Under the pieces are notes generated by a model that had not been told where the DNA came from, searched no databases, and saw nothing but the letters and a program-made list of their open reading frames with translations. Made by a program: the position numbers and the translations under genes. DNA of 64,000 nucleotides from Streptomyces zhihengii. Lineage in GTDB: Bacteria; Actinomycetota; Actinomycetes; Streptomycetales; Streptomycetaceae. Positions 1-64,000 of this stretch are shown piece after piece. The first letter of the stretch is position 1; every line of letters begins with the position of its first letter. The stretch lies in contig NZ_JAFEJA010000001.1 in the NCBI RefSeq assembly GCF_016919245.1, positions 2,824,001 to 2,888,000 on the forward strand, written 5' to 3'.

Positions 1-1153
1 GGCGGCCGCGGCCGGATTCGGGCGCGGCGGCGTTGACGGAGTCCAGGCGCACCAGCGCGTTGAACTTCTCGCGGCGCTCGCCGTCCTTCGGCTGGCGCAC
101 GGCACCGGTGACGTGGTCGCCCTTGCGCAGGCCGTTCTTGCGGACCTGGGCGAGGGAGACGTACACGTCGTTCGGGCCGGGCAGGTAGCCCGAGGTCCGG
201 ATGAACGCGTAGTTGTCGAGGATGTCCAGGATGCCCGCGACGGGGATCAGGACGTCGTCGTCGGAGACCTGCGGCTCGCCGCCGCCGGCGAAGTCCTCGC
301 GGCCACGGCGCCCGCGGCGGTCGCGGTAGCGTCCGCGCCGTCCGCGGCGGCCGCTGCCGTCGTCGTCGAAGTCGTCCTGCGGACCGCCGCCGCCCTGCTG
401 GCCCTGCTGGCCGCCCTGGCGCTGCTGGCGCTGTCCGCCCTGCGGCTGGTCGTCGCCCTTGCCGCGGCGGTCGCGCTGACGGTCGCGGCGCTCACCGCGC
501 TCCCCGCGCTCGCCGCGCTGACCGCGGTCCTGGCGGTCGCGGCGGCCCTCGCCGTCCTGGCCGGCGACGGCGGACTCGGCCTTGGCGTCGGTACCCGCCT
601 CCGGCTTGGTCTCGGTCTTCACGTCGACGGCGGTGTCGGTGCGGGACTCGGTACGGCTCTCCGGGGAGCCCGCCTGCGCGGTGGCGCGGCGGCGGCGGCG
701 CTCACCGGCCGGCTGGTCTTCCGCGGGCTGGGAGGCCCCGCCGGCGGGCTGACCGGGAATGTCGATCTGCTGCTGGGCGACGGCCTTCTCGGCCTTGTCG
801 GCCTTGGCGGACTTCTCCGCGGCAGGGGCGGCTTCCTCACCCGTACGGGCCTTGGAGGTGGCGCGGCGCTTCGGCTTCGCCGGGGCATCGGCGTCGGCGG
901 GCTTGGCCGCGGAGGAACCCCCGGCCTGCGCCTCCTTGATGACCTCGATCAGCTGGCTCTTGCGCATCCGCGCAGTGCCCCTGATGCCGAGGCCGGACGC
1001 GACCTGCTGCAGCTCGGCCAGGACCATGCCCTCGAGGCCGGTGCCGGAGCGGCGGCGCCGTGTGGTGGTGCCGGAGGCGGCACCTTCGGCGGGCGCGGCG
1101 GTGTCGACGTTGTTGTCGGCAGTAACGCCCATCAGATCGGTGGTGTCGCTCAC
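1..1153 (-). CDS. rho: Transcription termination factor Rho (partial, 3' end outside window)
   Basis: ATP-dependent RNA helicase that ends transcription at Rho-dependent sites. Only the N-terminal part (about 384 codons) is inside the window; the helicase core lies beyond the left edge. The start is a GTG at 1153-1151 preceded by GGAAGGA. The first residues (VSDTTDLMGV) lead into the Rho N-terminal fold (GMVLAELQQVASGLGI, then RMRKSQLIEVIKEAQAG), followed by a long Arg/Gly/Asp-rich insertion of the kind seen in high-G+C actinobacterial Rho, and then the cold-shock-like RNA-binding part near the edge. The insertion gives long spurious open frames on the other strand. It follows thrB in the same direction after about 390 bases, as is usual in Streptomyces. 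Confidence 0.93.
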   Translation of the reverse strand, partial: MSDTTDLMGVTADNNVDTAAPAEGAASGTTTRRRRSGTGLEGMVLAELQQVASGLGIRGTARMRKSQLIEVIKEAQAGGSSAAKPADADAPAKPKRRATSKARTGEEAAPAAEKSAKADKAEKAVAQQQIDIPGQPAGGASQPAEDQPAGERRRRRATAQAGSPESRTESRTDTAVDVKTETKPEAGTDAKAESAVAGQDGEGRRDRQDRGQRGERGERGERRDRQRDRRGKGDDQPQGGQRQQRQGGQQGQQGGGGPQDDFDDDGSGRRGRRGRYRDRRGRRGREDFAGGGEPQVSDDDVLIPVAGILDILDNYAFIRTSGYLPGPNDVYVSLAQVRKNGLRKGDHVTGAVRQPKDGERREKFNALVRLDSVNAAAPESGRGR

Positions 1154-1547
1154 GAAGGGTCCTTCCCTGGAGCGGACGTCGGCCTTCTGGCTCGGCGACC
1201 GGTTGTGCTGTCCGACGGCGGGTCCCGGGGTACGGACCGTGTCGGAGCGGTGGTCCCGCCGGTGCAGATCAACGGCGGAGAGATATACATGCAATGACGT
1301 GCAAGGCCCGGCCCGATGACCCCCTGCTCGACCCACTCCTGGCTGAGCGAGGGGTGTCGTGCCGGTTCCGGAGCGTGCTCGACGCTGCTCAGGCAGGCTG
1401 CTCAGGCAGTGTGGGAGGCTCTCGGAAGAATGGTCGTCCCGATACGGGACGCGCAGCACCGCGCCGCTTCGACGACGGTTGCAGACTTGAGGTTAACACT
1501 ACCGGCTCCAACAAACATTCCCCCTCTCACTCACCGGCAATCGTCGA
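1154..1547. other. Intergenic region between thrB and rho, probable rho promoter and leader
   Basis: There is no convincing gene in these 394 bases. The AT-richer part at about 1485-1530 reads on the minus strand as TTGTTG followed by TAGTGTTAAC, which could contain a rho promoter, leaving a long 5' leader of over 300 bases. Rho leaders in other bacteria are often autoregulatory; that is only an inference here. Confidence 0.4.
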
Positions 1548-2468
1548 TCACTGCGGGGACAGCGGCAGAACGCTCGCCCCCGCCGCGTCGAAGGCGAGCC
1601 GGTTCGCGGCCCAGCCCTCGCCCGCCAGCAGCGCGACCTTGTCGGCCGTGCCGTCCTCGGCCAGTGCGAGGACCGTGGGGCCCGCACCGGAGATGACCGC
1701 GGGGACGCCGTCGGCGCGCAGTCGGTTGACGAGCGCGATGCTCTCGGGCATCGCGGGAGCGCGGTACTCCTGGTGGAGACGGTCCTCGGTGGCCGGGAGC
1801 AGCAGCTCGGGACGCCTGGTCAGAGCCTCGACGAGGAGTGCGGAGCGGCCCGCGTTGGCGGCGGCGTCGACATGCGGGACGGTGCGCGGCAGCAGGCCGC
1901 GGGCCGTCTCGGTGAGCACCGGCCTGCCGGGCACGAAGACCACCGGAACGACGGAGTCGGCCGGGTCCATCCTGATCGCCCGGGCGGCGCCGGCCTCGGT
2001 CCAGGCGAGGGTGAAACCGCCGAGGAGACAGGCGGCCACGTTGTCGGGGTGACCCTCGATCTCGGTCGCCAGTTCCAGCAGCGCCGCGTCGTCGAGACGG
2101 GCGTCGCCGCCTATCGTGACCGCGCGGGCGGCGACGATGCCGGCGCAGATGGCGGCGGACGACGAGCCGAGACCGCGGCCGTGCGGGATGCGGTTGGCGC
2201 AGACGACCTCCAGGCCGCGCGGCTGTCCGCCGAGCAGGTCGAAGGCCGTGCGCAGGGCGCGCACCAGCAGGTGGTTCTCGTCGCGCGGGAGGGTGTCGCC
2301 ACCCTCACCCGCGATGTCGATGTGCAGACCGGAATCCGCGACCCGCACGACGACGTCGTCGTACAGGCCGAGCGACAGCCCGAGGGCGTCGAAGCCCGGA
2401 CCGAGATTGGCGCTGGTGGCGGGGACGCGCACCCGGACGGCGGCGGCGCGGAACGCTGGACCGGCCAT
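1548..2468 (-). CDS. thrB: Homoserine kinase
   Basis: Phosphorylates L-homoserine with ATP to O-phosphohomoserine, the substrate of threonine synthase. The 306-residue length is normal for this GHMP-family kinase. The GHMP start motif is clear (VRVPATSANLGPGFDALGLS), followed by the ATP loop GRGLGSSSAAICAGI and the C-terminal glycine motif VISGAGPTVLAL. The ATG at 2468-2466 gives MAGPAFRAAAVRVRVPAT; the frame stays open upstream, but that part is arginine-rich and unlike the family. It lies downstream of thrC in the same direction, after a gap of about 350 bases that includes a hairpin, so it may have its own promoter. Confidence 0.96.
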   Translation of the reverse strand: MAGPAFRAAAVRVRVPATSANLGPGFDALGLSLGLYDDVVVRVADSGLHIDIAGEGGDTLPRDENHLLVRALRTAFDLLGGQPRGLEVVCANRIPHGRGLGSSSAAICAGIVAARAVTIGGDARLDDAALLELATEIEGHPDNVAACLLGGFTLAWTEAGAARAIRMDPADSVVPVVFVPGRPVLTETARGLLPRTVPHVDAAANAGRSALLVEALTRRPELLLPATEDRLHQEYRAPAMPESIALVNRLRADGVPAVISGAGPTVLALAEDGTADKVALLAGEGWAANRLAFDAAGASVLPLSPQ

Positions 2469-2817
2469 CGCTCGACGTTTCTCCTTGGTTCTGAACTGTG
2501 GGGATGTACGAGATCTTCCGAGAGGTACGAAGACCCGGACCCGTGGCGGCAACGGCGGCGGCAACCGCAGGGCATATGCGGCGGACGGGTTCGGGTACAG
2601 CCTATCGAAGGAAGGTTCACCTGCGACATAGGGCGCACAGGAGGCGCACGATGCGTGTCGCGGGCCCGCCCGTGCACCCCGCGCCCGGTGTTGTCCCGGT
2701 TGCCCGGACATTTCCGTACGCGCGTACCTCCGGCATGTGCCACAGGGCAACGAGGGGGCGGGCGACGGCCCTTGGGCCGTACCGGCGCGACGGCCGGTAC
2801 GGCTCCAGCGGCATGCG
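2469..2817. other. Intergenic region thrC-thrB
   Basis: These 349 bases hold no convincing gene. At the thrC end is a perfect 10-bp hairpin (listed separately). The remainder presumably carries a thrB promoter, although no clear -35/-10 pair was found by eye. Confidence 0.4.
2776..2803 (-). terminator. Hairpin downstream of thrC
   Basis: Perfect 10-bp inverted repeat (GCCGTACCGG / CCGGTACGGC) with an 8-base loop, 15 bases after the thrC stop. It has no T tract, as is common for actinobacterial terminators. Confidence 0.6.
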
Positions 2818-3888
2818 TCAGGCGAGACCGAGGCGCTCGGCCGCCGCGTCGGCGTCGACCGGGACGGTGACCGGCTGCGGTGCGCCGGCGACCGCCCAGT
2901 CGGGGTCCTTGAGCCCGTTGCCGGTGACGGTGCAGACGATCCGCTGCCCCGGGTCGACCTTGCCCTGCTCGGCCGCCTTCAGCAGACCGGCGACCGAGGC
3001 GGCCGACGCGGGCTCGACGAAGACGCCCTCCTGCGAGGCCAACAGACGGTAGGCGCGCAGGATCTCACGGTCCGTCACCTCGTCGATGAAGCCGCCGGAC
3101 TCCTCGCGCGCGGCCAGCGCCTGCGTCCAGGACGCCGGGTTGCCGATGCGGATCGCGGTGGCGATCGTCGACGGGTCCTTGACGACCTCGCCGCGCACGA
3201 TCGGCGCCGAGCCGGACGCCTGGAAACCCCACATCCGGGGCTTGCGGCCGGACATGCCGTCCGCCGCGTACTCCGTGTACCCCTTCCAGTACGCCGTGAT
3301 GTTGCCGGCGTTGCCGACGGGCAGCACATGGATGTCGGGCGCGTCGCCGAGGGCGTCGACGATCTCGAAGGAGGCCGTCTTCTGGCCCTCGATGCGGTAC
3401 GGGTTGACCGAATTGACCAGCGCCACCGGGTAGTTCTCCGACAGGCTGCGGGCGAGGTTCAGGCAGTCGTCGAAGTTGCCGTCGACCTGCAGGATGCGCG
3501 AGCCGTAGACCAGGGCCTGACCCATCTTGCCGAGCGCGATCTTGCCCTGCGGCACGAGGACCGCGCAGACCATGCCCGCGCGCACCGCGTACGCGGCGGC
3601 GGAGGCGGAGGTGTTGCCGGTGGAGGCGCAGATGACGGCCTGCGCGCCCTCCTCCTTCGCCCGGGTGATCGCCATCGTCATGCCGCGGTCCTTGAAGGAC
3701 CCGGTGGGGTTGGCGCCCTCGACCTTGAGATGCACCTCGCAGCCCGTGCGCTCGGAGAGGACCTGCGCCGGGACGAGCGGCGTGCCACCCTCACGGAGCG
3801 TGACGACCGGCGTCGTGTCCGTGACCGGAAGGCGGTCCCGGTACTCCTCGATGATGCCGCGCCACTGGTGGGTGCCGTTCTGGGTCAT
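2818..3888 (-). CDS. thrC: Threonine synthase
   Basis: PLP enzyme that converts O-phosphohomoserine to L-threonine and phosphate. At 356 residues it is the short actinobacterial form. Motifs include the PLP-lysine region [18 protein letters not shown], the phosphate loop [13 protein letters not shown] and [14 protein letters not shown]. The ATG at 3888-3886 gives [21 protein letters not shown], which fits family N-termini better than an in-frame ATG 42 bases upstream. It starts 7 bases after the hom stop, so hom and thrC are almost certainly co-transcribed. Confidence 0.96.
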
Positions 3889-3895
3889 GGGTCCC

Positions 3896-5188
3896 TTACT
3901 CCCCTTCAACACGCATGATGCTCGCGACACCGCGCACGGTGTCGAGCTTGCGCAGCGCCGCGACCGTGCCCGAGAGGGCGGCGTCGGGCGCGCGGTGGGT
4001 GACGACGACGAGCGATGCCTCGCCGTCCTTGCCTTGCTGGCGGACGGTGTCGATCGAAACGCCGTGCTCGGCGAAGACCGTCGCGACCTGGGCGAGCACG
4101 CCCGGTTTGTCGGCCACGTCGAGACTGATGTGGTACCGCGTGACCACGTCGCCCATGTGACTCACGGGCAACTGCGTGTACGCGGACTCGCCGGGCCCCG
4201 TTGCCTCGGCGAGCTTGTTGCGGCACACGGCGACCAGGTCGCCGAGGACCGCGGACGCGGTCGGCGAACCGCCCGCGCCGGGACCGTAGAACATCAGCCG
4301 GCCGGCCGCCTCCGCCTCGACGAAGACCGCGTTGTACGCCTCGCGGACGGAGGCCAGCGGGTGGCTGAGCGGAATCATCGCGGGGTGCACGCGGGCGGTC
4401 ACCGACCGCCCGTCGGCCGCGCGCTCGCAGATGGCGAGCAGCTTGACGGTGCATCCCATGCGCTGCGCGGACACCATGTCGGCGGCGGTGACCTCGGTGA
4501 TGCCCTCGCGGTGCACGTCGTCGAGGCGCACCCGGGTGTGGAAGGCGATCCCGGCGAGGATCGCGGCCTTCGCGGCGGCGTCGAAGCCCTCCACGTCGGC
4601 GGTGGGGTCGGCCTCCGCGTACCCGAGGGCGGTCGCCTCGTCGAGCGCCTCCGAGTAGCCGGCGCCGGAGCGCTCCATCTTGTCGAGGATGAAGTTGGTG
4701 GTGCCGTTGACGATGCCGAGGACCCGGTTGACCTTGTCGCCCGCCAGGGACTCGCGCAGCGGGCGGATCAGCGGGATGGCACCGGCGACGGCGGCCTCGA
4801 AGTAGAGGTCGCGGCCGTGCTTCTCGGCGGCCTCGTAGAGGGTCGCGCCGTCCTCGGCGAGCAGCGCCTTGTTGGCGGAGACCACGGACGCGCCGTGCTC
4901 GAAGGCGGTGGTGATGAGCGTGCGGGCCGGCTCGATGCCGCCGATGACCTCGACGACGACGTCGATGTCGCCCCGCGAGACCAGCGCGGTGGCGTCGGTG
5001 GTGACCAGCTCCGGCGCGATGCCCTCGCGCACCTTCTGGGGGCGGCGCACGGCGACCCCGGCCAGTTCCACCGGGGCCCCGATACGCGCGGCGAGGTCGT
5101 CCGCGTGCGTCGTCATGAGTCGCGCCACCTCTGAGCCGACCACACCACAGCCCAGCAGCGCCACCTTCAGCGGACGCGTACGCATCAT
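3896..5188 (-). CDS. hom: Homoserine dehydrogenase
   Basis: NAD(P)H-dependent reduction of aspartate semialdehyde to homoserine, the branch point towards threonine and methionine. It is 430 residues long. The Rossmann motif ([18 protein letters not shown]) is at the N-terminus. The catalytic domain carries [14 protein letters not shown] and the [16 protein letters not shown] region. The C-terminal ACT domain ([20 protein letters not shown], about residues 350-425) indicates threonine feedback control. Two consecutive ATG codons (5188, 5185) are possible starts. First gene of the hom-thrC unit, 95 bases after lysA. Confidence 0.96.
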
Positions 5189-5283
5189 CCGACCTCGTTT
5201 CGTTTCCTTCTACGGTTCGACCAGTCTCACCCACCGGACCGGAGTTTCTATCCCCCGTCCGGCATGCGAGACATCTATCTCAA

Positions 5284-6675
5284 CTATCCGACATCGAGAC
5301 GCAGGAGATCTTCCTCCGTCTCGCGCCGGACGATCACCCGCGCCGCACCGTCCCGCACGGCGACCACCGGCGGACGGAGCGCGTGGTTGTAGTTGCTGGC
5401 CATGGAGCGGCAGTACGCGCCGGTGGCCGGCACGGCGATCAGGTCGCCGGGCGCCAGGTCGGCGGGCAGGAACGCGTCCTTGACCACGATGTCACCACTC
5501 TCGCAGTGCTTGCCGACGACCCGGCTGAGCATCGGCTCCGCGTCGGACGTCCGCGACACCAGCGCCACGCTGTACTCGGCGTCGTAGAGCGCGGTGCGGA
5601 TGTTGTCCGACATCCCGCCGTCGACGCTCACATACGTCCGCAGCCCCTCCAGCGGCTTGACCGTGCCGACCTCGTACAGCGTGAACGCCGTCGGACCGAC
5701 GATCGCGCGGCCCGGCTCCACCGAGATCCGCGGCGTCCGCAGCCCGGCCGCCTCGCACTCCCGGGTGACGATCTCGCCGAGCGCCTTGGCGATCTCGTGC
5801 GGCTCGCGCGGGTCGTCGTCGGAGGTGTACGCGATGCCGAGGCCGCCGCCGAGGTCGATCTCCGGCAGCTCCACACCGTGCTCGTCGCGCACCTCGGCCA
5901 GCAGCTGCACCACCCGGCGCGCCGACACCTCGAACCCGGCCATGTCGAAGATCTGCGAGCCGATGTGCGAGTGGATGCCGATCAGCTCCAGGCTGTCCAG
6001 CCGCAGCGCCCGGCGCACCGCCTCGGCGGCCTGCCCGCCGGCCAGCGCGATGCCGAACTTCTGGTCCTCGTGCGCGGTGGCGATGAACTCGTGGGTGTGG
6101 GCCTCGACGCCGACCGTCACCCGGATCTGCACCCGCTGGCGGACGCCCGCCTCCTGGGCGACGTGCGCGACCCGCACGATCTCCTGGAACGAGTCGAGCA
6201 CGATCCTGCCGACCCCGGCGCCGACCGCGCGGCGGATCTCGCCGTCCGACTTGTTGTTGCCGTGGAAGGCGATGCGCTCGGCCGGCATCCCGGCGTCGAG
6301 GGCGGTCGCCAGCTCTCCCCCGGAGCACACGTCCAGGTTGAGCCCCTCCTCCTTCAGCCAGCGCACCACCGCGCGGCTGAGGAACGCCTTGCCGGCGTAG
6401 AAGACGTCGGCGTCCTTGCCGAACGCCTCCGCCCAGGCGCGGCAGCGGGCCCGGAAGTCCGTCTCGTCGAGGAAGTACGCGGGCGTGCCGAACTCCTCGG
6501 CCAGCCGCGTCACTTCGATCCCCCCGACGGTGACGATGCCCTCGTCGTTGCGGCCGACCGTCCTCGCCCACACCTTCTCGTCGAGGGTGTTCAGGTCGGC
6601 CGGCGGCGCGCTCCAGTGGCCCTCGGGCAGGACGTCCGCGTGACGGGGACCGGCGGGGTGTGCGGATCGGCTCAT
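5284..6675 (-). CDS. lysA: Diaminopimelate decarboxylase
   Basis: PLP enzyme of the alanine-racemase fold that decarboxylates meso-diaminopimelate to L-lysine. It is 463 residues. Motifs include the PLP-lysine segment ([17 protein letters not shown]), [10 protein letters not shown] and GGGLGIAY in the barrel, the phosphate-binding [10 protein letters not shown], and the C-terminal CESGDI and [15 protein letters not shown] that complete the active site. The start [20 protein letters not shown] at 6675 is chosen because the frame upstream is arginine-rich and not family-like. It begins 14 bases after nrtL and probably shares its transcript. Confidence 0.96.
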
Positions 6676-6689
6676 CTGTCTCTCACATC

Positions 6690-7871
6690 TCACAGGTGTT
6701 CGGGTGCGCTGATGCCGAGCAGGGACAGGCCACCGGCGAGCACCGTCCCGGCGGCCTCGGCGAGGGCCAGCCGGGAACGGTGGGCGGCCGAGGGTTTCTC
6801 GTCCCCTGCGGGCAGCACCGTGTGCTGGAAGGCCAGCAGGGCCTCGGCCGTCGCCTCCAGATGCCTGGCGAGCCGGTCCGGCGCGCGCAGCCGGGCGGCG
6901 TCGGCGACGACCACGGGGTGGTCGGCGATCGCCTGCGTCAGCACGGGCGCGTCCACGACCTCCTCGGCCGCGGCCTCGAACCCGAGCAGCCCGGCCCCCC
7001 GCGTCAGCGCCCGCGCCCGCGCGTGGGCGTAGCGCACCTTGTACAGCGGATTGCGCTCGTGCTGCACGAGGACGTTGTGGGTACGGGGGCGGTCGTGCGC
7101 CGCGGCGGAGAGCATGGCCCAACGGGCGGCGTCCACCCCGACCTCGGCCACGAGGCCGGGAGGGGCGGGGGTGACGTGGAGGTGGGGGGCGGGTGCGTGG
7201 GGCTCGGGTGAGCGGTCCGCGGCTGGGCGCGGCTCGGCGACCCGGGGCTCGGCGGGGTTGGGCTCCGTGGGGTTGGGCTCGGCCGGGCGGGGCTCGGCGA
7301 CCCGGGGCTCGGCGCCCATACGGTGGAGGACCTCGGCCCAGAGGGCGGCGCGGTCGTCGGGGGTCGGCAGCGGGTACACCCGCTGGGTCAGCCGCACGGA
7401 GGTGGCGTCGCCGACGACGGCACCGACCGCGGGCCGCCGGCCCCTCGTGCCTTGATCCGGCCGGACCACGGACGCCCCGGAGGGCTCCGCGGCCGCGACG
7501 GGCGCGTCCACGGGCCGTCCCCCCGGCATGCCGTAACCGGTCCCGGCCGCACGCACGGCCTCGACCAGGCGCTGCTGGGCGCTGCCCTCCAGGGTGACGT
7601 TCAGGAATCCGGGGCCGGTGATCTCGACCCGCTCGACGCCGGGGGCGCGGGCGATGCGCTCGCCCAGCACACCGGCCACCTCCCGGGGCGGCCGCCCGGC
7701 GGGCCCGGCGAGCCGCAGCGCGATCCCGGTCGCCCAGTCCCCGGTGCCCCCGGGCCGCGGCCGCTCCACGCGGACACTCGACGCCTCGGGGACCTCCACG
7801 GCCAGTGCGCCCTCCTCGACCGCACGGCACACGGCACGCGCGACGGTACGGGACAGCTCGGCGGGGGTCAC
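6690..7871 (-). CDS. nrtL: ArgS-related anticodon-binding protein (NrtL-like)
   Basis: Protein of 393 residues related to arginyl-tRNA synthetase but much shorter than a real ArgS. The N-terminal part resembles the ArgS additional domain ([15 protein letters not shown] at about 90-105). The C-terminal part resembles the DALR anticodon-binding domain ([21 protein letters not shown] onwards, ending [10 protein letters not shown]). The catalytic HIGH and KMSKS regions are missing, and a proline-rich linker with repeated [13 protein letters not shown] units occupies about 215-245. It therefore cannot charge tRNA by itself and its role is unknown. The start is the GTG at 7871 ([14 protein letters not shown]). 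It sits directly upstream of lysA, as in other Streptomyces. Confidence 0.85.
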
Positions 7872-7974
7872 GGGACAAGCGTATGGGAGGAAGGGGGTCC
7901 CTCCGCCAACCGGTTTCGCCATGCGGGCAGAGGCCTCGTGACCTGGGGCGCGTCAGCCGTGCGCGGGGCGGGAC

Positions 7975-8487
7975 TCACCCGTGTGCGGGGCGGGGCGCGG
8001 GGTCGAGCCCGGCGGCACGGCCACCGCCCGGGGTGCCGCCCTCGACGGAAGGGGGCTCCTCTCCCCGCTCGCCCGGGTCCCTTTTCTCACGCTGCTCCCG
8101 CTGCTCGCGCTGGTCCCGCTGCGTCAGCCGGCGCACGACCCGGACCAGCTCGGCCGGCTCGAAGGGCTTGGCGAGGAACGCGTCGACACCGGCGGCGACG
8201 CCCGTCTCCACCTCGTACGGTGTGCAGGCACTGATGATCGCGAGCGGCAGATGCCTCGTCCGCGCGTCGGCTCTCAGGCGGGCGGCGGTGCGCAGCCCGT
8301 CGAGACGGGGCATGACGACATCGAGCGTGATGGCATCGGGCTGCACCCGGTGCACGACGTCCAGACACTCGACACCATCGGCCGCGGTCACGACCTCGAA
8401 GCCCTCCAGCTCGAGGTTGACCCTGATCAGCTGCCGAATCACCCGGTTGTCGTCGACAACGAGCACTCGGCGCGGCACGCCGGACAC
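7975..8487 (-). CDS. Single-domain response regulator (CheY-like receiver)
   Basis: Receiver-only protein of about 170 residues. The receiver occupies roughly 5-125: acidic pocket VLVVDDNRV, phosphorylated Asp in DAITLDVVMPRLDGL, Ser/Thr position in AIISACTPYE and the conserved Lys in FLAKPFEPAELV. A charged tail (QREQREQREKRDPGERG) follows in place of a DNA-binding domain, so output is probably by protein contact. The start VSGVPRRVLVVDD (GTG at 8487) is the last one before the domain; a longer frame upstream looks non-coding. No cognate kinase is adjacent. Confidence 0.85.
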   Translation of the reverse strand: MSGVPRRVLVVDDNRVIRQLIRVNLELEGFEVVTAADGVECLDVVHRVQPDAITLDVVMPRLDGLRTAARLRADARTRHLPLAIISACTPYEVETGVAAGVDAFLAKPFEPAELVRVVRRLTQRDQREQREQREKRDPGERGEEPPSVEGGTPGGGRAAGLDPAPRPAHG

Positions 8488-8747
8488 AACTCGAGAGTAG
8501 GTCGCACGGCCCGACGGCGTCCGGCTTTTCCCCACTTCCGACCCCTCCGGGGGACGCGGGAGCACGCCGGGGGCGCGCGGGAGCATTACCCGTGACGCAA
8601 CCCCGTGCACCTGCCCGCCCGTTGCCCGCACCACGACCCTCCGGACGATCTTCACGACCCGCCCCCGAGGACTCGAAATACCTGTTCACGGAGACCCTCC
8701 ACGAGCTGGTAGGGTTCTACCCGTCGCCCCGCAGCAGCGAGGCGCAC

Positions 8748-8819
8748 GCCCCCGTAGCTCAGGGGATAGAGCAACGGCCTCCGGAGCCGTGTGCGCAGGT
8801 TCGAATCCTGCCGGGGGCA
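8748..8819 (+). tRNA. tRNA-Arg (anticodon CCG)
   Basis: A full cloverleaf can be drawn over 72 bases. The acceptor stem is GCCCCCG with CGGGGGC, the D arm is GCTC..GAGC, the anticodon stem ACGGC/GCCGT encloses loop CTCCGGA (anticodon CCG, reading CGG), the variable loop has 4 bases, and the T arm GCAGG/CCTGC encloses TTCGAAT. The discriminator is A and no CCA is encoded. A hairpin terminator follows 17 bases later. Confidence 0.97.
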
Positions 8820-8836
8820 CTTCGCAGGAAGTGCCC

Positions 8837-8876
8837 AAGACCCCGTCATCAGCGGAAACGCTGAGAACGGGGTCTT
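8837..8876 (+). terminator. Terminator behind tRNA-Arg
   Basis: Long hairpin: AAGACCCCGT pairs with ACGGGGTCTT, and inside it AGCG pairs with CGCT around a GAAA tetraloop. It is placed directly after the tRNA and is a convincing intrinsic terminator. Confidence 0.85.
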
Positions 8877-8959
8877 CGCGTATGCGCGGGCGGATGCCGG
8901 CATCGCTGCGCCCGCCCGCGCGAGTGCGAGGTGTCCGACGGGTGCGCTTGGATGCCCGT

Positions 8960-9625
8960 GTGACCGTTCATGATGTGGCCCGGCAGTTGCCCGGGATCGA
9001 GGTGCTCCGGGAGCACTGTCGGGCGATGGCTGCGCTGGAGGCCGTGCTGAGTCCCGGGTGGGAGGCTCGGTACTACTCGTTCGATCAGCGCTGGTCCGCG
9101 ACGGAGTCGGTGGCCTCGATGCGGAACGGGTCCGGGGACGAATACTCCATCGTGTTCTCGCCGGCCGGGGCGTACGTCCGCGGGTTCGATCATGAGTCGC
9201 CCATGAGCCCCTACGTGGAGGACGGGCCGTGGCCGGGCGTGGTCGATGAGGTTCCCGGGGTGTTCCGGGCGTACGTGGAGGAGCCCGCTTTCTCGGACGA
9301 GGACGGGATGCCTGTCGTGACCGCGTGCCTCTGGCGGGAGGCCGGGGGCGAGGCGTGGAAGGCCGGGGAGATCGAGTTCCCGGAGCGGGCCGGCCGCGAC
9401 CCGGACGGGGCGGGGCAGTTGTTCGGGCTGTTGGCGGATCGTTCGCCGGAGGCGTTCCGGCGGTGGGCCGAGGACTACTACGAGAAGCCGGTCGACCTGG
9501 AGGCCGTCAGGTATGTGTTCGCCGGGCGTCCGCTGACCGAGGAGGTCGTCACGGCGCTGAACGCGGACGTCGGACTGCCGGATCTCGCGGGCGAGTTGGC
9601 GGTGATCGGGTGGCCGGCGGGCTGA
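8960..9625 (+). CDS. Hypothetical protein
   Basis: Protein of about 221 residues that I do not recognise. It is acidic and soluble, with no signal peptide or membrane segment, and rich in Trp and Tyr (ARYYSFDQRWSATESVASM, MSPYVEDGPWPGVVDEVPG, EDYYEKPVDLEAV). The opening VTVHDVARQLPGIEVLREHC uses the GTG at 8960; an in-frame GTG at 8942 is possible. It lies between the tRNA-Arg terminator and the RiPP regulator, and nothing links it to the cluster beyond position. The composition is reminiscent of immunity-type proteins, but no family motif supports that. Confidence 0.75.
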   Translation: MTVHDVARQLPGIEVLREHCRAMAALEAVLSPGWEARYYSFDQRWSATESVASMRNGSGDEYSIVFSPAGAYVRGFDHESPMSPYVEDGPWPGVVDEVPGVFRAYVEEPAFSDEDGMPVVTACLWREAGGEAWKAGEIEFPERAGRDPDGAGQLFGLLADRSPEAFRRWAEDYYEKPVDLEAVRYVFAGRPLTEEVVTALNADVGLPDLAGELAVIGWPAG

Positions 9626-9817
9626 CGGGACGCCAGTGGGCGGGCGGCCGGTACGGACCATTCCCCCGACTCCCCACAGTTCACCGCCGGTTCGCCCACG
9701 GAGGGCTCACGACGCCTCCCCGGGATGTCGGATGATCGTCTAATGTGGCGACGACCACAGCGGTGGCCGCGCAACCCGTACCGTCACCGTGGAACTGCGC
9801 AGGGGGGCGGTGCGGAC

Positions 9818-10816
9818 GTGGCCGGGAACGATATGGGCGTGTTCGGGGTCACGGCACGGGAGGAAGAGCTCTACCGGCACTTCCTGCGGAACCCCGGTAC
9901 CCCTGCCGACGACGTGCACCTGCTGCTGGGCACCGATCCCGACGAGACGCCCGGGTGCCTGGAACGGCTGCGGGATCTGGGGCTGTTGCAGCCGTCCGGG
10001 ACGGACGGGCTGGTGACGCCGGTGGATCCGGAGCGGGCGCTGGCGCGGCTGACGGACCGGCGGCTGAACGAGCTGCACGAGGAGCTGCGGCGGGTCACCC
10101 GGGCGCGGCACGTGATCGACGGGCTCCGGGCGGAGGCCGCCGCGCGCAACGGGGCCGCCGCCGGGATCGAGCAGTTGGAAGGGCTCGCGGACATCCGCAA
10201 CCGGATCGACGACCTGGCGTTCTTCGCTCGGGAGGAGATCCTTGCGGTGGAGACGTACCCGCGGCTGTCGGCGGAGAACATCGCCCGGTCCCGGCCGCTG
10301 GATCTGAGGTGTCTGCGCCGTGGCGTGCGGATCCGGAACGTGGTCGTGCGCCGCGCGCTGGAGGACGGCCCGACAGCGGCGTATCTACGCGAGTTGACCG
10401 CGCACGGGGCCGAGATCCGGGTGACCTCGGAGACGGCCGAGCGGATGCTCGTCTACGACCGGAGCACCGCGCTGGTGCCGCTGGATCCGCAGAACACCGC
10501 GCGGGGCGCGCTGCTGGCGCACAAGAGCGGGCTGGTCACCAACATCATCGCGCTCTTCGAGAAGATCTGGGACGCCGCCGAGGATCTGGCGGAGGTGCTG
10601 CGTCCGGGCCGGCCGGTGGCGGAGTCGGAGCTGACCGAGCGGGAGCGGCGGGTGCTCACGTTCATGTGCACCGGGGGGAAGGACGAGGCCGGGGCGCGGG
10701 AGTTGGCGGTCTCCGTGCGGACGTACCGGCGCTATGTGGCGGAGCTGTTGCAGGCGCTGGGGGCGAACAGCCGGGCGCAGGCGGCGCTGCTGGCCCGTGA
10801 GCGGGGCTGGATCTGA
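9818..10816 (+). CDS. LuxR-type regulator with TrmB-like N-terminus, RiPP cluster
   Basis: About 332 residues. The N-terminal segment (VTAREEELYRHFLRNPGTPA ... LERLRDLGLLQPSG) is a TrmB-like winged helix. The middle (about 120-250) has the phospholipase-D-like fold often found in this regulator type (ERMLVYDRSTALVPLD). The C-terminus is a LuxR helix-turn-helix (LTERERRVLTFMCTGGKDE ... VRTYRRYVAELLQALGA). Regulators with this layout accompany thiopeptide and linear-azole clusters. The GTG at 9818, preceded by an AGGGGGG box, is chosen; an internal ATG at 9833 is possible. It is transcribed towards the rest of the cluster and converges on the minus-strand peptidase unit. Confidence 0.85.
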   Translation: MAGNDMGVFGVTAREEELYRHFLRNPGTPADDVHLLLGTDPDETPGCLERLRDLGLLQPSGTDGLVTPVDPERALARLTDRRLNELHEELRRVTRARHVIDGLRAEAAARNGAAAGIEQLEGLADIRNRIDDLAFFAREEILAVETYPRLSAENIARSRPLDLRCLRRGVRIRNVVVRRALEDGPTAAYLRELTAHGAEIRVTSETAERMLVYDRSTALVPLDPQNTARGALLAHKSGLVTNIIALFEKIWDAAEDLAEVLRPGRPVAESELTERERRVLTFMCTGGKDEAGARELAVSVRTYRRYVAELLQALGANSRAQAALLARERGWI

Positions 10817-11010
10817 GGGGTGGGCGGGGCGGCGCGGCCGGTGGCCGCGGCGGGGGGGGGCCGCAGGGCCGGTCGGCGCCCGCTGCGGGGCCGGGTCCTA
10901 CCGGTGAGGTGCGGCTGCGGGGGCGGTTCCGACGGGTGGGCGGGGCCGCAGGGCCGGTCGGCGGCTGCCGAGGCGGGTGGGCGGGCGGCGGACAGCCCGG
11001 ACGGCCCGGG

Positions 11011-11277
11011 TCACGGCAGGGTGCGGTGGGACCAGCCGCGTAACGCGGTGTCCGTGAAGGCGGCGGAGAGCGCGTGATGAACCGCCGTGAGGCCGGTGCG
11101 GGGCCCCGGGGTGATACGGAGGCGGACGCGGTCGGCGGCGACCTCGGGCTTGCAGGTCCAGTCCGGGGGGAGCAGCCAGAGCAGGCGGAGCACGGTGGTG
11201 GGGCCGGCCGGGGCGCGGCCGTCGTGGCGGACGGCCACGACGTCGACGTGGCGGGCGTCGGTGTCCGTCGACATCAT
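11011..11277 (-). CDS. Small protein paired with M20 amidohydrolase (unknown function)
   Basis: 88 residues, beginning MMSTDTDARHVDVVAVRHDG and ending ALRGWSHRTLP. No family recognised. Its ATG overlaps the stop of the upstream M20 gene (ATGA at 11277-11274), so the two are translationally coupled. It is hydrophobic in the middle (TVLRLLWLLPPDWTC) with one cysteine, and has no signal peptide. A role as partner or chaperone of the amidohydrolase, or in product tailoring, is inference from coupling only. Confidence 0.75.
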   Translation of the reverse strand: MMSTDTDARHVDVVAVRHDGRAPAGPTTVLRLLWLLPPDWTCKPEVAADRVRLRITPGPRTGLTAVHHALSAAFTDTALRGWSHRTLP

Positions 11278-12623
11278 GCCGAGGCCTCCGGGCGGGTCGA
11301 GCGGGACGGGGCTTCGGGACGGGCGGGGCGGGACGGGGCCTCCGCGTGGTCCGGGTCTGACGGGGGCTGCGCGCCCTCCGGGCGGGCCCGGAGGGTGTGG
11401 AGGGCAGCGGAGGTGAGGGCCGTGATGCCGGTGGGCAGGGCGGTGCGGACGTCGGGGGCGAACTCCGGGGAGTGGTTGGGCGGGAGGGGGGCGCCCGTGG
11501 CGAGGGCCTCGCGCCAGCGGCGGGCGCCGGTGGTGCCCAGGAGCCAGTACGCGAGGGGGACGCCGCCGGCCCCGAAGTGGGCGTAGTCCTCGACGGCGCC
11601 CAGGACCGGTGCGGACATCACCCGGCCCGAACCGAGCGCCGCCGCGTGGACGCGGCGCAGGGCGGCGGTGGCGGCCGGGTCGGGGGTCAGGGCGGGCGCG
11701 CGGGAGGTCACCGTGATGTCGGGCGGGTCCTCGCTCCCGGAGGCGGCGCACTCGGCGCGGACGACGCGTTCCACGGCGGCGCGCACGCGGTCCAGGGCCC
11801 GGTCGTCCACGGCGCGCAGCGAGAGGGCGAGTTCGGCGCGGTCGGGGATGACGTTGGCCCGCTCCCCCGCCCGCAGCGATCCGACGGTGAGGACCACCTG
11901 TTCGGCGGGCGCGCACTCGCGGGAGACCACGGTCTGGAGGCGCAGCACCACGGCGGCGGCGGTGACGACCGGGTCGACGGCGAGGTGGGGGGTGCCGCCG
12001 TGGCCGCCGCGGCCGCGGACGACGACGTCCAGGGTGGTGCCGGCGGGCATCAGGGGCCCGTGTCCCGCGTGGGCGACCGCCCCGGCGGGGAGGGGGGCGG
12101 CGTGCTGGGCGAGGACGACGGCGGGGGTGCCGAACCGTTCGTAGAGCCCGTCCGCCAGCATGGCCCGCGCCCCGTCGAGGGTCTCCTCCGCGGGCTGGCC
12201 GACCAGGACGACGGTGCCCCGCCAGGTGTCGCGCGCCGCGGCGAGGGAGGCGAGGGCGCCCGCGGCGGCGGCCAGGTGCAGATCGTGGCCGCAGGCGTGC
12301 ATCACCCCGGGGACGGTGCTGGCGTACGGGAGTCCGGTGCGCTCGGTGACGGGGAGGGCGTCCAGTTCGGCGCGGAGCATGACGGTGGGGCCGGGGCCGT
12401 TGGCGAGGACGCCCACGGTGCCGTGTCCCCCGCCGACCCCGCGGGTGACGGCGCACCCGTGGTCGTGGAGCCAGCCGGCCAGGCGGTCGGCGGTGCGGTG
12501 CTCGTGGCCGGAGAGTTCGGGGTGGGTGTGGAGGTCGAGGTAGAGCTCCAGCGCCGGCCTCAGGGAGGGAAGGGCGGGCGCCGGGGCGGGGGCATCGGGC
12601 GCGGTGACCGTCTCGGACTCCAC
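11274..12623 (-). CDS. M20-family amidohydrolase / peptidase, RiPP cluster
   Basis: Zinc-dependent hydrolase of the M20D type (N-acyl-amino-acid, hippurate or IAA-amino-acid hydrolase relatives), about 449 residues. Visible are the opening LYLDLHTHPELSGHEHRTAD, the metal motif VMHACGHDLHLAA, the catalytic acids in VGQPAEET, the dimerisation-domain GRGGHGGTPH, and the late histidine in LPPNHSPEF. A GTG at 12623 is preferred because GGAGG lies 5 bases upstream; GTG at 12635 is an alternative. It is divergent from the precursor gene and shares its upstream region. It could trim the peptide or cleave an N-acyl or amide bond in the product, or serve self-protection; none of this is shown by the sequence. 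Confidence 0.88.
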   Translation of the reverse strand: MESETVTAPDAPAPAPALPSLRPALELYLDLHTHPELSGHEHRTADRLAGWLHDHGCAVTRGVGGGHGTVGVLANGPGPTVMLRAELDALPVTERTGLPYASTVPGVMHACGHDLHLAAAAGALASLAAARDTWRGTVVLVGQPAEETLDGARAMLADGLYERFGTPAVVLAQHAAPLPAGAVAHAGHGPLMPAGTTLDVVVRGRGGHGGTPHLAVDPVVTAAAVVLRLQTVVSRECAPAEQVVLTVGSLRAGERANVIPDRAELALSLRAVDDRALDRVRAAVERVVRAECAASGSEDPPDITVTSRAPALTPDPAATAALRRVHAAALGSGRVMSAPVLGAVEDYAHFGAGGVPLAYWLLGTTGARRWREALATGAPLPPNHSPEFAPDVRTALPTGITALTSAALHTLRARPEGAQPPSDPDHAEAPSRPARPEAPSRSTRPEASA

Positions 12624-12960
12624 GGGGTCCTCCACTTCGTCGTGCCGGTGGGTGGTGCGTCGCGGGCTTCGGGCCGGTGGTGCGGTGGGGCGGCCGTGCG
12701 GTCGTCCGGTGGGCCGGGGGCGGGGCCTTGGGCCGGTGGCGATGCACCCCCGGGGGTGGCGCGCCCCCGGCCGGTGGGTGCGCTGGTCGACAGGGTGCGG
12801 TACGGGGTGCGCACGGGGACGTCGGGCCGCTGTCAGGGGGTGACAGCGGACTGACAGCGGGCGGCGGGCCGATGTGACAGCGGCGGGCGCTGCAATGGAG
12901 TCCTCGCAAGGGAAGCGCCGCCGGACCGCCGGCGGCCCCCGGTGACCGAAGGAGAACGCC
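12624..12960. promoter_or_regulatory. Divergent control region of precursor and M20 genes
   Basis: 337 bases without a gene between two divergent starts. The precursor-proximal half carries heptamer repeats (listed separately), and TGCAATGG at about 12891-12898 is a possible -10 region for the precursor. The peptidase-proximal half is a G-rich stretch with no motif that I can identify. Confidence 0.6.
12827..12883 (+). promoter_or_regulatory. Candidate SARP operator: repeated TGACAGCGG
   Basis: Three direct copies of TGACAGCGG start at 12841, 12852 and 12875, with an inverted copy CCGCTGTCA at 12827-12835. The first two are exactly 11 bp apart and the third 23 bp further. SARP activators typically bind heptamer direct repeats at 11- or 22-bp periods just upstream of the -10, and this cluster encodes a SARP. 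The block ends about 78 bases before the precursor start. Confidence 0.6.
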
Positions 12961-13137
12961 ATGGCCCCGAAGACGGAGCTCGCCACCCTCGCCGACGAGA
13001 TCCTGGAGCTGGAGTCGGAGACCTTCGAGATCTCGGACTACTCGGACGCGGTCGAGGTCGTCCTCGCCGGCTGCACCTCGTCCTCCTCGACGTCCACCTG
13101 CTCCAGCACCACCAGCACCACCTCCTGCAGCGCCTGA
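12961..13137 (+). CDS. RiPP precursor peptide, thiopeptide/linear-azole type
   Basis: 58-residue peptide preceded by GAAGGAG six bases before the ATG. The leader (about residues 1-37) is acidic and begins MAPKTELATLADEILELESE; the FEISDYSDA that follows matches the LEISDY-type motif of thiopeptide leaders. The putative core (about 38-58, directly after VVLAG) has three Cys, ten Ser, seven Thr and a final Ala, so 20 of 21 residues are substrates for azoline formation or dehydration. Cys are at core positions 1, 10 and 19. It is on the plus strand, against the biosynthetic operon, and is closed by a strong terminator. The cleavage site is inferred from composition, not known. Confidence 0.92.
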   Translation: MAPKTELATLADEILELESETFEISDYSDAVEVVLAGCTSSSSTSTCSSTTSTTSCSA

Positions 13138-13160
13138 TCCGGCGCCTGCGGATCGACCGT

Positions 13161-13200
13161 CGGCCCCTTTCCCGGGGGGAAGTCCCCGGGAAAGGGGCCG
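13161..13200 (+). terminator. Strong terminator behind the precursor gene
   Basis: Perfect 17-bp inverted repeat (CGGCCCCTTTCCCGGGG and its complement) around a 6-base loop, 23 bases after the precursor stop. It is symmetrical enough to act on the convergent YcaO transcript too. Confidence 0.9.
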
Positions 13201-13208
13201 CGGCACGT

Positions 13209-13243
13209 CCCGGGGCCGCCCGGGGGGACGGAGCGGCCCCGGG
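13209..13243 (-). terminator. Second hairpin at the end of the biosynthetic operon
   Basis: Perfect 11-bp inverted repeat (CCCGGGGCCGC / GCGGCCCCGGG) with a 13-base loop, 3 bases beyond the YcaO stop. With the preceding hairpin it insulates two convergent transcripts. Confidence 0.7.
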
Positions 13244-13246
13244 GGC

Positions 13247-15274
13247 TCAGGGGAACGGATGCGGCACGGCCTTGATCTCGTCCTCGCGCAGGTCGCGGGG
13301 GTGGCGTCCGGACGTCCTCGGGGCGGTGCGCAGCCGGGGCATCAGCAGGGCGCGCTGGCGGGTCCAGCCGAAGTCGATGGGCAGCAGTCCGGGCACGGTG
13401 GTGCTGACGGTGTGCAGGCCCATCCGCCGCTGTTCGGGGGTGGTCTGGTCGACGGCGACGACGTCGTGTCCGGCGCGGACCAGGTCGTCGGTCAGCAGGC
13501 GGAGGTCGTCCATCAGGTCGCCGGTGCGGGGCCGGCGCGGGGTCCAGTCGGCGAAGGCCTCGGCGAGCGGGAGGACGGCGGACGGCTCCAGGAACTCGCG
13601 TGCGTGCACGGCCATCGCGGGCAGTCCGTAGAGCTGGGCGTGGTCCTTGAGGTGGAGCACCTTGGTGAAGTCCCCGGCCATGGCCTCCAGTTCGCCGATC
13701 CGGTCGGCGACCTGGTAGGGCAGGTGGGGGATGTAGGTGAGCACCTCGGACAGGGCGGCCTCGACGGTGGCCTCGGGGTCGAATCCGGCCGCGGCGCTGA
13801 AGGAGAGGGTGCCGGGGCCGCCGTCGCGCCGGACGGCGAGGGCGGTGACGACGGGGACGGCGAGGTCCATCCGGGTGTCGTAGGCGTGGACGTCGTAGCC
13901 GTGCAGGGCGGCCCGGTCGAGCATGGCGCGGACGGCGCGTCCCCGGCAGCCGGCGAGGTCGATCTCGGTGAGCCGGGTGCGGCCGTACCAGGCGACCAGG
14001 AAGGCGTCCCGTTCGACGAGTTCGAGCAGGCCGAAGAGGATCGCCTCGGCCAGGCTGCTGCCGGTGGCGCAGCCGTTGGAGCACTCGAAGACGAAGTTGT
14101 CGGCGTCGACGCCGGCTCCGTAGTGGGCGAGGCGGGCGGGGACGAGGAGCGGCCGGTCGTCGCGGAGCGAGTGCCCCCACACCCAGGGGATCTCCCGGTC
14201 GGGGTCGAAGGGGCTGACGAGGTGGTCGCGTTCGTAGGTCTCGGGGGCGTAGAAGCCGCAGTCTGCGGGGTCGAGGGCGGGGGTGCCGGCGGCGAGGAGG
14301 GCGCGGTGGGAGGCGGTGACGGGCGAGGTGCCGCGCCGGCGGTGGGTGCCCGCGTACCGTTCGAGCCCTTCGAGGTGGGCGAGCCGGCGGCTGGTGGCGT
14401 AGGAGTTGGCCTGGCCGCTGAAGGTGACGTCGTTGAGCCCCGCGTAGCCGCGGACGAAGTGGGTGCCGGCGACGGGGGCGGTGGTGGTGGACGCCGGGTT
14501 GATCCAGGTGTCGGAGCCGAGGGCGCCGCAGACGGGGTTGGCCAGGGCGGCGGTGGGGAGCGGGTAGGAGCCGAGGGGGCGCAGCCGGTAGCCGTCCGGG
14601 TCCGGTTTGGGGGTGGGGCCCAGGGTCATCCGGGCCGCTTCGGCGGTGTCGGGGCGTTCGGTGACGCAGGACGGGCACAGCGGCTCGGGCAGCAGCGGGA
14701 AGGTGGCGGTGGCCAGGGTGCCGAGGTCGACCCGGGTCACCCGGGGCAGGGCTCGGTCGGCGTCGGAGACGGTGGAGGGGGCCGGGCGCCCGCCGGGGAG
14801 CATCGCCTGCCAGGCGGCCCAGACGGCGTCCACCGCCCAGTCGGTGAACACGGGCCAGGCGGTGGCGCCGTGGGGCTCGTAGCCGAGTTCGAGCGCTTCG
14901 CGCTCCGAGCGGCTGCGCAGGCGCTGCCAGCGCATGGCGAGGCACTGGCCGCACGCGCCGGCGGTGCCTGCGCCGCCCCAGGGGCCGATGAGCACGGCCC
15001 GCGAGGTGAGGTGGACGGTGGCGGCGGGGCGCACGGCGGCGTACGGGTCGGGCCGGCCGAAGCCGAGGGTGTCGGTCGAGCCGAGCGGCACGACCAGCGG
15101 CGCGGGGAGAGCGCCGGGGGTGGTGTCCGGTGCGAGGAGCCCCGTGTGGCGGGCCGTCAGGGCGCGCTGGAGGTGGGCGCGGGCGGCCTCCAGCGGGGTG
15201 TCGGCGGACACCTCGGGGGCGACCTCGGGCGCGCGGGCGGCGCGGGCGGGCGGGGCGGTGGCGGTGGCGGTCAT
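13247..15274 (-). CDS. YcaO-domain cyclodehydratase 1 (TOMM)
   Basis: 675 residues. YcaO enzymes activate the peptide backbone with ATP so that Cys, Ser or Thr side chains close to azolines. The N-terminal region (about 1-230) carries cysteine pairs GACGQC and CPSC, likely zinc ligands. The YcaO domain shows EGLERYAGTH, ECSNGCATGSSLAEAILFG and LLELVERDAFLVAWYGR, with the Glu/Arg ATP-Mg residues. The C-terminus ends PHPFP, the proline-rich tail that TOMM YcaOs place in the active site. The ATG at 15274 overlaps the ABC permease stop (ATGA). It is a paralogue of the YcaO at 23925-25865; the two may divide Cys and Ser/Thr sites. Last gene of the operon. Confidence 0.93.
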   Translation of the reverse strand: MTATATAPPARAARAPEVAPEVSADTPLEAARAHLQRALTARHTGLLAPDTTPGALPAPLVVPLGSTDTLGFGRPDPYAAVRPAATVHLTSRAVLIGPWGGAGTAGACGQCLAMRWQRLRSRSEREALELGYEPHGATAWPVFTDWAVDAVWAAWQAMLPGGRPAPSTVSDADRALPRVTRVDLGTLATATFPLLPEPLCPSCVTERPDTAEAARMTLGPTPKPDPDGYRLRPLGSYPLPTAALANPVCGALGSDTWINPASTTTAPVAGTHFVRGYAGLNDVTFSGQANSYATSRRLAHLEGLERYAGTHRRRGTSPVTASHRALLAAGTPALDPADCGFYAPETYERDHLVSPFDPDREIPWVWGHSLRDDRPLLVPARLAHYGAGVDADNFVFECSNGCATGSSLAEAILFGLLELVERDAFLVAWYGRTRLTEIDLAGCRGRAVRAMLDRAALHGYDVHAYDTRMDLAVPVVTALAVRRDGGPGTLSFSAAAGFDPEATVEAALSEVLTYIPHLPYQVADRIGELEAMAGDFTKVLHLKDHAQLYGLPAMAVHAREFLEPSAVLPLAEAFADWTPRRPRTGDLMDDLRLLTDDLVRAGHDVVAVDQTTPEQRRMGLHTVSTTVPGLLPIDFGWTRQRALLMPRLRTAPRTSGRHPRDLREDEIKAVPHPFP

Positions 15275-16026
15275 GTCCGGTCGCTCCAGCGGAAGGTCTT
15301 CAGCGCGACGGCGCCGAGGACGAGGGCGACGCCGGCGAGGACCCCGCAGGCCAGGGCGATGTCGGAGCCGGAGCCGCTGCCGGTGAGGGCGGCGGAGACG
15401 CCGTCGTTGAGGTAGTAGAGCGGCAGGGCGTGGGCGAGGTCCTGCATCCAGCCCGGCATGGCGTCGATCGGGAAGAAGGAGCCGGAGAGGAACGCCATGG
15501 GGATCATCAGGCAGTTGGCGACCGCGGCGACGGCCTCCGGGGTCTTCGCGAAGGTGCCGACGATGACGCCGACGGCGAGGAACGCGGTGATGCCGAGCAC
15601 CAGCACCGGCAGGACCAGCGGCCAGCTCCCGGCGGGGGCCAGTCCGAAGAACGGCAGCATGGCCACCGCCACGAAGAGCACCGCCTGGACGACGCCGATG
15701 GCCACGGCGAGCACATAGCGGGAGGCGAGCACGGCGGGCAGCCGGACCGGGGTCATCCGGATCAGCCGGAGGATGTCGTCGCGGCGCCACTGCATGAGGA
15801 CGAAGCCGATGCCGAAGACGGCGGCGTTGGCGACGCCCCAGGAGAGCACGCCGGGCGCGATGTAGTCGATGTAGGGGGCGCCGCTCTGCTCGACGTCCTT
15901 GCCGCTGAAGATCAGGCCGAAGACGACGAGGAAGAGCAGGGGGAAGGCGAAGGTGAAGAAGAGGGTGGTCCTGTCGCGGGTGTAGGCCTTGTGGCCCGCC
16001 CGGGTGAGTGCGGCGTATGCGCTCAT
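15271..16026 (-). CDS. ABC-2 type transporter permease, RiPP export
   Basis: 251 residues with about six hydrophobic segments (TLFFTFAFPLLFLVVFGLIF, YIAPGVLSWGVANAAVFGIG, LVLPVLVLGITAFLAVGVIV and others), in the pattern of the ABC-2 permease family. It contains the usual FLSGSFFPIDAMPGWMQ segment before the last membrane helix. It follows the ATPase gene by about 50 bases and overlaps the YcaO start by 4, so all three are one unit. It probably exports the mature peptide or confers producer protection; other substrates cannot be excluded. Confidence 0.92.
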   Translation of the reverse strand: MSAYAALTRAGHKAYTRDRTTLFFTFAFPLLFLVVFGLIFSGKDVEQSGAPYIDYIAPGVLSWGVANAAVFGIGFVLMQWRRDDILRLIRMTPVRLPAVLASRYVLAVAIGVVQAVLFVAVAMLPFFGLAPAGSWPLVLPVLVLGITAFLAVGVIVGTFAKTPEAVAAVANCLMIPMAFLSGSFFPIDAMPGWMQDLAHALPLYYLNDGVSAALTGSGSGSDIALACGVLAGVALVLGAVALKTFRWSDRT

Positions 16027-16078
16027 GGCGGTGGTCTCTCCGTAGTCCGCTTGCGGTCCGGTGCCTGGGGGCGGGTGG

Positions 16079-16999
<921 letters not shown>

Positions 17000-17019
17000 G
17001 GGACTCTCCTCGGTCGCGC

Positions 17020-17110
17020 GGCTCGGGCCGCCGTCGGCAGGTGTGGTCACGCGGCTCGGGCCGCCGTCAGCGGGTGTGGTCACGGGGCTCATGCCGCCGT
17101 CAGCAGGTGG
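17020..17110. repeat. 33-bp tandem repeat at the M50/ABC junction
   Basis: Two full 33-bp copies begin at 17020 and 17053, and a partial third at 17086 covers the last codons of the M50 gene. The period is a multiple of three, so the repeat keeps the frame of the longer ABC ATPase reading. Confidence 0.8.
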
Positions 17111-18201
17111 TGGACGAGTGCCGCGGCCGCCGCGGCGAGCAGGCCGATGACGAGCAGGGAGCCCAGCCCGTAGGCCGTGTAGGCGGTGCGGGCGCGGCGC
17201 GGGTACGAGGCGGCGGCGGGGTCGCGGCGGACCGCGAGGCGGAGGTAGGCGCGGCTGGAGGCGGCGAGTTCGGTGGCGCCGGCGAACTGCGCGGCGATCT
17301 TGTAGCCGTCGAGCGGTGGGAGCGGGACGAGCATGGACAGCGCCTGGACGGTGCCGAGGAACAGCAGCGCGGCGACGGCGTCCCGGGTGGCCGCGTCCAG
17401 CGGTGCCCAGAGCCAGAGGGCGGAGAACGGCAGCAGGAAGAGCAGGTTCGTCACGGAGCCGGCGAGGGCGGTGGCGATCCGGGCCCGCCGGGTGGGCAGG
17501 TAGAGGTAGTCGTCCACCGTGCAGTACATGATCACCATCGGCAGCCGCCAGCGCAGGCCGATCTCGGCGACGGTGCCGCCGTGGTGGCGGGCGACCACGC
17601 CGTGGGCCAGTTCGTGCAGGGCGGTGCTGAGCCACAGCAGGCAGGCGGCGGCGGTCAGCGGGACGGGCCGGGTGAAGAGGTCCAGGGCGGCGGCTGCCAG
17701 TTCGCCGACATGGAGGACGAGGACCGTCTCCATCGCGACGACGGCGGCCAGCAGCGCGGTGATCCAGGCCGGGTGCAGCAGGAAGCCCAGGGCGCGGTGG
17801 AGGCGCCCCGCGGTGGCGTCGGCGTCGGCCACCAGGCGGAGGGTGCCGCGCAGCAGGGTGCGGGGCGGTTCGGGGGCGGGCTCGGGGCGGGGCGCCGCCG
17901 GGGAGCCGTCGAGCAGCCCGCGGGTGCCGAGCATGCCGAGGAGCTGTTGCCAGTGGGCGTCGCCGAGGCGGCGTCCGTACCGTCCGGCGTACTCGTCGCC
18001 GATCTCCGCGAGGCTGCGGGTGCCGTCCATCCGGGAGATGAGGAAGGACTCCTTGTCGCCGACCTTGAAGGACTGGCCGCGGCCGGTGTCCTTGATAAGC
18101 CGGACGGTGGCGGGGCCGTGCAGCAGGACGTCGCTGACCAGGACGCCGGACCGCAGGGCGGGCCGGTACGGGGCGGGTGCCGCGGCGGGTCCGGCGCTCA
18201 C
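17089..18201 (-). CDS. M50-family membrane zinc metalloprotease with PqqD-like N-terminus
   Basis: 370 residues. Residues about 20-95 look like a PqqD/RRE-like fold (ATVRLIKDTGRGQSFKVGDK ... SLAEIGDEYAGRYG), which in RiPP systems binds leader peptides. The rest is a polytopic M50 protease: HELAH at 196-200 and the distal aspartate in PPLDGY (about 298), with several membrane helices and a C-terminal helix LLVIGLLAAAAAALVHHLL. The GTG at 18201 overlaps the upstream stop (GTGA). It may remove the leader at the membrane before export through the adjacent ABC pair; that role is inferred. Confidence 0.87.
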   Translation of the reverse strand: MSAGPAAAPAPYRPALRSGVLVSDVLLHGPATVRLIKDTGRGQSFKVGDKESFLISRMDGTRSLAEIGDEYAGRYGRRLGDAHWQQLLGMLGTRGLLDGSPAAPRPEPAPEPPRTLLRGTLRLVADADATAGRLHRALGFLLHPAWITALLAAVVAMETVLVLHVGELAAAALDLFTRPVPLTAAACLLWLSTALHELAHGVVARHHGGTVAEIGLRWRLPMVIMYCTVDDYLYLPTRRARIATALAGSVTNLLFLLPFSALWLWAPLDAATRDAVAALLFLGTVQALSMLVPLPPLDGYKIAAQFAGATELAASSRAYLRLAVRRDPAAASYPRRARTAYTAYGLGSLLVIGLLAAAAAALVHHLLTAA

Positions 18202-19247
18202 GCGGACTCCCGCAGGCACCGGCCCAGCACATGGGAGAGGTACGCCTCGTCCTGGATGGTCACATGCAGCCGGTTGTTGGTCATGTGCATGTACGGAGAG
18301 AGGAGCAGGGGCAGGGCGGCGGCCGGGTCGGTGACCCGCTCGGCGCGCTCGCCGTCCCAGGAGCGGAAGACCAGGTCGCCGTCGGCCGCCAGCCGCCGCG
18401 CGCGGTCGCGCAGTTCGGCGCAGTGCTCGGCCCAGCCGGCCAGGAACGCGGGCAGCCGGCCCTCGGTGCCGCCCGCGACGGCGGCGCGGACGGCGGCGAA
18501 GCGGGCGGTCAGGCCGGGGGCCATGGCCGTCCAGTTGCGGTCGTACTCGTCGGTGCCGATGAAGCCGGTGCCGGGGAAGGCGCGGTGCCAGAAGTCGTAG
18601 TAGCTGTCCAGGTAGCCGGCGAGGTCGTCGCGGTCGGGCAGGAAGGTGCCCGACATGACCATCATGAGCTGGGCCGAGGTGCCGAGCAGGACGGTACGCA
18701 GGTGGAGGTTCTTGGTGGCGAAGGCGTCGAGCACCAGCTCGCTGGAGTACCGGAAGTGCCACTCGGCGAGCTCGATCCCGGCCGGGCCGCCGTACTTGCC
18801 GTACTCCGGCTCGTAGGGCTCGGCACTGCGCGAGTTGTTGGGGCGCAGGTTCATCCGGCCCTGCTCGTCGAGGTAGGGGGTGCGTTCGGTGCCGGGGAAC
18901 TCGATCTCGAACAGGGTGTTGTAGAAGTCGTTGAGGAAGCCGGAGTCCACCTCGTACAGCGCCGGACGTTCGGCGAGGAAGCGGTCGACCGCCGCCTCCG
19001 TGCGGCGGCGCACCTCCGCCTCGGCCGCCGGGGAGGCCGGCCGCAGGCGCAGCCGGACATGGGGGCCTTCGAGCCAGTAGTTGATGAAGAACCAGTTGGC
19101 CAGCAGCCCTTCGGCCTCCAGTTCGGCGACCAGCGGGCGGACGCACTGGAGCAGCATCGGGCGGGGGTTGGCGGCGTAGAAGACGTGCGTCGCCTGCCAG
19201 GCGCCGGTGCCGGTGGCCGCGGGGGCGGCGGGTGTGGTGGTGGTCAT
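18198..19247 (-). CDS. Lanthipeptide-type dehydratase elimination domain protein (SpaB-C/TbtC-like)
   Basis: 349 residues of the thiopeptide-type bacteriocin biosynthesis family (SpaB C-terminal domain). In split dehydratases it eliminates glutamate from glutamylated Ser/Thr to leave dehydroalanine or dehydrobutyrine. The opening WQATHVFYAANPRPMLLQCV and FINYWLEGPHVRLRLRP, then LMMVMSGTFLPDR and SPYMHMTNNRLHVTIQDEAY near the end, are typical. [4+2] cyclases of pyridine-forming thiopeptides belong to the same superfamily, so eye alone cannot exclude that activity. As it is the only such protein, elimination is the more economical reading. It overlaps both neighbours by 4 bases. Confidence 0.86.
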   Translation of the reverse strand: MTTTTPAAPAATGTGAWQATHVFYAANPRPMLLQCVRPLVAELEAEGLLANWFFINYWLEGPHVRLRLRPASPAAEAEVRRRTEAAVDRFLAERPALYEVDSGFLNDFYNTLFEIEFPGTERTPYLDEQGRMNLRPNNSRSAEPYEPEYGKYGGPAGIELAEWHFRYSSELVLDAFATKNLHLRTVLLGTSAQLMMVMSGTFLPDRDDLAGYLDSYYDFWHRAFPGTGFIGTDEYDRNWTAMAPGLTARFAAVRAAVAGGTEGRLPAFLAGWAEHCAELRDRARRLAADGDLVFRSWDGERAERVTDPAAALPLLLSPYMHMTNNRLHVTIQDEAYLSHVLGRCLRESA

Positions 19248-22192
19248 CGGACGTGCTCCCCTCGGGGCTCGGCGGCCGGCGCGGTGGCCGGGGCCTGCGG
19301 TGTGGTCTCGACGGCGAGCTCCGCGACGTGCCGGCCACGGGCGGAGCTGACGTGCAGGTCGTCCTCGTCGGGCAGGGCCTCCCGCAGGACCACCCGGGCC
19401 TCGGGGCTCTTGACCAGCGCCTCCAGGGCGGACAGGGACAGCGGGCTGTCGAAGTCGACGTACTGGGGCTTGGCGCCGGTCGCGCCGCGCGCGCCGCTGT
19501 CCGAGACGGTGGCGAACACCCGGTCGGGCAGGCCGTGGGCGCGGCGGAAGCGGTGCCAGCCGAGGAACCACTCCGCGTCCTGCGCGCCGCCGGGCGCCTG
19601 GAGCGGCAGCGCGGTCGCCGGGGCGCTCCAGCTCCGCCGGCTGAGCACCAGGGCGCCGTGCCGCACCCGGGGCCGGGTGGTGACGCCGTCCACCGGGTCG
19701 CTCTCCGGTACGCCGCCCCAGACGTTCAGCGGGGCCATCGAGGTGGGCGAGAGCAGCAGCAGGGTGCGGGCCAGTTCGGGCAGGGCCAGCGGCACCAGAT
19801 AGCCGAGGTACACGGGGACGACCTCGCGGCCGAGGCGCTCCGAGCGCAGCACCAGCCGGTCGGCCGTCTCGTCGTGCTCGATGTACAGGTCGTCCAGGCC
19901 GATGCGGAACTCCTCGGCCAGGGTGCCCTGTTCGCCGGGGCAGACGATCTCGTGCCCGGTGAGCCGGCCGTGCAGGTTGAGGTTGCTGGTGACGGGGCCG
20001 CCGGTGACCTCGGCGAACACGGCGCCGGGCGGGCACAGGGCCGCGGAGGCGTCCCGCAGCCGGTCGTCGAGGCCGTCGAAGCAGTGGGTGAAGCGGCTGA
20101 ACGGGAAGGACAGGCCGCCGTAGGAGCGGTTGAGGACGACGAGCGGGTCCCCGGGGCGGTCGGCGAGCTGCACATGGTGGCTCATCGGGGCGAAGTGCGG
20201 TGCGACAGGGGTGAGTTCCTCGGCGACGGCGGTGAGGAACGCCTCGTCGACGACGATCTCGGCGGCGCCGCCGGGGCGGGACTCCCACAGGGACCGCATC
20301 CGCTCCGTAAACGTCAGCCGGGCGGTGTCCAGGGCCTTGAGCTCGGGCAGTCCGAGCCAGTTCACCTCGGGCACGTACCGGCCGTCCGCGTCGAACGCGG
20401 TGCGCTGCGCGGTGAACGACATGTACTGGTCGAAGAAGTCCTCGTGGAAGTCGTGGACCAGCTTCAGCACGTCGTCGCAGCGCCCGCCCCGGCCGTGGCG
20501 GGCGAGGAAGAACCCCTTGAGCACCAGCCGCTGGGGCAGCGTCAGGTCGAAGGCCGGCAGCACCCGCTCCACCGCGGCCAGCGGCCGGTGCGCGATCCGG
20601 TCCCAGACCTCGCGGTCCGGCGCGCCGGTGTACCCGGCGGCGGCGTCCTCGTAGAGCACGGTCTGCGGGACCCTGCCCTGCCCGGCACCCAGCTCCTCCT
20701 GGATCTCGCGCAGTTCGGTGCGCAGCGCCGCGAGGATCGCCGGCCGGTCCGCGGGGGCGGCACGGGCGAAGCGGTCGACGTGGGAGACGGGGCCGTCCAG
20801 TCGCGAGGCGAGGGTGTCCGCCCAGGGGCGTCCCACGGCCCTCAGGGAGTCCTGGAACGCCCGCAGCGGGTCGGTGTCGTGGACCTGGGTCCGCAGGCAC
20901 GGGACCTGCACCATGCCGACGTCGAGCAGGGCTTCGAGATAGCGCTCGACGTCGCCGGCCCCGGCGCCGTGCTCGACGGCGAGCCAGCCGGCGAGTTCGC
21001 CGTACCGCAGGCTGCCCCGCTCCTCGAAGAGGCCGAGCAGGCGTTCCAGGGTGCCGCTGCGGCGCAGGAAGAACAGGCGGTCCTGGACGGCGTCGAAGGT
21101 GACGGCGGTGTCCTCGTCGCCCGCGGTGACCCAGCGGCGCACATAGCGGACCCGGTCGTCGTCACGGCCCCAGCCGGAGGCGAGCGCCACGGGCAGGTCG
21201 GCGCGGCGGCCCGGGTCGGCGACGACGGTGTCGGCGAGCCGGCCGAGGGCGGCGACGTTGAGCCGGGCGTGCCCCGTCCAGACGTCGCCGACCCGCAGCT
21301 CCAGCCCGCTCGGCGTCCCGGCGTCGCCGGAGGTGCCGGGGCGCCCGGCGGGGGCGGGGCCGGCGCTGCCGGTGGTCCCCGTGGCGCCGGTACTCCCGGC
21401 GTCGGCGGTCACGGCGCTCCCGGTGGCCCCCGTGCTCCCGGCGTCGGCGGTCACGGCGCTCCCGGTGGCCCCCGTGCTCCCGGCGTCGGCTGGCCCGGTG
21501 GTCCCCGTGCTCCCGGTACCCCCGGCACTCCCGGCGAAGGCCGCCCCGGCGCTCCCGGGGCCGTCGGCGGTGAGGCCGCCGACCGCGACGCCGGTGAAGG
21601 TGGAGAACGGGCTCGTCTTGCAGACCGTGCGGTACAGGTACGCCAGCAGCGACCGCTCGATCTTGCGGCCCTTCTTGTCCGGCACGGCCGCGGGATCGGC
21701 GGCCCACCTGCGCACCTGGGCGTCCAGTTGCGCGTCCAGCGCGGGCGAGGCGAGCAGCAGCGCCCGGCGCAGCCGCTCCTCCCCCGCCAGGCGGTGGAGC
21801 GCGGCCCGGCTGCGGGCGGTCTCCTCGGCGAGCACCCGGGCGCCCTCGCGCCCGTGGCGCTCCAGCTCCCCGCGGGCCTCCAGCCAGGCGCCGAGCGCGC
21901 GGCCGGCCACGGGGTCGAGGCCGCGCACCAGCGCCAGGGCGGCGTCCGCGTCCCGGGGCAGGCGGCCGTTGAACACCTCCCGGCGCAGGGCGAGCAGCCG
22001 CCGGCGGACGGCGTCGTCCTCGCTGCCCCCGATCAGCGGGTGCAGCAGGTCGCCGACGGCCTCGCCGCCGGCGCGCACCGCGTCGGCGGCGGTGACGGTC
22101 TCGTCGGCCCAGCGGCGGCTGCCGGGGCAGCGCAGCTCCCGCACGCTCGCGGCCGGCAGTCCGGCCACCCGCAGCATGAACGGTCCGGTCAT
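19244..22192 (-). CDS. Lantibiotic dehydratase N-terminal domain protein (TbtB-like, glutamylating)
   Basis: 982 residues of the Lant_dehydr_N type, which transfer glutamate from glutamyl-tRNA to Ser/Thr of the precursor. The motif SLLAYLYRTVCKTSPFSTFT (about 181-200) is diagnostic, followed by FFLARHGRGGRCDDVLKLVH, MSHHVQLADRPGD and the C-terminal half VETTPQAPAT. Residues about 206-293 are a low-complexity Gly/Ser/Thr/Ala insertion with 14-residue repeats (ADAGSTGATGSAVT), unlike the rest. The start MTGPFMLRVAGLP at 22192 follows GGGAGAGGG; an in-frame ATG at 22216 is possible. The next gene (elimination domain) starts inside its stop codon. Confidence 0.92.
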   Translation of the reverse strand: MTGPFMLRVAGLPAASVRELRCPGSRRWADETVTAADAVRAGGEAVGDLLHPLIGGSEDDAVRRRLLALRREVFNGRLPRDADAALALVRGLDPVAGRALGAWLEARGELERHGREGARVLAEETARSRAALHRLAGEERLRRALLLASPALDAQLDAQVRRWAADPAAVPDKKGRKIERSLLAYLYRTVCKTSPFSTFTGVAVGGLTADGPGSAGAAFAGSAGGTGSTGTTGPADAGSTGATGSAVTADAGSTGATGSAVTADAGSTGATGTTGSAGPAPAGRPGTSGDAGTPSGLELRVGDVWTGHARLNVAALGRLADTVVADPGRRADLPVALASGWGRDDDRVRYVRRWVTAGDEDTAVTFDAVQDRLFFLRRSGTLERLLGLFEERGSLRYGELAGWLAVEHGAGAGDVERYLEALLDVGMVQVPCLRTQVHDTDPLRAFQDSLRAVGRPWADTLASRLDGPVSHVDRFARAAPADRPAILAALRTELREIQEELGAGQGRVPQTVLYEDAAAGYTGAPDREVWDRIAHRPLAAVERVLPAFDLTLPQRLVLKGFFLARHGRGGRCDDVLKLVHDFHEDFFDQYMSFTAQRTAFDADGRYVPEVNWLGLPELKALDTARLTFTERMRSLWESRPGGAAEIVVDEAFLTAVAEELTPVAPHFAPMSHHVQLADRPGDPLVVLNRSYGGLSFPFSRFTHCFDGLDDRLRDASAALCPPGAVFAEVTGGPVTSNLNLHGRLTGHEIVCPGEQGTLAEEFRIGLDDLYIEHDETADRLVLRSERLGREVVPVYLGYLVPLALPELARTLLLLSPTSMAPLNVWGGVPESDPVDGVTTRPRVRHGALVLSRRSWSAPATALPLQAPGGAQDAEWFLGWHRFRRAHGLPDRVFATVSDSGARGATGAKPQYVDFDSPLSLSALEALVKSPEARVVLREALPDEDDLHVSSARGRHVAELAVETTPQAPATAPAAEPRGEHVR
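21401..21484. repeat. 42-bp tandem repeat inside the dehydratase gene
   Basis: Two essentially identical 42-bp units start at 21401 and 21443, with degenerate copies on both sides (about 21340-21540). They encode the repeated 14-residue Ala/Gly/Ser/Thr unit of the insertion and keep the reading frame. Confidence 0.85.
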
Positions 22193-22219
22193 CCCTCTCC
22201 CCCTCGCTCGTCCCATGGC

Positions 22220-23845
22220 TCAGGCGATCTCGTAGCGGAAGTCGGCGGGCCCGGGGCGCTCGTTGCCGATCAGCATGATCAGCAGCGGCGCCTCGCCCGT
22301 GCCGTCGAGGCCCAGCTCCTCGATGTACGAGATGTTGTCGAAGCCCAGGGCGACGCCGCAGCCGAGGCCGAGGGCCGACGAGGCGGTGTAGACGGCCTGG
22401 GAGACGGCCCCGACGGTGGCGTTGACCAGGCGGTAGCCGCGGTCGCCGACGGCGTCGAGGACGGCGGCGGTGCGCACGGTGGGCACCAGGACCGCGCCGG
22501 CCTGCTCCAGGTTGTAGTTGGACAGGAAGTAGTTCTTCTGGAGGAAGGCGCCGGGGCGTTCCTCCGAGATCAGCCGCAGGCCGCGGGTGCCGGGGTCGTA
22601 CTCGTAGGAGCCGGGCGCCAGGCCCTCGACGTGGTTGACGAAGGCGTACAGCTTGGCCAGCCGCACGTCGTCGCCGCCGGTGTCGCCGCCGAGCCGCGCG
22701 CCGGCCGCCGCGGCGGCCAGACAGGCGGCCAACTGGTCGGCGGCGACCGGCCGCTGGGCGTCGAAGCGGCCGAAGCTGCTGCGCCGGCGGCGCAGCGCGG
22801 TGCGCACGTCCGTGTCCATGGGGCGGGCCGTGGGGAGCGGGACCTCGGGGGCGCCGGGGCGGGCGGGCGGTGCGGCCGCCGGGGCGAGCGCCCCGGGGGC
22901 GGGGCGGGCGGCGGCGTCGCGGGAGGTCGCCCGCTGCATCTCGCGCACGGCGTCGAACGCGAGGACGGTGCGGGAGCGTTCGGCGTCGGTCCGCCGCACG
23001 GAGGCGGCGGCGGGAGCGGTCCGGGCGGGGGTGCCCGTCCAGTGCAGCGGGACGACGGCGAAGACGCCCTCCTCCTCGGTGCGCACCCCGAGCAGCCGGG
23101 CCAGGCGCTCCTCGTCGAACCACATCAAGGGCGCGACGGCGAGGCCCCGGGCGCGGGCCCACATCCGCCAGGTGCCGACCACGGTGCCGATGTCCATGCT
23201 CACGGCGTGGAACGAGAAGCTGTTGTACTTGAAGGCGTTCTGCCAGTACTTGACGCCGAGGACGAGGTACTGGTCGGTGCCGGCGCCCGGCGCGTCCTCG
23301 CCGAGCGCCGCGCGGACCTCGCCGGTCACGTCGCCGGTGAGCAGCCGCTGCATCGCGTGGCGGCGGGTCGCGTAGTAGTGCACGCCGGGGGGCACGGGGC
23401 CGCTCGGGCCGGAGACCCAGTAGACGCCGACCGGGTAGAGGCCGCCGCCGGAGGCGGTGCCCCGCGACCAGTTGGCGAGCGGGTAGTCGGGCAGCGCGTG
23501 GAGGTCGGTGTTGGCCTGGACGCCGAGGCGCCGGCCGGTCAGCCCGTAGGAGTCGCGCAGCATGCCGGAGAGGGTGCCGAGGTCGAAGCGCGCGGTGCCT
23601 TCGGGCGCGCGGCCGTCGGCGGGAGCCGGGCCTCCGGGCGCGCCGCCGTCGGGGCCGTCGGCGAGGCCGAGGTCGAGGGTGGCCCCGGCGGGGTAGCCGG
23701 CGGCGGGCAGCGGGAGGGTGTCCGCACCCGGGTAGAACTTGGTCTTGCGGGGGCCGTCGGCCCAGTCGGGGACGAAGTCGGCCGGGGGCATCGGGACCCG
23801 GCCGCGCCGCATGATCGCGGCGGCGTAGTCGTGGGCGTACCCCAT
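22220..23845 (-). CDS. SagB/ThcOx-type FMN dehydrogenase
   Basis: 541 residues of the nitroreductase-like SagB family, which oxidise azolines to azoles with FMN. Two nitroreductase-like halves are visible. The first contains YPLANWSRGTASGGGLYPVG and NAFKYNSFSFHAVSMDIGTV; the second begins RRRRSSFGRF and contains NYFLSNYNLEQAGAVLVPTV and the final GRDxGYR-like stretch VGDRGYRLVNATVGAVSQAV. The ATG at 23845 follows AAGGAG by six bases. It lies 27 bases before the dehydratase start and 79 bases after YcaO 2. It probably acts on the azolines made by the two YcaO proteins. Confidence 0.92.
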   Translation of the reverse strand: MGYAHDYAAAIMRRGRVPMPPADFVPDWADGPRKTKFYPGADTLPLPAAGYPAGATLDLGLADGPDGGAPGGPAPADGRAPEGTARFDLGTLSGMLRDSYGLTGRRLGVQANTDLHALPDYPLANWSRGTASGGGLYPVGVYWVSGPSGPVPPGVHYYATRRHAMQRLLTGDVTGEVRAALGEDAPGAGTDQYLVLGVKYWQNAFKYNSFSFHAVSMDIGTVVGTWRMWARARGLAVAPLMWFDEERLARLLGVRTEEEGVFAVVPLHWTGTPARTAPAAASVRRTDAERSRTVLAFDAVREMQRATSRDAAARPAPGALAPAAAPPARPGAPEVPLPTARPMDTDVRTALRRRRSSFGRFDAQRPVAADQLAACLAAAAAGARLGGDTGGDDVRLAKLYAFVNHVEGLAPGSYEYDPGTRGLRLISEERPGAFLQKNYFLSNYNLEQAGAVLVPTVRTAAVLDAVGDRGYRLVNATVGAVSQAVYTASSALGLGCGVALGFDNISYIEELGLDGTGEAPLLIMLIGNERPGPADFRYEIA

Positions 23846-23924
23846 GGGGAGCTCCTTGGTCGCAGTCTCGGGCGGGTGCGGGTGCGGGTGCGCGGTCACG
23901 CGGGGACGGGGGCGGCCGTGCCGG

Positions 23925-25865
23925 TCACGGGAAGGGGTGCGGGGCGGGGTTGAAGTCCTCGGGGACGAGGTCGCGGTCACGCAGACCCGCCTCGCGCAGG
24001 GCGGTCCGCAGCCGCGGCATGCCCAGCGCGCGCTGCCGGGTCCAGCCGAAGTCGATGGGCAGCAGCCCGGGCACCAGCACGCTGACGGTGTGCAGTCCGA
24101 GCCGGCGCTGCTCGGGCATGGTCTGGTCGACCACGATCACGTCGAAGCCGGCCGCCGCCACCGCGTCGGCGCAGCGCGTCAGGTCCTCCAGCAGGTCGTC
24201 CGAGACGGGCAGCAGGGAGCCGTCGCCGTAGACGTCGGCGAGGGAGCGCTTCGGCGGGCGGGGGGCGCCCGGTTCGCCGAGCAGGAAGTGGGCGTGGTCG
24301 CCCATCTCGGGGATGCCGTACGACAGGGGGTGGTCGTGCAGCGCCTCCACCTTGTCGAAGTCGTACGCCATGGCCCGCAGGCGTTCCTCGTCGCGCTCGG
24401 TGCGGCTCTGGAGGTTGACGGAGTCGGTGGCGATCTCGCAGAGGGCGCCCGCGAGGGCCGCCTCCGGGTCGAGGCCGGCGCCCGCGCCGAAGCACATCCG
24501 GCCCGGCCCGCCGTCGGGGCGCACCGCTACGCCGGTGACCACGGGCACCGGGAAGGAGATCCGGGTGTCGAAGAACCGGGCCTCGTAGCCGTACATCTCC
24601 AGCCGGTCGACCATGTGGCGGGTCCGGCGGCTGCCGCTGGTGCGCGGGTCGATCTCGGGCAGCGGCTGCCGCCCGTACCAGGCGAGCAGGAACGCGTCCC
24701 GCTCGACGACCTCCATCAGGCCGAAGTAGGCCGCCTCGGCGAGACTCCCGCCGGAGGCGCAGCCGTTGGAGGACTCCTGGACGAAGCGGTTCTCCAGACC
24801 GGGCGCGTGATAGTACGTCAGCACCTCCGGCACCAGCACGGGCTCCCGGTCGCGCAGCGACCAGCCCCACACCCAGGGGATCTCGCGGTCGGGGGTGAAG
24901 GGGGTGACCCGGGGGTTGGCCCGGTGGAACTCCGGCGAGTACAGGCCCACCACGCGCGGGTCCAGGGCGCGCTCGCCGCGGGCGGTGAGGGCGTCCAGGC
25001 TGTCGCGCACCCCGGCCCGCTTGGCGCGCGCCCGCATGCCCGCGTACCGCTCCAGGCCCTCCAGCACCCCGATGCGCACGCTCTGCGCGAAGGTGTCGGC
25101 GTGGCCGCCCCAGAACGTCTCGCGCAGGTAGTCGCCGGAGCGCATGGAGAAGCAGCCGATGGTCGCGGACGTGGAGAGCGAGGCGACGTCCTGGACGACG
25201 GAGGGCCCGAGCGACCCGCAGACCGGGTTGGCGTACGGCTCGACGGGCAGGTCGTAGTCGGCGATGTCGCGCACCCGGAAGCTGCCCGGCCGGTGCTTGG
25301 GCGCGGGCCGCAGATCGGGGCGGGCGGACCGCGCGGTGTCCTCCTCGGCCCGGCCGCAGCGGTGGCACTCCGGGTCGGGGACCAGCGGGTAGTGGCGCAC
25401 CCGCAGCGAGGCCAGGTCGACCAGGTGCACCACGGGGAACACCCGCTCGGCGGGCCCGAGTCCGGCGGACCGGGCGGCGATCAGCGCGGCGAGCGCGTCC
25501 GCCGCGAAGGGGGTGGCGTACGGGGAGTCGCCGGCGGCCCGGGTGCCCGAGCCGATCTCCAGCGCCTCGCGCAGCGCCACCGAACGCACCGCCTGCCAGC
25601 GGCGCTCCAGGCAGGTGCCGCAGGGGTCGTCGCCGCCCGGTCCGCCGGGGAACGGGCCGACGACGGCCTGCCGGCCGTAGAAGCGCACCGGCACGGAGCC
25701 GGGGGCGGCCGGCGGCCGCTCCGTGCGGAAGGCGTCGGCGACGCCGAGCGGCGCGACGTCCGCCGCGGCGGCCCCGCCGTGCGCGGCGAGCGCGGTACGC
25801 AGCCGCCCGGCCAGCTCCTCGGCGGAGCGGGCCCAGGGCGCGGCCTCGGCGACGCTCATCGTCAC
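23925..25865 (-). CDS. YcaO-domain cyclodehydratase 2 (TOMM)
   Basis: 646 residues, paralogous over its whole length to the YcaO at 13247-15274. Likely zinc pairs DPCGTC and ECHRC lie in the N-terminal third. ATP-binding elements GVLEGLERYAGMR, ESSNGCASGGSLAEAAYFG and LMEVVERDAFLLAWYGR are intact, and the tail ends PAPHPFP. Other shared blocks are TPFTPDREIPWVWGWSLRD and GLLPIDFGWTRQRALGMPRL. The GTG at 25865 overlaps the stop of the E1-like gene (GTGA), so it probably works directly with that leader-binding protein. Which residues each YcaO cyclises cannot be read from sequence. Confidence 0.93.
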   Translation of the reverse strand: MTMSVAEAAPWARSAEELAGRLRTALAAHGGAAAADVAPLGVADAFRTERPPAAPGSVPVRFYGRQAVVGPFPGGPGGDDPCGTCLERRWQAVRSVALREALEIGSGTRAAGDSPYATPFAADALAALIAARSAGLGPAERVFPVVHLVDLASLRVRHYPLVPDPECHRCGRAEEDTARSARPDLRPAPKHRPGSFRVRDIADYDLPVEPYANPVCGSLGPSVVQDVASLSTSATIGCFSMRSGDYLRETFWGGHADTFAQSVRIGVLEGLERYAGMRARAKRAGVRDSLDALTARGERALDPRVVGLYSPEFHRANPRVTPFTPDREIPWVWGWSLRDREPVLVPEVLTYYHAPGLENRFVQESSNGCASGGSLAEAAYFGLMEVVERDAFLLAWYGRQPLPEIDPRTSGSRRTRHMVDRLEMYGYEARFFDTRISFPVPVVTGVAVRPDGGPGRMCFGAGAGLDPEAALAGALCEIATDSVNLQSRTERDEERLRAMAYDFDKVEALHDHPLSYGIPEMGDHAHFLLGEPGAPRPPKRSLADVYGDGSLLPVSDDLLEDLTRCADAVAAAGFDVIVVDQTMPEQRRLGLHTVSVLVPGLLPIDFGWTRQRALGMPRLRTALREAGLRDRDLVPEDFNPAPHPFP

Positions 25866-28297
25866 CGCTCCCCGGGGGTCGCGGCGGGCGCGGCGGGCTG
25901 GGCGGCGGTCGCGTCAGCGCCGGCCGTGCCGGAGGCGTCGGCGGCCGGCGCGGGCCGGGTGCCGGTGGTGAGGAGGACACGGGCCGTGCTGATGCCGCAG
26001 GCCGCGAGGTCGGCGGGGGTGGTGGCCACATGGAGGACGTCCCGGCCGGCGGCGCGCAGCCGGTCGAGCACCGTGTCGAAGGCGGTCGCAAGCGCGGTCG
26101 GCGGGCAGGGCCCCGGCTCGGTGACGGCCACCGTCCCGGGGGCGAGGTCGCCGACGAGGGGCAGCCCGGGGTCGTAGGCGTACTCCGGGTCCTCCGACGC
26201 GAGCTGCACCTGGCCCAGCAGATCGCGCAGCGCCTCGCAGGCGGCGTCCCGGCGGGAGAGCCCCGCGCCGAGCGCCCAGCGCCCGTCGCCGCCGGTCTCC
26301 CGGGCCAGCACCGCGTACGCCGACGAGCGCTCGTCCTCGCCGAGGTCGAGCAGTTCGGCGGCAATCTCCAGGGTGCCGGCGGAGGTGAGGAGGAAGGCCA
26401 GTTCGGGGTCGTCGTCGGGTGCGCCGACGGGGGTCACCCGGGTCGTGCCGCTGACCGCGCGCAGCAGGGCGTCGTGCGCGAGGGCGGAGAGCAGGCCGCG
26501 GCCCGCCGCCTCCTGGGGGCCGGGGCCCGCGCCGGTGCCCGCCCCCGTCGCCAGGTGCAGCCGGTCGTCGTTGAGGGCGCCGAGGGTGCGCACCGCGGCC
26601 GCGGGCACGGCGACGGTCTCCTTGGTGAGCAGGGAGGTGGCCGTCGTCCAGGCGGTGACGGCGTCCGCGGCCGTGCCCGTGCCGCCGCCGGTGGTCAGGG
26701 CGTCGGGCGCGAGCCGGGCGCCGGTGCCGGCCGCGGCCTCGGCGGCGGGCGGCACCACGTGTTCGGTGTACACCTCGGCCGCCGCGTACAGCGCGCGTGT
26801 CCGGGCGCCCGCGAGGTGGTGCACGTCGAAGGCGGCGACGGTGCGGCGCCTGCCGTGGCCGACCGCCAGCTCGACCCGGCTGACCTTCAGCGGGGTCTGG
26901 GTGATCTCCTCGTCGGCGTAGCGGGTGAAGACACCGGCGTGCGGGCGGACGAGGGCGGCGCTGATCCGGTTGAGGTCCTCGACCACGGCCTCCGCCTCGC
27001 GGGCGGTGTCCACGGACGGTGTCGCGGGCAGGGCGAGCGCGGCCGGCGGCGCGCCGTCGGGCCCGGCCGGGGTACGGCCGGCGCAGCGGACGCAGCGCGG
27101 GTGGGGGTGGACCGGTTCGGCGACGACGTCCAGCGAGCGGAGGTCCTGGAGGAGGACCTGGCCGTCGGTCTCGGCGGGCAGCGCACCGGTGGTGACGCGG
27201 AAGACCTCGTAGCCCAGCAGGTTGCCGGACATCGCGGCGACGGGGCCGGTGAGCGGGGAGGCGGCGTCCGGCAGCACGCCGGCGACCTCGGCCCACAGGT
27301 CGGCTGCGGCGGCGCCGGCGTCCGGTCCCGCGCCGAGCCGCAGCGCGGCGCAGGACCAGCAGCCGGCCGTGGCGGCGGTGGACAGCGGGCCGGTGACCCG
27401 GTGTTCGCCGAAGGTCCACGCCGGGATCAGGGTCCGGCCCTCCGGCACACCGGCGGCCAGCAGCCGGTGGGTGCGGGCGGCGGCGCCGGCCCCGGTGACG
27501 ACGACGACGTCCCAGTCGGCCAGCGCCGTCCAGCCGTCGTCGGCGCCGAGCCGGTCGACGCGTACGGGGCACCCGTCGGCCTCGGCCTCGGCGGCCTCGG
27601 CCGTCACGTCGGCGAAGTCGGCGGCGACACCGACGCGGGCGCAGCCGTTGCGGACGAGGGAGAGCGCGCACCAGCGGGCGGTCTCGTCGCCGCCGAGCAC
27701 GGCCACCCGGGTGCCGCGGAAGCGGGCGAACCGCTCGGGCGCGGCGTCGGCGTAGTGGTCGACGTAGGCGATCTGGGCGGCGAACCTGCGGTGCACGGCC
27801 TCGTCGGCACCGGTCGCGCCGGGGGCGGTGAGGTCGGCCTCGGGGACGTCCCGGGCGAAGGAGCGCGCGTAGAGCGTCCGCACGAGTTCGGCGGCCATGG
27901 CCCGCTGGGCCGGTCCGAAGCCCGCGCAGAGTTCGGCGAGGGTGTGGTGGCCGGTGAGGTGCGGGACGACGAGGGAGGCGAAGCGGTAGGCGGTGCGGCC
28001 GGTGAGGTGGAAGCCGCCGTCGGCGTTGTGGAAGAGCACCCCGCCGGGGGTCTCGGTGAACAGCACGTCGCGGCGGATCCGCGGCCGGGTCGCCCCGAGC
28101 GCCTCGAAGGGGTCGGCGGCGGCCGGGGCCGCGCCGGTCGCGGGGGCGGCCGGCGCCGGGTCGGTGCCGGCGGCTGCTCCGGTGCCGGAGTCACTGCCGG
28201 TGCCGGAGTCGCTGCCCGTGCCGGTGCCGGAGTCGCTGCCGGCGGGCGTGCGCGTGGCCGTGGTCGAGCCGTCAACCTGTGCAGCCGTGTCGGCCAT
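25862..28297 (-). CDS. TOMM leader peptide-binding protein (ocin-ThiF-like, E1 homologue)
   Basis: 811 residues. The protein binds the precursor leader and presents it to YcaO. The N-terminus (about 1-65) is a low-complexity linker (SDSGTG repeats). A PqqD/RRE-like part follows (PRIRRDVLFTETPGGVLFHN to about 150), then a ThiF/E1-like Rossmann segment (RVAVLGGDETARWCALSLVR) with zinc cysteines in CWSCAAL and CVRC. The C-terminal third (about 450-790) is less conserved. The fully catalytic adenylation motifs of true E1 enzymes are not obvious, as expected for a docking protein. It starts 4 bases after the SARP stop and overlaps the YcaO 2 start. Confidence 0.88.
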   Translation of the reverse strand: MADTAAQVDGSTTATRTPAGSDSGTGTGSDSGTGSDSGTGAAAGTDPAPAAPATGAAPAAADPFEALGATRPRIRRDVLFTETPGGVLFHNADGGFHLTGRTAYRFASLVVPHLTGHHTLAELCAGFGPAQRAMAAELVRTLYARSFARDVPEADLTAPGATGADEAVHRRFAAQIAYVDHYADAAPERFARFRGTRVAVLGGDETARWCALSLVRNGCARVGVAADFADVTAEAAEAEADGCPVRVDRLGADDGWTALADWDVVVVTGAGAAARTHRLLAAGVPEGRTLIPAWTFGEHRVTGPLSTAATAGCWSCAALRLGAGPDAGAAAADLWAEVAGVLPDAASPLTGPVAAMSGNLLGYEVFRVTTGALPAETDGQVLLQDLRSLDVVAEPVHPHPRCVRCAGRTPAGPDGAPPAALALPATPSVDTAREAEAVVEDLNRISAALVRPHAGVFTRYADEEITQTPLKVSRVELAVGHGRRRTVAAFDVHHLAGARTRALYAAAEVYTEHVVPPAAEAAAGTGARLAPDALTTGGGTGTAADAVTAWTTATSLLTKETVAVPAAAVRTLGALNDDRLHLATGAGTGAGPGPQEAAGRGLLSALAHDALLRAVSGTTRVTPVGAPDDDPELAFLLTSAGTLEIAAELLDLGEDERSSAYAVLARETGGDGRWALGAGLSRRDAACEALRDLLGQVQLASEDPEYAYDPGLPLVGDLAPGTVAVTEPGPCPPTALATAFDTVLDRLRAAGRDVLHVATTPADLAACGISTARVLLTTGTRPAPAADASGTAGADATAAQPAAPAATPGER

Positions 28298-28301
28298 GTC
28301 G

Positions 28302-30089
28302 TCACACCTTCTCTGTCGGTCGGGAACGTTCGGCGATGCGTCGCGCGTATCTGCGCAGCAGGTCGTGCATCCGGTACGGGCCGGGCGGCCCCTCCTCCAG
28401 GAACCCGGAGTCGGCGAGCCGCTCCAGCACGCCCTCGGCCTCGGCCGCGCAGCCTCCGAGCGCGGCGGCGCCGTCCTCGGTGCGGAACCCGTCGGCGGAC
28501 AGCGCGCCGGTCCGCACGAAGGCGTCGGCGTGCCGGGGGTCGAGCCGCTCCAGGGCGCCGTTCAGCACCCGGTCGACGGACATCCCGGGGGTGTCGGTCA
28601 GCGAGAGCCGGGCCAGCGGATCGTCCGCGAGCCAGTCGGCGCAGTCGGCGAGCCGCAGTTCGGGCCGGGTGAGCAGCCGGGCGGCGGCGATCCGCAGCGC
28701 CAGGGGGAAGTGGCCGCACAGCTCGCCGAGACGGCGGGCGGCCTCGGGCTCGCGCTCCACGCGTTCCGCGCCGAGGGCGAGACGGAGCATCAGGTCCGAC
28801 TCGTCGGGGGTGAAGACGGACAGCCGGTGGACCCATCCGCCGTGGGTGGCGATGAGCCCGGCGAGACCCATGCGGCTGGTGACGACCGCGGCCCCGCCCG
28901 GGCCGACCGGCAGCAGCGGACGCACCTGGTCCGCGTCGACCACGTCGTCGAGGACCAGCAGCACGCGGCCGGACCGCTCGCGCTCGCGCAGGCCGGCCGC
29001 CACGGCGGCGGCGACCTCGTCACCGGGGCGCGGCACACCGTCGGCGCCGGACATCCGCACCAGGTACCGGCCGCCGGGGAACGCGTCGCGCACCAGGTGG
29101 GCCACATGGTGCGCGAGCGCCGACTTGCCGATGCCGGGGGCGCCCGAGACGAGCACGGTCACCGCTTCGTCGCGGTCCTCGGTGAGGCGGGCAGCCATGG
29201 CGGACACCTCGGCGGCCCGGCCGGTGAAGGAGGGCACCACCGGCACGGACGACAGCGGGGACGGGGGCGCCGGCTTCGGCGCGGCGCCCGTCCCGGCGGC
29301 CGGCGGCCTCTCGCCCCCGGCGGTGCCGAGGTCGTCGCCCGCCGGGCCGAGGTCGTCGCCGCGCAGGATGGCCAGCTCAAGCCGGCGCAGCGCGGGCGAG
29401 GGGTCCACGCCCAGCTCGTCGAGGAGGTATCCCTTGATGCGCCGGTACTCGGCGAGCGCCTCGGTCTGCCGGCCCGTCCGGTACAGCGCCTCGATCAGCT
29501 GCTCGTGGAAGCGCTCGTAGCCGGGGTGCTCGCGGGTGACGCCCCACAGTTCGGTGAGCGCCTCGCCGCAGCGGCCGAGCGACAGCTCCAGGTCGCAGAC
29601 GCGCTCGACGACCCGCAGCCGTTCCTCGGCGAGCCGGGGGACGACGTCGCGGTGGAGGACGTCGGAGCGGACGTTGGCGAGCAGCGGGCCCTGCCACAGC
29701 GAGAGGGCGTCCTTGAGGAGGCGCAGCCGGGCGGCGGCGTCGCGGGCGGGGCCGGCGGCCTGCCGGACCTGCTCGCGGAAGGCGATCAGATCGAGGGTGC
29801 GGGGGCCGGCGGTGATCCGGTAGCCGCCGGGCACCGCTTCGATGGGGACCTCGGTCACCGCGTGCTTGGCGAAGAGCCGGCGCAGCCGCAGGACGCAGGT
29901 CTGCAACGCGGCCTTGGCGGTGGCCGGTTGCTCCTCGCCCCAGATGGCCTGCTGGAGGTGGTCGGCGGAGACCACGCCGTTGGCGTGGAGCAGCAGCGCG
30001 GCCAGCAGGTTGGTCGGCTTCGACGGCTGGAGCACGACGGACTCGGGGCCGTCCGCGATGCTCAGCGGCCCGAGAAGCTGAAACCGCAT
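28302..30089 (-). CDS. SARP-family pathway activator with NB-ARC ATPase domain
   Basis: 595 residues. Residues 1-95 form the OmpR-type winged helix (MRFQLLGPLSIADG ... QTCVLRLRRLFAK), and 100-245 the bacterial transcriptional activator domain (LDLIAFREQVRQAA ... GYERFHEQLIEALYRTGRQ). After a Pro/Ala linker comes an AfsR/NB-ARC-like ATPase with P-loop SGAPGIGKS at 315-323 and LLVLDDVVD as Walker B; it ends with the winged part PYRMHDLLRRYARRIAE. It is shorter than AfsR because the TPR region is missing. Gene order (just before the E1-like gene, 4-base gap) and the heptamer repeats at 12827-12883 and 30530-30567 suggest that it activates the precursor and its own operon. Confidence 0.92.
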   Translation of the reverse strand: MRFQLLGPLSIADGPESVVLQPSKPTNLLAALLLHANGVVSADHLQQAIWGEEQPATAKAALQTCVLRLRRLFAKHAVTEVPIEAVPGGYRITAGPRTLDLIAFREQVRQAAGPARDAAARLRLLKDALSLWQGPLLANVRSDVLHRDVVPRLAEERLRVVERVCDLELSLGRCGEALTELWGVTREHPGYERFHEQLIEALYRTGRQTEALAEYRRIKGYLLDELGVDPSPALRRLELAILRGDDLGPAGDDLGTAGGERPPAAGTGAAPKPAPPSPLSSVPVVPSFTGRAAEVSAMAARLTEDRDEAVTVLVSGAPGIGKSALAHHVAHLVRDAFPGGRYLVRMSGADGVPRPGDEVAAAVAAGLRERERSGRVLLVLDDVVDADQVRPLLPVGPGGAAVVTSRMGLAGLIATHGGWVHRLSVFTPDESDLMLRLALGAERVEREPEAARRLGELCGHFPLALRIAAARLLTRPELRLADCADWLADDPLARLSLTDTPGMSVDRVLNGALERLDPRHADAFVRTGALSADGFRTEDGAAALGGCAAEAEGVLERLADSGFLEEGPPGPYRMHDLLRRYARRIAERSRPTEKV

Positions 30090-30097
30090 CGTGCGGC

Positions 30098-30406
30098 CTA
30101 GTCCCAGCCGTTGACCAGCTTGCACACCGGCGCCCCGCCGGCGGGGAGGGACAGCTCGGCCGCGAGGGCCTCCCAGCGTGCGCACAGCTCCTCGGCGAGC
30201 TCCTGCGGGAGGCCGTGCACGGGGCCGGCCTGGCGGTGCTGCGCGGCAACGTCGCCCACCGCGGTCGCGTGCGAGTCGGCGGGCCCGGCGGACCCGGCGG
30301 AGGAGGGGCCCGCCGAGAGCACGAGGGCGGTGAGTGCCAGCGCCACGACGGATGCGCCGCGGCGCATCCGGCCGGCGGGCTTCTTCGAACAGGAGGAGCT
30401 GTTCAT
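30098..30406 (-). CDS. Small secreted protein at the head of the SARP/RiPP operon
   Basis: 102 residues, family not recognised. After MNSSSCSKKPAGRMRRG comes a hydrophobic stretch (ASVVALALTALVLSAGPSS) ending near AGSAG, a typical Sec signal peptide. The mature part is about 60 residues, mostly helical (GLPQELAEELCARWEALAAE), with two cysteines that could form a disulfide, ending CKLVNGWD. The ATG at 30406 follows GGGGAAA. Its stop is 8 bases before the SARP start, so it is co-expressed with the cluster. A role in immunity, export or extracellular binding is possible but unproved. Confidence 0.78.
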   Translation of the reverse strand: MNSSSCSKKPAGRMRRGASVVALALTALVLSAGPSSAGSAGPADSHATAVGDVAAQHRQAGPVHGLPQELAEELCARWEALAAELSLPAGGAPVCKLVNGWD

Positions 30407-30529
30407 GGTTTCCCCGTTTCCCCTGGGCGTCTCGGTTCGACGTGATCCATACGCTCGGCGCGGCCGGATCGTGTCCGGCCGACCCTGACGACGATGCCAG
30501 CGGGGAACGGGGGAATGCCCGGGCGGCCG

Positions 30530-30567
30530 TGTCAGCATCCTGAACCCGCCTTGTCAGCTTGCTGACA
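30530..30567 (-). promoter_or_regulatory. Candidate SARP operator upstream of the SARP operon
   Basis: TGTCAGC at 30530-30536 and again at 30552-30558 are direct repeats exactly 22 bp apart, followed by the inverted copy GCTGACA at 30561-30567. It is about 125-160 bases upstream of the first gene of the minus-strand operon. The heptamer differs by one base from the TGACAGC repeats before the precursor. Confidence 0.5.
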
Positions 30568-30712
30568 CGGCCCGCCGGGCCGGGGTGGGACAGGGGGTGA
30601 CCAGGGGTGGCGGCGGTCGGACGCGACGCGCCCCGCCTGCCGGACGCCCAGCATGCCGTCGCACCCGAAGGGCCGGCCGGCCGCCTCGCGGAGTTGCCGG
30701 GGAGGGACTACC

Positions 30713-30748
30713 GCCCCCGCGGCGCCCGGAACCGGGCACCGCGGGGGC
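30713..30748. terminator. Long hairpin in the RiPP/MFS intergenic region
   Basis: Two 17-base arms pair with one mismatch around AA (outer arms GCCCCCGCGG / CCGCGGGGGC, inner GCCCGG / CCGGGC). It could be a terminator that separates the MFS gene from the RiPP operon. Confidence 0.6.
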
Positions 30749-30840
30749 GGGGGCGTGGCGCGGCGGGGCACCGCGGGGCGGGAAGGCGTGGCGGAGCTCC
30801 CGGCCCCGGACGAGGCGCCGGCGTGCGCCACAGGCCCCCC

Positions 30841-30860
30841 GCCCCGTCGGCCGACGGGGC
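30841..30860 (-). terminator. Terminator of the MFS gene
   Basis: Perfect palindrome (GCCCCGTC and complement around GGCC) directly adjoining the MFS stop codon. Confidence 0.6.
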
Positions 30861-30861
30861 G

Positions 30862-32325
30862 TCAGGCCGGGTTGTCCGCCCGCACGGTGGGCAGGGGCGT
30901 GCCCTCGTCGCCGGACGCCGCGTCCGGCGCGGACGCGGCGCGGACGGGGATGAGGAACGCGGCGACGGCCGCCAGCACACCCACGGCGCAGCCGATCAGC
31001 ATCGCCGTGCGGAAACCCTCCTCGGACGGCAGCGCGAACCCGGCGAAGTCCGTGGTCATCTGCGCCAGGACGACGCCGATCACCGCGGCCGACACGGAGC
31101 TGCCGATGGACCGCATCAGGGTGTTGAAGCTGTTGGCCGACGCGGTCTCCGACGGGGGCACCGCGCCCATGATGAGCGCGGGCATCGCGCCGTAGGCGAA
31201 GCCGATGCCGGTGCTGCACACGAGGGTCACCACCAGCAGACCGGCCGTGGAACCGAGCAGCGGCAGCGAGACGCCGTAGCCGGCGGCGATGATCAGGCTG
31301 CCGACGACCAGGGTGGTCCTCGGTCCCCGCGCGGCGGAGAGCTTGGCGCCGAGCGGCGAGACGACCATCATCATCAGGCCCGCCGGGGCCATCCACAGGC
31401 CCATCGCCAGCATGGAGTGCCCGAGGCCGTAGCCGGTCTCCTCGGGGAGCTGGAGGAGCTGGGGCACCACCAGGGACTGGGCGTACATGGCGAAGCCGAC
31501 CAGGATCGAGGCGGCGTTCGTCATCAGGATCTGGGGGCGGGCCGTCACACGCAGGTCCACCAGCGGTTCGGCGGTGCGCAGTTCCCAGCGGCCCCAGGCC
31601 AGCAGCACGACGACGGCGGCGGCGAGGAGCCCGAGGGTGGTGCCGTCGGTCCAGCCCCAGTCGCCGCCCTTGGAGACGCCGAGCAGCAGGCAGACCAGGG
31701 CGGTGCCGAGGCCCACGGCGCCGGGCAGGTCGAAGCGGGCCGCGGCGGCGGCGGGGCGGTCGCCGGGGACCAGGAAGCGGATCAGCGCGCCGATCAGCAC
31801 GCTGAGCGCGGCCACCACCCAGAACAGCACCCGCCAGTTCGCGTTCTCGGCGATGGCGGCGGAGAACGGCAGGCCCAGCGCGCCGCCCACCCCCATGGAG
31901 GCGCTCATCACGGCGATGGAGGAGCCGAGCCTCTCCGCCGGCACCACGTCGCGCAGCAGGCTGATGCCGAGCGGCACCACGCCCATGCCCATGCCCTGGA
32001 GGGCCCGGCCGGCGATCATCGGGACCACCGACGAGGAGAGCGCGCAGAGCACGGAGCCGGCGATCAGCGGCAGCGTGGAGACGAGCAGCATGCGGCGCTT
32101 GCCGTACATGTCGCCGAGGCGTCCGGCGACGGGGGTCGTGACGGCGGCGGCCAGCAGGGTGGCCGTGACCACCCAGGAGGCGTTGGACGCGCTGGTGCCG
32201 AGCAGCCTCGGCAGGTCGCCGATCAGCGGGACGACGAGCGTCTGGGTGACGGCCGCCACGATGCCCGCGAGGGCGAGGATGCCGACGATCCCGCCGGTGC
32301 GGTCGTCGGCCTTGGATCGGTCCAC
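30862..32325 (-). CDS. MFS multidrug exporter, DHA2 (14-TMS) family
   Basis: 487 residues with about 14 hydrophobic helices. The N-terminal half carries the MFS loop GRLGDMYGKRRMLLVST after helix 2 and the antiporter-type motif C region (ASMGVGGALGLPFSAAIAE). The charged N-terminus (MDRSKADDRTGG) and C-terminal tail (SGDEGTPLPTVRADNPA) are cytoplasmic. Relatives export drugs or antibiotics by proton exchange. It is divergent from a MarR gene, with a nested palindrome between them, so it is probably repressed by it. It lies next to the RiPP operon and could take part in export or resistance, but the MarR pairing suggests induction by a separate ligand. Confidence 0.92.
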   Translation of the reverse strand: MDRSKADDRTGGIVGILALAGIVAAVTQTLVVPLIGDLPRLLGTSASNASWVVTATLLAAAVTTPVAGRLGDMYGKRRMLLVSTLPLIAGSVLCALSSSVVPMIAGRALQGMGMGVVPLGISLLRDVVPAERLGSSIAVMSASMGVGGALGLPFSAAIAENANWRVLFWVVAALSVLIGALIRFLVPGDRPAAAAARFDLPGAVGLGTALVCLLLGVSKGGDWGWTDGTTLGLLAAAVVVLLAWGRWELRTAEPLVDLRVTARPQILMTNAASILVGFAMYAQSLVVPQLLQLPEETGYGLGHSMLAMGLWMAPAGLMMMVVSPLGAKLSAARGPRTTLVVGSLIIAAGYGVSLPLLGSTAGLLVVTLVCSTGIGFAYGAMPALIMGAVPPSETASANSFNTLMRSIGSSVSAAVIGVVLAQMTTDFAGFALPSEEGFRTAMLIGCAVGVLAAVAAFLIPVRAASAPDAASGDEGTPLPTVRADNPA

Positions 32326-32373
32326 TGGGCTCCTTCTGGCTTCTCCGGCCCTGCGGGTCGCCGGCCGATCGAG

Positions 32374-32406
32374 TGTGCATCATACACATCGCATGTATCG
32401 TGCACA
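32374..32406. promoter_or_regulatory. Nested inverted repeat, probable MarR operator
   Basis: The outer arms are TGTGCA (32374-32379) and TGCACA (32401-32406). The inner arms are ATACAC (32382-32387) and ATGTAT (32393-32398). The site lies between the divergent MFS and MarR starts in a locally AT-rich segment, as expected for an operator controlling both. Confidence 0.75.
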
Positions 32407-32481
32407 TACCGCGTGGTATACAGGCGGGGCACAGGCCGCCCCGGCCCGGCGAGGGGCGGCAGGGAGCCGGAGGAACACCGC

Positions 32482-32937
32482 GTGGACAAGCCCGTTGACC
32501 TGATCGAGTTCGAGACGATGCTGCTCGGCAGGTACGTGCACCTGCTCACGCCGCGCGCCCGCGGCGCGGACGACCGGCTCGACCGCAGCGCCTATCTGCT
32601 GCTCAGCCGTATCCGCGCCGAGGGCCCGATGACCATCGGCCGGCTCAGCGCGGCGTTCGGCCTCGACGCCTCCACGCTCAACCGGCAGACCGCCGCGATG
32701 CTCCGGGCGAAGGTGGTCCGGCGCATCGCCGACCCCGACGGCGGGATGGCCCGGAAGTTCGCCATCACCCCCGAGGGCGAACGCCGCCTGGACGCCGACC
32801 GGGGCCGCAACATCAGCGGTCTGGAACGGGTGATGGCGGAGTGGACCCCCGAGGAGGTCGCCGACTTCGCCGCCCACCTCAGCCGGTTCAACCGCGACAT
32901 CGAACGCCTCGACGGCCGCCCCTGGCCCCGCGACTGA
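32482..32937 (+). CDS. MarR-family transcriptional regulator
   Basis: 151 residues. The winged helix-turn-helix is at about 45-110: LLSRIRAEGPMTIGRLSAAF, LDASTLNRQTAAMLRAKVVR and the wing RIADPDGGMARKFAITPEGE. The flanking helices, including VMAEWTPEEVADFAAHLSRF, give the dimer interface. The GTG at 32482 (VDKPVDLIEFETML) has GGAGG 9 bases upstream. It is divergent from the MFS exporter and probably represses both genes through the 33-bp nested palindrome; the ligand is unknown. Confidence 0.92.
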   Translation: MDKPVDLIEFETMLLGRYVHLLTPRARGADDRLDRSAYLLLSRIRAEGPMTIGRLSAAFGLDASTLNRQTAAMLRAKVVRRIADPDGGMARKFAITPEGERRLDADRGRNISGLERVMAEWTPEEVADFAAHLSRFNRDIERLDGRPWPRD

Positions 32938-32960
32938 CCTCGCGACCGACCCCGACCGCC

Positions 32961-32980
32961 GGGCGCGCGCAGGCGCGCCC
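32961..32980 (+). terminator. Terminator behind the MarR gene
   Basis: GGGCGCGC and GCGCGCCC pair around a 4-base loop, 23 bases after the stop. Confidence 0.65.
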
Positions 32981-33039
32981 CGTCAGGCGGGCAGGACGTG
33001 CGCACCACCCGCCCCGGCCGGGGAGCCGGCACCGTCACG

Positions 33040-33308
33040 GCGGCGCGGTCCGTCACGGCGGCGGGGCGGTCACGGCAGCGCGGGCCGGCTCCGCGGCCGG
33101 GCGGTCACAGCGGCGGGGCGGTCACGGCAGCACGGGCCGGCTCCACAGCCGGGCGGTCACAGCAGCACGGGCCGGCTCCGCAGCAGGGCGGTCACAGCGG
33201 CCGGGCGGTCACAGCAGCGCGGGCCGGCTCCACAGCCGGGCGGTCACAGCAGCACGGGCCGGCTCCGCGGCAGGACGGTCACAGCAGCCGGGCGGTCACA
33301 GCAGGGCG
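33040..33308. repeat. G+C-rich degenerate repeat tract behind the LAL regulator
   Basis: The tract holds nine copies of CGGTCACAGC or CGGTCACGGC, interleaved with five copies of CGGGCCGGCTCC in a repeating long unit. The last copy includes the stop codon of the LAL gene (33298-33296). Apart from that there is no gene in 32938-33295. The copies are imperfect and the spacing varies, so this is not a CRISPR array. Confidence 0.8.
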
Positions 33309-36118
33309 ACGGGGAGCCGCGGGTCGGGGGCCGGCAGGTCCTGGCGGCGGCTCACGTTGAGCTTGCGGTAGACCCGGGTCAGGTGCTGCTCGACGGTGCT
33401 GACGGTGATGTGCAGCTTCCGTCCGATGTCGCGGTTGGAGTACCCCAGCGCGGCGAGTGCGGCCACCTTGCTCTCGGCTCCGCTGAGTTCCGCGCCGCCG
33501 GGCAGCGCCGGTGCCCCGCCGTCCGCCGCCGCGGGCGTCACCGGCCCCGTGCCGGGCGGGCGCAGCCGCGCCAGCAGTCCGTGCGCGCCGCAGGACTCGG
33601 CGGCGCCGCGCGCCCTGCGGGCCGCGTACCGCGCGCGCTTGCTCTCGCCCAGGGCCTCGTGGGCGTCGGCGGCGTCGACGAGCGTGCGGGCGAGCTCGTA
33701 GCGGTCGCCGGACGCCCGGAGCACGTCGACGGCCTGCCGCAGGATCTCCGGCCGCTGCTCGGGCCGGGACACCGCGGCCAGCGTCCGCAGGGCGACGCCG
33801 TACGAGCGGCCGGGCGGGGCGGCCCGGAGCGTGTCCAGCTCCTCGGAGACCAGCCGCCGGGCGCGGGTCGCCTCGCCGATCCGGGCCAGCGCCTCGGCGG
33901 CGGCGGTGCGCCAGGGGACGAGGCCCGGTGTGTCCATCCGCCAGCGCTGCACCAGCACCCCGCAGTCGAGGAAGTCGCGCAGCGCGGCGTGCGGCCGGGC
34001 GGTCTGGAGGCAGTAGCGGCCCCGGGCGTAGCGGTAGTGGAGTCCGGCGCGGCCCTCGTGCGTCTCGGCGGGCACCGGGCGCTGGAGCAGGGTGCCCGCG
34101 TCGTCCGGCCGGCCGGCGGCGAGCCGGACGAGCACGGCGGTGGCGAGCGGGGTGCCGATCTCGGCGCCCCAGTCCCCCGCCGTCATCCCGGACAGCGCCG
34201 CGGTGGCGAACCGCTCGGCGTCGGGCAGCATGCCCTGGCGCAGCGCCGCCTGGGCGGCCAGCGAGCTCAACTGGGCACGCCAGGCGGGGGCGTGGGCGAG
34301 GTCGGTCCCGGCGAGCAGCGCGGCGCACCAGGCGGATGCGGTGGCGGCGCGGTCCGCGTAGACCAGGGCGGACAGCGCGAGTGTCAGCGGTTCCAGGGTG
34401 TGTTCGGTGACGTGGTAGATCCGCAGGGCCTGTTCGGCCTCGTGGATGCCGCGCTCGTCGGCGGTGCCGCCGAGGACGGCGGCGAGCAGCCGGGTGGCCC
34501 GCCGGCGGAGGGCGTCGCCGTCCGACTCGGGCCCGCGGGCGTGCTGCCAGGGTGCGGCGTCGGGGTCGATGCTCCGGGCGACGCCGGGGTAGGAGACCGC
34601 GAGCCACAGGCCGAGCAGGCCCTTGGCGGCGGCGGCCGGGCCGTGTCCGTCGTCCGTCCCGTCGAGCCGGCGCAGGAGTTCGCGGGCCTCGTCGTGGCGG
34701 CCGTCCTGGAGCAGGCAGCGGACCATCACCGCGGCGTGCGCGGCGTCGAACCTCCCGGCGGTCAGATGGCCGACGACCGGGTCGAGACGCCGGAGGGCGG
34801 CGCGGGGGCTGCTGCGGCGCTGGAGCCGGGCCAGCGCGACGAGTATCGCCGCCCGTTCGCAGCCGCCGGACGCCGCCCGGTGGGCCTGCTCCAGGTAGGC
34901 CGTGGCCTGCGGGACGCGGTTCTCCGCCGCGGCCAGTTCGGCGGCGTCGCGCAGGACGGGCACGGCCCAGGTCCACCGTTCGTCGGCGACGTCGAACGGG
35001 GCCGGGGCCGCGGTGAGATAGGACGCGACCACGGGGGACGGCGCACCGGAGTCGTAGAGCACGCGCGCGATCCGGGACTCCAGCCCCGTGCGCACGGCTT
35101 CCGGGGTCTGCGCGAGGACGGCCGCCCGGACGGCCGGGTGCCGGAAGCCGTCGTCGGTGACCAGGCCGGTGCCGCGCAGCAGGCCGAGCAGGCGGTCGGC
35201 CGTCCGGGGACCGATGTCCAGGGTGCGCCCGACGAGCGCCGGGTCCGCCCCTTCGCCGAGGAGGGCGAGCACCCGCGCCGCCTCCAGCGCCTCGGCGCCC
35301 GAGCGGCGCAGACAGAGAGTGACGGCCTGCCGGAAGGCGTCGCCGACCGCTTCCCCGGCGCTCACCGGTACGGCGGGGGCGTTCGATTCCACATCGGCGG
35401 CGAAAGCGCGCACCAGCAGAGGATTACCGCCGGTTACCTCGGCACAGGAATCCACGACCGCACTGGAATTCCCGTGCCCGAGGCGTTCGCAGAGAATTGC
35501 GGATATCCCCGCACGGGAAAGGAGCGAGAGGCGGATGTAATGCACGTCCGTCCGCTGGTGCAGTTCGTCCTGGAACAGCGGATAGACGGGCAGCATTTCG
35601 TCCGATTCGACGAAGACCATCGCGGTACGCACCGTATGGGAGCGCCGGATGAAATAGAGCAGGTATTTCAGTGAATGCGCGTCGGCGTGCCGGATGTCGT
35701 CGACGACGATGCCCACGGGCGTCCGGGCGGAGACGTCCACCACGACCGACCACAGCTCCTCGGCGACGGCCGCGTCCGCGGGCCCCATGTGCGCGGACTC
35801 CTCGCCCGCCGCGGCGCCCGCCTCCTCCGCTCCCCTGCGCAGCAGGTCCGCGACCTGCCGCGCCCGGTCGGCGCCCACGGCGGGCCCGGCGAAGAGCTGC
35901 CGGATCACCCCCAGCGGGAGGTTCTGCTCCGCGCGGGAGCAGTGGGCGCTCAGCAGGGCGACCGGGACCGCCAGGCCGTCCACGGCCTCCTTGAGGAGCG
36001 CCGTCCTGCCGCTGCCGGCGGGGCCGCCGACGACGACGATCCGCCCTCTTCCTCCGCCGACCTCCGAGAACACCTGCCGCAGCCGGCTCGTCTCACCGCT
36101 TCGTTCCGCCAGAAACAT
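33296..36118 (-). CDS. LAL-family (large LuxR) transcriptional regulator
   Basis: 940 residues, the usual size of LAL/MalT-like regulators. The N-terminal AAA-type ATPase shows GGPAGSGRTALL at 31-42, where the Walker A lysine is replaced by arginine, and VGIVVDDIRHADAHSLKYLL as Walker B. A long helical TPR-like region follows. The C-terminus is a LuxR helix-turn-helix (LSGAESKVAALAALGYSNRD ... STVEQHLTRVYRKLNVSRR). The start MFLAERSGETSRLRQVF at 36118 is typical of the family; the frame extends upstream without family likeness. The N-terminal region is less G+C-rich than its surroundings. The target is unknown; the nearest possibilities are the divergent secreted protein and the carboxylase operon. 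Confidence 0.93.
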   Translation of the reverse strand: MFLAERSGETSRLRQVFSEVGGGRGRIVVVGGPAGSGRTALLKEAVDGLAVPVALLSAHCSRAEQNLPLGVIRQLFAGPAVGADRARQVADLLRRGAEEAGAAAGEESAHMGPADAAVAEELWSVVVDVSARTPVGIVVDDIRHADAHSLKYLLYFIRRSHTVRTAMVFVESDEMLPVYPLFQDELHQRTDVHYIRLSLLSRAGISAILCERLGHGNSSAVVDSCAEVTGGNPLLVRAFAADVESNAPAVPVSAGEAVGDAFRQAVTLCLRRSGAEALEAARVLALLGEGADPALVGRTLDIGPRTADRLLGLLRGTGLVTDDGFRHPAVRAAVLAQTPEAVRTGLESRIARVLYDSGAPSPVVASYLTAAPAPFDVADERWTWAVPVLRDAAELAAAENRVPQATAYLEQAHRAASGGCERAAILVALARLQRRSSPRAALRRLDPVVGHLTAGRFDAAHAAVMVRCLLQDGRHDEARELLRRLDGTDDGHGPAAAAKGLLGLWLAVSYPGVARSIDPDAAPWQHARGPESDGDALRRRATRLLAAVLGGTADERGIHEAEQALRIYHVTEHTLEPLTLALSALVYADRAATASAWCAALLAGTDLAHAPAWRAQLSSLAAQAALRQGMLPDAERFATAALSGMTAGDWGAEIGTPLATAVLVRLAAGRPDDAGTLLQRPVPAETHEGRAGLHYRYARGRYCLQTARPHAALRDFLDCGVLVQRWRMDTPGLVPWRTAAAEALARIGEATRARRLVSEELDTLRAAPPGRSYGVALRTLAAVSRPEQRPEILRQAVDVLRASGDRYELARTLVDAADAHEALGESKRARYAARRARGAAESCGAHGLLARLRPPGTGPVTPAAADGGAPALPGGAELSGAESKVAALAALGYSNRDIGRKLHITVSTVEQHLTRVYRKLNVSRRQDLPAPDPRLPVALL

Positions 36119-36519
36119 CGACCGTTCAACCCCCGTTGCGCAACGCCGATATACGCAGGACGCCTCGCACCGAAAAGGCCGGGCGGGCCCCGGATGTTTT
36201 CCCCGCACATCCGGGAAGGGCAAGAATTCTCCGTGTCGGATCGATCCCCCGTGACACCCGCGGACGCCCTCGTCCGCGCGTCGCGTCATGCAACCTCAAA
36301 CATAACCGTTTCCAGGTAAAGCATAGGTAAAATACTCCCCATGCAACCTTAAAGTCGCAGTTCATCCGTTGACCATTGAAGTAAACAATGGATGACCACG
36401 CACCGCGACCATCGGGCGGAATGCGTCATTCCACGTCATTCCCGTCACCGGCCCCTCCCTTTTCCGCGGCGGGAGCGGCATACTCGGCCCGCCACGGCGG
36501 ACAGGAGGGGCGGGACGGG
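36119..36519. promoter_or_regulatory. AT-rich divergent control region (LAL / secreted repeat protein)
   Basis: 401 bases without a gene and clearly AT-richer than the surroundings at 36290-36400. It carries AGGTAAA twice at an 11-bp interval (36314 and 36325) directly before AATACT. CATGCAACCT followed by C or T and AAA occurs twice (36287 and 36340). A palindrome CCATTG/CAATGG at 36373-36391 is flanked by TCATCC and GGATGA. Confidence 0.55.
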
Positions 36520-37461
36520 ATGGGAACGCTGAGCACCATGGCGGCCGTCGCCGTCGCCGTCGGCGCGCTGCTCGCCCCCGGACCTCGCCCGCGGCCCTCC
36601 CGGCGTTCCCGTGAACTGCCCCCGGCGACCGTGCACGCGTACGCCGCCCGTCCCGACGGACGGCCCGTGCCCCGTGCGGAGTTCACCCTCCTCGGCCCCG
36701 ACGGCCGCCCGCTCGCCCGCGCCGTCGCCGACGAGGAGGGGGCCTGCGTGCTCCGGGCGCCCGGCCGGGCCGGGTACCTCCTCGTGGCCACGGCGGACGC
36801 CGCGCGCCCGGCGGCCGCCGAACTCGCCCCGGAGCCGGGCCGGCCGGTGCTCACCGCCACGCTGACCCTGCCGCCCTCGGCCTCCACGGGCCGGGTCGCG
36901 GCGCCCCCCGCCGGCATCGTGCGGGACGGCGGCGGCACGGCTCCGCTGCGCGGTGCGCTGGCGGTGCTGCTGGAGGCCGGCGGCACGCTCGTGCGGATCG
37001 CGGCGACGGACGCGGACGGCCGCTTCTCGCTCCGGGACGCACGGCCGCGCACCGGGGCCGCCGGCCGGCCCGACCGCCCCCGGGTGCTCGTCGTCCACAG
37101 CCCCGGGCACCGCCCGGCGGCCTTCCCGGTGGGACCGCCGCCGCCCGGAACGCCTGCCTCCGCAACTCCGGGGCCCGCCCGGGAGACGACCGTCGTCCTG
37201 ACCCGCCGCGCCGATCTCGGGACCCTGAGGGGCATCGTCACGGACCGGCAGGGGGTGCCCCAGGGGTCCGTCCGGGTCACCGTGACCGACGGGTCGGGCA
37301 TCGCGCTGGCGGCCGTCACCGGGCCCGACGGCACCTGCCGCCTCACGGGCCTGCCCACCGGCCGTTTCCATGTGGCCGTCGCCGGAAGAAGAGACACCAC
37401 CGTGCGGATCGCGGTCTTCGCGGACGACCGCTCCGAGGCTTTCCGGCTGGAGCTCTCCTGA
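36520..37461 (+). CDS. Exported protein with carboxypeptidase-regulatory-like (CnaB-type) repeats
   Basis: 313 residues. A short hydrophobic N-terminus (MGTLSTMAAVAVAVGALLA) precedes a Pro/Arg-rich stretch and suggests export or membrane anchoring. Three beta-sandwich repeats follow, each built around a DGR or DGT turn: ARPDGRPVPRAEFTLLGPDG, ATDADGRFSLRDA, and the best one RGIVTDRQGVPQGSVRVTVT with GPDGTCRLTGLPTGRFHVAV. Such domains are structural and non-catalytic. The ATG at 36520 follows AGGAGGGG; an in-frame ATG at 36388 is less likely. Divergent from the LAL regulator. Confidence 0.72.
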   Translation: MGTLSTMAAVAVAVGALLAPGPRPRPSRRSRELPPATVHAYAARPDGRPVPRAEFTLLGPDGRPLARAVADEEGACVLRAPGRAGYLLVATADAARPAAAELAPEPGRPVLTATLTLPPSASTGRVAAPPAGIVRDGGGTAPLRGALAVLLEAGGTLVRIAATDADGRFSLRDARPRTGAAGRPDRPRVLVVHSPGHRPAAFPVGPPPPGTPASATPGPARETTVVLTRRADLGTLRGIVTDRQGVPQGSVRVTVTDGSGIALAAVTGPDGTCRLTGLPTGRFHVAVAGRRDTTVRIAVFADDRSEAFRLELS

Positions 37462-37830
37462 CGTCTCCGCACCCCCGCCGGCGGCCGTTCACGAAGGGGT
37501 CCACTGGGGCGATTAGGGGTTGTTCCGCGGGATTCCAGATGTAAGCCTCGTCACGTCAGCCCCCATGACGATGCACTGGAGCATTCCCGTCGCCGGACCC
37601 CGGTCCGTCTCCCGCACGGATCCCGGCGTCCGTACCCGTGTCCGGCTCTCCCGCCGGCGTCGCACCCCGCGGCTCCTCGCCGTCGTGTGCCGCGACGGCC
37701 CCGGGAAAGCGCAGGCCGGGGACGTGCGCACGGCTGTACGCCGTGACGCCCGCCCCCGGCTCGGCACACCGGCGGGCCCTGGGGATGCGCCGCCCTGTCA
37801 GACGAGATTTCCCGTCCCGGAGGTGTTCAT
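37462..37830. other. Intergenic region before the DUF5988-carboxylase operon
   Basis: 369 bases. No reading frame with a start and family-like protein was found. It presumably holds the promoter of the following operon; GGAGGTG near 37818 is the ribosome-binding site of the next gene. Confidence 0.4.
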
Positions 37831-38040
37831 ATGTCGCAGATCAAGGTACTGCTGGTCGGTGGACCGTCCTTCTTTCCTTCTGAAGAGCGGGTGCAGTTCA
37901 CGGCCTCGCTGACGGAGAAGATCAAGCACCGCTTCGGCGCCGGATACGAGCATTTCCTGCACGAGGGCGAATACGAGAAGCTCGACGGCGACGACATCCC
38001 GGTGTTCCGCTGGAAGACCCGTACGGCGATAGCGGAATGA
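37831..38040 (+). CDS. DUF5988-like small protein
   Basis: 69 residues, preceded by GGAGGTG. It begins MSQIKVLLVGGPSFFPSEER and contains LTEKIKHRFGAGYEHFLHEG and IPVFRWKTRTAIAE; the layout (beta strand with GGP, then ERV, then YEHF, then a final strand VFRWKTRT) fits DUF5988, a family of short actinobacterial proteins often near biosynthetic genes. Function unknown. It lies 75 bases before the carboxylase beta subunit and is probably co-transcribed with it. Family assignment is from memory of the pattern. Confidence 0.7.
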   Translation: MSQIKVLLVGGPSFFPSEERVQFTASLTEKIKHRFGAGYEHFLHEGEYEKLDGDDIPVFRWKTRTAIAE

Positions 38041-38115
38041 GCACAGCCGGCGGCCGGTCACCCGGCCGCCGTCCTCGTGCGCCCATCGACGGATGATCCC
38101 GGAAGAGGTGTGTCC

Positions 38116-39723
38116 ATGACGATCGCGCCGGAAGCCCTGCCCAGCGGGAGCGCCCCCGAGGTGACGTCGCATCAGGAGACCCGCGGGCGGGTCGCCCATC
38201 TGCTCTCGCTGCGGGAGCAGGCGGAGCGTGGCCCGAGTGACCGGGCGACGGAGGCGCAGCATGCCAAGGGCAAGCTGACGGCGCGTGAGCGGATCGCCCT
38301 GCTGCTGGACGAGGGGTCGTTCCGTGAGGTCGAGCAGTTGCGGCGGCATCGTGCGTCGGGGTTCGGTCTGGAGGCGAAGAAGCCGTACACGGACGGTGTG
38401 GTGACCGGCTGGGGCACGGTGGAGGGCCGGACGGTCTTCGTGTACGCGCACGATTTCCGGATCTTCGGGGGTGCGCTGGGCGAGGCGCACGCGACGAAGA
38501 TCCACAAGATCATGGACATGGCGATCTCGGCGGGTGCTCCGCTGGTGTCGCTGAACGACGGTGCGGGTGCGCGGATCCAGGAGGGCGTGAGCGCTCTGGC
38601 CGGGTACGGGGGGATCTTCCAGCGGAACACGAGGGCGTCGGGTGTGATCCCGCAGATCTCGGTGATGCTGGGTCCGTGCGCGGGCGGTGCGGCCTACAGT
38701 CCGGCGCTGACGGACTTCGTGTTCATGGTCCGTGAGACCTCGCAGATGTTCATCACCGGTCCGGACGTGGTGAAGGCGGTGACCGGCGAGGAGATCACGC
38801 AGAACGGTCTGGGCGGCGCGGACGTGCACGCCGAGACCTCGGGTGTCGCGCACTTCGCGTACGACGACGAGGAGACCTGCATCGCGGAGGTCCGCTACCT
38901 CCTGTCCATGCTCCCCTCCAACAACCGCGAGCTGCCCCCTCGTTCGGAGCCGTCCGACAGCGCGGAGCGGCGCTGCGACACCCTGCTGGACGTCGTGCCG
39001 ACCGACGGCGGGCGCCCGTACGACATGCGCGAGGTGATCGCCGAGATCGTCGACGACGGCGACTGCATGGAGGTCCACGAGCGGTGGGCCACCAGCGTCA
39101 TCACCACCCTCGCCCGCCTCGACGGCCAGGTCGTCGGCATCGTCGCCAGCCAGCCCCGCTCCTTCGCGGGTGTGCTCGACATCCACTCCTCGGAGAAGGC
39201 CGCGCGCTTCGTGCAGATGTGCGACGCCTTCAACATCCCGATCGTGACCCTGGTGGACGTGCCGGGCTTCCTGCCGGGCGTGGACCAGGAGCACGGCGGC
39301 ATCATCCGCCACGGCGCCAAGCTGCTCTACGCCTACTGCAACGCCACCGTGCCCCGGATCTCGCTGATCCTGCGCAAGGCCTACGGCGGCGCCTACATCG
39401 TCATGGACTCGCAGTCCATCGGCGCCGACCTCACCTACGCCTGGCCCACCAACGAGATCGCCGTCATGGGCGCCGAGGGCGCGGCGAACGTCATCTTCCG
39501 CCGCCAGATCGCCGACGCCGAGGACTCCGAGGCCATGCGCACCCGCATGGTCAAGGAGTACAAGGCCGAGCTGATGCACCCCTACTACGCCGCGGAGCGC
39601 GGCCTGGTCGACGACGTCATCGACCCGGCGGAGACCCGCGAGGTCCTCATCCGGTCCCTCGCCATGCTCCGCACCAAGCACGCAGACCTGCCGTCCCGCA
39701 AGCACGGCAACCCCCCGCAGTGA
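38116..39723 (+). CDS. pccB: Acyl-CoA (propionyl-CoA) carboxylase beta subunit
   Basis: 535 residues of the carboxyltransferase family, which moves CO2 from biotin to acetyl- or propionyl-CoA to give malonyl- or methylmalonyl-CoA. Landmarks are KGKLTARERIALLLDEGSF, GGALGEAHATKIHKIMDMA, the oxyanion-hole GPCAGGAAYSPALTDFVFMV, and the second-half VDVPGFLPGVDQEHGGIIRH and RKAYGGAYIVMDS. No biotin carboxylase alpha subunit is in the window, so it must use one encoded elsewhere. Codon choice changes from G/T-ending codons before about 38880 to C-ending codons after it. The epsilon subunit follows after 20 bases. Confidence 0.93.
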   Translation: MTIAPEALPSGSAPEVTSHQETRGRVAHLLSLREQAERGPSDRATEAQHAKGKLTARERIALLLDEGSFREVEQLRRHRASGFGLEAKKPYTDGVVTGWGTVEGRTVFVYAHDFRIFGGALGEAHATKIHKIMDMAISAGAPLVSLNDGAGARIQEGVSALAGYGGIFQRNTRASGVIPQISVMLGPCAGGAAYSPALTDFVFMVRETSQMFITGPDVVKAVTGEEITQNGLGGADVHAETSGVAHFAYDDEETCIAEVRYLLSMLPSNNRELPPRSEPSDSAERRCDTLLDVVPTDGGRPYDMREVIAEIVDDGDCMEVHERWATSVITTLARLDGQVVGIVASQPRSFAGVLDIHSSEKAARFVQMCDAFNIPIVTLVDVPGFLPGVDQEHGGIIRHGAKLLYAYCNATVPRISLILRKAYGGAYIVMDSQSIGADLTYAWPTNEIAVMGAEGAANVIFRRQIADAEDSEAMRTRMVKEYKAELMHPYYAAERGLVDDVIDPAETREVLIRSLAMLRTKHADLPSRKHGNPPQ

Positions 39724-39743
39724 CGAGTCCCGAGGAGCGACCT

Positions 39744-39947
39744 GTGGAAACCGGCAGCGCACAGCCCCTGCTGCACGTGACGAAGGGGACCGCGAACCCC
39801 CTCGAACTGGCCGCCGTGACGGCGGTCCTGATGGCCCGCGCGGGCGCACGCGGGACGCCGGAGCGGCAGCCCGGACGCCCCGCCGGCCGGCGTCCCCTCC
39901 CCCGCCCCGCGTTCCTCACCGCCCACTCCTGGCAGGGCGGGTCCTGA
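39744..39947 (+). CDS. Acyl-CoA carboxylase epsilon subunit
   Basis: 67 residues, GTG start at 39744 with GAGGAG upstream. The characteristic segment is LLHVTKGTANPLELAAVTAV, followed by a variable Pro/Arg-rich middle and the ending FLTAHSWQGGS. These subunits stabilise or activate actinobacterial AccA-AccB type complexes. The position directly after the beta subunit supports the call. Confidence 0.85.
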   Translation: METGSAQPLLHVTKGTANPLELAAVTAVLMARAGARGTPERQPGRPAGRRPLPRPAFLTAHSWQGGS

Positions 39948-40016
39948 GGGACCGCGCCCCGGGCGGCCCACGGCGGGCGTCACCCGGCGGAGACCGCACG
40001 CCGGGGCCACACGCGG

Positions 40017-40047
40017 GGAGCCGGACCCGGTGACCGGGTCCGGCTCC
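40017..40047. terminator. Bidirectional terminator between carboxylase operon and bL37
   Basis: Perfect 14-bp stem (GGAGCCGGACCCGG and complement) with a 3-base loop, between convergent genes. Confidence 0.85.
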
Positions 40048-40099
40048 GCAGGGCGCCGTCGCACCGCGTCGGGTGACACCGTCGAGTGACGTGCCGCCG

Positions 40100-40174
40100 T
40101 CAGCAGTTGGGGCGCTTGCCGTGGTTCGCGCCCTTCTTCTTGCGGGCACGGCGCTTGTTGCCTCGCTTCGACAT
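40100..40174 (-). CDS. Ribosomal protein bL37 (24-residue mini-gene)
   Basis: 24 residues, MSKRGNKRRARKKKGANHGK followed by RPNC, below the size limit of usual gene calling. It is extremely basic, and its ANHGKRPN tail matches the small actinobacterial 50S protein bL37 described in mycobacteria. A GAGGGAG box lies upstream of the ATG at 40174. It stands alone between two terminator-bounded units. Confidence 0.88.
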   Translation of the reverse strand: MSKRGNKRRARKKKGANHGKRPNC

Positions 40175-40257
40175 GCGGACCAACTCCCTCGATTCGGAAC
40201 ATCACGGGCGCTGGCCAGTCTAGGTTCGGCGGCGCTCCGGCGCCTGTGCGCGGCCGC

Positions 40258-40890
40258 TCAGCACAGACCGCGGCCCTCGGCGGGCCCGGGCCTGCCCGTG
40301 GCGGGGTCGACGTCGACGTACTGGGTGCGCGCCGTCCCGCCCTCCCCCGAGACCAGCCGGATGCGGTGCGGGCCGTCCCAGGCGGCCTCCGTCAGCGCGT
40401 CGCCGGGGTCGTCGCCGTTGAAGCACGCGAGCGGCCAGCGCCGCACGGTGAGACCGCTGCCCGTGTCGAGGGACACCCACCACACGGGGTCGATCATGTC
40501 GGCGCCCTCCTCGACCACGAGCCGGCGGTCGGACCGTTCCGGTGCGGCCCGGTCGACGGTCGTCTCCGGCCACGGCAGCGAGAACAGCACGAGCATCAGC
40601 GAGACGGGGACGGCGACGAGCGCACCCGCCCCGGCCAGCACCCCGACCAGCACCCGCCACGCGGTGCGCCGCAGCCCGGCCAGGGCGGCCGCGACCAGCG
40701 CGCCGGCCGTCACCCAGCCGAACAGCAACGGGTGGTCGGCGACGCGCGCGACCAGCAGCAGCCCCCCGGGCCGTGCCGCCCACAGGCCCGCCGCCTGCGC
40801 CGCGACCCCCACCGCGGCGATCCCCAGCAGCACCCTGACCGTGCGTATGCGGCGCTCCTCGGCGCGCGGCTCCCCCACGGATTCCGTCAT
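40258..40890 (-). CDS. Hypothetical membrane protein
   Basis: 210 residues, family not recognised. The N-terminal 25 residues are charged. Three or four hydrophobic helices follow (RVLLGIAAVGVAAQAAGLWA, LLFGWVTAGALVAAALAGL, RVLVGVLAGAGALVAVPVSL with LMLVLF), then a soluble C-terminal half of about 100 residues (DMIDPVWWVSLDTGSGLTVR ... ARTQYVDVDPATGRP) with two cysteines. The soluble part is probably outside the cell. The start MTESVGEPRAEER at 40890 is preferred over an upstream ATG in Gly/Arg-rich sequence. It follows Ku in the same direction, behind a terminator. Confidence 0.75.
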   Translation of the reverse strand: MTESVGEPRAEERRIRTVRVLLGIAAVGVAAQAAGLWAARPGGLLLVARVADHPLLFGWVTAGALVAAALAGLRRTAWRVLVGVLAGAGALVAVPVSLMLVLFSLPWPETTVDRAAPERSDRRLVVEEGADMIDPVWWVSLDTGSGLTVRRWPLACFNGDDPGDALTEAAWDGPHRIRLVSGEGGTARTQYVDVDPATGRPGPAEGRGLC

Positions 40891-40929
40891 CCGGTCCTCC
40901 CTCCCCTGCCGCCCCGGCCCACCGGGGCG

Positions 40930-40960
40930 GCCCCGGCCGGAGTATCGCACCGGCCGGGGC
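40930..40960 (-). terminator. Terminator behind ku
   Basis: Perfect 11-bp stem (GCCCCGGCCGG / CCGGCCGGGGC) with a 9-base loop, 8 bases after the ku stop. Confidence 0.8.
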
Positions 40961-40968
40961 GGGCGGGC

Positions 40969-42234
40969 TCACGCCGAACTGCGCCCGCGCGAGGCCGTCT
41001 TCCGGGCCGCGGGCTTCGCGGACGACTTCGCCGCCTTGCCCGCCGCCCCGCCGGTGCTCTTCTTCGCGGCGCCCCGGCCGCCCGACGAGGCGGCCGCCTT
41101 CCCCGAGGCCGCCTTCGCCGCGGTCTTCGCCGCCGGCTTCCCGGTGGACTTCCCGGTGGACTTCGCGGTGGACTTCCTCGCCGGGGACGCCGACGACGAG
41201 GCGGCGGTCTTCTTCGCCGTGCTCTTGCGCGCACCCGCGGCGCTCTCCTTCGCCGAGGACCCGCCGCCCCGGCCCCCACCGGACGCCGCCCCGCCGGACG
41301 CCGCCTTCCCCGAAGCGGACTTCCCCGAGGCGGCCCTGCCCGAAGCGGACTTCCCCGGCGACGACGTGCGGGAAGCGCCCGACCCCGAGGGGCGCTTCAG
41401 CGGCGTGACCTCGGCGCCCGCTCCCTCCCCGCCCCCTCCGTCGCCCTCCTCGTCGCCGTGCGCCTTCCTGGCCGCCCGCACACTGCTCTCCAGCGCCGCC
41501 ATCAGATCGATGACCTTGCCGCCCGTGTCGGCGGGCTCCGCCGGGGCACTCGCGCCGCCGCCCTCGACCTTGGCGGCGATCATCGCCTCGACCGCCTCGC
41601 GGTAGTCGTCGTGGAGCGAGTCCAGGTCGACGTCGCCGAGGGTGTCCATCAGGGCGTCGGCCAGGTCGAGTTCGGCGTCGCGCACGGACACGTCGGCGCC
41701 CGGCGCCACGGTGTCCGGTTCGCGGATCTCGTCGGGCCACAGCAGCCCGTGCAGGGTGATGACGTCGTCGACGGCGCGGAGCATGCCGAGCCGTTCGCGG
41801 CCCCGCAGGGCGAACTTGGCGACGGCCACCTTCCGGCTCCGCCGCAGCGCCTCGCGCAGCAGGGTGTACGGCTTGGCCGCCGGCGTCCCGTTGGAGGCGA
41901 GGTAGTAGGCGGTGTCCATCTGGAGGGGGTCGATCTCGGACGCGGGCACGAAGGCGACGATCTCGATGGTCTTCGCCGTGGGCAGCGGGAGGGCGGCCAG
42001 GTCCTCGTCCGTGATGGGGATCATCGAGCCGTCGGCGTCCTCGTAGGCCTTGCCGATCTCGTCGCCCGAGACCTCCTTCTCCTCCAGTTCGCACACCTTG
42101 CGGTAGCGGATCCTGCCGCCGTCGGCGGCGTGGATCTGGCGGAAGGAGAGCGAGTGGTTCTCGGTCGCGTTCATCAGCTTGACCGGAATGCTGACCAGCC
42201 CGAAGGAGATCGCACCGTTCCATATCGAGCGCAC
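40969..42234 (-). CDS. ku: Non-homologous end-joining protein Ku
   Basis: 421 residues. Homodimeric Ku rings bind DNA ends and recruit LigD. The core (about 1-265) is typical: RSIWNGAISFGLVSIPVKL, KVCELEEKEVSGDEIGKAYE, MDTAYYLASNGTPAAKPYTL and VDDVITLHGLLWPDEIREPD. The C-terminal tail (about 280-421) is a long Lys/Ala/Ser/Gly-rich low-complexity extension with repeated KSASGKAASG and KSTAKSTGK units, as in other Streptomyces Ku proteins, where basic tails add DNA binding. The GTG at 42234 gives the family N-terminus; an ATG at 42270 would add 12 residues. Divergent from the LigD-type polymerase gene. Confidence 0.95.
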   Translation of the reverse strand: MRSIWNGAISFGLVSIPVKLMNATENHSLSFRQIHAADGGRIRYRKVCELEEKEVSGDEIGKAYEDADGSMIPITDEDLAALPLPTAKTIEIVAFVPASEIDPLQMDTAYYLASNGTPAAKPYTLLREALRRSRKVAVAKFALRGRERLGMLRAVDDVITLHGLLWPDEIREPDTVAPGADVSVRDAELDLADALMDTLGDVDLDSLHDDYREAVEAMIAAKVEGGGASAPAEPADTGGKVIDLMAALESSVRAARKAHGDEEGDGGGGEGAGAEVTPLKRPSGSGASRTSSPGKSASGRAASGKSASGKAASGGAASGGGRGGGSSAKESAAGARKSTAKKTAASSSASPARKSTAKSTGKSTGKPAAKTAAKAASGKAAASSGGRGAAKKSTGGAAGKAAKSSAKPAARKTASRGRSSA

Positions 42235-42284
42235 GCCGTGCCCCTTCCGCGCCTTTGGTCCCGAAATCATGGGATTCTCATCGT

Positions 42285-43160
42285 ATGACGCCGATCACCG
42301 AGGTGGAGGGGCGACGGCTGACGCTCACCAACCTCGACAAGGTCATCCACCCCGCCACCGGGACCACCAAGGGCGAGATCGTCCACTACTACGCCGTCAC
42401 GGCCGGCGCGATCCTCCCCCATCTGAGGGACCGGCCCGTCTCCTTCCTGCGCTATCCGGACGGGCCCGGCGGGCAGACGTTCTTCACCAAGAACCCGCCC
42501 CCCGGGATGCCCGGGTGGGTGCGCACCGCCCCGGTGCCGCGCTCCGACGACCCCGGCGCCCGCCAGGTCGTCGTGGACGACCTGGCGTCGCTGGTCTGGG
42601 CGGCCAATCTGGTGGTCGAGTTCCACACGCCGCAGTGGCGGGCCCCGGATCCGGGCGTGGCCGACCGGATGGTGTTCGACCTCGACCCCGGCCCGCCCGC
42701 CGGGATCGAGGAGTGCCGCGAGGTCGCACTCTGGCTGCGCGACCGGCTGGCCGAGGACGGCCTCGACGCCTACGCGAAGACCTCGGGCTCCAAGGGCCTC
42801 CATCTGCTCGTCCCGCTGACGCCGACGCCCTCCCCACGGGTCTCGGCGTACGCGAAGGCCCTGGCGGTGGCGGGCGAGGCGGCACTGCCCCGGCTGGTGC
42901 TGCACCGGATGGCGCGGTCACTGCGGCCGGGGAAGGTCTTCGTCGACCACAGCCAGAACGCGGCGGCCAAGACGACGGCGACCCCCTACACCCTCCGGGC
43001 CCGCCGGGAGCCGGCCGTCTCGGCCCCCGTGGGCTGGGACGAGGTCGAGGGCGGCGGGGAGCTGGTGTTCACCATCGGCGACATCGCCCCGCGCCTCGCG
43101 CGGCTGGGCGACCTGTTCGCGCCGCTGATCGCTCCGGAGCGCCCGGGGAGCCTGCCGTGA
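42285..43160 (+). CDS. LigD-type polymerase/primase (PolDom) protein
   Basis: 291 residues, a stand-alone archaeo-eukaryotic primase domain that fills gaps in end joining. Seen are VEGRRLTLTNLDKVIHPATG at the N-terminus, catalytic aspartates in MVFDLDPGPPAGIEE, AYAKTSGSKGLHLLVPL, and FVDHSQNAAAKTTATPYTLR. The ligase and nuclease domains of full LigD are absent, but the next gene is a separate ligase. It starts 50 bases from the divergent ku, whose promoter region it shares. Confidence 0.93.
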   Translation: MTPITEVEGRRLTLTNLDKVIHPATGTTKGEIVHYYAVTAGAILPHLRDRPVSFLRYPDGPGGQTFFTKNPPPGMPGWVRTAPVPRSDDPGARQVVVDDLASLVWAANLVVEFHTPQWRAPDPGVADRMVFDLDPGPPAGIEECREVALWLRDRLAEDGLDAYAKTSGSKGLHLLVPLTPTPSPRVSAYAKALAVAGEAALPRLVLHRMARSLRPGKVFVDHSQNAAAKTTATPYTLRARREPAVSAPVGWDEVEGGGELVFTIGDIAPRLARLGDLFAPLIAPERPGSLP

Positions 43161-44065
43161 GCGCGCCGGTGCCCCCGCTGCGGGTGGCGTCGGCGGTGAC
43201 GGTGAGCACCCTGCCGCGCGGGGCGGACCTCGCCTACGAGCCCAAGTTCGACGGCCACCGGATGGTGGTCTTCGTCCGGGAGGAGGGCGTGCTGCTCCAG
43301 GCGCGTTCCGGGCGGATCGTGACGGCCGCGTTCCCCGACCTGGCCGGCGCGGCACGGCGGCTGCCGGCCGGCACGGTGCTCGACGGCGAGGTCGTCGTGT
43401 GGCGCGGGGGCCGCACGGACTTCGCGGCCGTGCAGCGCAGGGCGGCCGCCACCCCCTCGCGGGCGCCCGCGCTCGCCCGGGCGCTGCCCGCCTCGTACGC
43501 GGCCTTCGACCTGCTCGCCGAGGGCGGCGAGGATCTGCGGCCGCTCGCCTACCGGGAGCGGCGGGCCCGGCTGGAGGCGCTGGTGGGGCCGCTGGGGCCG
43601 CCGCTCCAGCCCGTGCCGATGACCCGGGACGCCCAGGAGGCGCTGACGTGGTTCGGGACGCTGCACTCCATCGGCGTCGAGGGGCTGGTGATCAAGCGGG
43701 TGGACCAGGCGTACCGGGGCGGCGGCCGTGCCTGGCGCAAGCTGCGGCACACCACCGCCGGGGACGCCGCGGTGACCGGCTACACCGGTCCGGCCGCGCG
43801 CCCGTCCGCCCTGGTGCTGACGCTGCCGGACGACGACACCCCCGTGGTCTCGGCCCCGCTCCCCCCGGCGCTGCGCGCCCAGGCCGGGCGGGTGCTGGCC
43901 GGCCGGACGCGCGCGGGCGAGGGCACGGCGACGGCGGCCGGCCTGGGCGAGGTCGCCTACCGGCCGGTGGCGGCCGGCACCACGGCCGAGGTGGAACGGG
44001 GGACCACCAGGCACCCGGTCGTCACGGTGCTGCGGCTGCGGCTGCCGGAGGAGCTGGAGCCCTGA
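43157..44065 (+). CDS. ATP-dependent DNA ligase (LigC/LigD ligase-domain type)
   Basis: 302 residues. The nucleotidyl-transfer lysine is in LAYEPKFDGHRMVVFVREEG (KFDG motif). Further motifs are GTVLDGEVVVWRGG (motif III area), GVEGLVIKRVDQAYR (motif IV) and AWRKLRH (motif V), followed by a small OB-like C-terminal domain. The GTG at 43157 overlaps the polymerase stop (GTGA), so polymerase and ligase are translationally coupled and together replace a fused LigD. Confidence 0.92.
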   Translation: MSAPVPPLRVASAVTVSTLPRGADLAYEPKFDGHRMVVFVREEGVLLQARSGRIVTAAFPDLAGAARRLPAGTVLDGEVVVWRGGRTDFAAVQRRAAATPSRAPALARALPASYAAFDLLAEGGEDLRPLAYRERRARLEALVGPLGPPLQPVPMTRDAQEALTWFGTLHSIGVEGLVIKRVDQAYRGGGRAWRKLRHTTAGDAAVTGYTGPAARPSALVLTLPDDDTPVVSAPLPPALRAQAGRVLAGRTRAGEGTATAAGLGEVAYRPVAAGTTAEVERGTTRHPVVTVLRLRLPEELEP

Positions 44066-44122
44066 CGGGCGGCGATCGGGACCGGTTCGATTAATCAAGT
44101 TTGACTAGCTGAGCTCGCGGGC

Positions 44123-44173
44123 ATGACCGTCGAGCACGAGCAGTCGAACTCGACCAGCAAGGAGTACGCATGA
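44123..44173 (+). other. Short upstream ORF coupled to the SnoaL-like gene
   Basis: A 16-codon frame (MTVEHEQSNSTSKEYA) ends in a TGA that overlaps the ATG of the next gene (ATGA at 44170). The ribosome-binding site of the next gene lies inside it. It could be a leader for translational coupling or a chance frame. Confidence 0.4.
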
Positions 44174-44601
44174 CCGTCCCGCCCGAGACCGGCTACACCC
44201 CCACCCCCGGGGAACTGGCGGAGATCGACAGGTGGTTCGCCGCCTTCGACGCGCTCAGCGCCGCACGGGACGTGGAGGGCATGGCCGACATGGCCGTCTT
44301 CCCGCTCAATCTGATCAGCGACGACGCCGCCGCCCGGGGCGCCTCGGCCCAGTGGGACCGGGAGCGGTACGTCGCCACCATGAAGCAGGTGATGGACCAG
44401 GGCGGCGAACCGCTCTCGTTCACCTCCGAGCGCACGCCCGTGTTCCTCTCGCCCGCGATGGCCGTGGTCTTCACCGACTCGGTCATGACCGCGGGCGAGG
44501 CGACCGAGCGGCTGCGGTACGCGGACATCCTGATCCGCCGTGCCGACGGATGGGCGTTCCAGACCATGGTCCAGAGCGGCTGGGGTGAGAACCTGCGCTG
44601 A
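44170..44601 (+). CDS. SnoaL/NTF2-like domain protein
   Basis: 143 residues with AAGGAG upstream. The sequence has the alpha+beta layout of NTF2-like/SnoaL proteins: IDRWFAAFDALSAARDVEGM at the start, then FPLNLISDD, RERYVATMKQVMDQGG, and the strands AMAVVFTDSVMTAGEATERL and RYADILIRRADGWAFQTMVQ at the end. Catalytic residues cannot be assigned, and many relatives are only ligand binders. Preceded by a locally AT-rich promoter region (TTAATCAAGTTTGACTAGC at about 44090-44108). Confidence 0.72.
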   Translation: MTVPPETGYTPTPGELAEIDRWFAAFDALSAARDVEGMADMAVFPLNLISDDAAARGASAQWDRERYVATMKQVMDQGGEPLSFTSERTPVFLSPAMAVVFTDSVMTAGEATERLRYADILIRRADGWAFQTMVQSGWGENLR

Positions 44602-44881
44602 CCCGTACCCGACGGGAACCACTTGATCCGGCCGTTGTGCGGCGCCCGCCCCGAGCGGGCCCGCACGCCCGGAAGATCCGGGAAAAGCACGACCCGTCCG
44701 TTGTTTCGTGCGCGCTTCAACCGCATTCCCCGCAAGCCGCGGTCACGGCGTATGCACGGGACGCGACCGAGTCGGCCGGTGACGGCGGCCCGACGGGCCG
44801 GCGGGCGGCGTGATACCGGTCGCCCTGTCCGCGACGTGGGGCACACTCTCCCCAGACACATGGACGGCGCAAGGTTCCTGG

Positions 44882-46978
44882 ATGGGGGCAATGGTGTTCG
44901 CGGGGATCGACGAGGTCGACTGGGCATCTCTCGAGCATTCCTACGGCCCGGCCGAGAACGTGCCGGAGTTACTGCGGGGCCTGGCCTCCGCCGACCCCGC
45001 GGAACGCGAGAGCGCGCTCGACGGGATGTACGGGACGGTGCACCACCACGGCGACGTGTACGACTCGACGCTCGCCTGCATACCGTTCCTGATGGAGCTC
45101 GTGGCCGATCCGCTGGTCGAGGACCGGGGGGCGATCATCGAGCTGCTGACCAGCATCGGCGGCATCGACCTCGACGGGGACGACGAACTCGACCCCGACG
45201 ACGAGGGGTTCGAGGACGCCGCCAACTACGCGATGGCCGCGTCCGCGGTGACCGCGGGCTGCGAGGTGTTCCTGGAGCTCGCCGAGGACCACGACCGCGA
45301 GGTGCGGCTGGTGGTGCCGCTGACGCTGGCGAGCCTGCACAGCGACCCGGTGCGGGTGCTGCGCCTGCTGCGGCACCGGCTGGAGGTCGAGAAGGACGAC
45401 GAGGTGCGCCTCGCCTGCGTGGAGGCGGGCGGGCGGATAGCGCTCCGGCACAAGGACCTGACGCCGGACGTCGTCGAGTGGCTGACGGCGGTCATGAGCC
45501 CGGCCTACTGCACCGGTCTGCGCCTGGGCGCCGTCGCCCAGCTCGCCCGCTGCGCGCCCGCGTCGCTGCCGGACGACGTGGTGCCCTGGGTGACGGGGAT
45601 GCTGCGCCGGCTGGACGAGGAGCCGGAGGTGATGGGCGTCGCCGATCCGCTGCCGGCGTCCTTCACGGCCCCGCCCCGGGAGATCCGGGCGGCCGCGGTG
45701 GCCGGCCGGGCGGCGCCCTGGACCGCGGAGCTGCTGCGCACCCTGCACACCGGTCTCGCCGACCGGGTGGACGACCGCGTCGCCCTGCTGGCCGACCAGT
45801 TCGGCAGGCCCGACCGGGAGCGCCGGCTGGACGCGGTGCGGATGAGCGAGAACCTGCTGCGCACCTGGCGCGGCGCCTACGGCGAGCTGGTCGTCCTGCT
45901 CGGCGAGCAGGTCGGCGACTGCGAGCCCCAGCTCGCGGACGCGGCCGCCGGTGTGCTGGGCGGGCTGTTCGAGCTCGCCCGGCCCGCCGCGGACGCCCTG
46001 CTGGAGCGGGTGGAGACGGACCCGGACTGCTGGGTGCGCTCCTGGGGCGAGGGCGCGGCCCGGCTGGGCCGGCCCGTCATGGCGCTCGTCAGGGCGGGCG
46101 ACGCGCGGGTCGTGCCGATCCTCTCCGGGATCCTCGGGCAGGGCGACGCCGCGGGCGACCTGGCCTGTTCGCTGGACAGCCTGGGCCCGTCGGCGGCGCC
46201 GCTGGCGCCCGCCCTGTGCGACCTGCTCTCCGGCGTCCGGCTGGACGGGCGGCTGCACGAGCGGGCCACTCCGCTGCTGCGGGGCCTGTCGGCGCTGCGG
46301 GCGGCGGATCTGCTGCCGGACGCGGTGCCCGCGGTGCTGCGGGTGCTGCGCGGCGCGCCCGGCCGGGGCGGCGGGCCGGTCGTCGGCGAGGCGCTGCGGA
46401 CGCTCACGGCCTTCGGTCCCGCGGCGGGCCCCGCCGCCCCCGAGCTGCGGATGCTGATCGGCGGGGCGTCGGCCGGGGTGTCCGCCGAGGCGGGCGCGCA
46501 GGCGGCGGGCGCGCTCTGGGCCATCGAAGGCGAGGCGGACGCGGTCCTGCCGGCGCTCTGCGGCCTGCTGAACGGCCCCGATCCGGACGGCCGGCGCACG
46601 GCGGCCTCGGTGGCCGGGGCCCTCGGAGCGGCCGGCGCCGAGACGGCTCCCCTGCTCGGCTCGCTGCTGCGCTCGCCGGAACCGTGGACACGGATCGAGG
46701 CGGCGACGGCCCTGTGGCGGGTGACCGGCGATCCGCGGCGGGCGTGGCCGGTGCTGCGCCGCGCGTGGACGGAGATGCCCTACGCCCGGGTGCGGGTGGC
46801 CGGCGCCCTCGCCGAGCTGTCGACGCGCGAGGCGGAGGGCGCGGACCGGCTGGTGGACCGCGAGCTGCTGACGGTGCGCCGCCACAACGCGATGGGCGGC
46901 GGTGCGGGCGGTCATGACATCTTTGACGACGAGAGACTGCTGGCGCTGTGCAGGCGGGCGGTCACGGGGACACCATGA
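44882..46978 (+). CDS. HEAT-repeat domain protein
   Basis: About 698 residues built from helical HEAT/PBS-lyase-like repeats. The N-terminal part (VFAGIDEVDWASLEHSYGPA, SALDGMYGTVHHHGDVYDST) is conserved in Streptomyces proteins of this kind. Repeats are visible throughout, e.g. REVRLVVPLTLASLHSDPVR, PYARVRVAGALAELSTREAE. No catalytic motif. It is probably a protein-interaction scaffold; its function is unknown. Start options are ATG 44882 and ATG 44891. The next small gene follows after 55 bases. Confidence 0.8.
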   Translation: MGAMVFAGIDEVDWASLEHSYGPAENVPELLRGLASADPAERESALDGMYGTVHHHGDVYDSTLACIPFLMELVADPLVEDRGAIIELLTSIGGIDLDGDDELDPDDEGFEDAANYAMAASAVTAGCEVFLELAEDHDREVRLVVPLTLASLHSDPVRVLRLLRHRLEVEKDDEVRLACVEAGGRIALRHKDLTPDVVEWLTAVMSPAYCTGLRLGAVAQLARCAPASLPDDVVPWVTGMLRRLDEEPEVMGVADPLPASFTAPPREIRAAAVAGRAAPWTAELLRTLHTGLADRVDDRVALLADQFGRPDRERRLDAVRMSENLLRTWRGAYGELVVLLGEQVGDCEPQLADAAAGVLGGLFELARPAADALLERVETDPDCWVRSWGEGAARLGRPVMALVRAGDARVVPILSGILGQGDAAGDLACSLDSLGPSAAPLAPALCDLLSGVRLDGRLHERATPLLRGLSALRAADLLPDAVPAVLRVLRGAPGRGGGPVVGEALRTLTAFGPAAGPAAPELRMLIGGASAGVSAEAGAQAAGALWAIEGEADAVLPALCGLLNGPDPDGRRTAASVAGALGAAGAETAPLLGSLLRSPEPWTRIEAATALWRVTGDPRRAWPVLRRAWTEMPYARVRVAGALAELSTREAEGADRLVDRELLTVRRHNAMGGGAGGHDIFDDERLLALCRRAVTGTP

Positions 46979-47033
46979 CCCCACGGGCCCCGGCCCACCG
47001 GCGAGCGGCGGATCACGACGGAGGACATCGGAC

Positions 47034-47348
47034 ATGATCATCTTCGGCACCAAGGGTTACCTGTACCAGCTGGCGATCCTCACGCTGGTCTGCGGCCACT
47101 GCGGCAACCCCTCGGCCCACACCCTGCGCAAGCGCGTCACCAAGTTCACCCTCTTCTTCATCCCGCTGTTCCCGTTCTCGACCAAGTTCGCGACGCAGTG
47201 CACCTTCTGCGGAGCCGAGCAGCAGATCACCGGGGCGCAGGCCGAGCAGCTCCAGCTCCAGGCCGCGGGCGGCCAGCCGCAGGGCGGGCAGCAGTACGGC
47301 CAGGGCCACGGTCAGACGGCGGGGCAGCAGAACCCCTACCAGCACTGA
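47034..47348 (+). CDS. Zinc-ribbon domain protein
   Basis: 104 residues. Two cysteine knuckles, CGHCGNPSAH (about 20-29) and CTFCGAEQQI (about 56-65), form a zinc ribbon, separated by a hydrophobic stretch FTLFFIPLFPFSTKFATQ. The C-terminal 35 residues are Gln/Gly-rich (GGQPQGGQQYGQGHGQ). This is the common actinobacterial zinc-ribbon family with unknown function. GGAGG lies about 14 bases before the ATG at 47034. Confidence 0.85.
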   Translation: MIIFGTKGYLYQLAILTLVCGHCGNPSAHTLRKRVTKFTLFFIPLFPFSTKFATQCTFCGAEQQITGAQAEQLQLQAAGGQPQGGQQYGQGHGQTAGQQNPYQH

Positions 47349-47516
47349 GGAAACGTCACTTCCCGTGAGGCCGCCGGGCGGACGGCCCGGTGGCCCGGCC
47401 GGGGCCCGGCGCCGAGGCCCGGGCCGGGGCCGGCGGGTTCGGGCCGGCCCGGCAGGCCTAGGACGCACTATGACATAAAGGGACAAACGCTCTGACGGCT
47501 TGCTACGTTGCGTGGC

Positions 47517-48899
47517 ATGACCGCACCGACGGCGGAAGCGTCCCCGCCCGAGCAGCGCCCCGCACGGCGGCGGGGCGTCGAACTGTCGCTCCTGGTCTGC
47601 GCCGTCCTCGTCTCCGTGTTCGGCTACGTCTGCGTCGGCCTCGCCCGCCAGGGCGCCGTCCCCCCGGACGCCGCCCGCTACGGCGCCGGGCTGGGCGCGC
47701 TGGCCCTGGTCGCCCACCTCGCCGTCCGCTTCCGCGCCCCCTGGGCGGACCCGCTGCTGCTGCCGATCGCCGTGCTCCTCAACGGCCTGGGCCTGGTGCT
47801 CATCCACCGCCTCGACCTGGAGACCCCGGGCGACGTCGCCGCCCCCACCCAGCTCGTGTGGTCCGCGCTCGGGGTCGCGCTCTGCGTCGCCACCGTCATC
47901 GCCCTGGGCGACCACCGGGTGCTGCGCCGCCACGCGCGCGCCTGTGTCGTCGCGGCGCTGCTGCTGCTCTGCGCCCCCGTCCTCTTCCCGCCGGTCAACG
48001 GCGCCCGCATCTGGATCAGGATCGGCGAACTCTCCCTCCAGCCCGGCGAGTTCGCCAAGGTGCTGCTGGCCGTGTTCTTCGCCGCCCATCTGGCCGCCCA
48101 CCGGGAGGCGCTCACCGCCGCCGGGCGGCGCGCCCTCGGGGCGGTGCGGCTGCCGGCCGGACGGGCCGCCGGCCCCGTCGTCGGCGTCTGGCTGCTGAGC
48201 ATGCTGGTGCTGGTCCTGGAGCGCGACCTCGGCACCTCGCTGCTCTTCTTCGGGCTCTTCGTCGTCCTGCTGTACGTCGCGACGGGGCGCGTCGGCTGGA
48301 TCGCGCTCGGGCTGCTGCTGGCCGCCGCCGGGGCGTACGCCGTCGGCACCCTGGAGCCGCATGTGCACGGCCGGGTGGAGGACTGGCTCGACCCGTACGC
48401 GGGGATCGAAGCCGGGCAGGGCACCGGCCAGCTCGCCCAGTCGCTGTTCGCCTTCGGCACCGGCGGGGTGCTCGGCACCGGCCTCGGGCTCGGCCACTCC
48501 GTCCTCATCGGCTTCGCCGCCAAGTCCGACTTCATCCTCGCCACCGCGGGCGAGGAACTGGGGCTCGCCGGGCTGACCGCCCTGCTGCTGCTCTACGCCC
48601 TGCTGGTCGGCCGCGGCTTCCAGGCGGCGACCCGTCTGGACGACGCCTTCGGCACGCTGCTCGCGGTCGGGCTGTCCTCGATCGTCGCGCTCCAGGTGTT
48701 CGTCATCGCCGGCGGCGTGACGGGACTGATCCCGCTCACCGGCATGGCGATGCCGTTCCTCGCGCAGGGCGGCTCGTCGGTGGTGACCAACTGGGTGATC
48801 GTGGCCCTGCTGATCCGGCTCAGCCACGCGGCCCGCGCGCCGCGCCCGGCGCCCGCGGAGCCGGCGGCGGCCCCGGCCCGCCCGGTGGTCCTGCGGTGA
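47517..48899 (+). CDS. FtsW/RodA/SpoVE-family peptidoglycan glycosyltransferase
   Basis: 460 residues with about ten to twelve membrane helices. SEDS landmarks are present: NGARIWIRIGELSLQPGEFA, the catalytic loop region around LDPYAGIEAGQGTGQLAQSL, GSDFILATAGEELG-like KSDFILATAGEELGLAGLTA, and TGLIPLTGMAMPFLAQGGSS. These proteins polymerise lipid II. It is coupled to a class B PBP (GTGA overlap), forming a polymerase/transpeptidase pair distinct from the division and housekeeping sets. ATG at 47517 is chosen; a TTG three codons earlier is possible. Confidence 0.93.
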   Translation: MTAPTAEASPPEQRPARRRGVELSLLVCAVLVSVFGYVCVGLARQGAVPPDAARYGAGLGALALVAHLAVRFRAPWADPLLLPIAVLLNGLGLVLIHRLDLETPGDVAAPTQLVWSALGVALCVATVIALGDHRVLRRHARACVVAALLLLCAPVLFPPVNGARIWIRIGELSLQPGEFAKVLLAVFFAAHLAAHREALTAAGRRALGAVRLPAGRAAGPVVGVWLLSMLVLVLERDLGTSLLFFGLFVVLLYVATGRVGWIALGLLLAAAGAYAVGTLEPHVHGRVEDWLDPYAGIEAGQGTGQLAQSLFAFGTGGVLGTGLGLGHSVLIGFAAKSDFILATAGEELGLAGLTALLLLYALLVGRGFQAATRLDDAFGTLLAVGLSSIVALQVFVIAGGVTGLIPLTGMAMPFLAQGGSSVVTNWVIVALLIRLSHAARAPRPAPAEPAAAPARPVVLR

Positions 48900-50353
48900 T
48901 CCGCTGCACACGGCACGCGGCGTGGTTCTGCGCGCTGCTGCTGACGGCCCTGCTGGTGAACGCGGCCCGCGTCCAGGTCGTCGAGTCCCCCGGGCTCGAC
49001 CGCAACCCCGGCAACCGGCGCGCCGACATCGCCCGCTACAACGTGCCGCGCGGCGACATCCTGGTCGACGCCGGACCGGTGACCGGCTCCCGCGACACCG
49101 GCGGCCGGCTCCGCTACGAACGCACCTACCGCGACGGGCCGCTGTACGCGCCGGTGACCGGCTACGCCTCGCAGACCTACGGCACCTCCCTGCTGGAGAA
49201 CCTGGAGGACGGCATCCTCGCCGGCACCGATCCGCTGCTGTCCCCGCTGCCGCTCTGGGACGGCCTCAACCGGATCCGGCCGCCCGGCGGCCATGTGGTG
49301 ACCACCATCAGGGCGGCCGTGCAGGAGGCCGCGTACCGGGGCCTGGACGGGCGGCGCGGCGCCGTCGCCGCGATCGAGCCCTCGTCCGGCCGGATCCTGG
49401 CGCTCGTCAGCAGCCCCTCGTACGACCCCGGCCGCTTCGCCGGGACGGACGGCGCGAGCGCCGACGCCTGGACCCGGCTGAACGGGGCGCCGGCGCAGCC
49501 GATGCTCAACAGGGCCATCCGGCAGACCTATCCGCCCGGGTCCGCGTTCAAGATCGTGACGGCGGCGGCGGCGCTGGACTCGGGCGCGGTCGACGACGTG
49601 GACGCCCCGACCCGCACCCCCCACCCGTACGTCCTGCCCGGCACCACCACGGTGCTGCCCGACACCGCCGAGGGGTGCGAGAACGCCTCGCTGGCCTACG
49701 CCCTCCAGTGGTCGTGCAACACGGTGATGGCCGGCCTCGGCGCCCGGGTGGGCCTGCGGGGCATGGTGGAGGCGGCGGCCGGCTTCGGCTTCAACGACCC
49801 CCGGCTGCGGATCCCGGCGGCCGTTTCGCGCTCCAACTTCGACACCGACATGTCGGTGGACCAGCTTGCGCTGTCGTCGATCGGCCAGTTCAACACCACC
49901 GCGACGCCGTTGCAGATGGCGATGGTGGCGTCGGCCGTCGCCGGGGGCGGGGTGCTGCGCCACCCGTACCTCGTGGAGAAGGTCACCCGGGCCGGCGGCG
50001 CCACCGCCGAGCACCACGGCCCCCGGGCGTACCGGCAGGCGATGAACCCGGCCACCGCGATGCGGCTGCGCGAGATGATGGTGCAGGCGGTCGAGGAGGG
50101 GACCGGCCGCAAGGCCGCCATCGGCGGCGCGACGGTCGGAGGGAAGACCGGTACCGCACAGCACGGGGTCGGCAACAAGGGCACCCCGTACGCCTGGTTC
50201 ATCTCCTGGGCCCAGGCCGACGACGCCCCGCAGCCCGGGGTGGCGGTGGCCGTCGTCGTCGAGGACGCCTCCGCCGACCGCGCCGAGATCAGCGGCGGCG
50301 GGAGCGCGGCACCGATCGCCCGCGCGGTGATGCGGGCGGCGCTGCGCGGGTAG
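48896..50353 (+). CDS. Class B penicillin-binding protein (PBP2-like transpeptidase)
   Basis: 485 residues. A single N-terminal membrane anchor (AAWFCALLLTALLVNAARVQ) precedes the dimerisation region (YNVPRGDILVDAGPVTGSRD). The transpeptidase domain has the serine motif in PPGSAFKIV (SxxK), SCN in LQWSCNTVMAG, and KTGT in GGKTGTAQHG. No PASTA domains. The GTG at 48896 overlaps the FtsW/RodA stop, so the two proteins are made together and probably act as one cell-wall synthase, possibly for sporulation or stress. Confidence 0.94.
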   Translation: MIRCTRHAAWFCALLLTALLVNAARVQVVESPGLDRNPGNRRADIARYNVPRGDILVDAGPVTGSRDTGGRLRYERTYRDGPLYAPVTGYASQTYGTSLLENLEDGILAGTDPLLSPLPLWDGLNRIRPPGGHVVTTIRAAVQEAAYRGLDGRRGAVAAIEPSSGRILALVSSPSYDPGRFAGTDGASADAWTRLNGAPAQPMLNRAIRQTYPPGSAFKIVTAAAALDSGAVDDVDAPTRTPHPYVLPGTTTVLPDTAEGCENASLAYALQWSCNTVMAGLGARVGLRGMVEAAAGFGFNDPRLRIPAAVSRSNFDTDMSVDQLALSSIGQFNTTATPLQMAMVASAVAGGGVLRHPYLVEKVTRAGGATAEHHGPRAYRQAMNPATAMRLREMMVQAVEEGTGRKAAIGGATVGGKTGTAQHGVGNKGTPYAWFISWAQADDAPQPGVAVAVVVEDASADRAEISGGGSAAPIARAVMRAALRG

Positions 50354-50390
50354 CTCGCGGGGCTCGGTCTCCCGGGGGCCTGCTTCCGCC

Positions 50391-50985
50391 GGACCCGGCC
50401 GCGCATGCGGACCCGGCCGCGCGCCGGTGGGCCTGGCACGGCCTGCGGGCGTGTCCTCAAACGCCGGACGGGCTGAGTTGCCCGGGCTGGAGAGGTTAAG
50501 CCCCGCATGGGGGGTACCTCCCACGGCCGCCAGGCCGTAGGGGGGATTGAGGCGCAGGGTGCGGGGCGGAGCCCCGCCGGATCCGGCCGCGCAATGCGGA
50601 CCCGGCCGCGCGCCGGTGGACGCGGCACGGCCTGCGGCCGTGTCCTCAAACACCGGACGGGCTGGAGTTGCCCGGGCCGGCGCAGCCCGAGAGTCGGGCG
50701 CTGGACGGGGTGCCTCTTCAGCCCCGCATGGGGGGTACCTCCCACGGCCGCCAGGCCGTAGGGGAGTTCGAGGCGCGGGGTGCGGGGCGGAGCCCCGCCG
50801 GACCCGGCCGCGCATGCGGACCCGGCCGCGCGCAGGTGGACGCGGCACGGCCTGCGGCCGTGTCCTCAAACGCCGGACGGGCTGGAGTTGCCTGGGCTGG
50901 CGCAGCCCGAGAGTCGGGCGCCGGAGAGGTTCAGCCCCGCCGGACGGGCTGAGGTTGCCCGGGTCGGCGCAGCCCGAGTGGAACA
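50391..50985. repeat. Three tandem copies of a Streptomyces intergenic repeat element
   Basis: Near-identical units of about 190-220 bp start at 50391, 50579 and 50800 (third truncated). Each contains the stretch GTGTCCTCAAACGCCGGACG (one copy with a single change), and the first two also contain CCGCATGGGGGGTACCTCCC and the hairpin GCGGGGCGGAGCCCCGC. The whole interval 50354-51035 has no supportable gene. The motif is of the type dispersed between Streptomyces genes. Confidence 0.85.
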
Positions 50986-51035
50986 CCCCACGGGCCGGAA
51001 GGAACGAGCCCTCGTCGCAGCGGGAGGATGAGGGG

Positions 51036-52136
51036 ATGGAGTTGGCGGAGGCACTGGAGAACATCGAGCGGCTCGACCCGCAGGTGAGCGCGTTCACCGA
51101 GGTCTGGGCCGAGGAGGCCCGCGCCGCCCGCCCCGCAGGGGCGCTGCCGCTGGCCGGGGTGGCGCTGGCCGTGAAGGGGCCGGCCGGTATCCGTGCCCAC
51201 GCCGCGCGGCGGCTGATCGCGGCCGGTGCGGTCGCCGTCGGCGCGACCTCGGTGCCCGGGCCCGGCTCGGAGTGGATGACGTGGGGGCTCGGGGCGCACG
51301 GGCCGACCCGTAACCCGTGGCGGGCCGACCGGACGCCGGGCGGCTCGTCGGCCGGGGCGGCGGCGGCCGTCGCGACGGGCATGGCCCGCGTCGCCACCGG
51401 CGGCGACGGTGCGGGCTCGGTGCGCATCCCGGCCGCGTGGTGCGGGGTGTTCGGGCTGAAGACGACCAACGGCCTGCTGCCGAGCCCCGACCGCACCGGC
51501 CTGGCGTCGGCCGGGCTGCTGACCCGCACGGCGGAGGACGCCCGCCCGTTCCTGCACTGCCTCCTCGACACGAACGCGCACGCGAACGCACACACGCCCA
51601 CGCACGCAGACACCGGCGCGCACACCGACCCGCCCGGGCGGCGACTGCCGCTGCGCGCCGTCTGGTCCCCGGCGCTCGGTTTCGCCGAGGTGGACCGGGA
51701 GGTGCTCGCCGTCACCGGCGCCGCGGTGGCCCGGCTGGAGTCCGCCGGGGTGGTCCGCCTGTCGGGGCGGGACGCCGTCCTGCTGGATCCGGGGGACGCC
51801 TGGACGGCCGTGCGGGCCGGCCGCCCCGCGGACGGGGCGGCGGTCCGCGCGGAGAACGACCGGAGGCTCGACGCCCTCTTCGCCGAGGCGGACGTCCTGC
51901 TGACCCCGGCGACCCCCAACCGCCCGCACGGCCACGACGGCCCGGGCGCCGTCTACTCGACCTCGCTGGCCTGGGCGTTCAACCTGAGCGGGCATCCGGC
52001 GGCCTCCGTCCCCGCCGGGTTCACCGCGGACGGCTGCCCGGTGGGCCTCCAGCTCGTCGCGCGGCGCGGCGCGGACGCCTGGCTGCTGGAGGCCGCGGTG
52101 GCGGCACAGCGGCGGCTGTTCACGATGCGGCCGTGA
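51036..52136 (+). CDS. Amidase signature family hydrolase
   Basis: 366 residues. The Ser-cisSer-Lys triad can be placed: lysine in LAGVALAVKGP, cis-Ser in the Gly-Ser-rich loop TPGGSSAGAAAAVATG, and the nucleophile serine in GGDGAGSVRIPAAWCGVFGL. The protein is shorter than most amidases (450-500), with part of the region between the lysine and the serine loop reduced and a His/Thr/Ala-rich variable loop at about 180-200 (TNAHANAHTPTHADTGAHTD). The C-terminal block VYSTSLAWAFNLSGHPAASV is typical. The substrate cannot be inferred. ATG at 51036; preceded by the repeat tract. Confidence 0.9.
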   Translation: MELAEALENIERLDPQVSAFTEVWAEEARAARPAGALPLAGVALAVKGPAGIRAHAARRLIAAGAVAVGATSVPGPGSEWMTWGLGAHGPTRNPWRADRTPGGSSAGAAAAVATGMARVATGGDGAGSVRIPAAWCGVFGLKTTNGLLPSPDRTGLASAGLLTRTAEDARPFLHCLLDTNAHANAHTPTHADTGAHTDPPGRRLPLRAVWSPALGFAEVDREVLAVTGAAVARLESAGVVRLSGRDAVLLDPGDAWTAVRAGRPADGAAVRAENDRRLDALFAEADVLLTPATPNRPHGHDGPGAVYSTSLAWAFNLSGHPAASVPAGFTADGCPVGLQLVARRGADAWLLEAAVAAQRRLFTMRP

Positions 52137-52161
52137 GGGGCACGCGGCCGGGGGCCGGCGC

Positions 52162-53286
52162 TCAGGCGGAGGCGTTCCCGGCGAGCCCGGCGCCCTCGTC
52201 GATCGCCCGGGTCACCTCGGCGACCCGCTCGTTCTCCTCCGCGGCGAAGCGCTCCCGGTCGAGCTGTTCGGCGATCTCCTCGTCCTGGGTCATGAGCAGG
52301 TCGAGGCTGGCGTCCCCCAGGTCGAAGACGCCCATGTCGAGGTACGCCTTCTGGAGCCGCTCGCCCCACAGGCCGATGTCCTTGACACAGGGCACGATCC
52401 GGCTGAACAGCAGCTTGCGGAAGAGGTGCAGGAACTCCGACTGCTCGGTGTACTCCTCCGCCTCCTTCTTCGAGACGCCGAAGTTCTCCAGGACCTCGAT
52501 GCCGCGCAGCCGGTCGCGCATCAGGTAGCAGCCCTCGATGACGAACTCCTCGCGCTCGCGCAGTTCGGCGTCGCCGAGCTGCCGGTAGTAGTCGCGCAGG
52601 GCCATCCGTCCGAAGGCCACGTGGCGGGCCTCGTCCTGCATGATGTAGGCCAGGATCTGCTTGGGCAGCGGCTTGGTGGTGGTGTCGCGGATCATGCCGA
52701 ACGCGGCGAGCGCGAGCCCTTCGATGAGCACCTGCATCCCGAGGTACGGCATGTCCCAGCGCGAGTCGCGCAGCGTGTCCCCGAGCAGGGACTGGAGGTT
52801 GTCGTTGATCGGGTAGAGCATCCCGACCTTGTCGTGCAGGAAGCGGCTGTAGATCTCGGCGTGCCGGGCCTCGTCCATGGTCTGCGTGGCGGAGTAGAAC
52901 TTGGCGTCGAGGTCGGGCACCGACTCCACGATCCGGGCCGCGCAGACCATGGCGCCCTGCTCGCCGTGGAGGAACTGGCTGAACTGCCAGGAGGTGTAGT
53001 GCCGCCGCAGGTCGGCCTTGTCCTTCTCGGACATCTTCGCCCAGTGGCGGGTGCCGTACAGCGTCAGCGCCTCGTCGGGGGTGCCGAGGGGGTCGTAGGG
53101 ATCGACCTCCAGCTCCCAGTCGATGCGCGTGGCACCGTCCCACTGCTTGTCCTTGCCCTTCTGGTAGAGGGCCAGGAGCCGGTCGCGCCCGTCGTCGTAC
53201 TCCCAGGTGAAGCGGGCCGAGCCGGTGGCCGGGACCTGCCAGAGGGTGCTCTGCGGGGCTGTCGTGTAGCGGTCCTGCGTCGACAC
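52162..53286 (-). CDS. Ferritin-like diiron protein
   Basis: 374 residues, mostly helical. Diiron ligands are visible as two ExxH-type helices: HGEQGAMVCAARIV with TMDEARHAEIYSRFL, and EGLALAAFGMI with MQDEARHVAFGRMAL. This pattern belongs to ferritin-like oxygenases and ribonucleotide-reductase-R2-like proteins. The substrate is unknown. The GTG at 53286 (VSTQDRYTT) is chosen because the upstream frame is not family-like. It is divergent from an AurF-like gene and shares a 175-base control region with it. Confidence 0.85.
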   Translation of the reverse strand: MSTQDRYTTAPQSTLWQVPATGSARFTWEYDDGRDRLLALYQKGKDKQWDGATRIDWELEVDPYDPLGTPDEALTLYGTRHWAKMSEKDKADLRRHYTSWQFSQFLHGEQGAMVCAARIVESVPDLDAKFYSATQTMDEARHAEIYSRFLHDKVGMLYPINDNLQSLLGDTLRDSRWDMPYLGMQVLIEGLALAAFGMIRDTTTKPLPKQILAYIMQDEARHVAFGRMALRDYYRQLGDAELREREEFVIEGCYLMRDRLRGIEVLENFGVSKKEAEEYTEQSEFLHLFRKLLFSRIVPCVKDIGLWGERLQKAYLDMGVFDLGDASLDLLMTQDEEIAEQLDRERFAAEENERVAEVTRAIDEGAGLAGNASA

Positions 53287-53461
53287 GGGGCGGCTCCTCG
53301 GTCTCGTCGTCCGTTGCGTACTCACCGCTGTGCAGGGGCAGTTGGCAGAGTCACACGGTGGTAGACACGGAGTCAACAAGTCGTGCGCGAAGGATTGACG
53401 GCTCTGCTGACAAGCGGTCTCATAACTTGCGAACCGCCCGAGCCCATCGCGAGGTGCCCTC

Positions 53462-54397
53462 ATGACGACCGCAGCCCATGACGACATCCAGCTGCTCCGC
53501 GACGCGCTGGGACCCCTCCGGGACCGCGAGCAGGTCGCGGCCCGGCTGCTGGAGTCCTCGGCGAAGCACTCCTTCGACCCCGACAAGGAACTCGACTGGG
53601 AGGCCCCCCTCGAGGACGGCAAGTGGTTCTGGCCGCCGGAGCTGGTGTCCCTCTACGACACCCCGATGTGGCGCCGGATGTCCGAGGAACAGCGGATGGA
53701 CCTGGCGCGGCACGAGGCCGCGTCACTGGCGTCGCTCGGCATCTGGTTCGAGATCATCCTGATGCAGCTCCTGGTCCGCCACATCTACGACAAGTCGGTG
53801 ACCAGCAACCACGTCCGCTACGCGCTCACCGAGATCGCCGACGAGTGCCGGCACTCGATGATGTTCGCGCGGATGATCCAGAAGGGCGGCGCCCCCGCCT
53901 ACCCGGTGCCCCGGATCCACCACAACCTCGCCCGGGTGCTGAAGACCGTCTCCACCACGCCCGGTTCGTTCGCGGCGACCCTGCTCGGCGAGGAGGTCCT
54001 CGACTGGATGCAGCGTCTGACGTTCCCCGACGAGCGGGTGCAGACGCTGGTGCGGGGCGTCACCCGCATCCATGTGGTGGAGGAGGCCCGCCATGTGCGG
54101 TACGCGCGGGAGGAGTTGCGCCGCCAGATGGTGACCGCACCGCGCTGGGAGCAGGAGCTGACCCGGCTGAGCTGCGGCCAGGCGGCCCGGGTGTTCAGCG
54201 TCTGCTTCGTCAACCCCGAGGTGTACGAGAACGTCGGCCTCGACCGGCGCGAGGCGGTGGCCCAGGTGAACGCCAGCGGGCACCGCCGGGAGGTCATGCA
54301 GAGCGGCGCCCGCAGGCTGACCGACTTCCTCGACGACATCGGTGTGCTGCGCGGCCCCGGCCGCAGGCTGTGGAAGAGCTCCGGACTCCTCGCATGA
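53462..54397 (+). CDS. AurF-family diiron oxygenase
   Basis: 311 residues of the para-aminobenzoate N-oxygenase (AurF) family. Candidate iron ligands lie in ASLASLGIWFEIILMQLLVR, TEIADECRHSMMFARMI, LLGEEVLDWMQRL and HVVEEARHVRYAREEL, spaced as in four-helix diiron oxygenases. The real substrate is not deducible; relatives oxidise aryl amines or act in fatty-acid-like pathways. It precedes a TetR gene by about 150 bases and is divergent from another diiron protein, which suggests one regulated redox unit. Confidence 0.88.
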   Translation: MTTAAHDDIQLLRDALGPLRDREQVAARLLESSAKHSFDPDKELDWEAPLEDGKWFWPPELVSLYDTPMWRRMSEEQRMDLARHEAASLASLGIWFEIILMQLLVRHIYDKSVTSNHVRYALTEIADECRHSMMFARMIQKGGAPAYPVPRIHHNLARVLKTVSTTPGSFAATLLGEEVLDWMQRLTFPDERVQTLVRGVTRIHVVEEARHVRYAREELRRQMVTAPRWEQELTRLSCGQAARVFSVCFVNPEVYENVGLDRREAVAQVNASGHRREVMQSGARRLTDFLDDIGVLRGPGRRLWKSSGLLA

Positions 54398-54548
54398 GAC
54401 CGTGCGGGCGCGGGGCGCCCTCCAGCCCGGACCTCCGGCGCCGCCCGGCCTCGCGCGGGGGCCCGGCGCCCTCCCGGGACCCGCGGTTCCGGGCGTCCCG
54501 CGTGCGGAACGGGGAGACGCGGTGAAGACGGCGGTTAGTCTGCGGTAC

Positions 54549-55277
54549 ATGACCAGTCCCGCTTCCGCCGGCCCCGCCTACCGACGGCTCAGTGTGGAGG
54601 AGCGCCGGGCGCAACTGCTCGTGTCCGCGCTCGGACTCTTCGCGCACCGGCCGCCGGAGGACGTCTCGCTCGACGACGTGGCGGAGGCGGCCGGGGTGTC
54701 CCGGCCCCTCGTCTACCGCTACTTCCCCGGCGGGAAGCAGCAGCTCTACGAGGCGGCGCTGCGCTCGGCCGCCGACCAGCTGGAGAGCTGCTTCGCCGAA
54801 CCGGCCGCCGGGCCGCCGACCGAGCGCGTCGCCCGGGTCCTCGACCGCTATCTGCGGTTCGTCGACGAGCACGACGCCGGGTTCAGCGCGCTGATGCGCG
54901 GCGGGAGCGTCGCGGAGACCTCCCGCACGACGGCCATCGTCGACGAGGTCCGCCGGGCCGCTGCCGAGCAGATCCTCGTCCATCTCGGGGTGGTCCGTCC
55001 CGGGCACCGGCTCGGCATGATGGTCCGCACCTGGATCGCGTCCGTCGAGGCCGCGTCGCTGATCTGGATCGACGAGGGCAAGGTGCCGCCGGCCACCGAG
55101 CTGCGCGACTGGCTGGTCGACCATCTGCTCGGGCTGCTCGCGGTGACGGCCGCCTCGGACGAGGAGACGGCGGCCGTCGTCGTCGCGCTGCTGCCCCAGG
55201 AGGAACCCGGCGGGCGGGTCGCGGGGCTGGCGGAGCGCCTGGGCCCGGTGCTGGGCGGCGCGGCCCATCTGATCTGA
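54549..55277 (+). CDS. TetR-family transcriptional regulator
   Basis: 242 residues. The N-terminal DNA-binding domain (about 18-65) reads RRAQLLVSALGLFAHRPPED, VSLDDVAEAAGVSRPLVYRY and FPGGKQQLYEAAL. The ligand domain follows. An ATG at 54549 (MTSPASAGPAYRRLSVEERR) is taken as start; a GTG at 54522 with GGGGAG upstream is equally possible and would add nine residues. It is co-directional with the AurF-like gene and probably controls the two divergent diiron genes. Confidence 0.9.
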   Translation: MTSPASAGPAYRRLSVEERRAQLLVSALGLFAHRPPEDVSLDDVAEAAGVSRPLVYRYFPGGKQQLYEAALRSAADQLESCFAEPAAGPPTERVARVLDRYLRFVDEHDAGFSALMRGGSVAETSRTTAIVDEVRRAAAEQILVHLGVVRPGHRLGMMVRTWIASVEAASLIWIDEGKVPPATELRDWLVDHLLGLLAVTAASDEETAAVVVALLPQEEPGGRVAGLAERLGPVLGGAAHLI

Positions 55278-55358
55278 GCGGGGGTGCGGCCCCGGGCCCG
55301 CAGCGGGGCCCGGGGCAGCCGCTGTGTCCCCGGGCCCGTCTGCTGTGACACTGTCCGG

Positions 55359-55634
55359 GTGAGAAGCGAGAACACGCCGTTCGTCGGCGGCCCCCTCGAC
55401 GGGCGCGTGCTGCCGGTGCTGACCGGCCCCACCGGCCACCCGCCCAAGTGGTACCGGATCCCCGTCCCGAACGACGACGACACCCCGCCCACCGTGCACG
55501 TCTACCGCCGGGTGCCCGCCGGCTACACCCGCCGACTCGGTCTGCTGCGCGGCTGGAAGTACGAGTACGCGCCCGACGGCGTCGAGCGGCGCGAGCTGCG
55601 CTGGCCCTGGTCGAAGCCGAACACCACGCCATAG
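55359..55634 (+). CDS. Hypothetical protein
   Basis: 91 residues, not recognised. GTG start VRSENTPFVGGPLDGRVLPV, followed by HPPKWYRIPVPNDDDTPPTV and VHVYRRVPAGYTRRLGLLRG, ending in a basic tail WPWSKPNTTP. The opening FVGGPLDG and the tail PDGVERRELRW resemble small conserved actinobacterial proteins of unknown function. Confidence 0.7.
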   Translation: MRSENTPFVGGPLDGRVLPVLTGPTGHPPKWYRIPVPNDDDTPPTVHVYRRVPAGYTRRLGLLRGWKYEYAPDGVERRELRWPWSKPNTTP

Positions 55635-55657
55635 GATCACGGCGACCTTGCACATAC

Positions 55658-55961
55658 GGCGAGTGAGCCGAAGGGGCGCGGGCGGTGCCGAAAGGGAGAG
55701 CGCGCGGAGGTCCCGAGGAACGAGGGACCGAGCACGGTCGACCGTCGGGACCGTCTTGAGCGCCCCGGAGGCGAACCGAGCCCCGAAAAAAGGGGGCGCG
55801 GGCGGTGCCGAAAGGGAGAGCGCGCGGCCCTCGTGTGGCGAGTGAGCCGAAGGGGCGCGGGCGGTGCCGAAAGGGAGAGCGCGCGGAGGTCCCGAGGTAC
55901 GAGGGACCGAGCACGGTCGACCGTCGGGACCGTCTTGAGCGCCCCGGAGGCGAACCGAGCC
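55658..55961. repeat. Duplicated 125-bp intergenic repeat
   Basis: Two 125-bp copies (55658-55782 and 55837-55961) differ by about one base. A third partial copy (55792-55827) lies between them. Each contains GGGCGCGGGCGGTGCCGAAA and a self-complementary ACGGTCGACCGT. No gene is supported in 55635-55985. Confidence 0.9.
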
Positions 55962-55985
55962 AGGAATCAAAGGGGGATGCTTGCG

Positions 55986-58545
55986 ATGGAGCCGTTGCAC
56001 CAGGACGATCCGCTGCGGATCGGGCCGTACCGTGTGCTGGCCAGGGCGAGGGAGTCGGCCGGTTCGGTGCGCTACCTGGCGCTCGCCGCCGACGGCACGC
56101 CGTCGGTGGTGGCACTGGTCCGGCCACGGCTCGCCGAGGTGCCCGTCTACCGGCGCCGCTTCGGTCAGGAGACGCGCACGGCGCAGCGGTTGGCCGGGGG
56201 CTGGGTCGAGCCGGTCGAGGCGTCCACGGACGGTACGCCGCTGTGGACGGCGAGCGGGTACGTGCCGGCGGTCACCCTGCGGGAGGCGATCACGCTGGCG
56301 GGGCCGCTGCCCGAGCGGACGGTGCGGGTGCTGGGCGCCGCGATCGCCGAGACCCTGTCGCGGGTCCACGCCACCGGGACGGTGCTCCAGGGGCTCTCGC
56401 CGGACACGGTGCTGCTCGCGGCGGACGGCCCGCGGCTGACCGCCCTGGGCCCGCTGGGCGCGGCGGTGGTCGCGGAGGCGGGGGAGGACGGGCAACTGAC
56501 GGTGAAGCTCGGCTACCTCACCCCGGAGCAGGCCGCCGGGGCGCAGCCCGGGCCCGCGTCGGATCTCTTCGTGCTGGGCCAGTTGCTCACCTACGCGGCC
56601 ACCGGCACGACCCCGCTGGCCGACGCGGACGCCATCGCGCACGGTGAACCCGATCTGGGGCCGGTCGCCGACGGGCTGCGTCCGGTCGTCGCCCGGTGCC
56701 TGGCGAAGTCTCCCGAGGACCGGCCCCCGGCCGGGACGGTCGCGGCGGATCTCGCCCTGGAAGGCGCAGCCGCCCTCGCCCGCGACGGCTGGCTCCCCGA
56801 CGCCGTGACCGCCGCGCTGTCGGCCCAGTCGGCCGAGGTCGCCCGTCTGGCGGCCGTCCCACCGGGGACGGGCACGCGGGCGGAGGGCGGGGAGGACCGG
56901 GCCACGGTGCTGGTGCGCAGGGGCGGGGCGGGCGCGCGCCCGGCCCCGGGCAGGGACACCACGCCGCTGCTGGTGAAGGACCTCGTCCCCGCGGAGCCCC
57001 GCGGCACGGCGTCCGTGGTGCCGCGGCTGGCGGCCGCCCCCGCGCGGCAGGCGGCCGTCGGGCCCCCGCGCCCGTCGCGGCGCTCCCCGCCGCGGGCGCC
57101 GCGCCGCTCCCGTACACGGCGCGTGCGCTGCCGCCCGCCACGGGCGGCGGGGCACTGCCTCCGCTTCCCCGGGGCCGAGCGCGGCCGGGCGGGACGATGC
57201 CGCCGGGATCGGGCGGCGCGGGCTGCTGGTCGCGGCGGCGGCCGGGGCCGCCGGGCTGGTCGTCGGCGGCACGGCCGTGGGCGCCCTCGCGGGTGGCGAG
57301 GCCCCGGAGCCGCCGGCGCAGAAGCCCGCGCCCGCCGCGAAGCCCCGCCCGATGGCGGGGTTCGCTCCCGGGCCGCAGTGGCGCTACGAGCACCCCGCGG
57401 CGCCCGGGCCGTCCGACGGGGCCCCCGCGGGGCCGCTGGGCGCGGTCGTGTGGCAGGACCGGCTGCTGCTGCTCACCGACTCGCAGGGCACGGCCGCCGT
57501 CGATCTGCGCACGGGGCGGCGGGTGTGGAAGCTGGACGAGGCGGCCTCCGCCTCGCGGGTCGTCCCCGTCGGCACGTACTGCCTCGTCGACACGGTCGAG
57601 GAACTGCTGTGGGTGTCGGCGGCCGACGGCCGGGTCGGCCAGCGCCTCGCGAAGAACACCCTGGCCCGGCCCGGGGAGACGCTGACGATCGGTCAGGTGC
57701 TCGGCTCCGAGGGCTCCACCGCCTGGTTCACCGCCCATGTGCGGCGGACCGGTGAGCGGTCGGTCAAGGGGCGCAAGCAGAAGGTGACCGTGCACGAGGC
57801 GTATGTCGTCGCGTACGACCTGGCGGCCCGCGCGCAGCAGTGGCGGGCGCGTGTGCCCGAGGGGCGCGCTCCCCACACCCCGGCGTACCAGCTCGTGGCG
57901 GTCCGCCGGGACGACGTCCTCGTCCGCCAGGACGGCGGGAGCCTGACGCCCGCGCAGCAGAAGGCGGCGCGGGGCGGCTCGTCGCTGCTCTCCCTGGACC
58001 GCGCCACCGGCGCGGCCCGCCCGGGCACCCTGCTCACGGCCGTCGGCGCGACGGCGGCGGTCACGGGCGACACCTCGGGCCGGCTGTACGCGGCGGCGGG
58101 CGGGGAGCTGCACGCCTACACGGGCACGGACGGCCGTCGGCTGTGGCGGGTGGCCGCCGCGAACACCCGTGGCGAGCCGGGGGTGTTCGCGTACGGGACA
58201 CCGCTGGTGGCGGGCCAAGTCCTGTACGCGGCCAACCGCTTCCAGCAGGTGTGCGCCGTGGACGGCGCGACCGGCCGCGAGCTGTGGCGCCGCTCCACCC
58301 AGGCACCCGCGTGGCGCGAGACCCCGGTGACGGCGCTGAGCCCGAGCGGCCGTACCGTCCTCACCGGCGACGCGGTCCAGCTCACGGCGTTCGCGGCGCG
58401 CGACGGCAGGCGGCTGTGGAAGTTCCAGGAGGCGGGCGCCGACGACGCGCCGGAGCAGGCGGCGCCGCGCTATGCCGCGTTCCCGGCGGGCGCCCGTACC
58501 GTCGTGCGGCGCGGCCGGACGTTCTACTCCCTCCCCGTGGACTGA
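55986..58545 (+). pseudogene. Kinase-like / PQQ-propeller membrane protein, frameshifted
   Basis: One protein of about 850 residues spread over three frames. Part 1 (from ATG 55986 to about 57060) is a Ser/Thr-kinase-like domain (LRIGPYRVLARARESAGSVR, LSPDTVLLAADGPRLTALGP, GYLTPEQAAG) that seems to lack the canonical lysine and HRD/DFG motifs. Part 2 (about 57060-57190) is a Pro/Ala linker readable only in the frame starting at 57062. Part 3 (about 57190-58545) has a membrane anchor RRGLLVAAAAGAAGLVVGG and a PQQ-like propeller (TDSQGTAAVDLRTGRRVWKL, GAGRELWRRS-like ATGRELWRRS). Two apparent one-base losses fall in G/C runs near 57060 and 57170. In part 1's own frame translation runs on to 57755. 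Sequencing errors are as likely as real decay. Confidence 0.75.
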
Positions 58546-58841
58546 CCGGCCCCCCGCCCCGGCCACGGAGCCACCGGGCCGCGAAGCCCGCGGACCCGGG
58601 ACCGCGGACGCGGCGGGGCGCGGGCCCGCCGGACGCACGGAGCAAGAAGCCAGGAGCCACCGAGCACCGGGCCACCGGGCCACGACGTCACGGAGTCGTG
58701 CAGGCGCGCGGGCGGACGGCCGGAACATGCCGTCGCGGGTGACCGCGTTGCGCCGTCCCGACCATCCGGTGTGGCGGCGCGGCCCGCGCCGGTCACCCTC
58801 TGTGCGGGGCCCGTTCCGCCCCCGCGTCCGGAGGTGATGGC

Positions 58842-59687
58842 ATGTCAGGCAGGCTGCCCGCCGGGGTGTGCGCGACGGCGCTCGCCGTCGCCACCGCCTT
58901 GGCCGCGACCCCGGTGTCCGCCGGCCCCGTGCCGGAACCGCCGCCGCGCGGCGCCGTCGCCCGGGTGCTGGGCGACCTCGGCGACGGCGTCGTCGAAGCG
59001 CTCACCGGGGGCGCCCCGGAGCGCGGTGAGCCCGGGCCGCCGGTGCACGGGGCGGCCGTGGTGGCCCGGGTGCGGGAGCTGTACGCGCAGGCGGCGGACG
59101 CCGAGCGGAGCGCCCGGGAGGCGTCCCTGGCCCTGCGCGAGAGCCGTGCCGCGACCGCCCGGCTCCAGCGGCGGTTCACCGCCGCGCGCGCGGCGCTGGC
59201 GGCGAGCCGAGGGGACGCCGGTCGGATCGCGCGGGTGCAGTACCAGGGCGGATCCGAACTCTCCGACCGGCTGCGGCTGCTCCTCGCCAGGAACCCGGAA
59301 CAGGCCCTGGAACAGGACTACTTGATCGAGCGTGCCGCCGTCGCCCGCCTCGCGGCGACGACCCGGCTGACGGCCGCCGAGGCCCGCGCCCGCACGCTGG
59401 CCGAGGCGTCACGGGCCGCGCTGGACGAGGAACTCGTGCTGGTCGTGAGGCAGGAGGCGGCACGGACGCGGGCCGTCGCCCGGCTGCGCTCGGCCGAGGC
59501 GCTCCTCGCGACCCTCTCCCCCGAGGACGTCGCCGCCCTCGACGCGCCGCCCGCCCCGCCGGACGCCGGGAACGTCCCACCCGCCCCCGGCTCCCCCGGC
59601 TCCTCCGGCTCCCCGTCCCCACCGGCATCGCCCGCGGCACCGACATTCCCCGCGGCACCGGGGTCGGCCGCCTCACCGGCGCCCTGA
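58842..59687 (+). CDS. Secreted coiled-coil protein (CwlO N-terminal-like)
   Basis: 281 residues with an ideal GGAGGTGATG box before the ATG. A signal peptide (LPAGVCATALAVATALAATP with VSAGP) leads to a long helical coiled coil (about 75-215: VVARVRELYAQAADAERSAR, LERAAVARLAATTRLTAAEA-like segments), then a Pro/Ser/Ala tail. It resembles the N-terminal region of NlpC/P60 endopeptidases but has no catalytic domain. It may regulate cell-wall hydrolases; that is inference from form. Confidence 0.78.
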   Translation: MSGRLPAGVCATALAVATALAATPVSAGPVPEPPPRGAVARVLGDLGDGVVEALTGGAPERGEPGPPVHGAAVVARVRELYAQAADAERSAREASLALRESRAATARLQRRFTAARAALAASRGDAGRIARVQYQGGSELSDRLRLLLARNPEQALEQDYLIERAAVARLAATTRLTAAEARARTLAEASRAALDEELVLVVRQEAARTRAVARLRSAEALLATLSPEDVAALDAPPAPPDAGNVPPAPGSPGSSGSPSPPASPAAPTFPAAPGSAASPAP

Positions 59688-59711
59688 GCGACGGTGTCCG
59701 GCGCCGGAACG

Positions 59712-59751
59712 GCCGCGCCCCCGGTCCTCGTCGAAGGACCGGGGGCGCGGC
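59712..59751. terminator. Bidirectional terminator between convergent genes
   Basis: Perfect 17-bp stem (GCCGCGCCCCCGGTCCT and complement) with a 6-base loop, between the coiled-coil gene and the monooxygenase. Confidence 0.9.
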
Positions 59752-59761
59752 ACGCACCGGA

Positions 59762-60997
59762 TCAGGCGCCGGAGACCGAGGCCAGGTAGGCGCCCGTCTT
59801 CTCCGGGTCGTAGAAGAAGTTCTCGAAGTCCGAGGGATCGTCGAACCCGTTGGCGAAACGGTCCGCCACCGGCTGGAGCTGGCCGGCCGCGCCGATCAGG
59901 TTCAGCACGTGCTCCGGCGGCACGCCGAGCATCGCGTTCGTCCACTTGGTGACGTGCTGCGCCGTGTCCCAGTAGCGGTCGAAGGCGGACTGCATCCACT
60001 CCGCGTCGAACGGGCGGTCCCCGTGCTCGACGATGGAGGCGAGGTAGGAGGCGGCGCACTTGGACGCCGAGTTGGAGCCCTGACCGGTGATCGGGTCGTT
60101 GGCGACCACGACGTCCGCGACACCGAGCACCAGGCCCCCGCCGGGGAGCCGGCCGATCGGGTTGCGCACGGTCGGGGCGTAGCGGCCCGCGAGGGTGCCG
60201 TGGGCGTCCGTCAGCTCGACCTTGGTGGCCCGCGCGTACTCCCACGGGGTGAAGCGCTCCATCAGCTCCAGCGTCAGGGAGAGGTGCTCGGCCGGGTCCT
60301 TGACGCCCTGGAAGGCGTCGAGCGGGCCGCCGGGCACACCCTCCCAGAAGAGGATGTCGGCGCGGCCGGAGGTGGTGAGCGTGGGCATCACGAAGAGTTC
60401 GCCCACGCCGGGCACCAGGTTGCAGCGCACGGCGTCGAAGTCCGGGTGCTCCGGGCGCGGCCCGAGCCCGTGGACGTAGGCGACCGCCAGCGCGCGCTGC
60501 GGCTCGGCGTACGGGGAGCGCGAGGCGTCCCGGCCGAACATCGACACCAGTTCGCCCTTGCCGGCGGAGACCAGCACCAGGTCGTAGGTGCGGGAGAAGT
60601 AGTCCAGGTCGGAGACGGCGGCGCCGTGGATGACGAGCTGTCCGCCGCGCTGGGCGAACGTCTCCATCCAGCCGGCCATCTTCACGCGCTGGTCGACGGA
60701 CTGCGCGAAGCCGTCCAGCCGGCCGACCCAGTCGACGGCCCGGGAGCTGTCGGGGGCGGCGACCGAGACCCCGAGGCCCTCGATCCTGGGGGCCTGCGAC
60801 TCCCAGAAGTTGATGCCGAGGTCGCGCTCGTGCTGGAGGGCGGTGTGGAACATGCACTGCGTGGACATGACCCGGCCGGACCGGATCTCGTCCGCCGTGC
60901 GGTTGGACATCAGGGTGACCTCGTAGCCCTGCGACTGCAGGCCGAGGGCGAGCTGGAGACCGGACTGTCCGGCCCCGACGACGAGTATCTTCCGCAT
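59762..60997 (-). CDS. Styrene/indole monooxygenase-like flavoprotein (StyA family)
   Basis: 411 residues. The FAD Rossmann motif KILVVGAGQSGLQLALGLQS opens the protein. Further flavin motifs are LVLVSAGKGELVSMFGRD and GVADVVVANDPITGQGSNSA. The rest matches StyA-type two-component epoxidases or indole oxygenases, which need a separate flavin reductase not seen here. It lies 43 bases after cvnD in the same direction, in the place where many conservons carry a cytochrome P450, so it may be a conservon effector. The true substrate is unknown. Confidence 0.88.
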   Translation of the reverse strand: MRKILVVGAGQSGLQLALGLQSQGYEVTLMSNRTADEIRSGRVMSTQCMFHTALQHERDLGINFWESQAPRIEGLGVSVAAPDSSRAVDWVGRLDGFAQSVDQRVKMAGWMETFAQRGGQLVIHGAAVSDLDYFSRTYDLVLVSAGKGELVSMFGRDASRSPYAEPQRALAVAYVHGLGPRPEHPDFDAVRCNLVPGVGELFVMPTLTTSGRADILFWEGVPGGPLDAFQGVKDPAEHLSLTLELMERFTPWEYARATKVELTDAHGTLAGRYAPTVRNPIGRLPGGGLVLGVADVVVANDPITGQGSNSASKCAASYLASIVEHGDRPFDAEWMQSAFDRYWDTAQHVTKWTNAMLGVPPEHVLNLIGAAGQLQPVADRFANGFDDPSDFENFFYDPEKTGAYLASVSGA

Positions 60998-61040
60998 GGC
61001 GGGACTCCGTGGTGGTTCGGGAGACGTGGTGGCTCGGGGG

Positions 61041-61757
61041 CTATTCGGGGGTTGCCTCGAGGGCGTGGGCGACGAGCGCGAGCAGCGACTCGATGACCGT
61101 GACGCGGTTGCGCGCGTCCATGATCACCACCGGTACGTGCCCGGGCACCGTCAGGGCTTCCCTGACGTCCTCGGCCTCGTAGGCGGTGGTTCCCTCGAAG
61201 TGGTTGACGGCGACGACGTACGGCAGCCCGCAGCTCTCGAAGTAGTCGAGAGCGGGGAAGCAGTCCGGCAGCCGCCGGGTGTCCGCCATCACGATCGCGC
61301 CGATCGCCCCGCGCACCAGGTCGTCCCACATGAACCAGAAGCGCTGCTGGCCGGGCGTGCCGAAGACGTAGAGCACCAGGTCGTCGTCGAGCGTGATCCG
61401 GCCGAAGTCCATCGCCACCGTGGTGGTGGTCTTGTCGGGCGTGGCCGTGAGGTCGTCCGTGTCCTCACTGGCCTGCGTCATCAGCGCCTCGGTCTGGAGC
61501 GGGGTGATCTCCGAGACCGCGCCGACGAACGTCGTCTTGCCCACGCCGAAGCCGCCCGCGACCACGATCTTCGTCGCGATGGGGGCCCGGGTGGTGTCGA
61601 GCTGCCACGCCTGGACGCCCTCGTCGGAGAGCGGGGTTCCGGAGTCGCCCGGGCCCTGCCCGCCGGGTATGGGGCGGGCGGGATCCGGATCCGCCGTGGC
61701 ATGGGGGTCTCCCGCCTGGGGGCGGGCGAAGAGCGTGTCAGAGGCGGCGGAGTCCAC
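61041..61757 (-). CDS. cvnD: Conservon GTP/ATP-binding protein CvnD
   Basis: 238 residues, Ras-like GTPase of the actinobacterial conservon. P-loop VVAGGFGVGKTTFVGAVSE (about 65-83), switch region with FGTPGQQRFWFMWDDL, and NHFEGT in place of NKxD. The first 50 residues are a variable acidic extension. The GTG at 61757 lies 20 bases inside cvnC, so the two are coupled. Confidence 0.93.
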   Translation of the reverse strand: MDSAASDTLFARPQAGDPHATADPDPARPIPGGQGPGDSGTPLSDEGVQAWQLDTTRAPIATKIVVAGGFGVGKTTFVGAVSEITPLQTEALMTQASEDTDDLTATPDKTTTTVAMDFGRITLDDDLVLYVFGTPGQQRFWFMWDDLVRGAIGAIVMADTRRLPDCFPALDYFESCGLPYVVAVNHFEGTTAYEAEDVREALTVPGHVPVVIMDARNRVTVIESLLALVAHALEATPE

Positions 61758-62148
61758 TCAGCACCCTTTCGAGCAGTGCGCGGTCGGGCTGGCCGGCACC
61801 GTGACCGGTCCCGTACACGCGGATCTTTCCCTGGTCGGCCAAGTCGCTGAGCAGCACCCGGACGACACCCAGCGGCATCTTGAGCAGCGCCGAGATCTCG
61901 GCGACGGTACGCATCCGGCGGCACAGCTCGACGATCGCCCGCAGTTCCGGCATGACACGCGAGGTGAGGTTGCCGTTCGGCAGCTCACGGCGCTCCGGCG
62001 GGGCGTCGAGCGCGGCGACGAACGTCTCCACCAGCAGGACGTGACCGAAGCGGGTCCGGCCGCCGGTCAGCGAGTACGGGCGGACCCGCGCGGGCCGTCG
62101 CTCCTGCCCGCGCACCGGGAGTTTGGGGGACGAGGCGGCGGCGGTCAT
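61738..62148 (-). CDS. cvnC: Conservon DUF742 protein CvnC
   Basis: 136 residues of the DUF742 family: VRPYSLTGGRTRFGHVLLVE and CRRMRTVAEISALLKMPLGV with VRVLLSDLADQGKI, the helix-turn-helix-like part. It works with CvnB and CvnD beneath the CvnA sensor kinase. The ATG overlaps the cvnB stop (ATGA at 62148-62145). Confidence 0.93.
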   Translation of the reverse strand: MTAAASSPKLPVRGQERRPARVRPYSLTGGRTRFGHVLLVETFVAALDAPPERRELPNGNLTSRVMPELRAIVELCRRMRTVAEISALLKMPLGVVRVLLSDLADQGKIRVYGTGHGAGQPDRALLERVLSGLRRL

Positions 62149-62633
62149 CGGGTGCTCTCCATCGATTTGCGCAGTTCGCTGCGGACTTCGGGGGTGAGTA
62201 CATGTCCGGCACGGCCCACGAAGAGGGCCATGTGGTACGCGACGACGCTCATGTCGCAGTCGGGGGTGGCGTGGACGCCGAGCAGGGAGCCGTCGCTGAT
62301 GGACATGACGAGCACGCTGCTCTCGTCCATGGCGATCATGGTCTGCTTCACCCCGCCGCCGTCCATCAGTCCGGCGGCGCCGATGGTCAGGCTGCCGATG
62401 CCGGAGACGATGGTGGCGAGGTCGGCGCTGGAGCCGCGGGGACCCTCCGGGCGGGCGGCGGGGGCCACCTGACCGGCGGGCTCGGAGTCGGGGTCGGAGG
62501 AGAGCAGCAGCAGGCCGTCGGACGAGACGACGGCGACCGAGCGGACTCCTGGCACCTCCTCCACGAGATTGCCCAACAACCACTGCAGATTACGGGCTTC
62601 GCTGCTCAGCCCGAATGTGCCGGTCGCAGTCAA
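62145..62633 (-). CDS. cvnB: Conservon roadblock/LC7 protein CvnB
   Basis: 162 residues, roadblock/LC7 fold: LSSEARNLQWLLGNLVEEVP, VRSVAVVSSDGLLLLSSDPD and LLGVHATPDCDMSVVAYHMA. The start is a TTG at 62633, whose TGA frame overlap (TTGA) ties it to cvnA, with GAGGAGG upstream. Roadblock proteins regulate the partner GTPase CvnD. Confidence 0.92.
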   Translation of the reverse strand: MTATGTFGLSSEARNLQWLLGNLVEEVPGVRSVAVVSSDGLLLLSSDPDSEPAGQVAPAARPEGPRGSSADLATIVSGIGSLTIGAAGLMDGGGVKQTMIAMDESSVLVMSISDGSLLGVHATPDCDMSVVAYHMALFVGRAGHVLTPEVRSELRKSMESTR

Positions 62634-64000
62634 CTGCGTGCCTCCTCGACTGTGTCCCCCGCTTCTGTGTCCGGTGTGTCCGGTGCGTCCGGTGTGTTCG
62701 TCGCGTTCTCGTGCTGCGTGTCCGTGCGGTGCGCTGTTCCGTGCGGCCGGCCGGTGTGGGGGGCGGGCGTGGTCTCGGCTCCCGGCGCGCTCCGCGGGAT
62801 CTGTGTGCTGTGTGGGGCATGTGGGGGCTGCGTGTCGTGCGTGGCCTGGGTGATCTCGGCCTCGGCGTCGCGGCGGCCGTCCCTCGCGCCCTGCTGGAAA
62901 CCGCCCAGCCTGCGGCGCAGGGCGTCGGCGTCGACGGTCCCGGTGCGTCCGGCGGCCGGGGCGGCGGGGGCGACGTTCCGGGGCGTCCGCTTGGGGAGCC
63001 CCTTGTCGGTGATCCGGTCCCACGCGGGCGCCGCCGCCTCGGGGGCGTCCGCCGCGTGGCCCTCCGCCGTGGAGGCGCCGGGGGCCGGAGCGGGCTCGCT
63101 CGGGGCTGGGGCCGTGGGGGTGTGCCCCTGGGGGGCGAAGGGGGCGGGGTCGTCGGCCGGGGCGGGCTGCCGGGGCAGCCGCATGGTGAACGTCTCCTGG
63201 TCGATCCCGTCGGTGACGGGCTCGCCGTCGGCGTTGCGCTCGTGGGTCTCCTCGGCCTCGGCGGCGCGCACCGCGCGCTCGGCCGCGGCCACGAAGGGGT
63301 CGGCGGACTCGGGGGCGGTCGGCGCGTCCGGCGCGTGCGCGCCGGTGAGGCCCGGGCGCTCCGCAGCGGGAGACGTGCCCGTGCCGGTGGAGCCGGCGCC
63401 CGCGGCAGCAGGAGACGTGCCCGTGCCGGGAAGCTCCGTGCTCTCGGGGCCGGCCTGCGACGGGCCGGCCTGCGGAAGCGAGCCGCCGGGCGCTGCGGCG
63501 GCCGGCAGCCCGGCCTCGGCCGATCCGGCGCCCGGGTGCCCGGCCTCCGCCGCTCCGGCGCCGGGCAGCGAGCCGCCCGGCTCCCCGGCCGCCGCCTCCG
63601 GCGACGGCTCGCCCGCCGCCCCGGAGGCCGGGGCGTCCGGGGCCTGGGGACGGGACGCCGGGCCGCGCCGGGTGGTCGGGGGCAGGGCGTTGGAGTTGGC
63701 CTCGGCGACCGAGCCGGGCAGCTGGACGGCGGGCGCCTGGCCCGCCACCGACACCGACTGCGCGGGTGCCGCGGGAAGTCCCTCGGGGAGCAGCGCGGCC
63801 GGTACGACGACGACGGCCGTGACACCGCCCTGCTTGTGCTCGCGGAGCTGGAGGCGGACGCCGTGGCGCGCGGCCAGCAGGGCGGCCACCCGCAGACCGA
63901 GGCCCTCGGTCTCGCGGCCGCCCGGCGTGTCGTACACGGCGGGGTCGGCCAGGCCGGCGTTGACCTCGTCCAGGCGCTCGGGGGTCATCCCGATCCCGGT
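62630..64000 (-). CDS. cvnA: Conservon sensor histidine kinase CvnA (partial, 5' part outside)
   Basis: Only the C-terminal 456 residues are in the window. The right edge falls inside the ATPase: TGIGM just at the edge is the G box, followed by GGRETEGLGLRVAALLAARH and VRLQLREHKQGGVTAVVVVP. The remaining 380 residues are a long Pro/Ala/Gly-rich low-complexity tail ending in short His/Thr-rich stretches, characteristic of CvnA proteins. Sensor and membrane parts lie beyond 64000. It heads the order cvnA-B-C-D-monooxygenase. Confidence 0.92.
   Translation of the reverse strand, partial: TGIGMTPERLDEVNAGLADPAVYDTPGGRETEGLGLRVAALLAARHGVRLQLREHKQGGVTAVVVVPAALLPEGLPAAPAQSVSVAGQAPAVQLPGSVAEANSNALPPTTRRGPASRPQAPDAPASGAAGEPSPEAAAGEPGGSLPGAGAAEAGHPGAGSAEAGLPAAAAPGGSLPQAGPSQAGPESTELPGTGTSPAAAGAGSTGTGTSPAAERPGLTGAHAPDAPTAPESADPFVAAAERAVRAAEAEETHERNADGEPVTDGIDQETFTMRLPRQPAPADDPAPFAPQGHTPTAPAPSEPAPAPGASTAEGHAADAPEAAAPAWDRITDKGLPKRTPRNVAPAAPAAGRTGTVDADALRRRLGGFQQGARDGRRDAEAEITQATHDTQPPHAPHSTQIPRSAPGAETTPAPHTGRPHGTAHRTDTQHENATNTPDAPDTPDTEAGDTVEEARS

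Follow-up and report, generated by a model that had tools for sequence, protein, structure and literature searches.

A precursor peptide whose core consists of cysteine, serine and threonine up to its last residue is encoded in a stretch of 64,000 nucleotides of the genome of the soil bacterium Streptomyces zhihengii (the whole stretch is referred to here as the window), and is probably converted into a linear, goadsporin-like peptide containing azoles and dehydroamino acids. Such a product would come from a conserved actinobacterial pathway and would not be a true thiopeptide; we give this reading a probability of about 0.7. Computational analysis established the precursor and its conservation, the eliminase motifs of a single SpaB_C protein and the surrounding gene set, among which no pyridine synthase turned up. 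The precursor family is widespread, seemingly uncharacterised, and labelled as thiopeptide by databases. Since the cluster yielded no pyridine synthase, the label is open to doubt, and it follows from the absent [4+2] step that no pyridine macrocycle would be formed.

The precursor gene and its distribution

The precursor gene is preceded by a ribosome-binding site that ends 6 nt before the ATG, and the GC3 of the ORF is 1.00. Translation confirmed the original prediction of a 58-residue ORF with Cys, Ser or Thr at 20 of its last 21 positions, Cys standing at core positions 1, 10 and 19. The core contains 10 Ser, 7 Thr, 3 Cys and 1 Ala, a composition that also bears out the claim that almost the whole core is open to chemical conversion. 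Of the window's 355 ORFs that reach 40 aa or more, the runner-up tail has 12 Cys/Ser/Thr in 22 residues, and among 60,853 simulated ORFs from 100 order-3 Markov windows the maximum was 13, with none reaching 20. The all-Cys/Ser/Thr tail is far outside chance. The precursor and YcaO1 genes converge, and an inverted repeat lying between them is terminator-like, without a T run.

Two models, TIGR03892 (47.1 bits, cut-off 25) and NF033400 (35.6 bits, above cut-off), both named thiazolylpeptide-type bacteriocin, match the precursor. A Pfam scan gave no match at 0.01; PF19409 is nevertheless precomputed for the same protein. The leader motif LExETF and D26 are kept in 15 diverse precursors, the window version being LESETFEISDY. 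The TIGR03892 match and the neighbouring gene set bear out the proposal that this is a RiPP precursor belonging to a cluster for azoles and dehydroamino acids. By its TIGR03892 match the precursor falls in the thiazolylpeptide family; the thiopeptide label itself is open to the doubt given above. The core had also been set apart from those already known, but it is no one-off: a protein search with the precursor (E <= 0.001) returned 90 proteins with such cores, itself included.

The precursor was found in 15 of 100 genomes (its own included) and in 2 of 29 genera, and records of the family are almost exclusively from Streptomyces. A SpaB_C alignment scan of named genomes gave 197 relatives, 80 of which were kept, and a precursor with a Cys/Ser/Thr tail was present in the fetched stretch of 67 of these 80 named loci. 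Carriers of the cluster include S. griseus, S. albidoflavus and S. lavendulae; because the cluster occurs in such common species, the compound should be reachable. Two genomes (L041 and L083) have two precursor genes each, with slightly different cores.

The gene cluster

The genes around the precursor are listed in Table 1. The two YcaO enzymes align over their length and have the same C-terminal end. A comparison with 110 related loci, which form three overlapping sets with some genomes counted twice, found matches to all nine enzyme and transport genes in 86 (the full loci), and 85 of these have two separate YcaO places. In the full loci, the M20 gene was present in 79, the SARP gene in 83, and a precursor in 78 by tblastn and in two more (L172 and L181) by inspection; no precursor was found in L040, L055, L096, L100, L175 and L183. 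A match to at least one of the nine genes is lacking in 24 of the 110 loci, 16 of which are short, with stretches of 4-18 kb. In L024 and L030 the sequence is cut, by the contig and by the fetched stretch, respectively; only the permease match is missing in L044; and L171, L173 and L176-L178 are distantly related and show one YcaO place each. The set from the M20 to the ThiF-like gene is whole in 12 of 14 fetched relatives, the other two being the same L024 and L030; L028, one of the 12, has its precursor at the opposite end and a cut M20 gene. Most fetched stretches end near the SARP gene, and the comparison of loci reaches that far rightward.

Table 1. Positions of the precursor, its cluster and neighbouring features in the window
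Feature	Position	Strand	Basis or remark
GHMP kinase, PLP-dependent enzyme, homoserine dehydrogenase, diaminopimelate decarboxylase and NrtL genes	1548-7871		left of the cluster; ordinary housekeeping neighbours
LuxR-type regulator	9818..10816	+	detected in 35/86 full loci; elsewhere may exceed the fetched stretch
88-aa ORF	11011..11277	-	detected in 36/86 full loci
M20 amidohydrolase/peptidase, putative trimming role	11274..12635	-	79/86 full loci
AGGAG ribosome-binding site	12950..12954	+	read directly
Precursor peptide gene, 58 aa + stop	12961..13137	+	translation, TIGR03892/NF033400 matches, conservation
Leader MAPKTELATLADEILELESETFEISDYSDAVEVVLAG	12961..13071	+	conserved motifs; putative cleavage site, possibly 1-2 residues earlier
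Core CTSSSSTSTCSSTTSTTSCSA	13072..13134	+	translation, comparison of cores, codon analysis
Perfect 16-bp inverted repeat, 6-nt loop	13162..13199	.	read directly
YcaO1, fused C-D cyclodehydratase (TIGR03882 + YcaO), C-terminus PHPFP	13247..15274	-	
ABC-2 transporter permease, DrrB-like	15271..16026	-	
ABC transporter ATPase, DrrA-like	16079..16999	-	
M50 metalloprotease, candidate leader peptidase	17089..18201	-	daptide intramembrane protease model, below cut-off
Single SpaB_C (Lant_dehydr_C) protein, predicted glutamate eliminase	18198..19247	-	
Split LanB glutamylation enzyme	19244..22192	-	PF04738; best PDB match 6ec7 (TbtB)
SagB-type flavin dehydrogenase, two nitroreductase-like stretches, predicted azoline oxidase	22220..23899	-	
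YcaO2, second fused C-D cyclodehydratase, C-terminus PHPFP	23925..25865	-	
ocin-ThiF-like F protein (leader carrier), degenerate YcaO-like C-terminus	25862..28297	-	
SARP-family regulator	28302..30089	-	

No acetyltransferase (GNAT, GodH-like) was found among the scanned cluster proteins, and cluster scans gave no match to DUF4135/LanMbC, the dehydratase being of the PF04738 LanB type. In the clade of L173, L176, L177 and L178, RYGG replaces KYGG in the SpaB_C protein, and SagB, LanB, F and M50 are kept; the 20 kb fetched for these loci contained no recognisable Cys/Ser/Thr-only precursor.

Proposed biosynthetic pathway

The order of steps, the activity of each enzyme and the linearity of the product are proposed as follows. 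The F protein, the C domains of the YcaO enzymes, or both would hold the leader motif LESETFEISDY, and the two YcaO enzymes would form azolines from the Cys residues and some Ser/Thr, which the SagB oxidase would then aromatise. The split LanB enzyme would glutamylate Ser/Thr beside azoles with Glu-tRNA, and the single SpaB_C protein would eliminate the glutamate to give Dha/Dhb. The leader might be removed by the M50 protease, perhaps together with the M20 enzyme, and the product would be exported by the ABC transporter. The gene set fits the order described for goadsporin, in which azoles come first, followed by glutamylation and elimination at azole-adjacent residues (PMC5303826), but has two cyclodehydratases and an F protein of the thiopeptide type.

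Eliminase or pyridine synthase

The defining ring of thiopeptides is made by the [4+2] enzyme, whose homologues are described as ubiquitous in thiopeptide clusters (PMC4603692), and the thiopeptide eliminase goes by the name TbtC (PMC10676384). In the main rival reading, the single SpaB_C protein both eliminates glutamate and performs the [4+2] step, so that a true thiopeptide with a pyridine macrocycle would result. Such a product appears unlikely. Besides the TIGR03892 match of the precursor, it draws on the fold of the protein, whose AlphaFold model (pLDDT 80.7) is nearest to TbtD, TsrL and PbtD; this fold comparison does not separate eliminase from pyridine synthase. It also draws on a first tree (56 rows), in which the family is sister to the pyridine synthases (95/92). 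A second tree of 47 rows was built with long rows dropped (the proteins of L159, L160, L168, L169 and L171 and both LanB rows of the own genome); there the pyridine-synthase clade (100/99) excludes the family, the sister relation falls to 77/39, and a tree that joins the family to the TbtC-type eliminases survives the AU test (p-AU 0.395). The sister relation of the first tree was set aside, as its support was lost once the long rows had been removed. On the second tree, together with the profiles, motifs and gene counts given below, the SpaB_C protein is taken as a predicted eliminase; the chief alternative is a bifunctional enzyme.

Profiles and motifs also argue against a pyridine synthase. 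With SpaB_C typing profiles trained on alternate control proteins, the SpaB_C protein of the family loci was always best matched by the family profile. The TbtC-type profile gave 131-181 bits, and the two pyridine-synthase profiles gave 59-90 and at most 42 bits where reported; the TbtC-type profile scored higher in all 31 family rows, in which the window protein was entered twice. The motif HxxxNR, which aligns with the MibB elimination domain, is kept in all 17 family proteins and all 10 TbtC-type partners, but is missing from all 18 pyridine synthases and present in 1 of 9 second-type eliminases. The motif YxxE..YGG occurs in 16 of 17 family proteins and 7 of 9 second-type eliminases, and in none of the 10 TbtC-type partners or the 18 pyridine synthases. 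Certain NisB residues were presumed to be the elimination residues.

The number of SpaB_C genes per locus tells against a thiopeptide as well. Exactly one SpaB_C protein is encoded in 110 of the 111 family loci (window included), and none in L030, whose stretch ends early. At least two are encoded in 19 of 20 thiopeptide control loci, each of the 19 pairing an eliminase type with one or two of the pyridine-synthase type; the exceptional locus is a 3.6-kb contig. No pyridine synthase was found in the 111 family loci, several of which are on short contigs or cut stretches, and since absence on short contigs is weaker evidence, the 86 fuller loci carry the weight.

A pyridine synthase encoded elsewhere in the own genome was considered and judged unlikely, as the sole NF045556 match was the SpaB_C gene of the cluster (95 bits against a cut-off of 325, with five of the eight first-look candidates scored). 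This match covers positions 1-276 of the 354 of the model, like the weaker neighbours of pyridine synthases. In a search of 394 genomes of the class, 8 genomes had a total of 10 NF045556 matches above cut-off, each with another, weaker SpaB_C match beside it. With PF14028, the own genome showed four more matches; a distant pyridine-synthase helper is unlikely.

The start of the core offers another argument. A thiopeptide ring is usually built from the dehydrated Ser that opens the core. Among the 35 distinct ungapped cores taken from the 90-protein search, 13 have Cys at position 1; Ser directly precedes it in seven, and Gly or Ala in the other six, including that of the window. A Cys1 without a preceding Ser misfits a ring made from a dehydrated first Ser, and these six cores are modest evidence against a thiopeptide ring.

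Conservation and modification of the core

The codons of the core were compared in 73 distinct DNAs. These had been picked by a pattern already requiring the leader motif and a core of Cys, Ser, Thr, Gly or Ala, and only the Ser/Thr/Cys identities and codons are informative because the pattern fixed the rest. A single residue is shown at 14 of the 21 core positions. Seven positions are invariant Ser, of which six (3, 5, 6, 8, 11 and 18) use both AGY and TCN codons and one (15) always uses AGC. A switch between AGY and TCN needs at least two changes, and because invariant Ser positions do switch, the Ser-versus-Thr identity itself is maintained, beyond mere reactivity. The dN/dS of the core (0.48) is inflated by these codon-box switches, and hence was not used. 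The window core is a minority variant, with Cys1 in 4 of the 73 DNAs, and STSCSSTSTCSSTTSTTSCSA is the core seen most often in the fetched loci.

Which residues would become azoles and which Dha/Dhb may be suggested by the 35 distinct cores. Positions 1, 2, 4, 6, 10, 14, 17 and 20 vary mostly by swaps among Cys, Ser and Thr, and swaps to Cys likely mark azole sites. Taken with the spacing of triads, they would put azoles near positions 1, 4, 7, 10, 14, 17 and 19/20, each preceded directly by Dha/Dhb. Gly or Ala occurs at position 5 in 9 of the 35 cores, and Ala at position 12 in 3. A far-reaching proposal is that of a common RiPP class that has escaped recognition, akin to the thiopeptides but lacking the pyridine, in which a wholly reactive core would become a rigid azole/dehydroamino ribbon along almost its full length, with azole versus Dha/Dhb set only by Ser-versus-Thr identity and position; we consider this distinctly unlikely.

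The original prediction had also envisaged an almost fully converted backbone, that is, a special case of the linear product in which almost all 20 reactive residues become azoles or Dha/Dhb. This is possible, but very doubtful and unsupported by the comparison: the composition of the core, the presence of two cyclodehydratases and a dehydratase in the cluster and the 14 invariant positions are in its favour, but Gly/Ala is tolerated at positions 5 and 12, and the two Dha of goadsporin, the most thoroughly studied comparable case, need a neighbouring azole (PMC5303826). Carnazolamide is described as having 8 azoles and 8 Dha formed from 20 Ser/Thr/Cys with three Ser/Thr left intact, although it also shows that high conversion is feasible (PMC10676384). 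The Ala/Gly variants and the published azole-next-to-Dha rule together suggest that the core is only partly converted. The calculated [M+H]+ of the 21-residue core is 1976.737 without modification and would be 1728.490 with 7 azoles and 6 Dha/Dhb, 1708.464 with 8 and 6, and 1600.400 with 8 and 12; a leading Gly would add 57.021. A lanthipeptide-type product, with Cys added to Dha/Dhb, is hardly credible, as a LanB-type dehydratase and Cys are present but no LanC cyclase was matched among the scanned cluster proteins, and the two YcaO enzymes and the oxidase indicate azoles.

Comparison with known systems

The linear goadsporin-like reading can be set against several known systems. Goadsporin, a linear azole/Dha peptide of Streptomyces sp. 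TP-A0584, shares with the window cluster the YcaO and flavin oxidase for azoles, the split LanB glutamylation and elimination proteins, and the lack of a [4+2] enzyme (PMC5303826, PMC4603692). It has one fused cyclodehydratase, the N-acetyltransferase GodH and the peptidase-ABC transporter GodB, whereas the window cluster has two YcaO enzymes, an F protein and M50 and M20 proteases, and no acetyltransferase; in the window core, unlike that of goadsporin, the last residue alone is inert. With thiopeptide clusters, the window cluster shares the TIGR03892 precursor, F protein, YcaO, SagB and split LanB, and differs in that no pyridine synthase was found and that Cys is possible as the first core residue.

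By description, the nearest system in outline is that of the coryneazolisins (predicted and uncharacterised), with two YcaO, LanB-like dehydratases and no [4+2] enzyme reported (PMC4603692). Their core is also mostly Cys/Ser/Thr but is interrupted by Ile, unlike here, and they differ in their Corynebacterium host and in having one discrete and one fused YcaO (PMC4603692). Carnazolamide and the dehydrazoles share azoles and Dha on a Ser/Thr/Cys-rich core, with dehydration after the azoles, and differ in their DUF4135 LanM-type dehydratase, NHLP leader and rSAM epimerase (PMC10676384).

The spongiicolazolicins A and B of Streptomyces sp. CWH03 are likewise linear azole peptides, of 29 and 28 residues (PMC8838263). 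Streptomyces pacificus CWH03 also carries a cluster of the window type (L049), in which the counterpart of the F protein scores as a further YcaO match (1.6e-18) besides two intact ones. At another locus of this strain (L120:19118-19825), three tandem precursors lie about 9 kb from another YcaO gene, and one of them (L120:19547-19825) could release a tail of 29 residues, some of them inert, when the start is chosen to give 29. These tandem precursors are likely the spongiicolazolicin precursors, and a likelier source than L049. The identity of the window-family product with spongiicolazolicin was rejected by inference because the L120 locus offers better-fitting precursors.

Literature status and significance

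No characterised product of the family was found in the accessible literature, most subscription papers being beyond reach, and five core and leader strings of the family had no occurrence in the accessible full texts; novelty in print is not proven. Among the clusters reported from S. albidoflavus genomes is one typed as 'LAP, Thiopeptide', whose similarity to a known but unrelated cluster is 4% (PMC11678301); it is likely a cluster of the window type. The analysis suggests that many clusters filed as thiopeptides yield no thiopeptide, which matters for genome mining. Moreover, the Ser/Thr used by cyclodehydratases are also what LanB dehydratases compete for, and a natural core of essentially reactive residues only, with a Ser/Thr pattern fixed across many species while the codons changed, would be a clean test system for this competition.

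Precursor arrangement varies in some loci. Two tandem precursors with looser cores, one of them containing Asp, are present in L030, whose stretch ends inside the cluster. The more distant L172 and L181, which belong to another actinobacterial family, each have a tandem run of three or four precursors, TTSTSSTSTCSSCTSCTSCASF being one example of their cores. Some of these cores have Cys at every third residue, a spacing that recalls the Dha/Dhb-azole-X triads described for nostatin A (PMC11583998).
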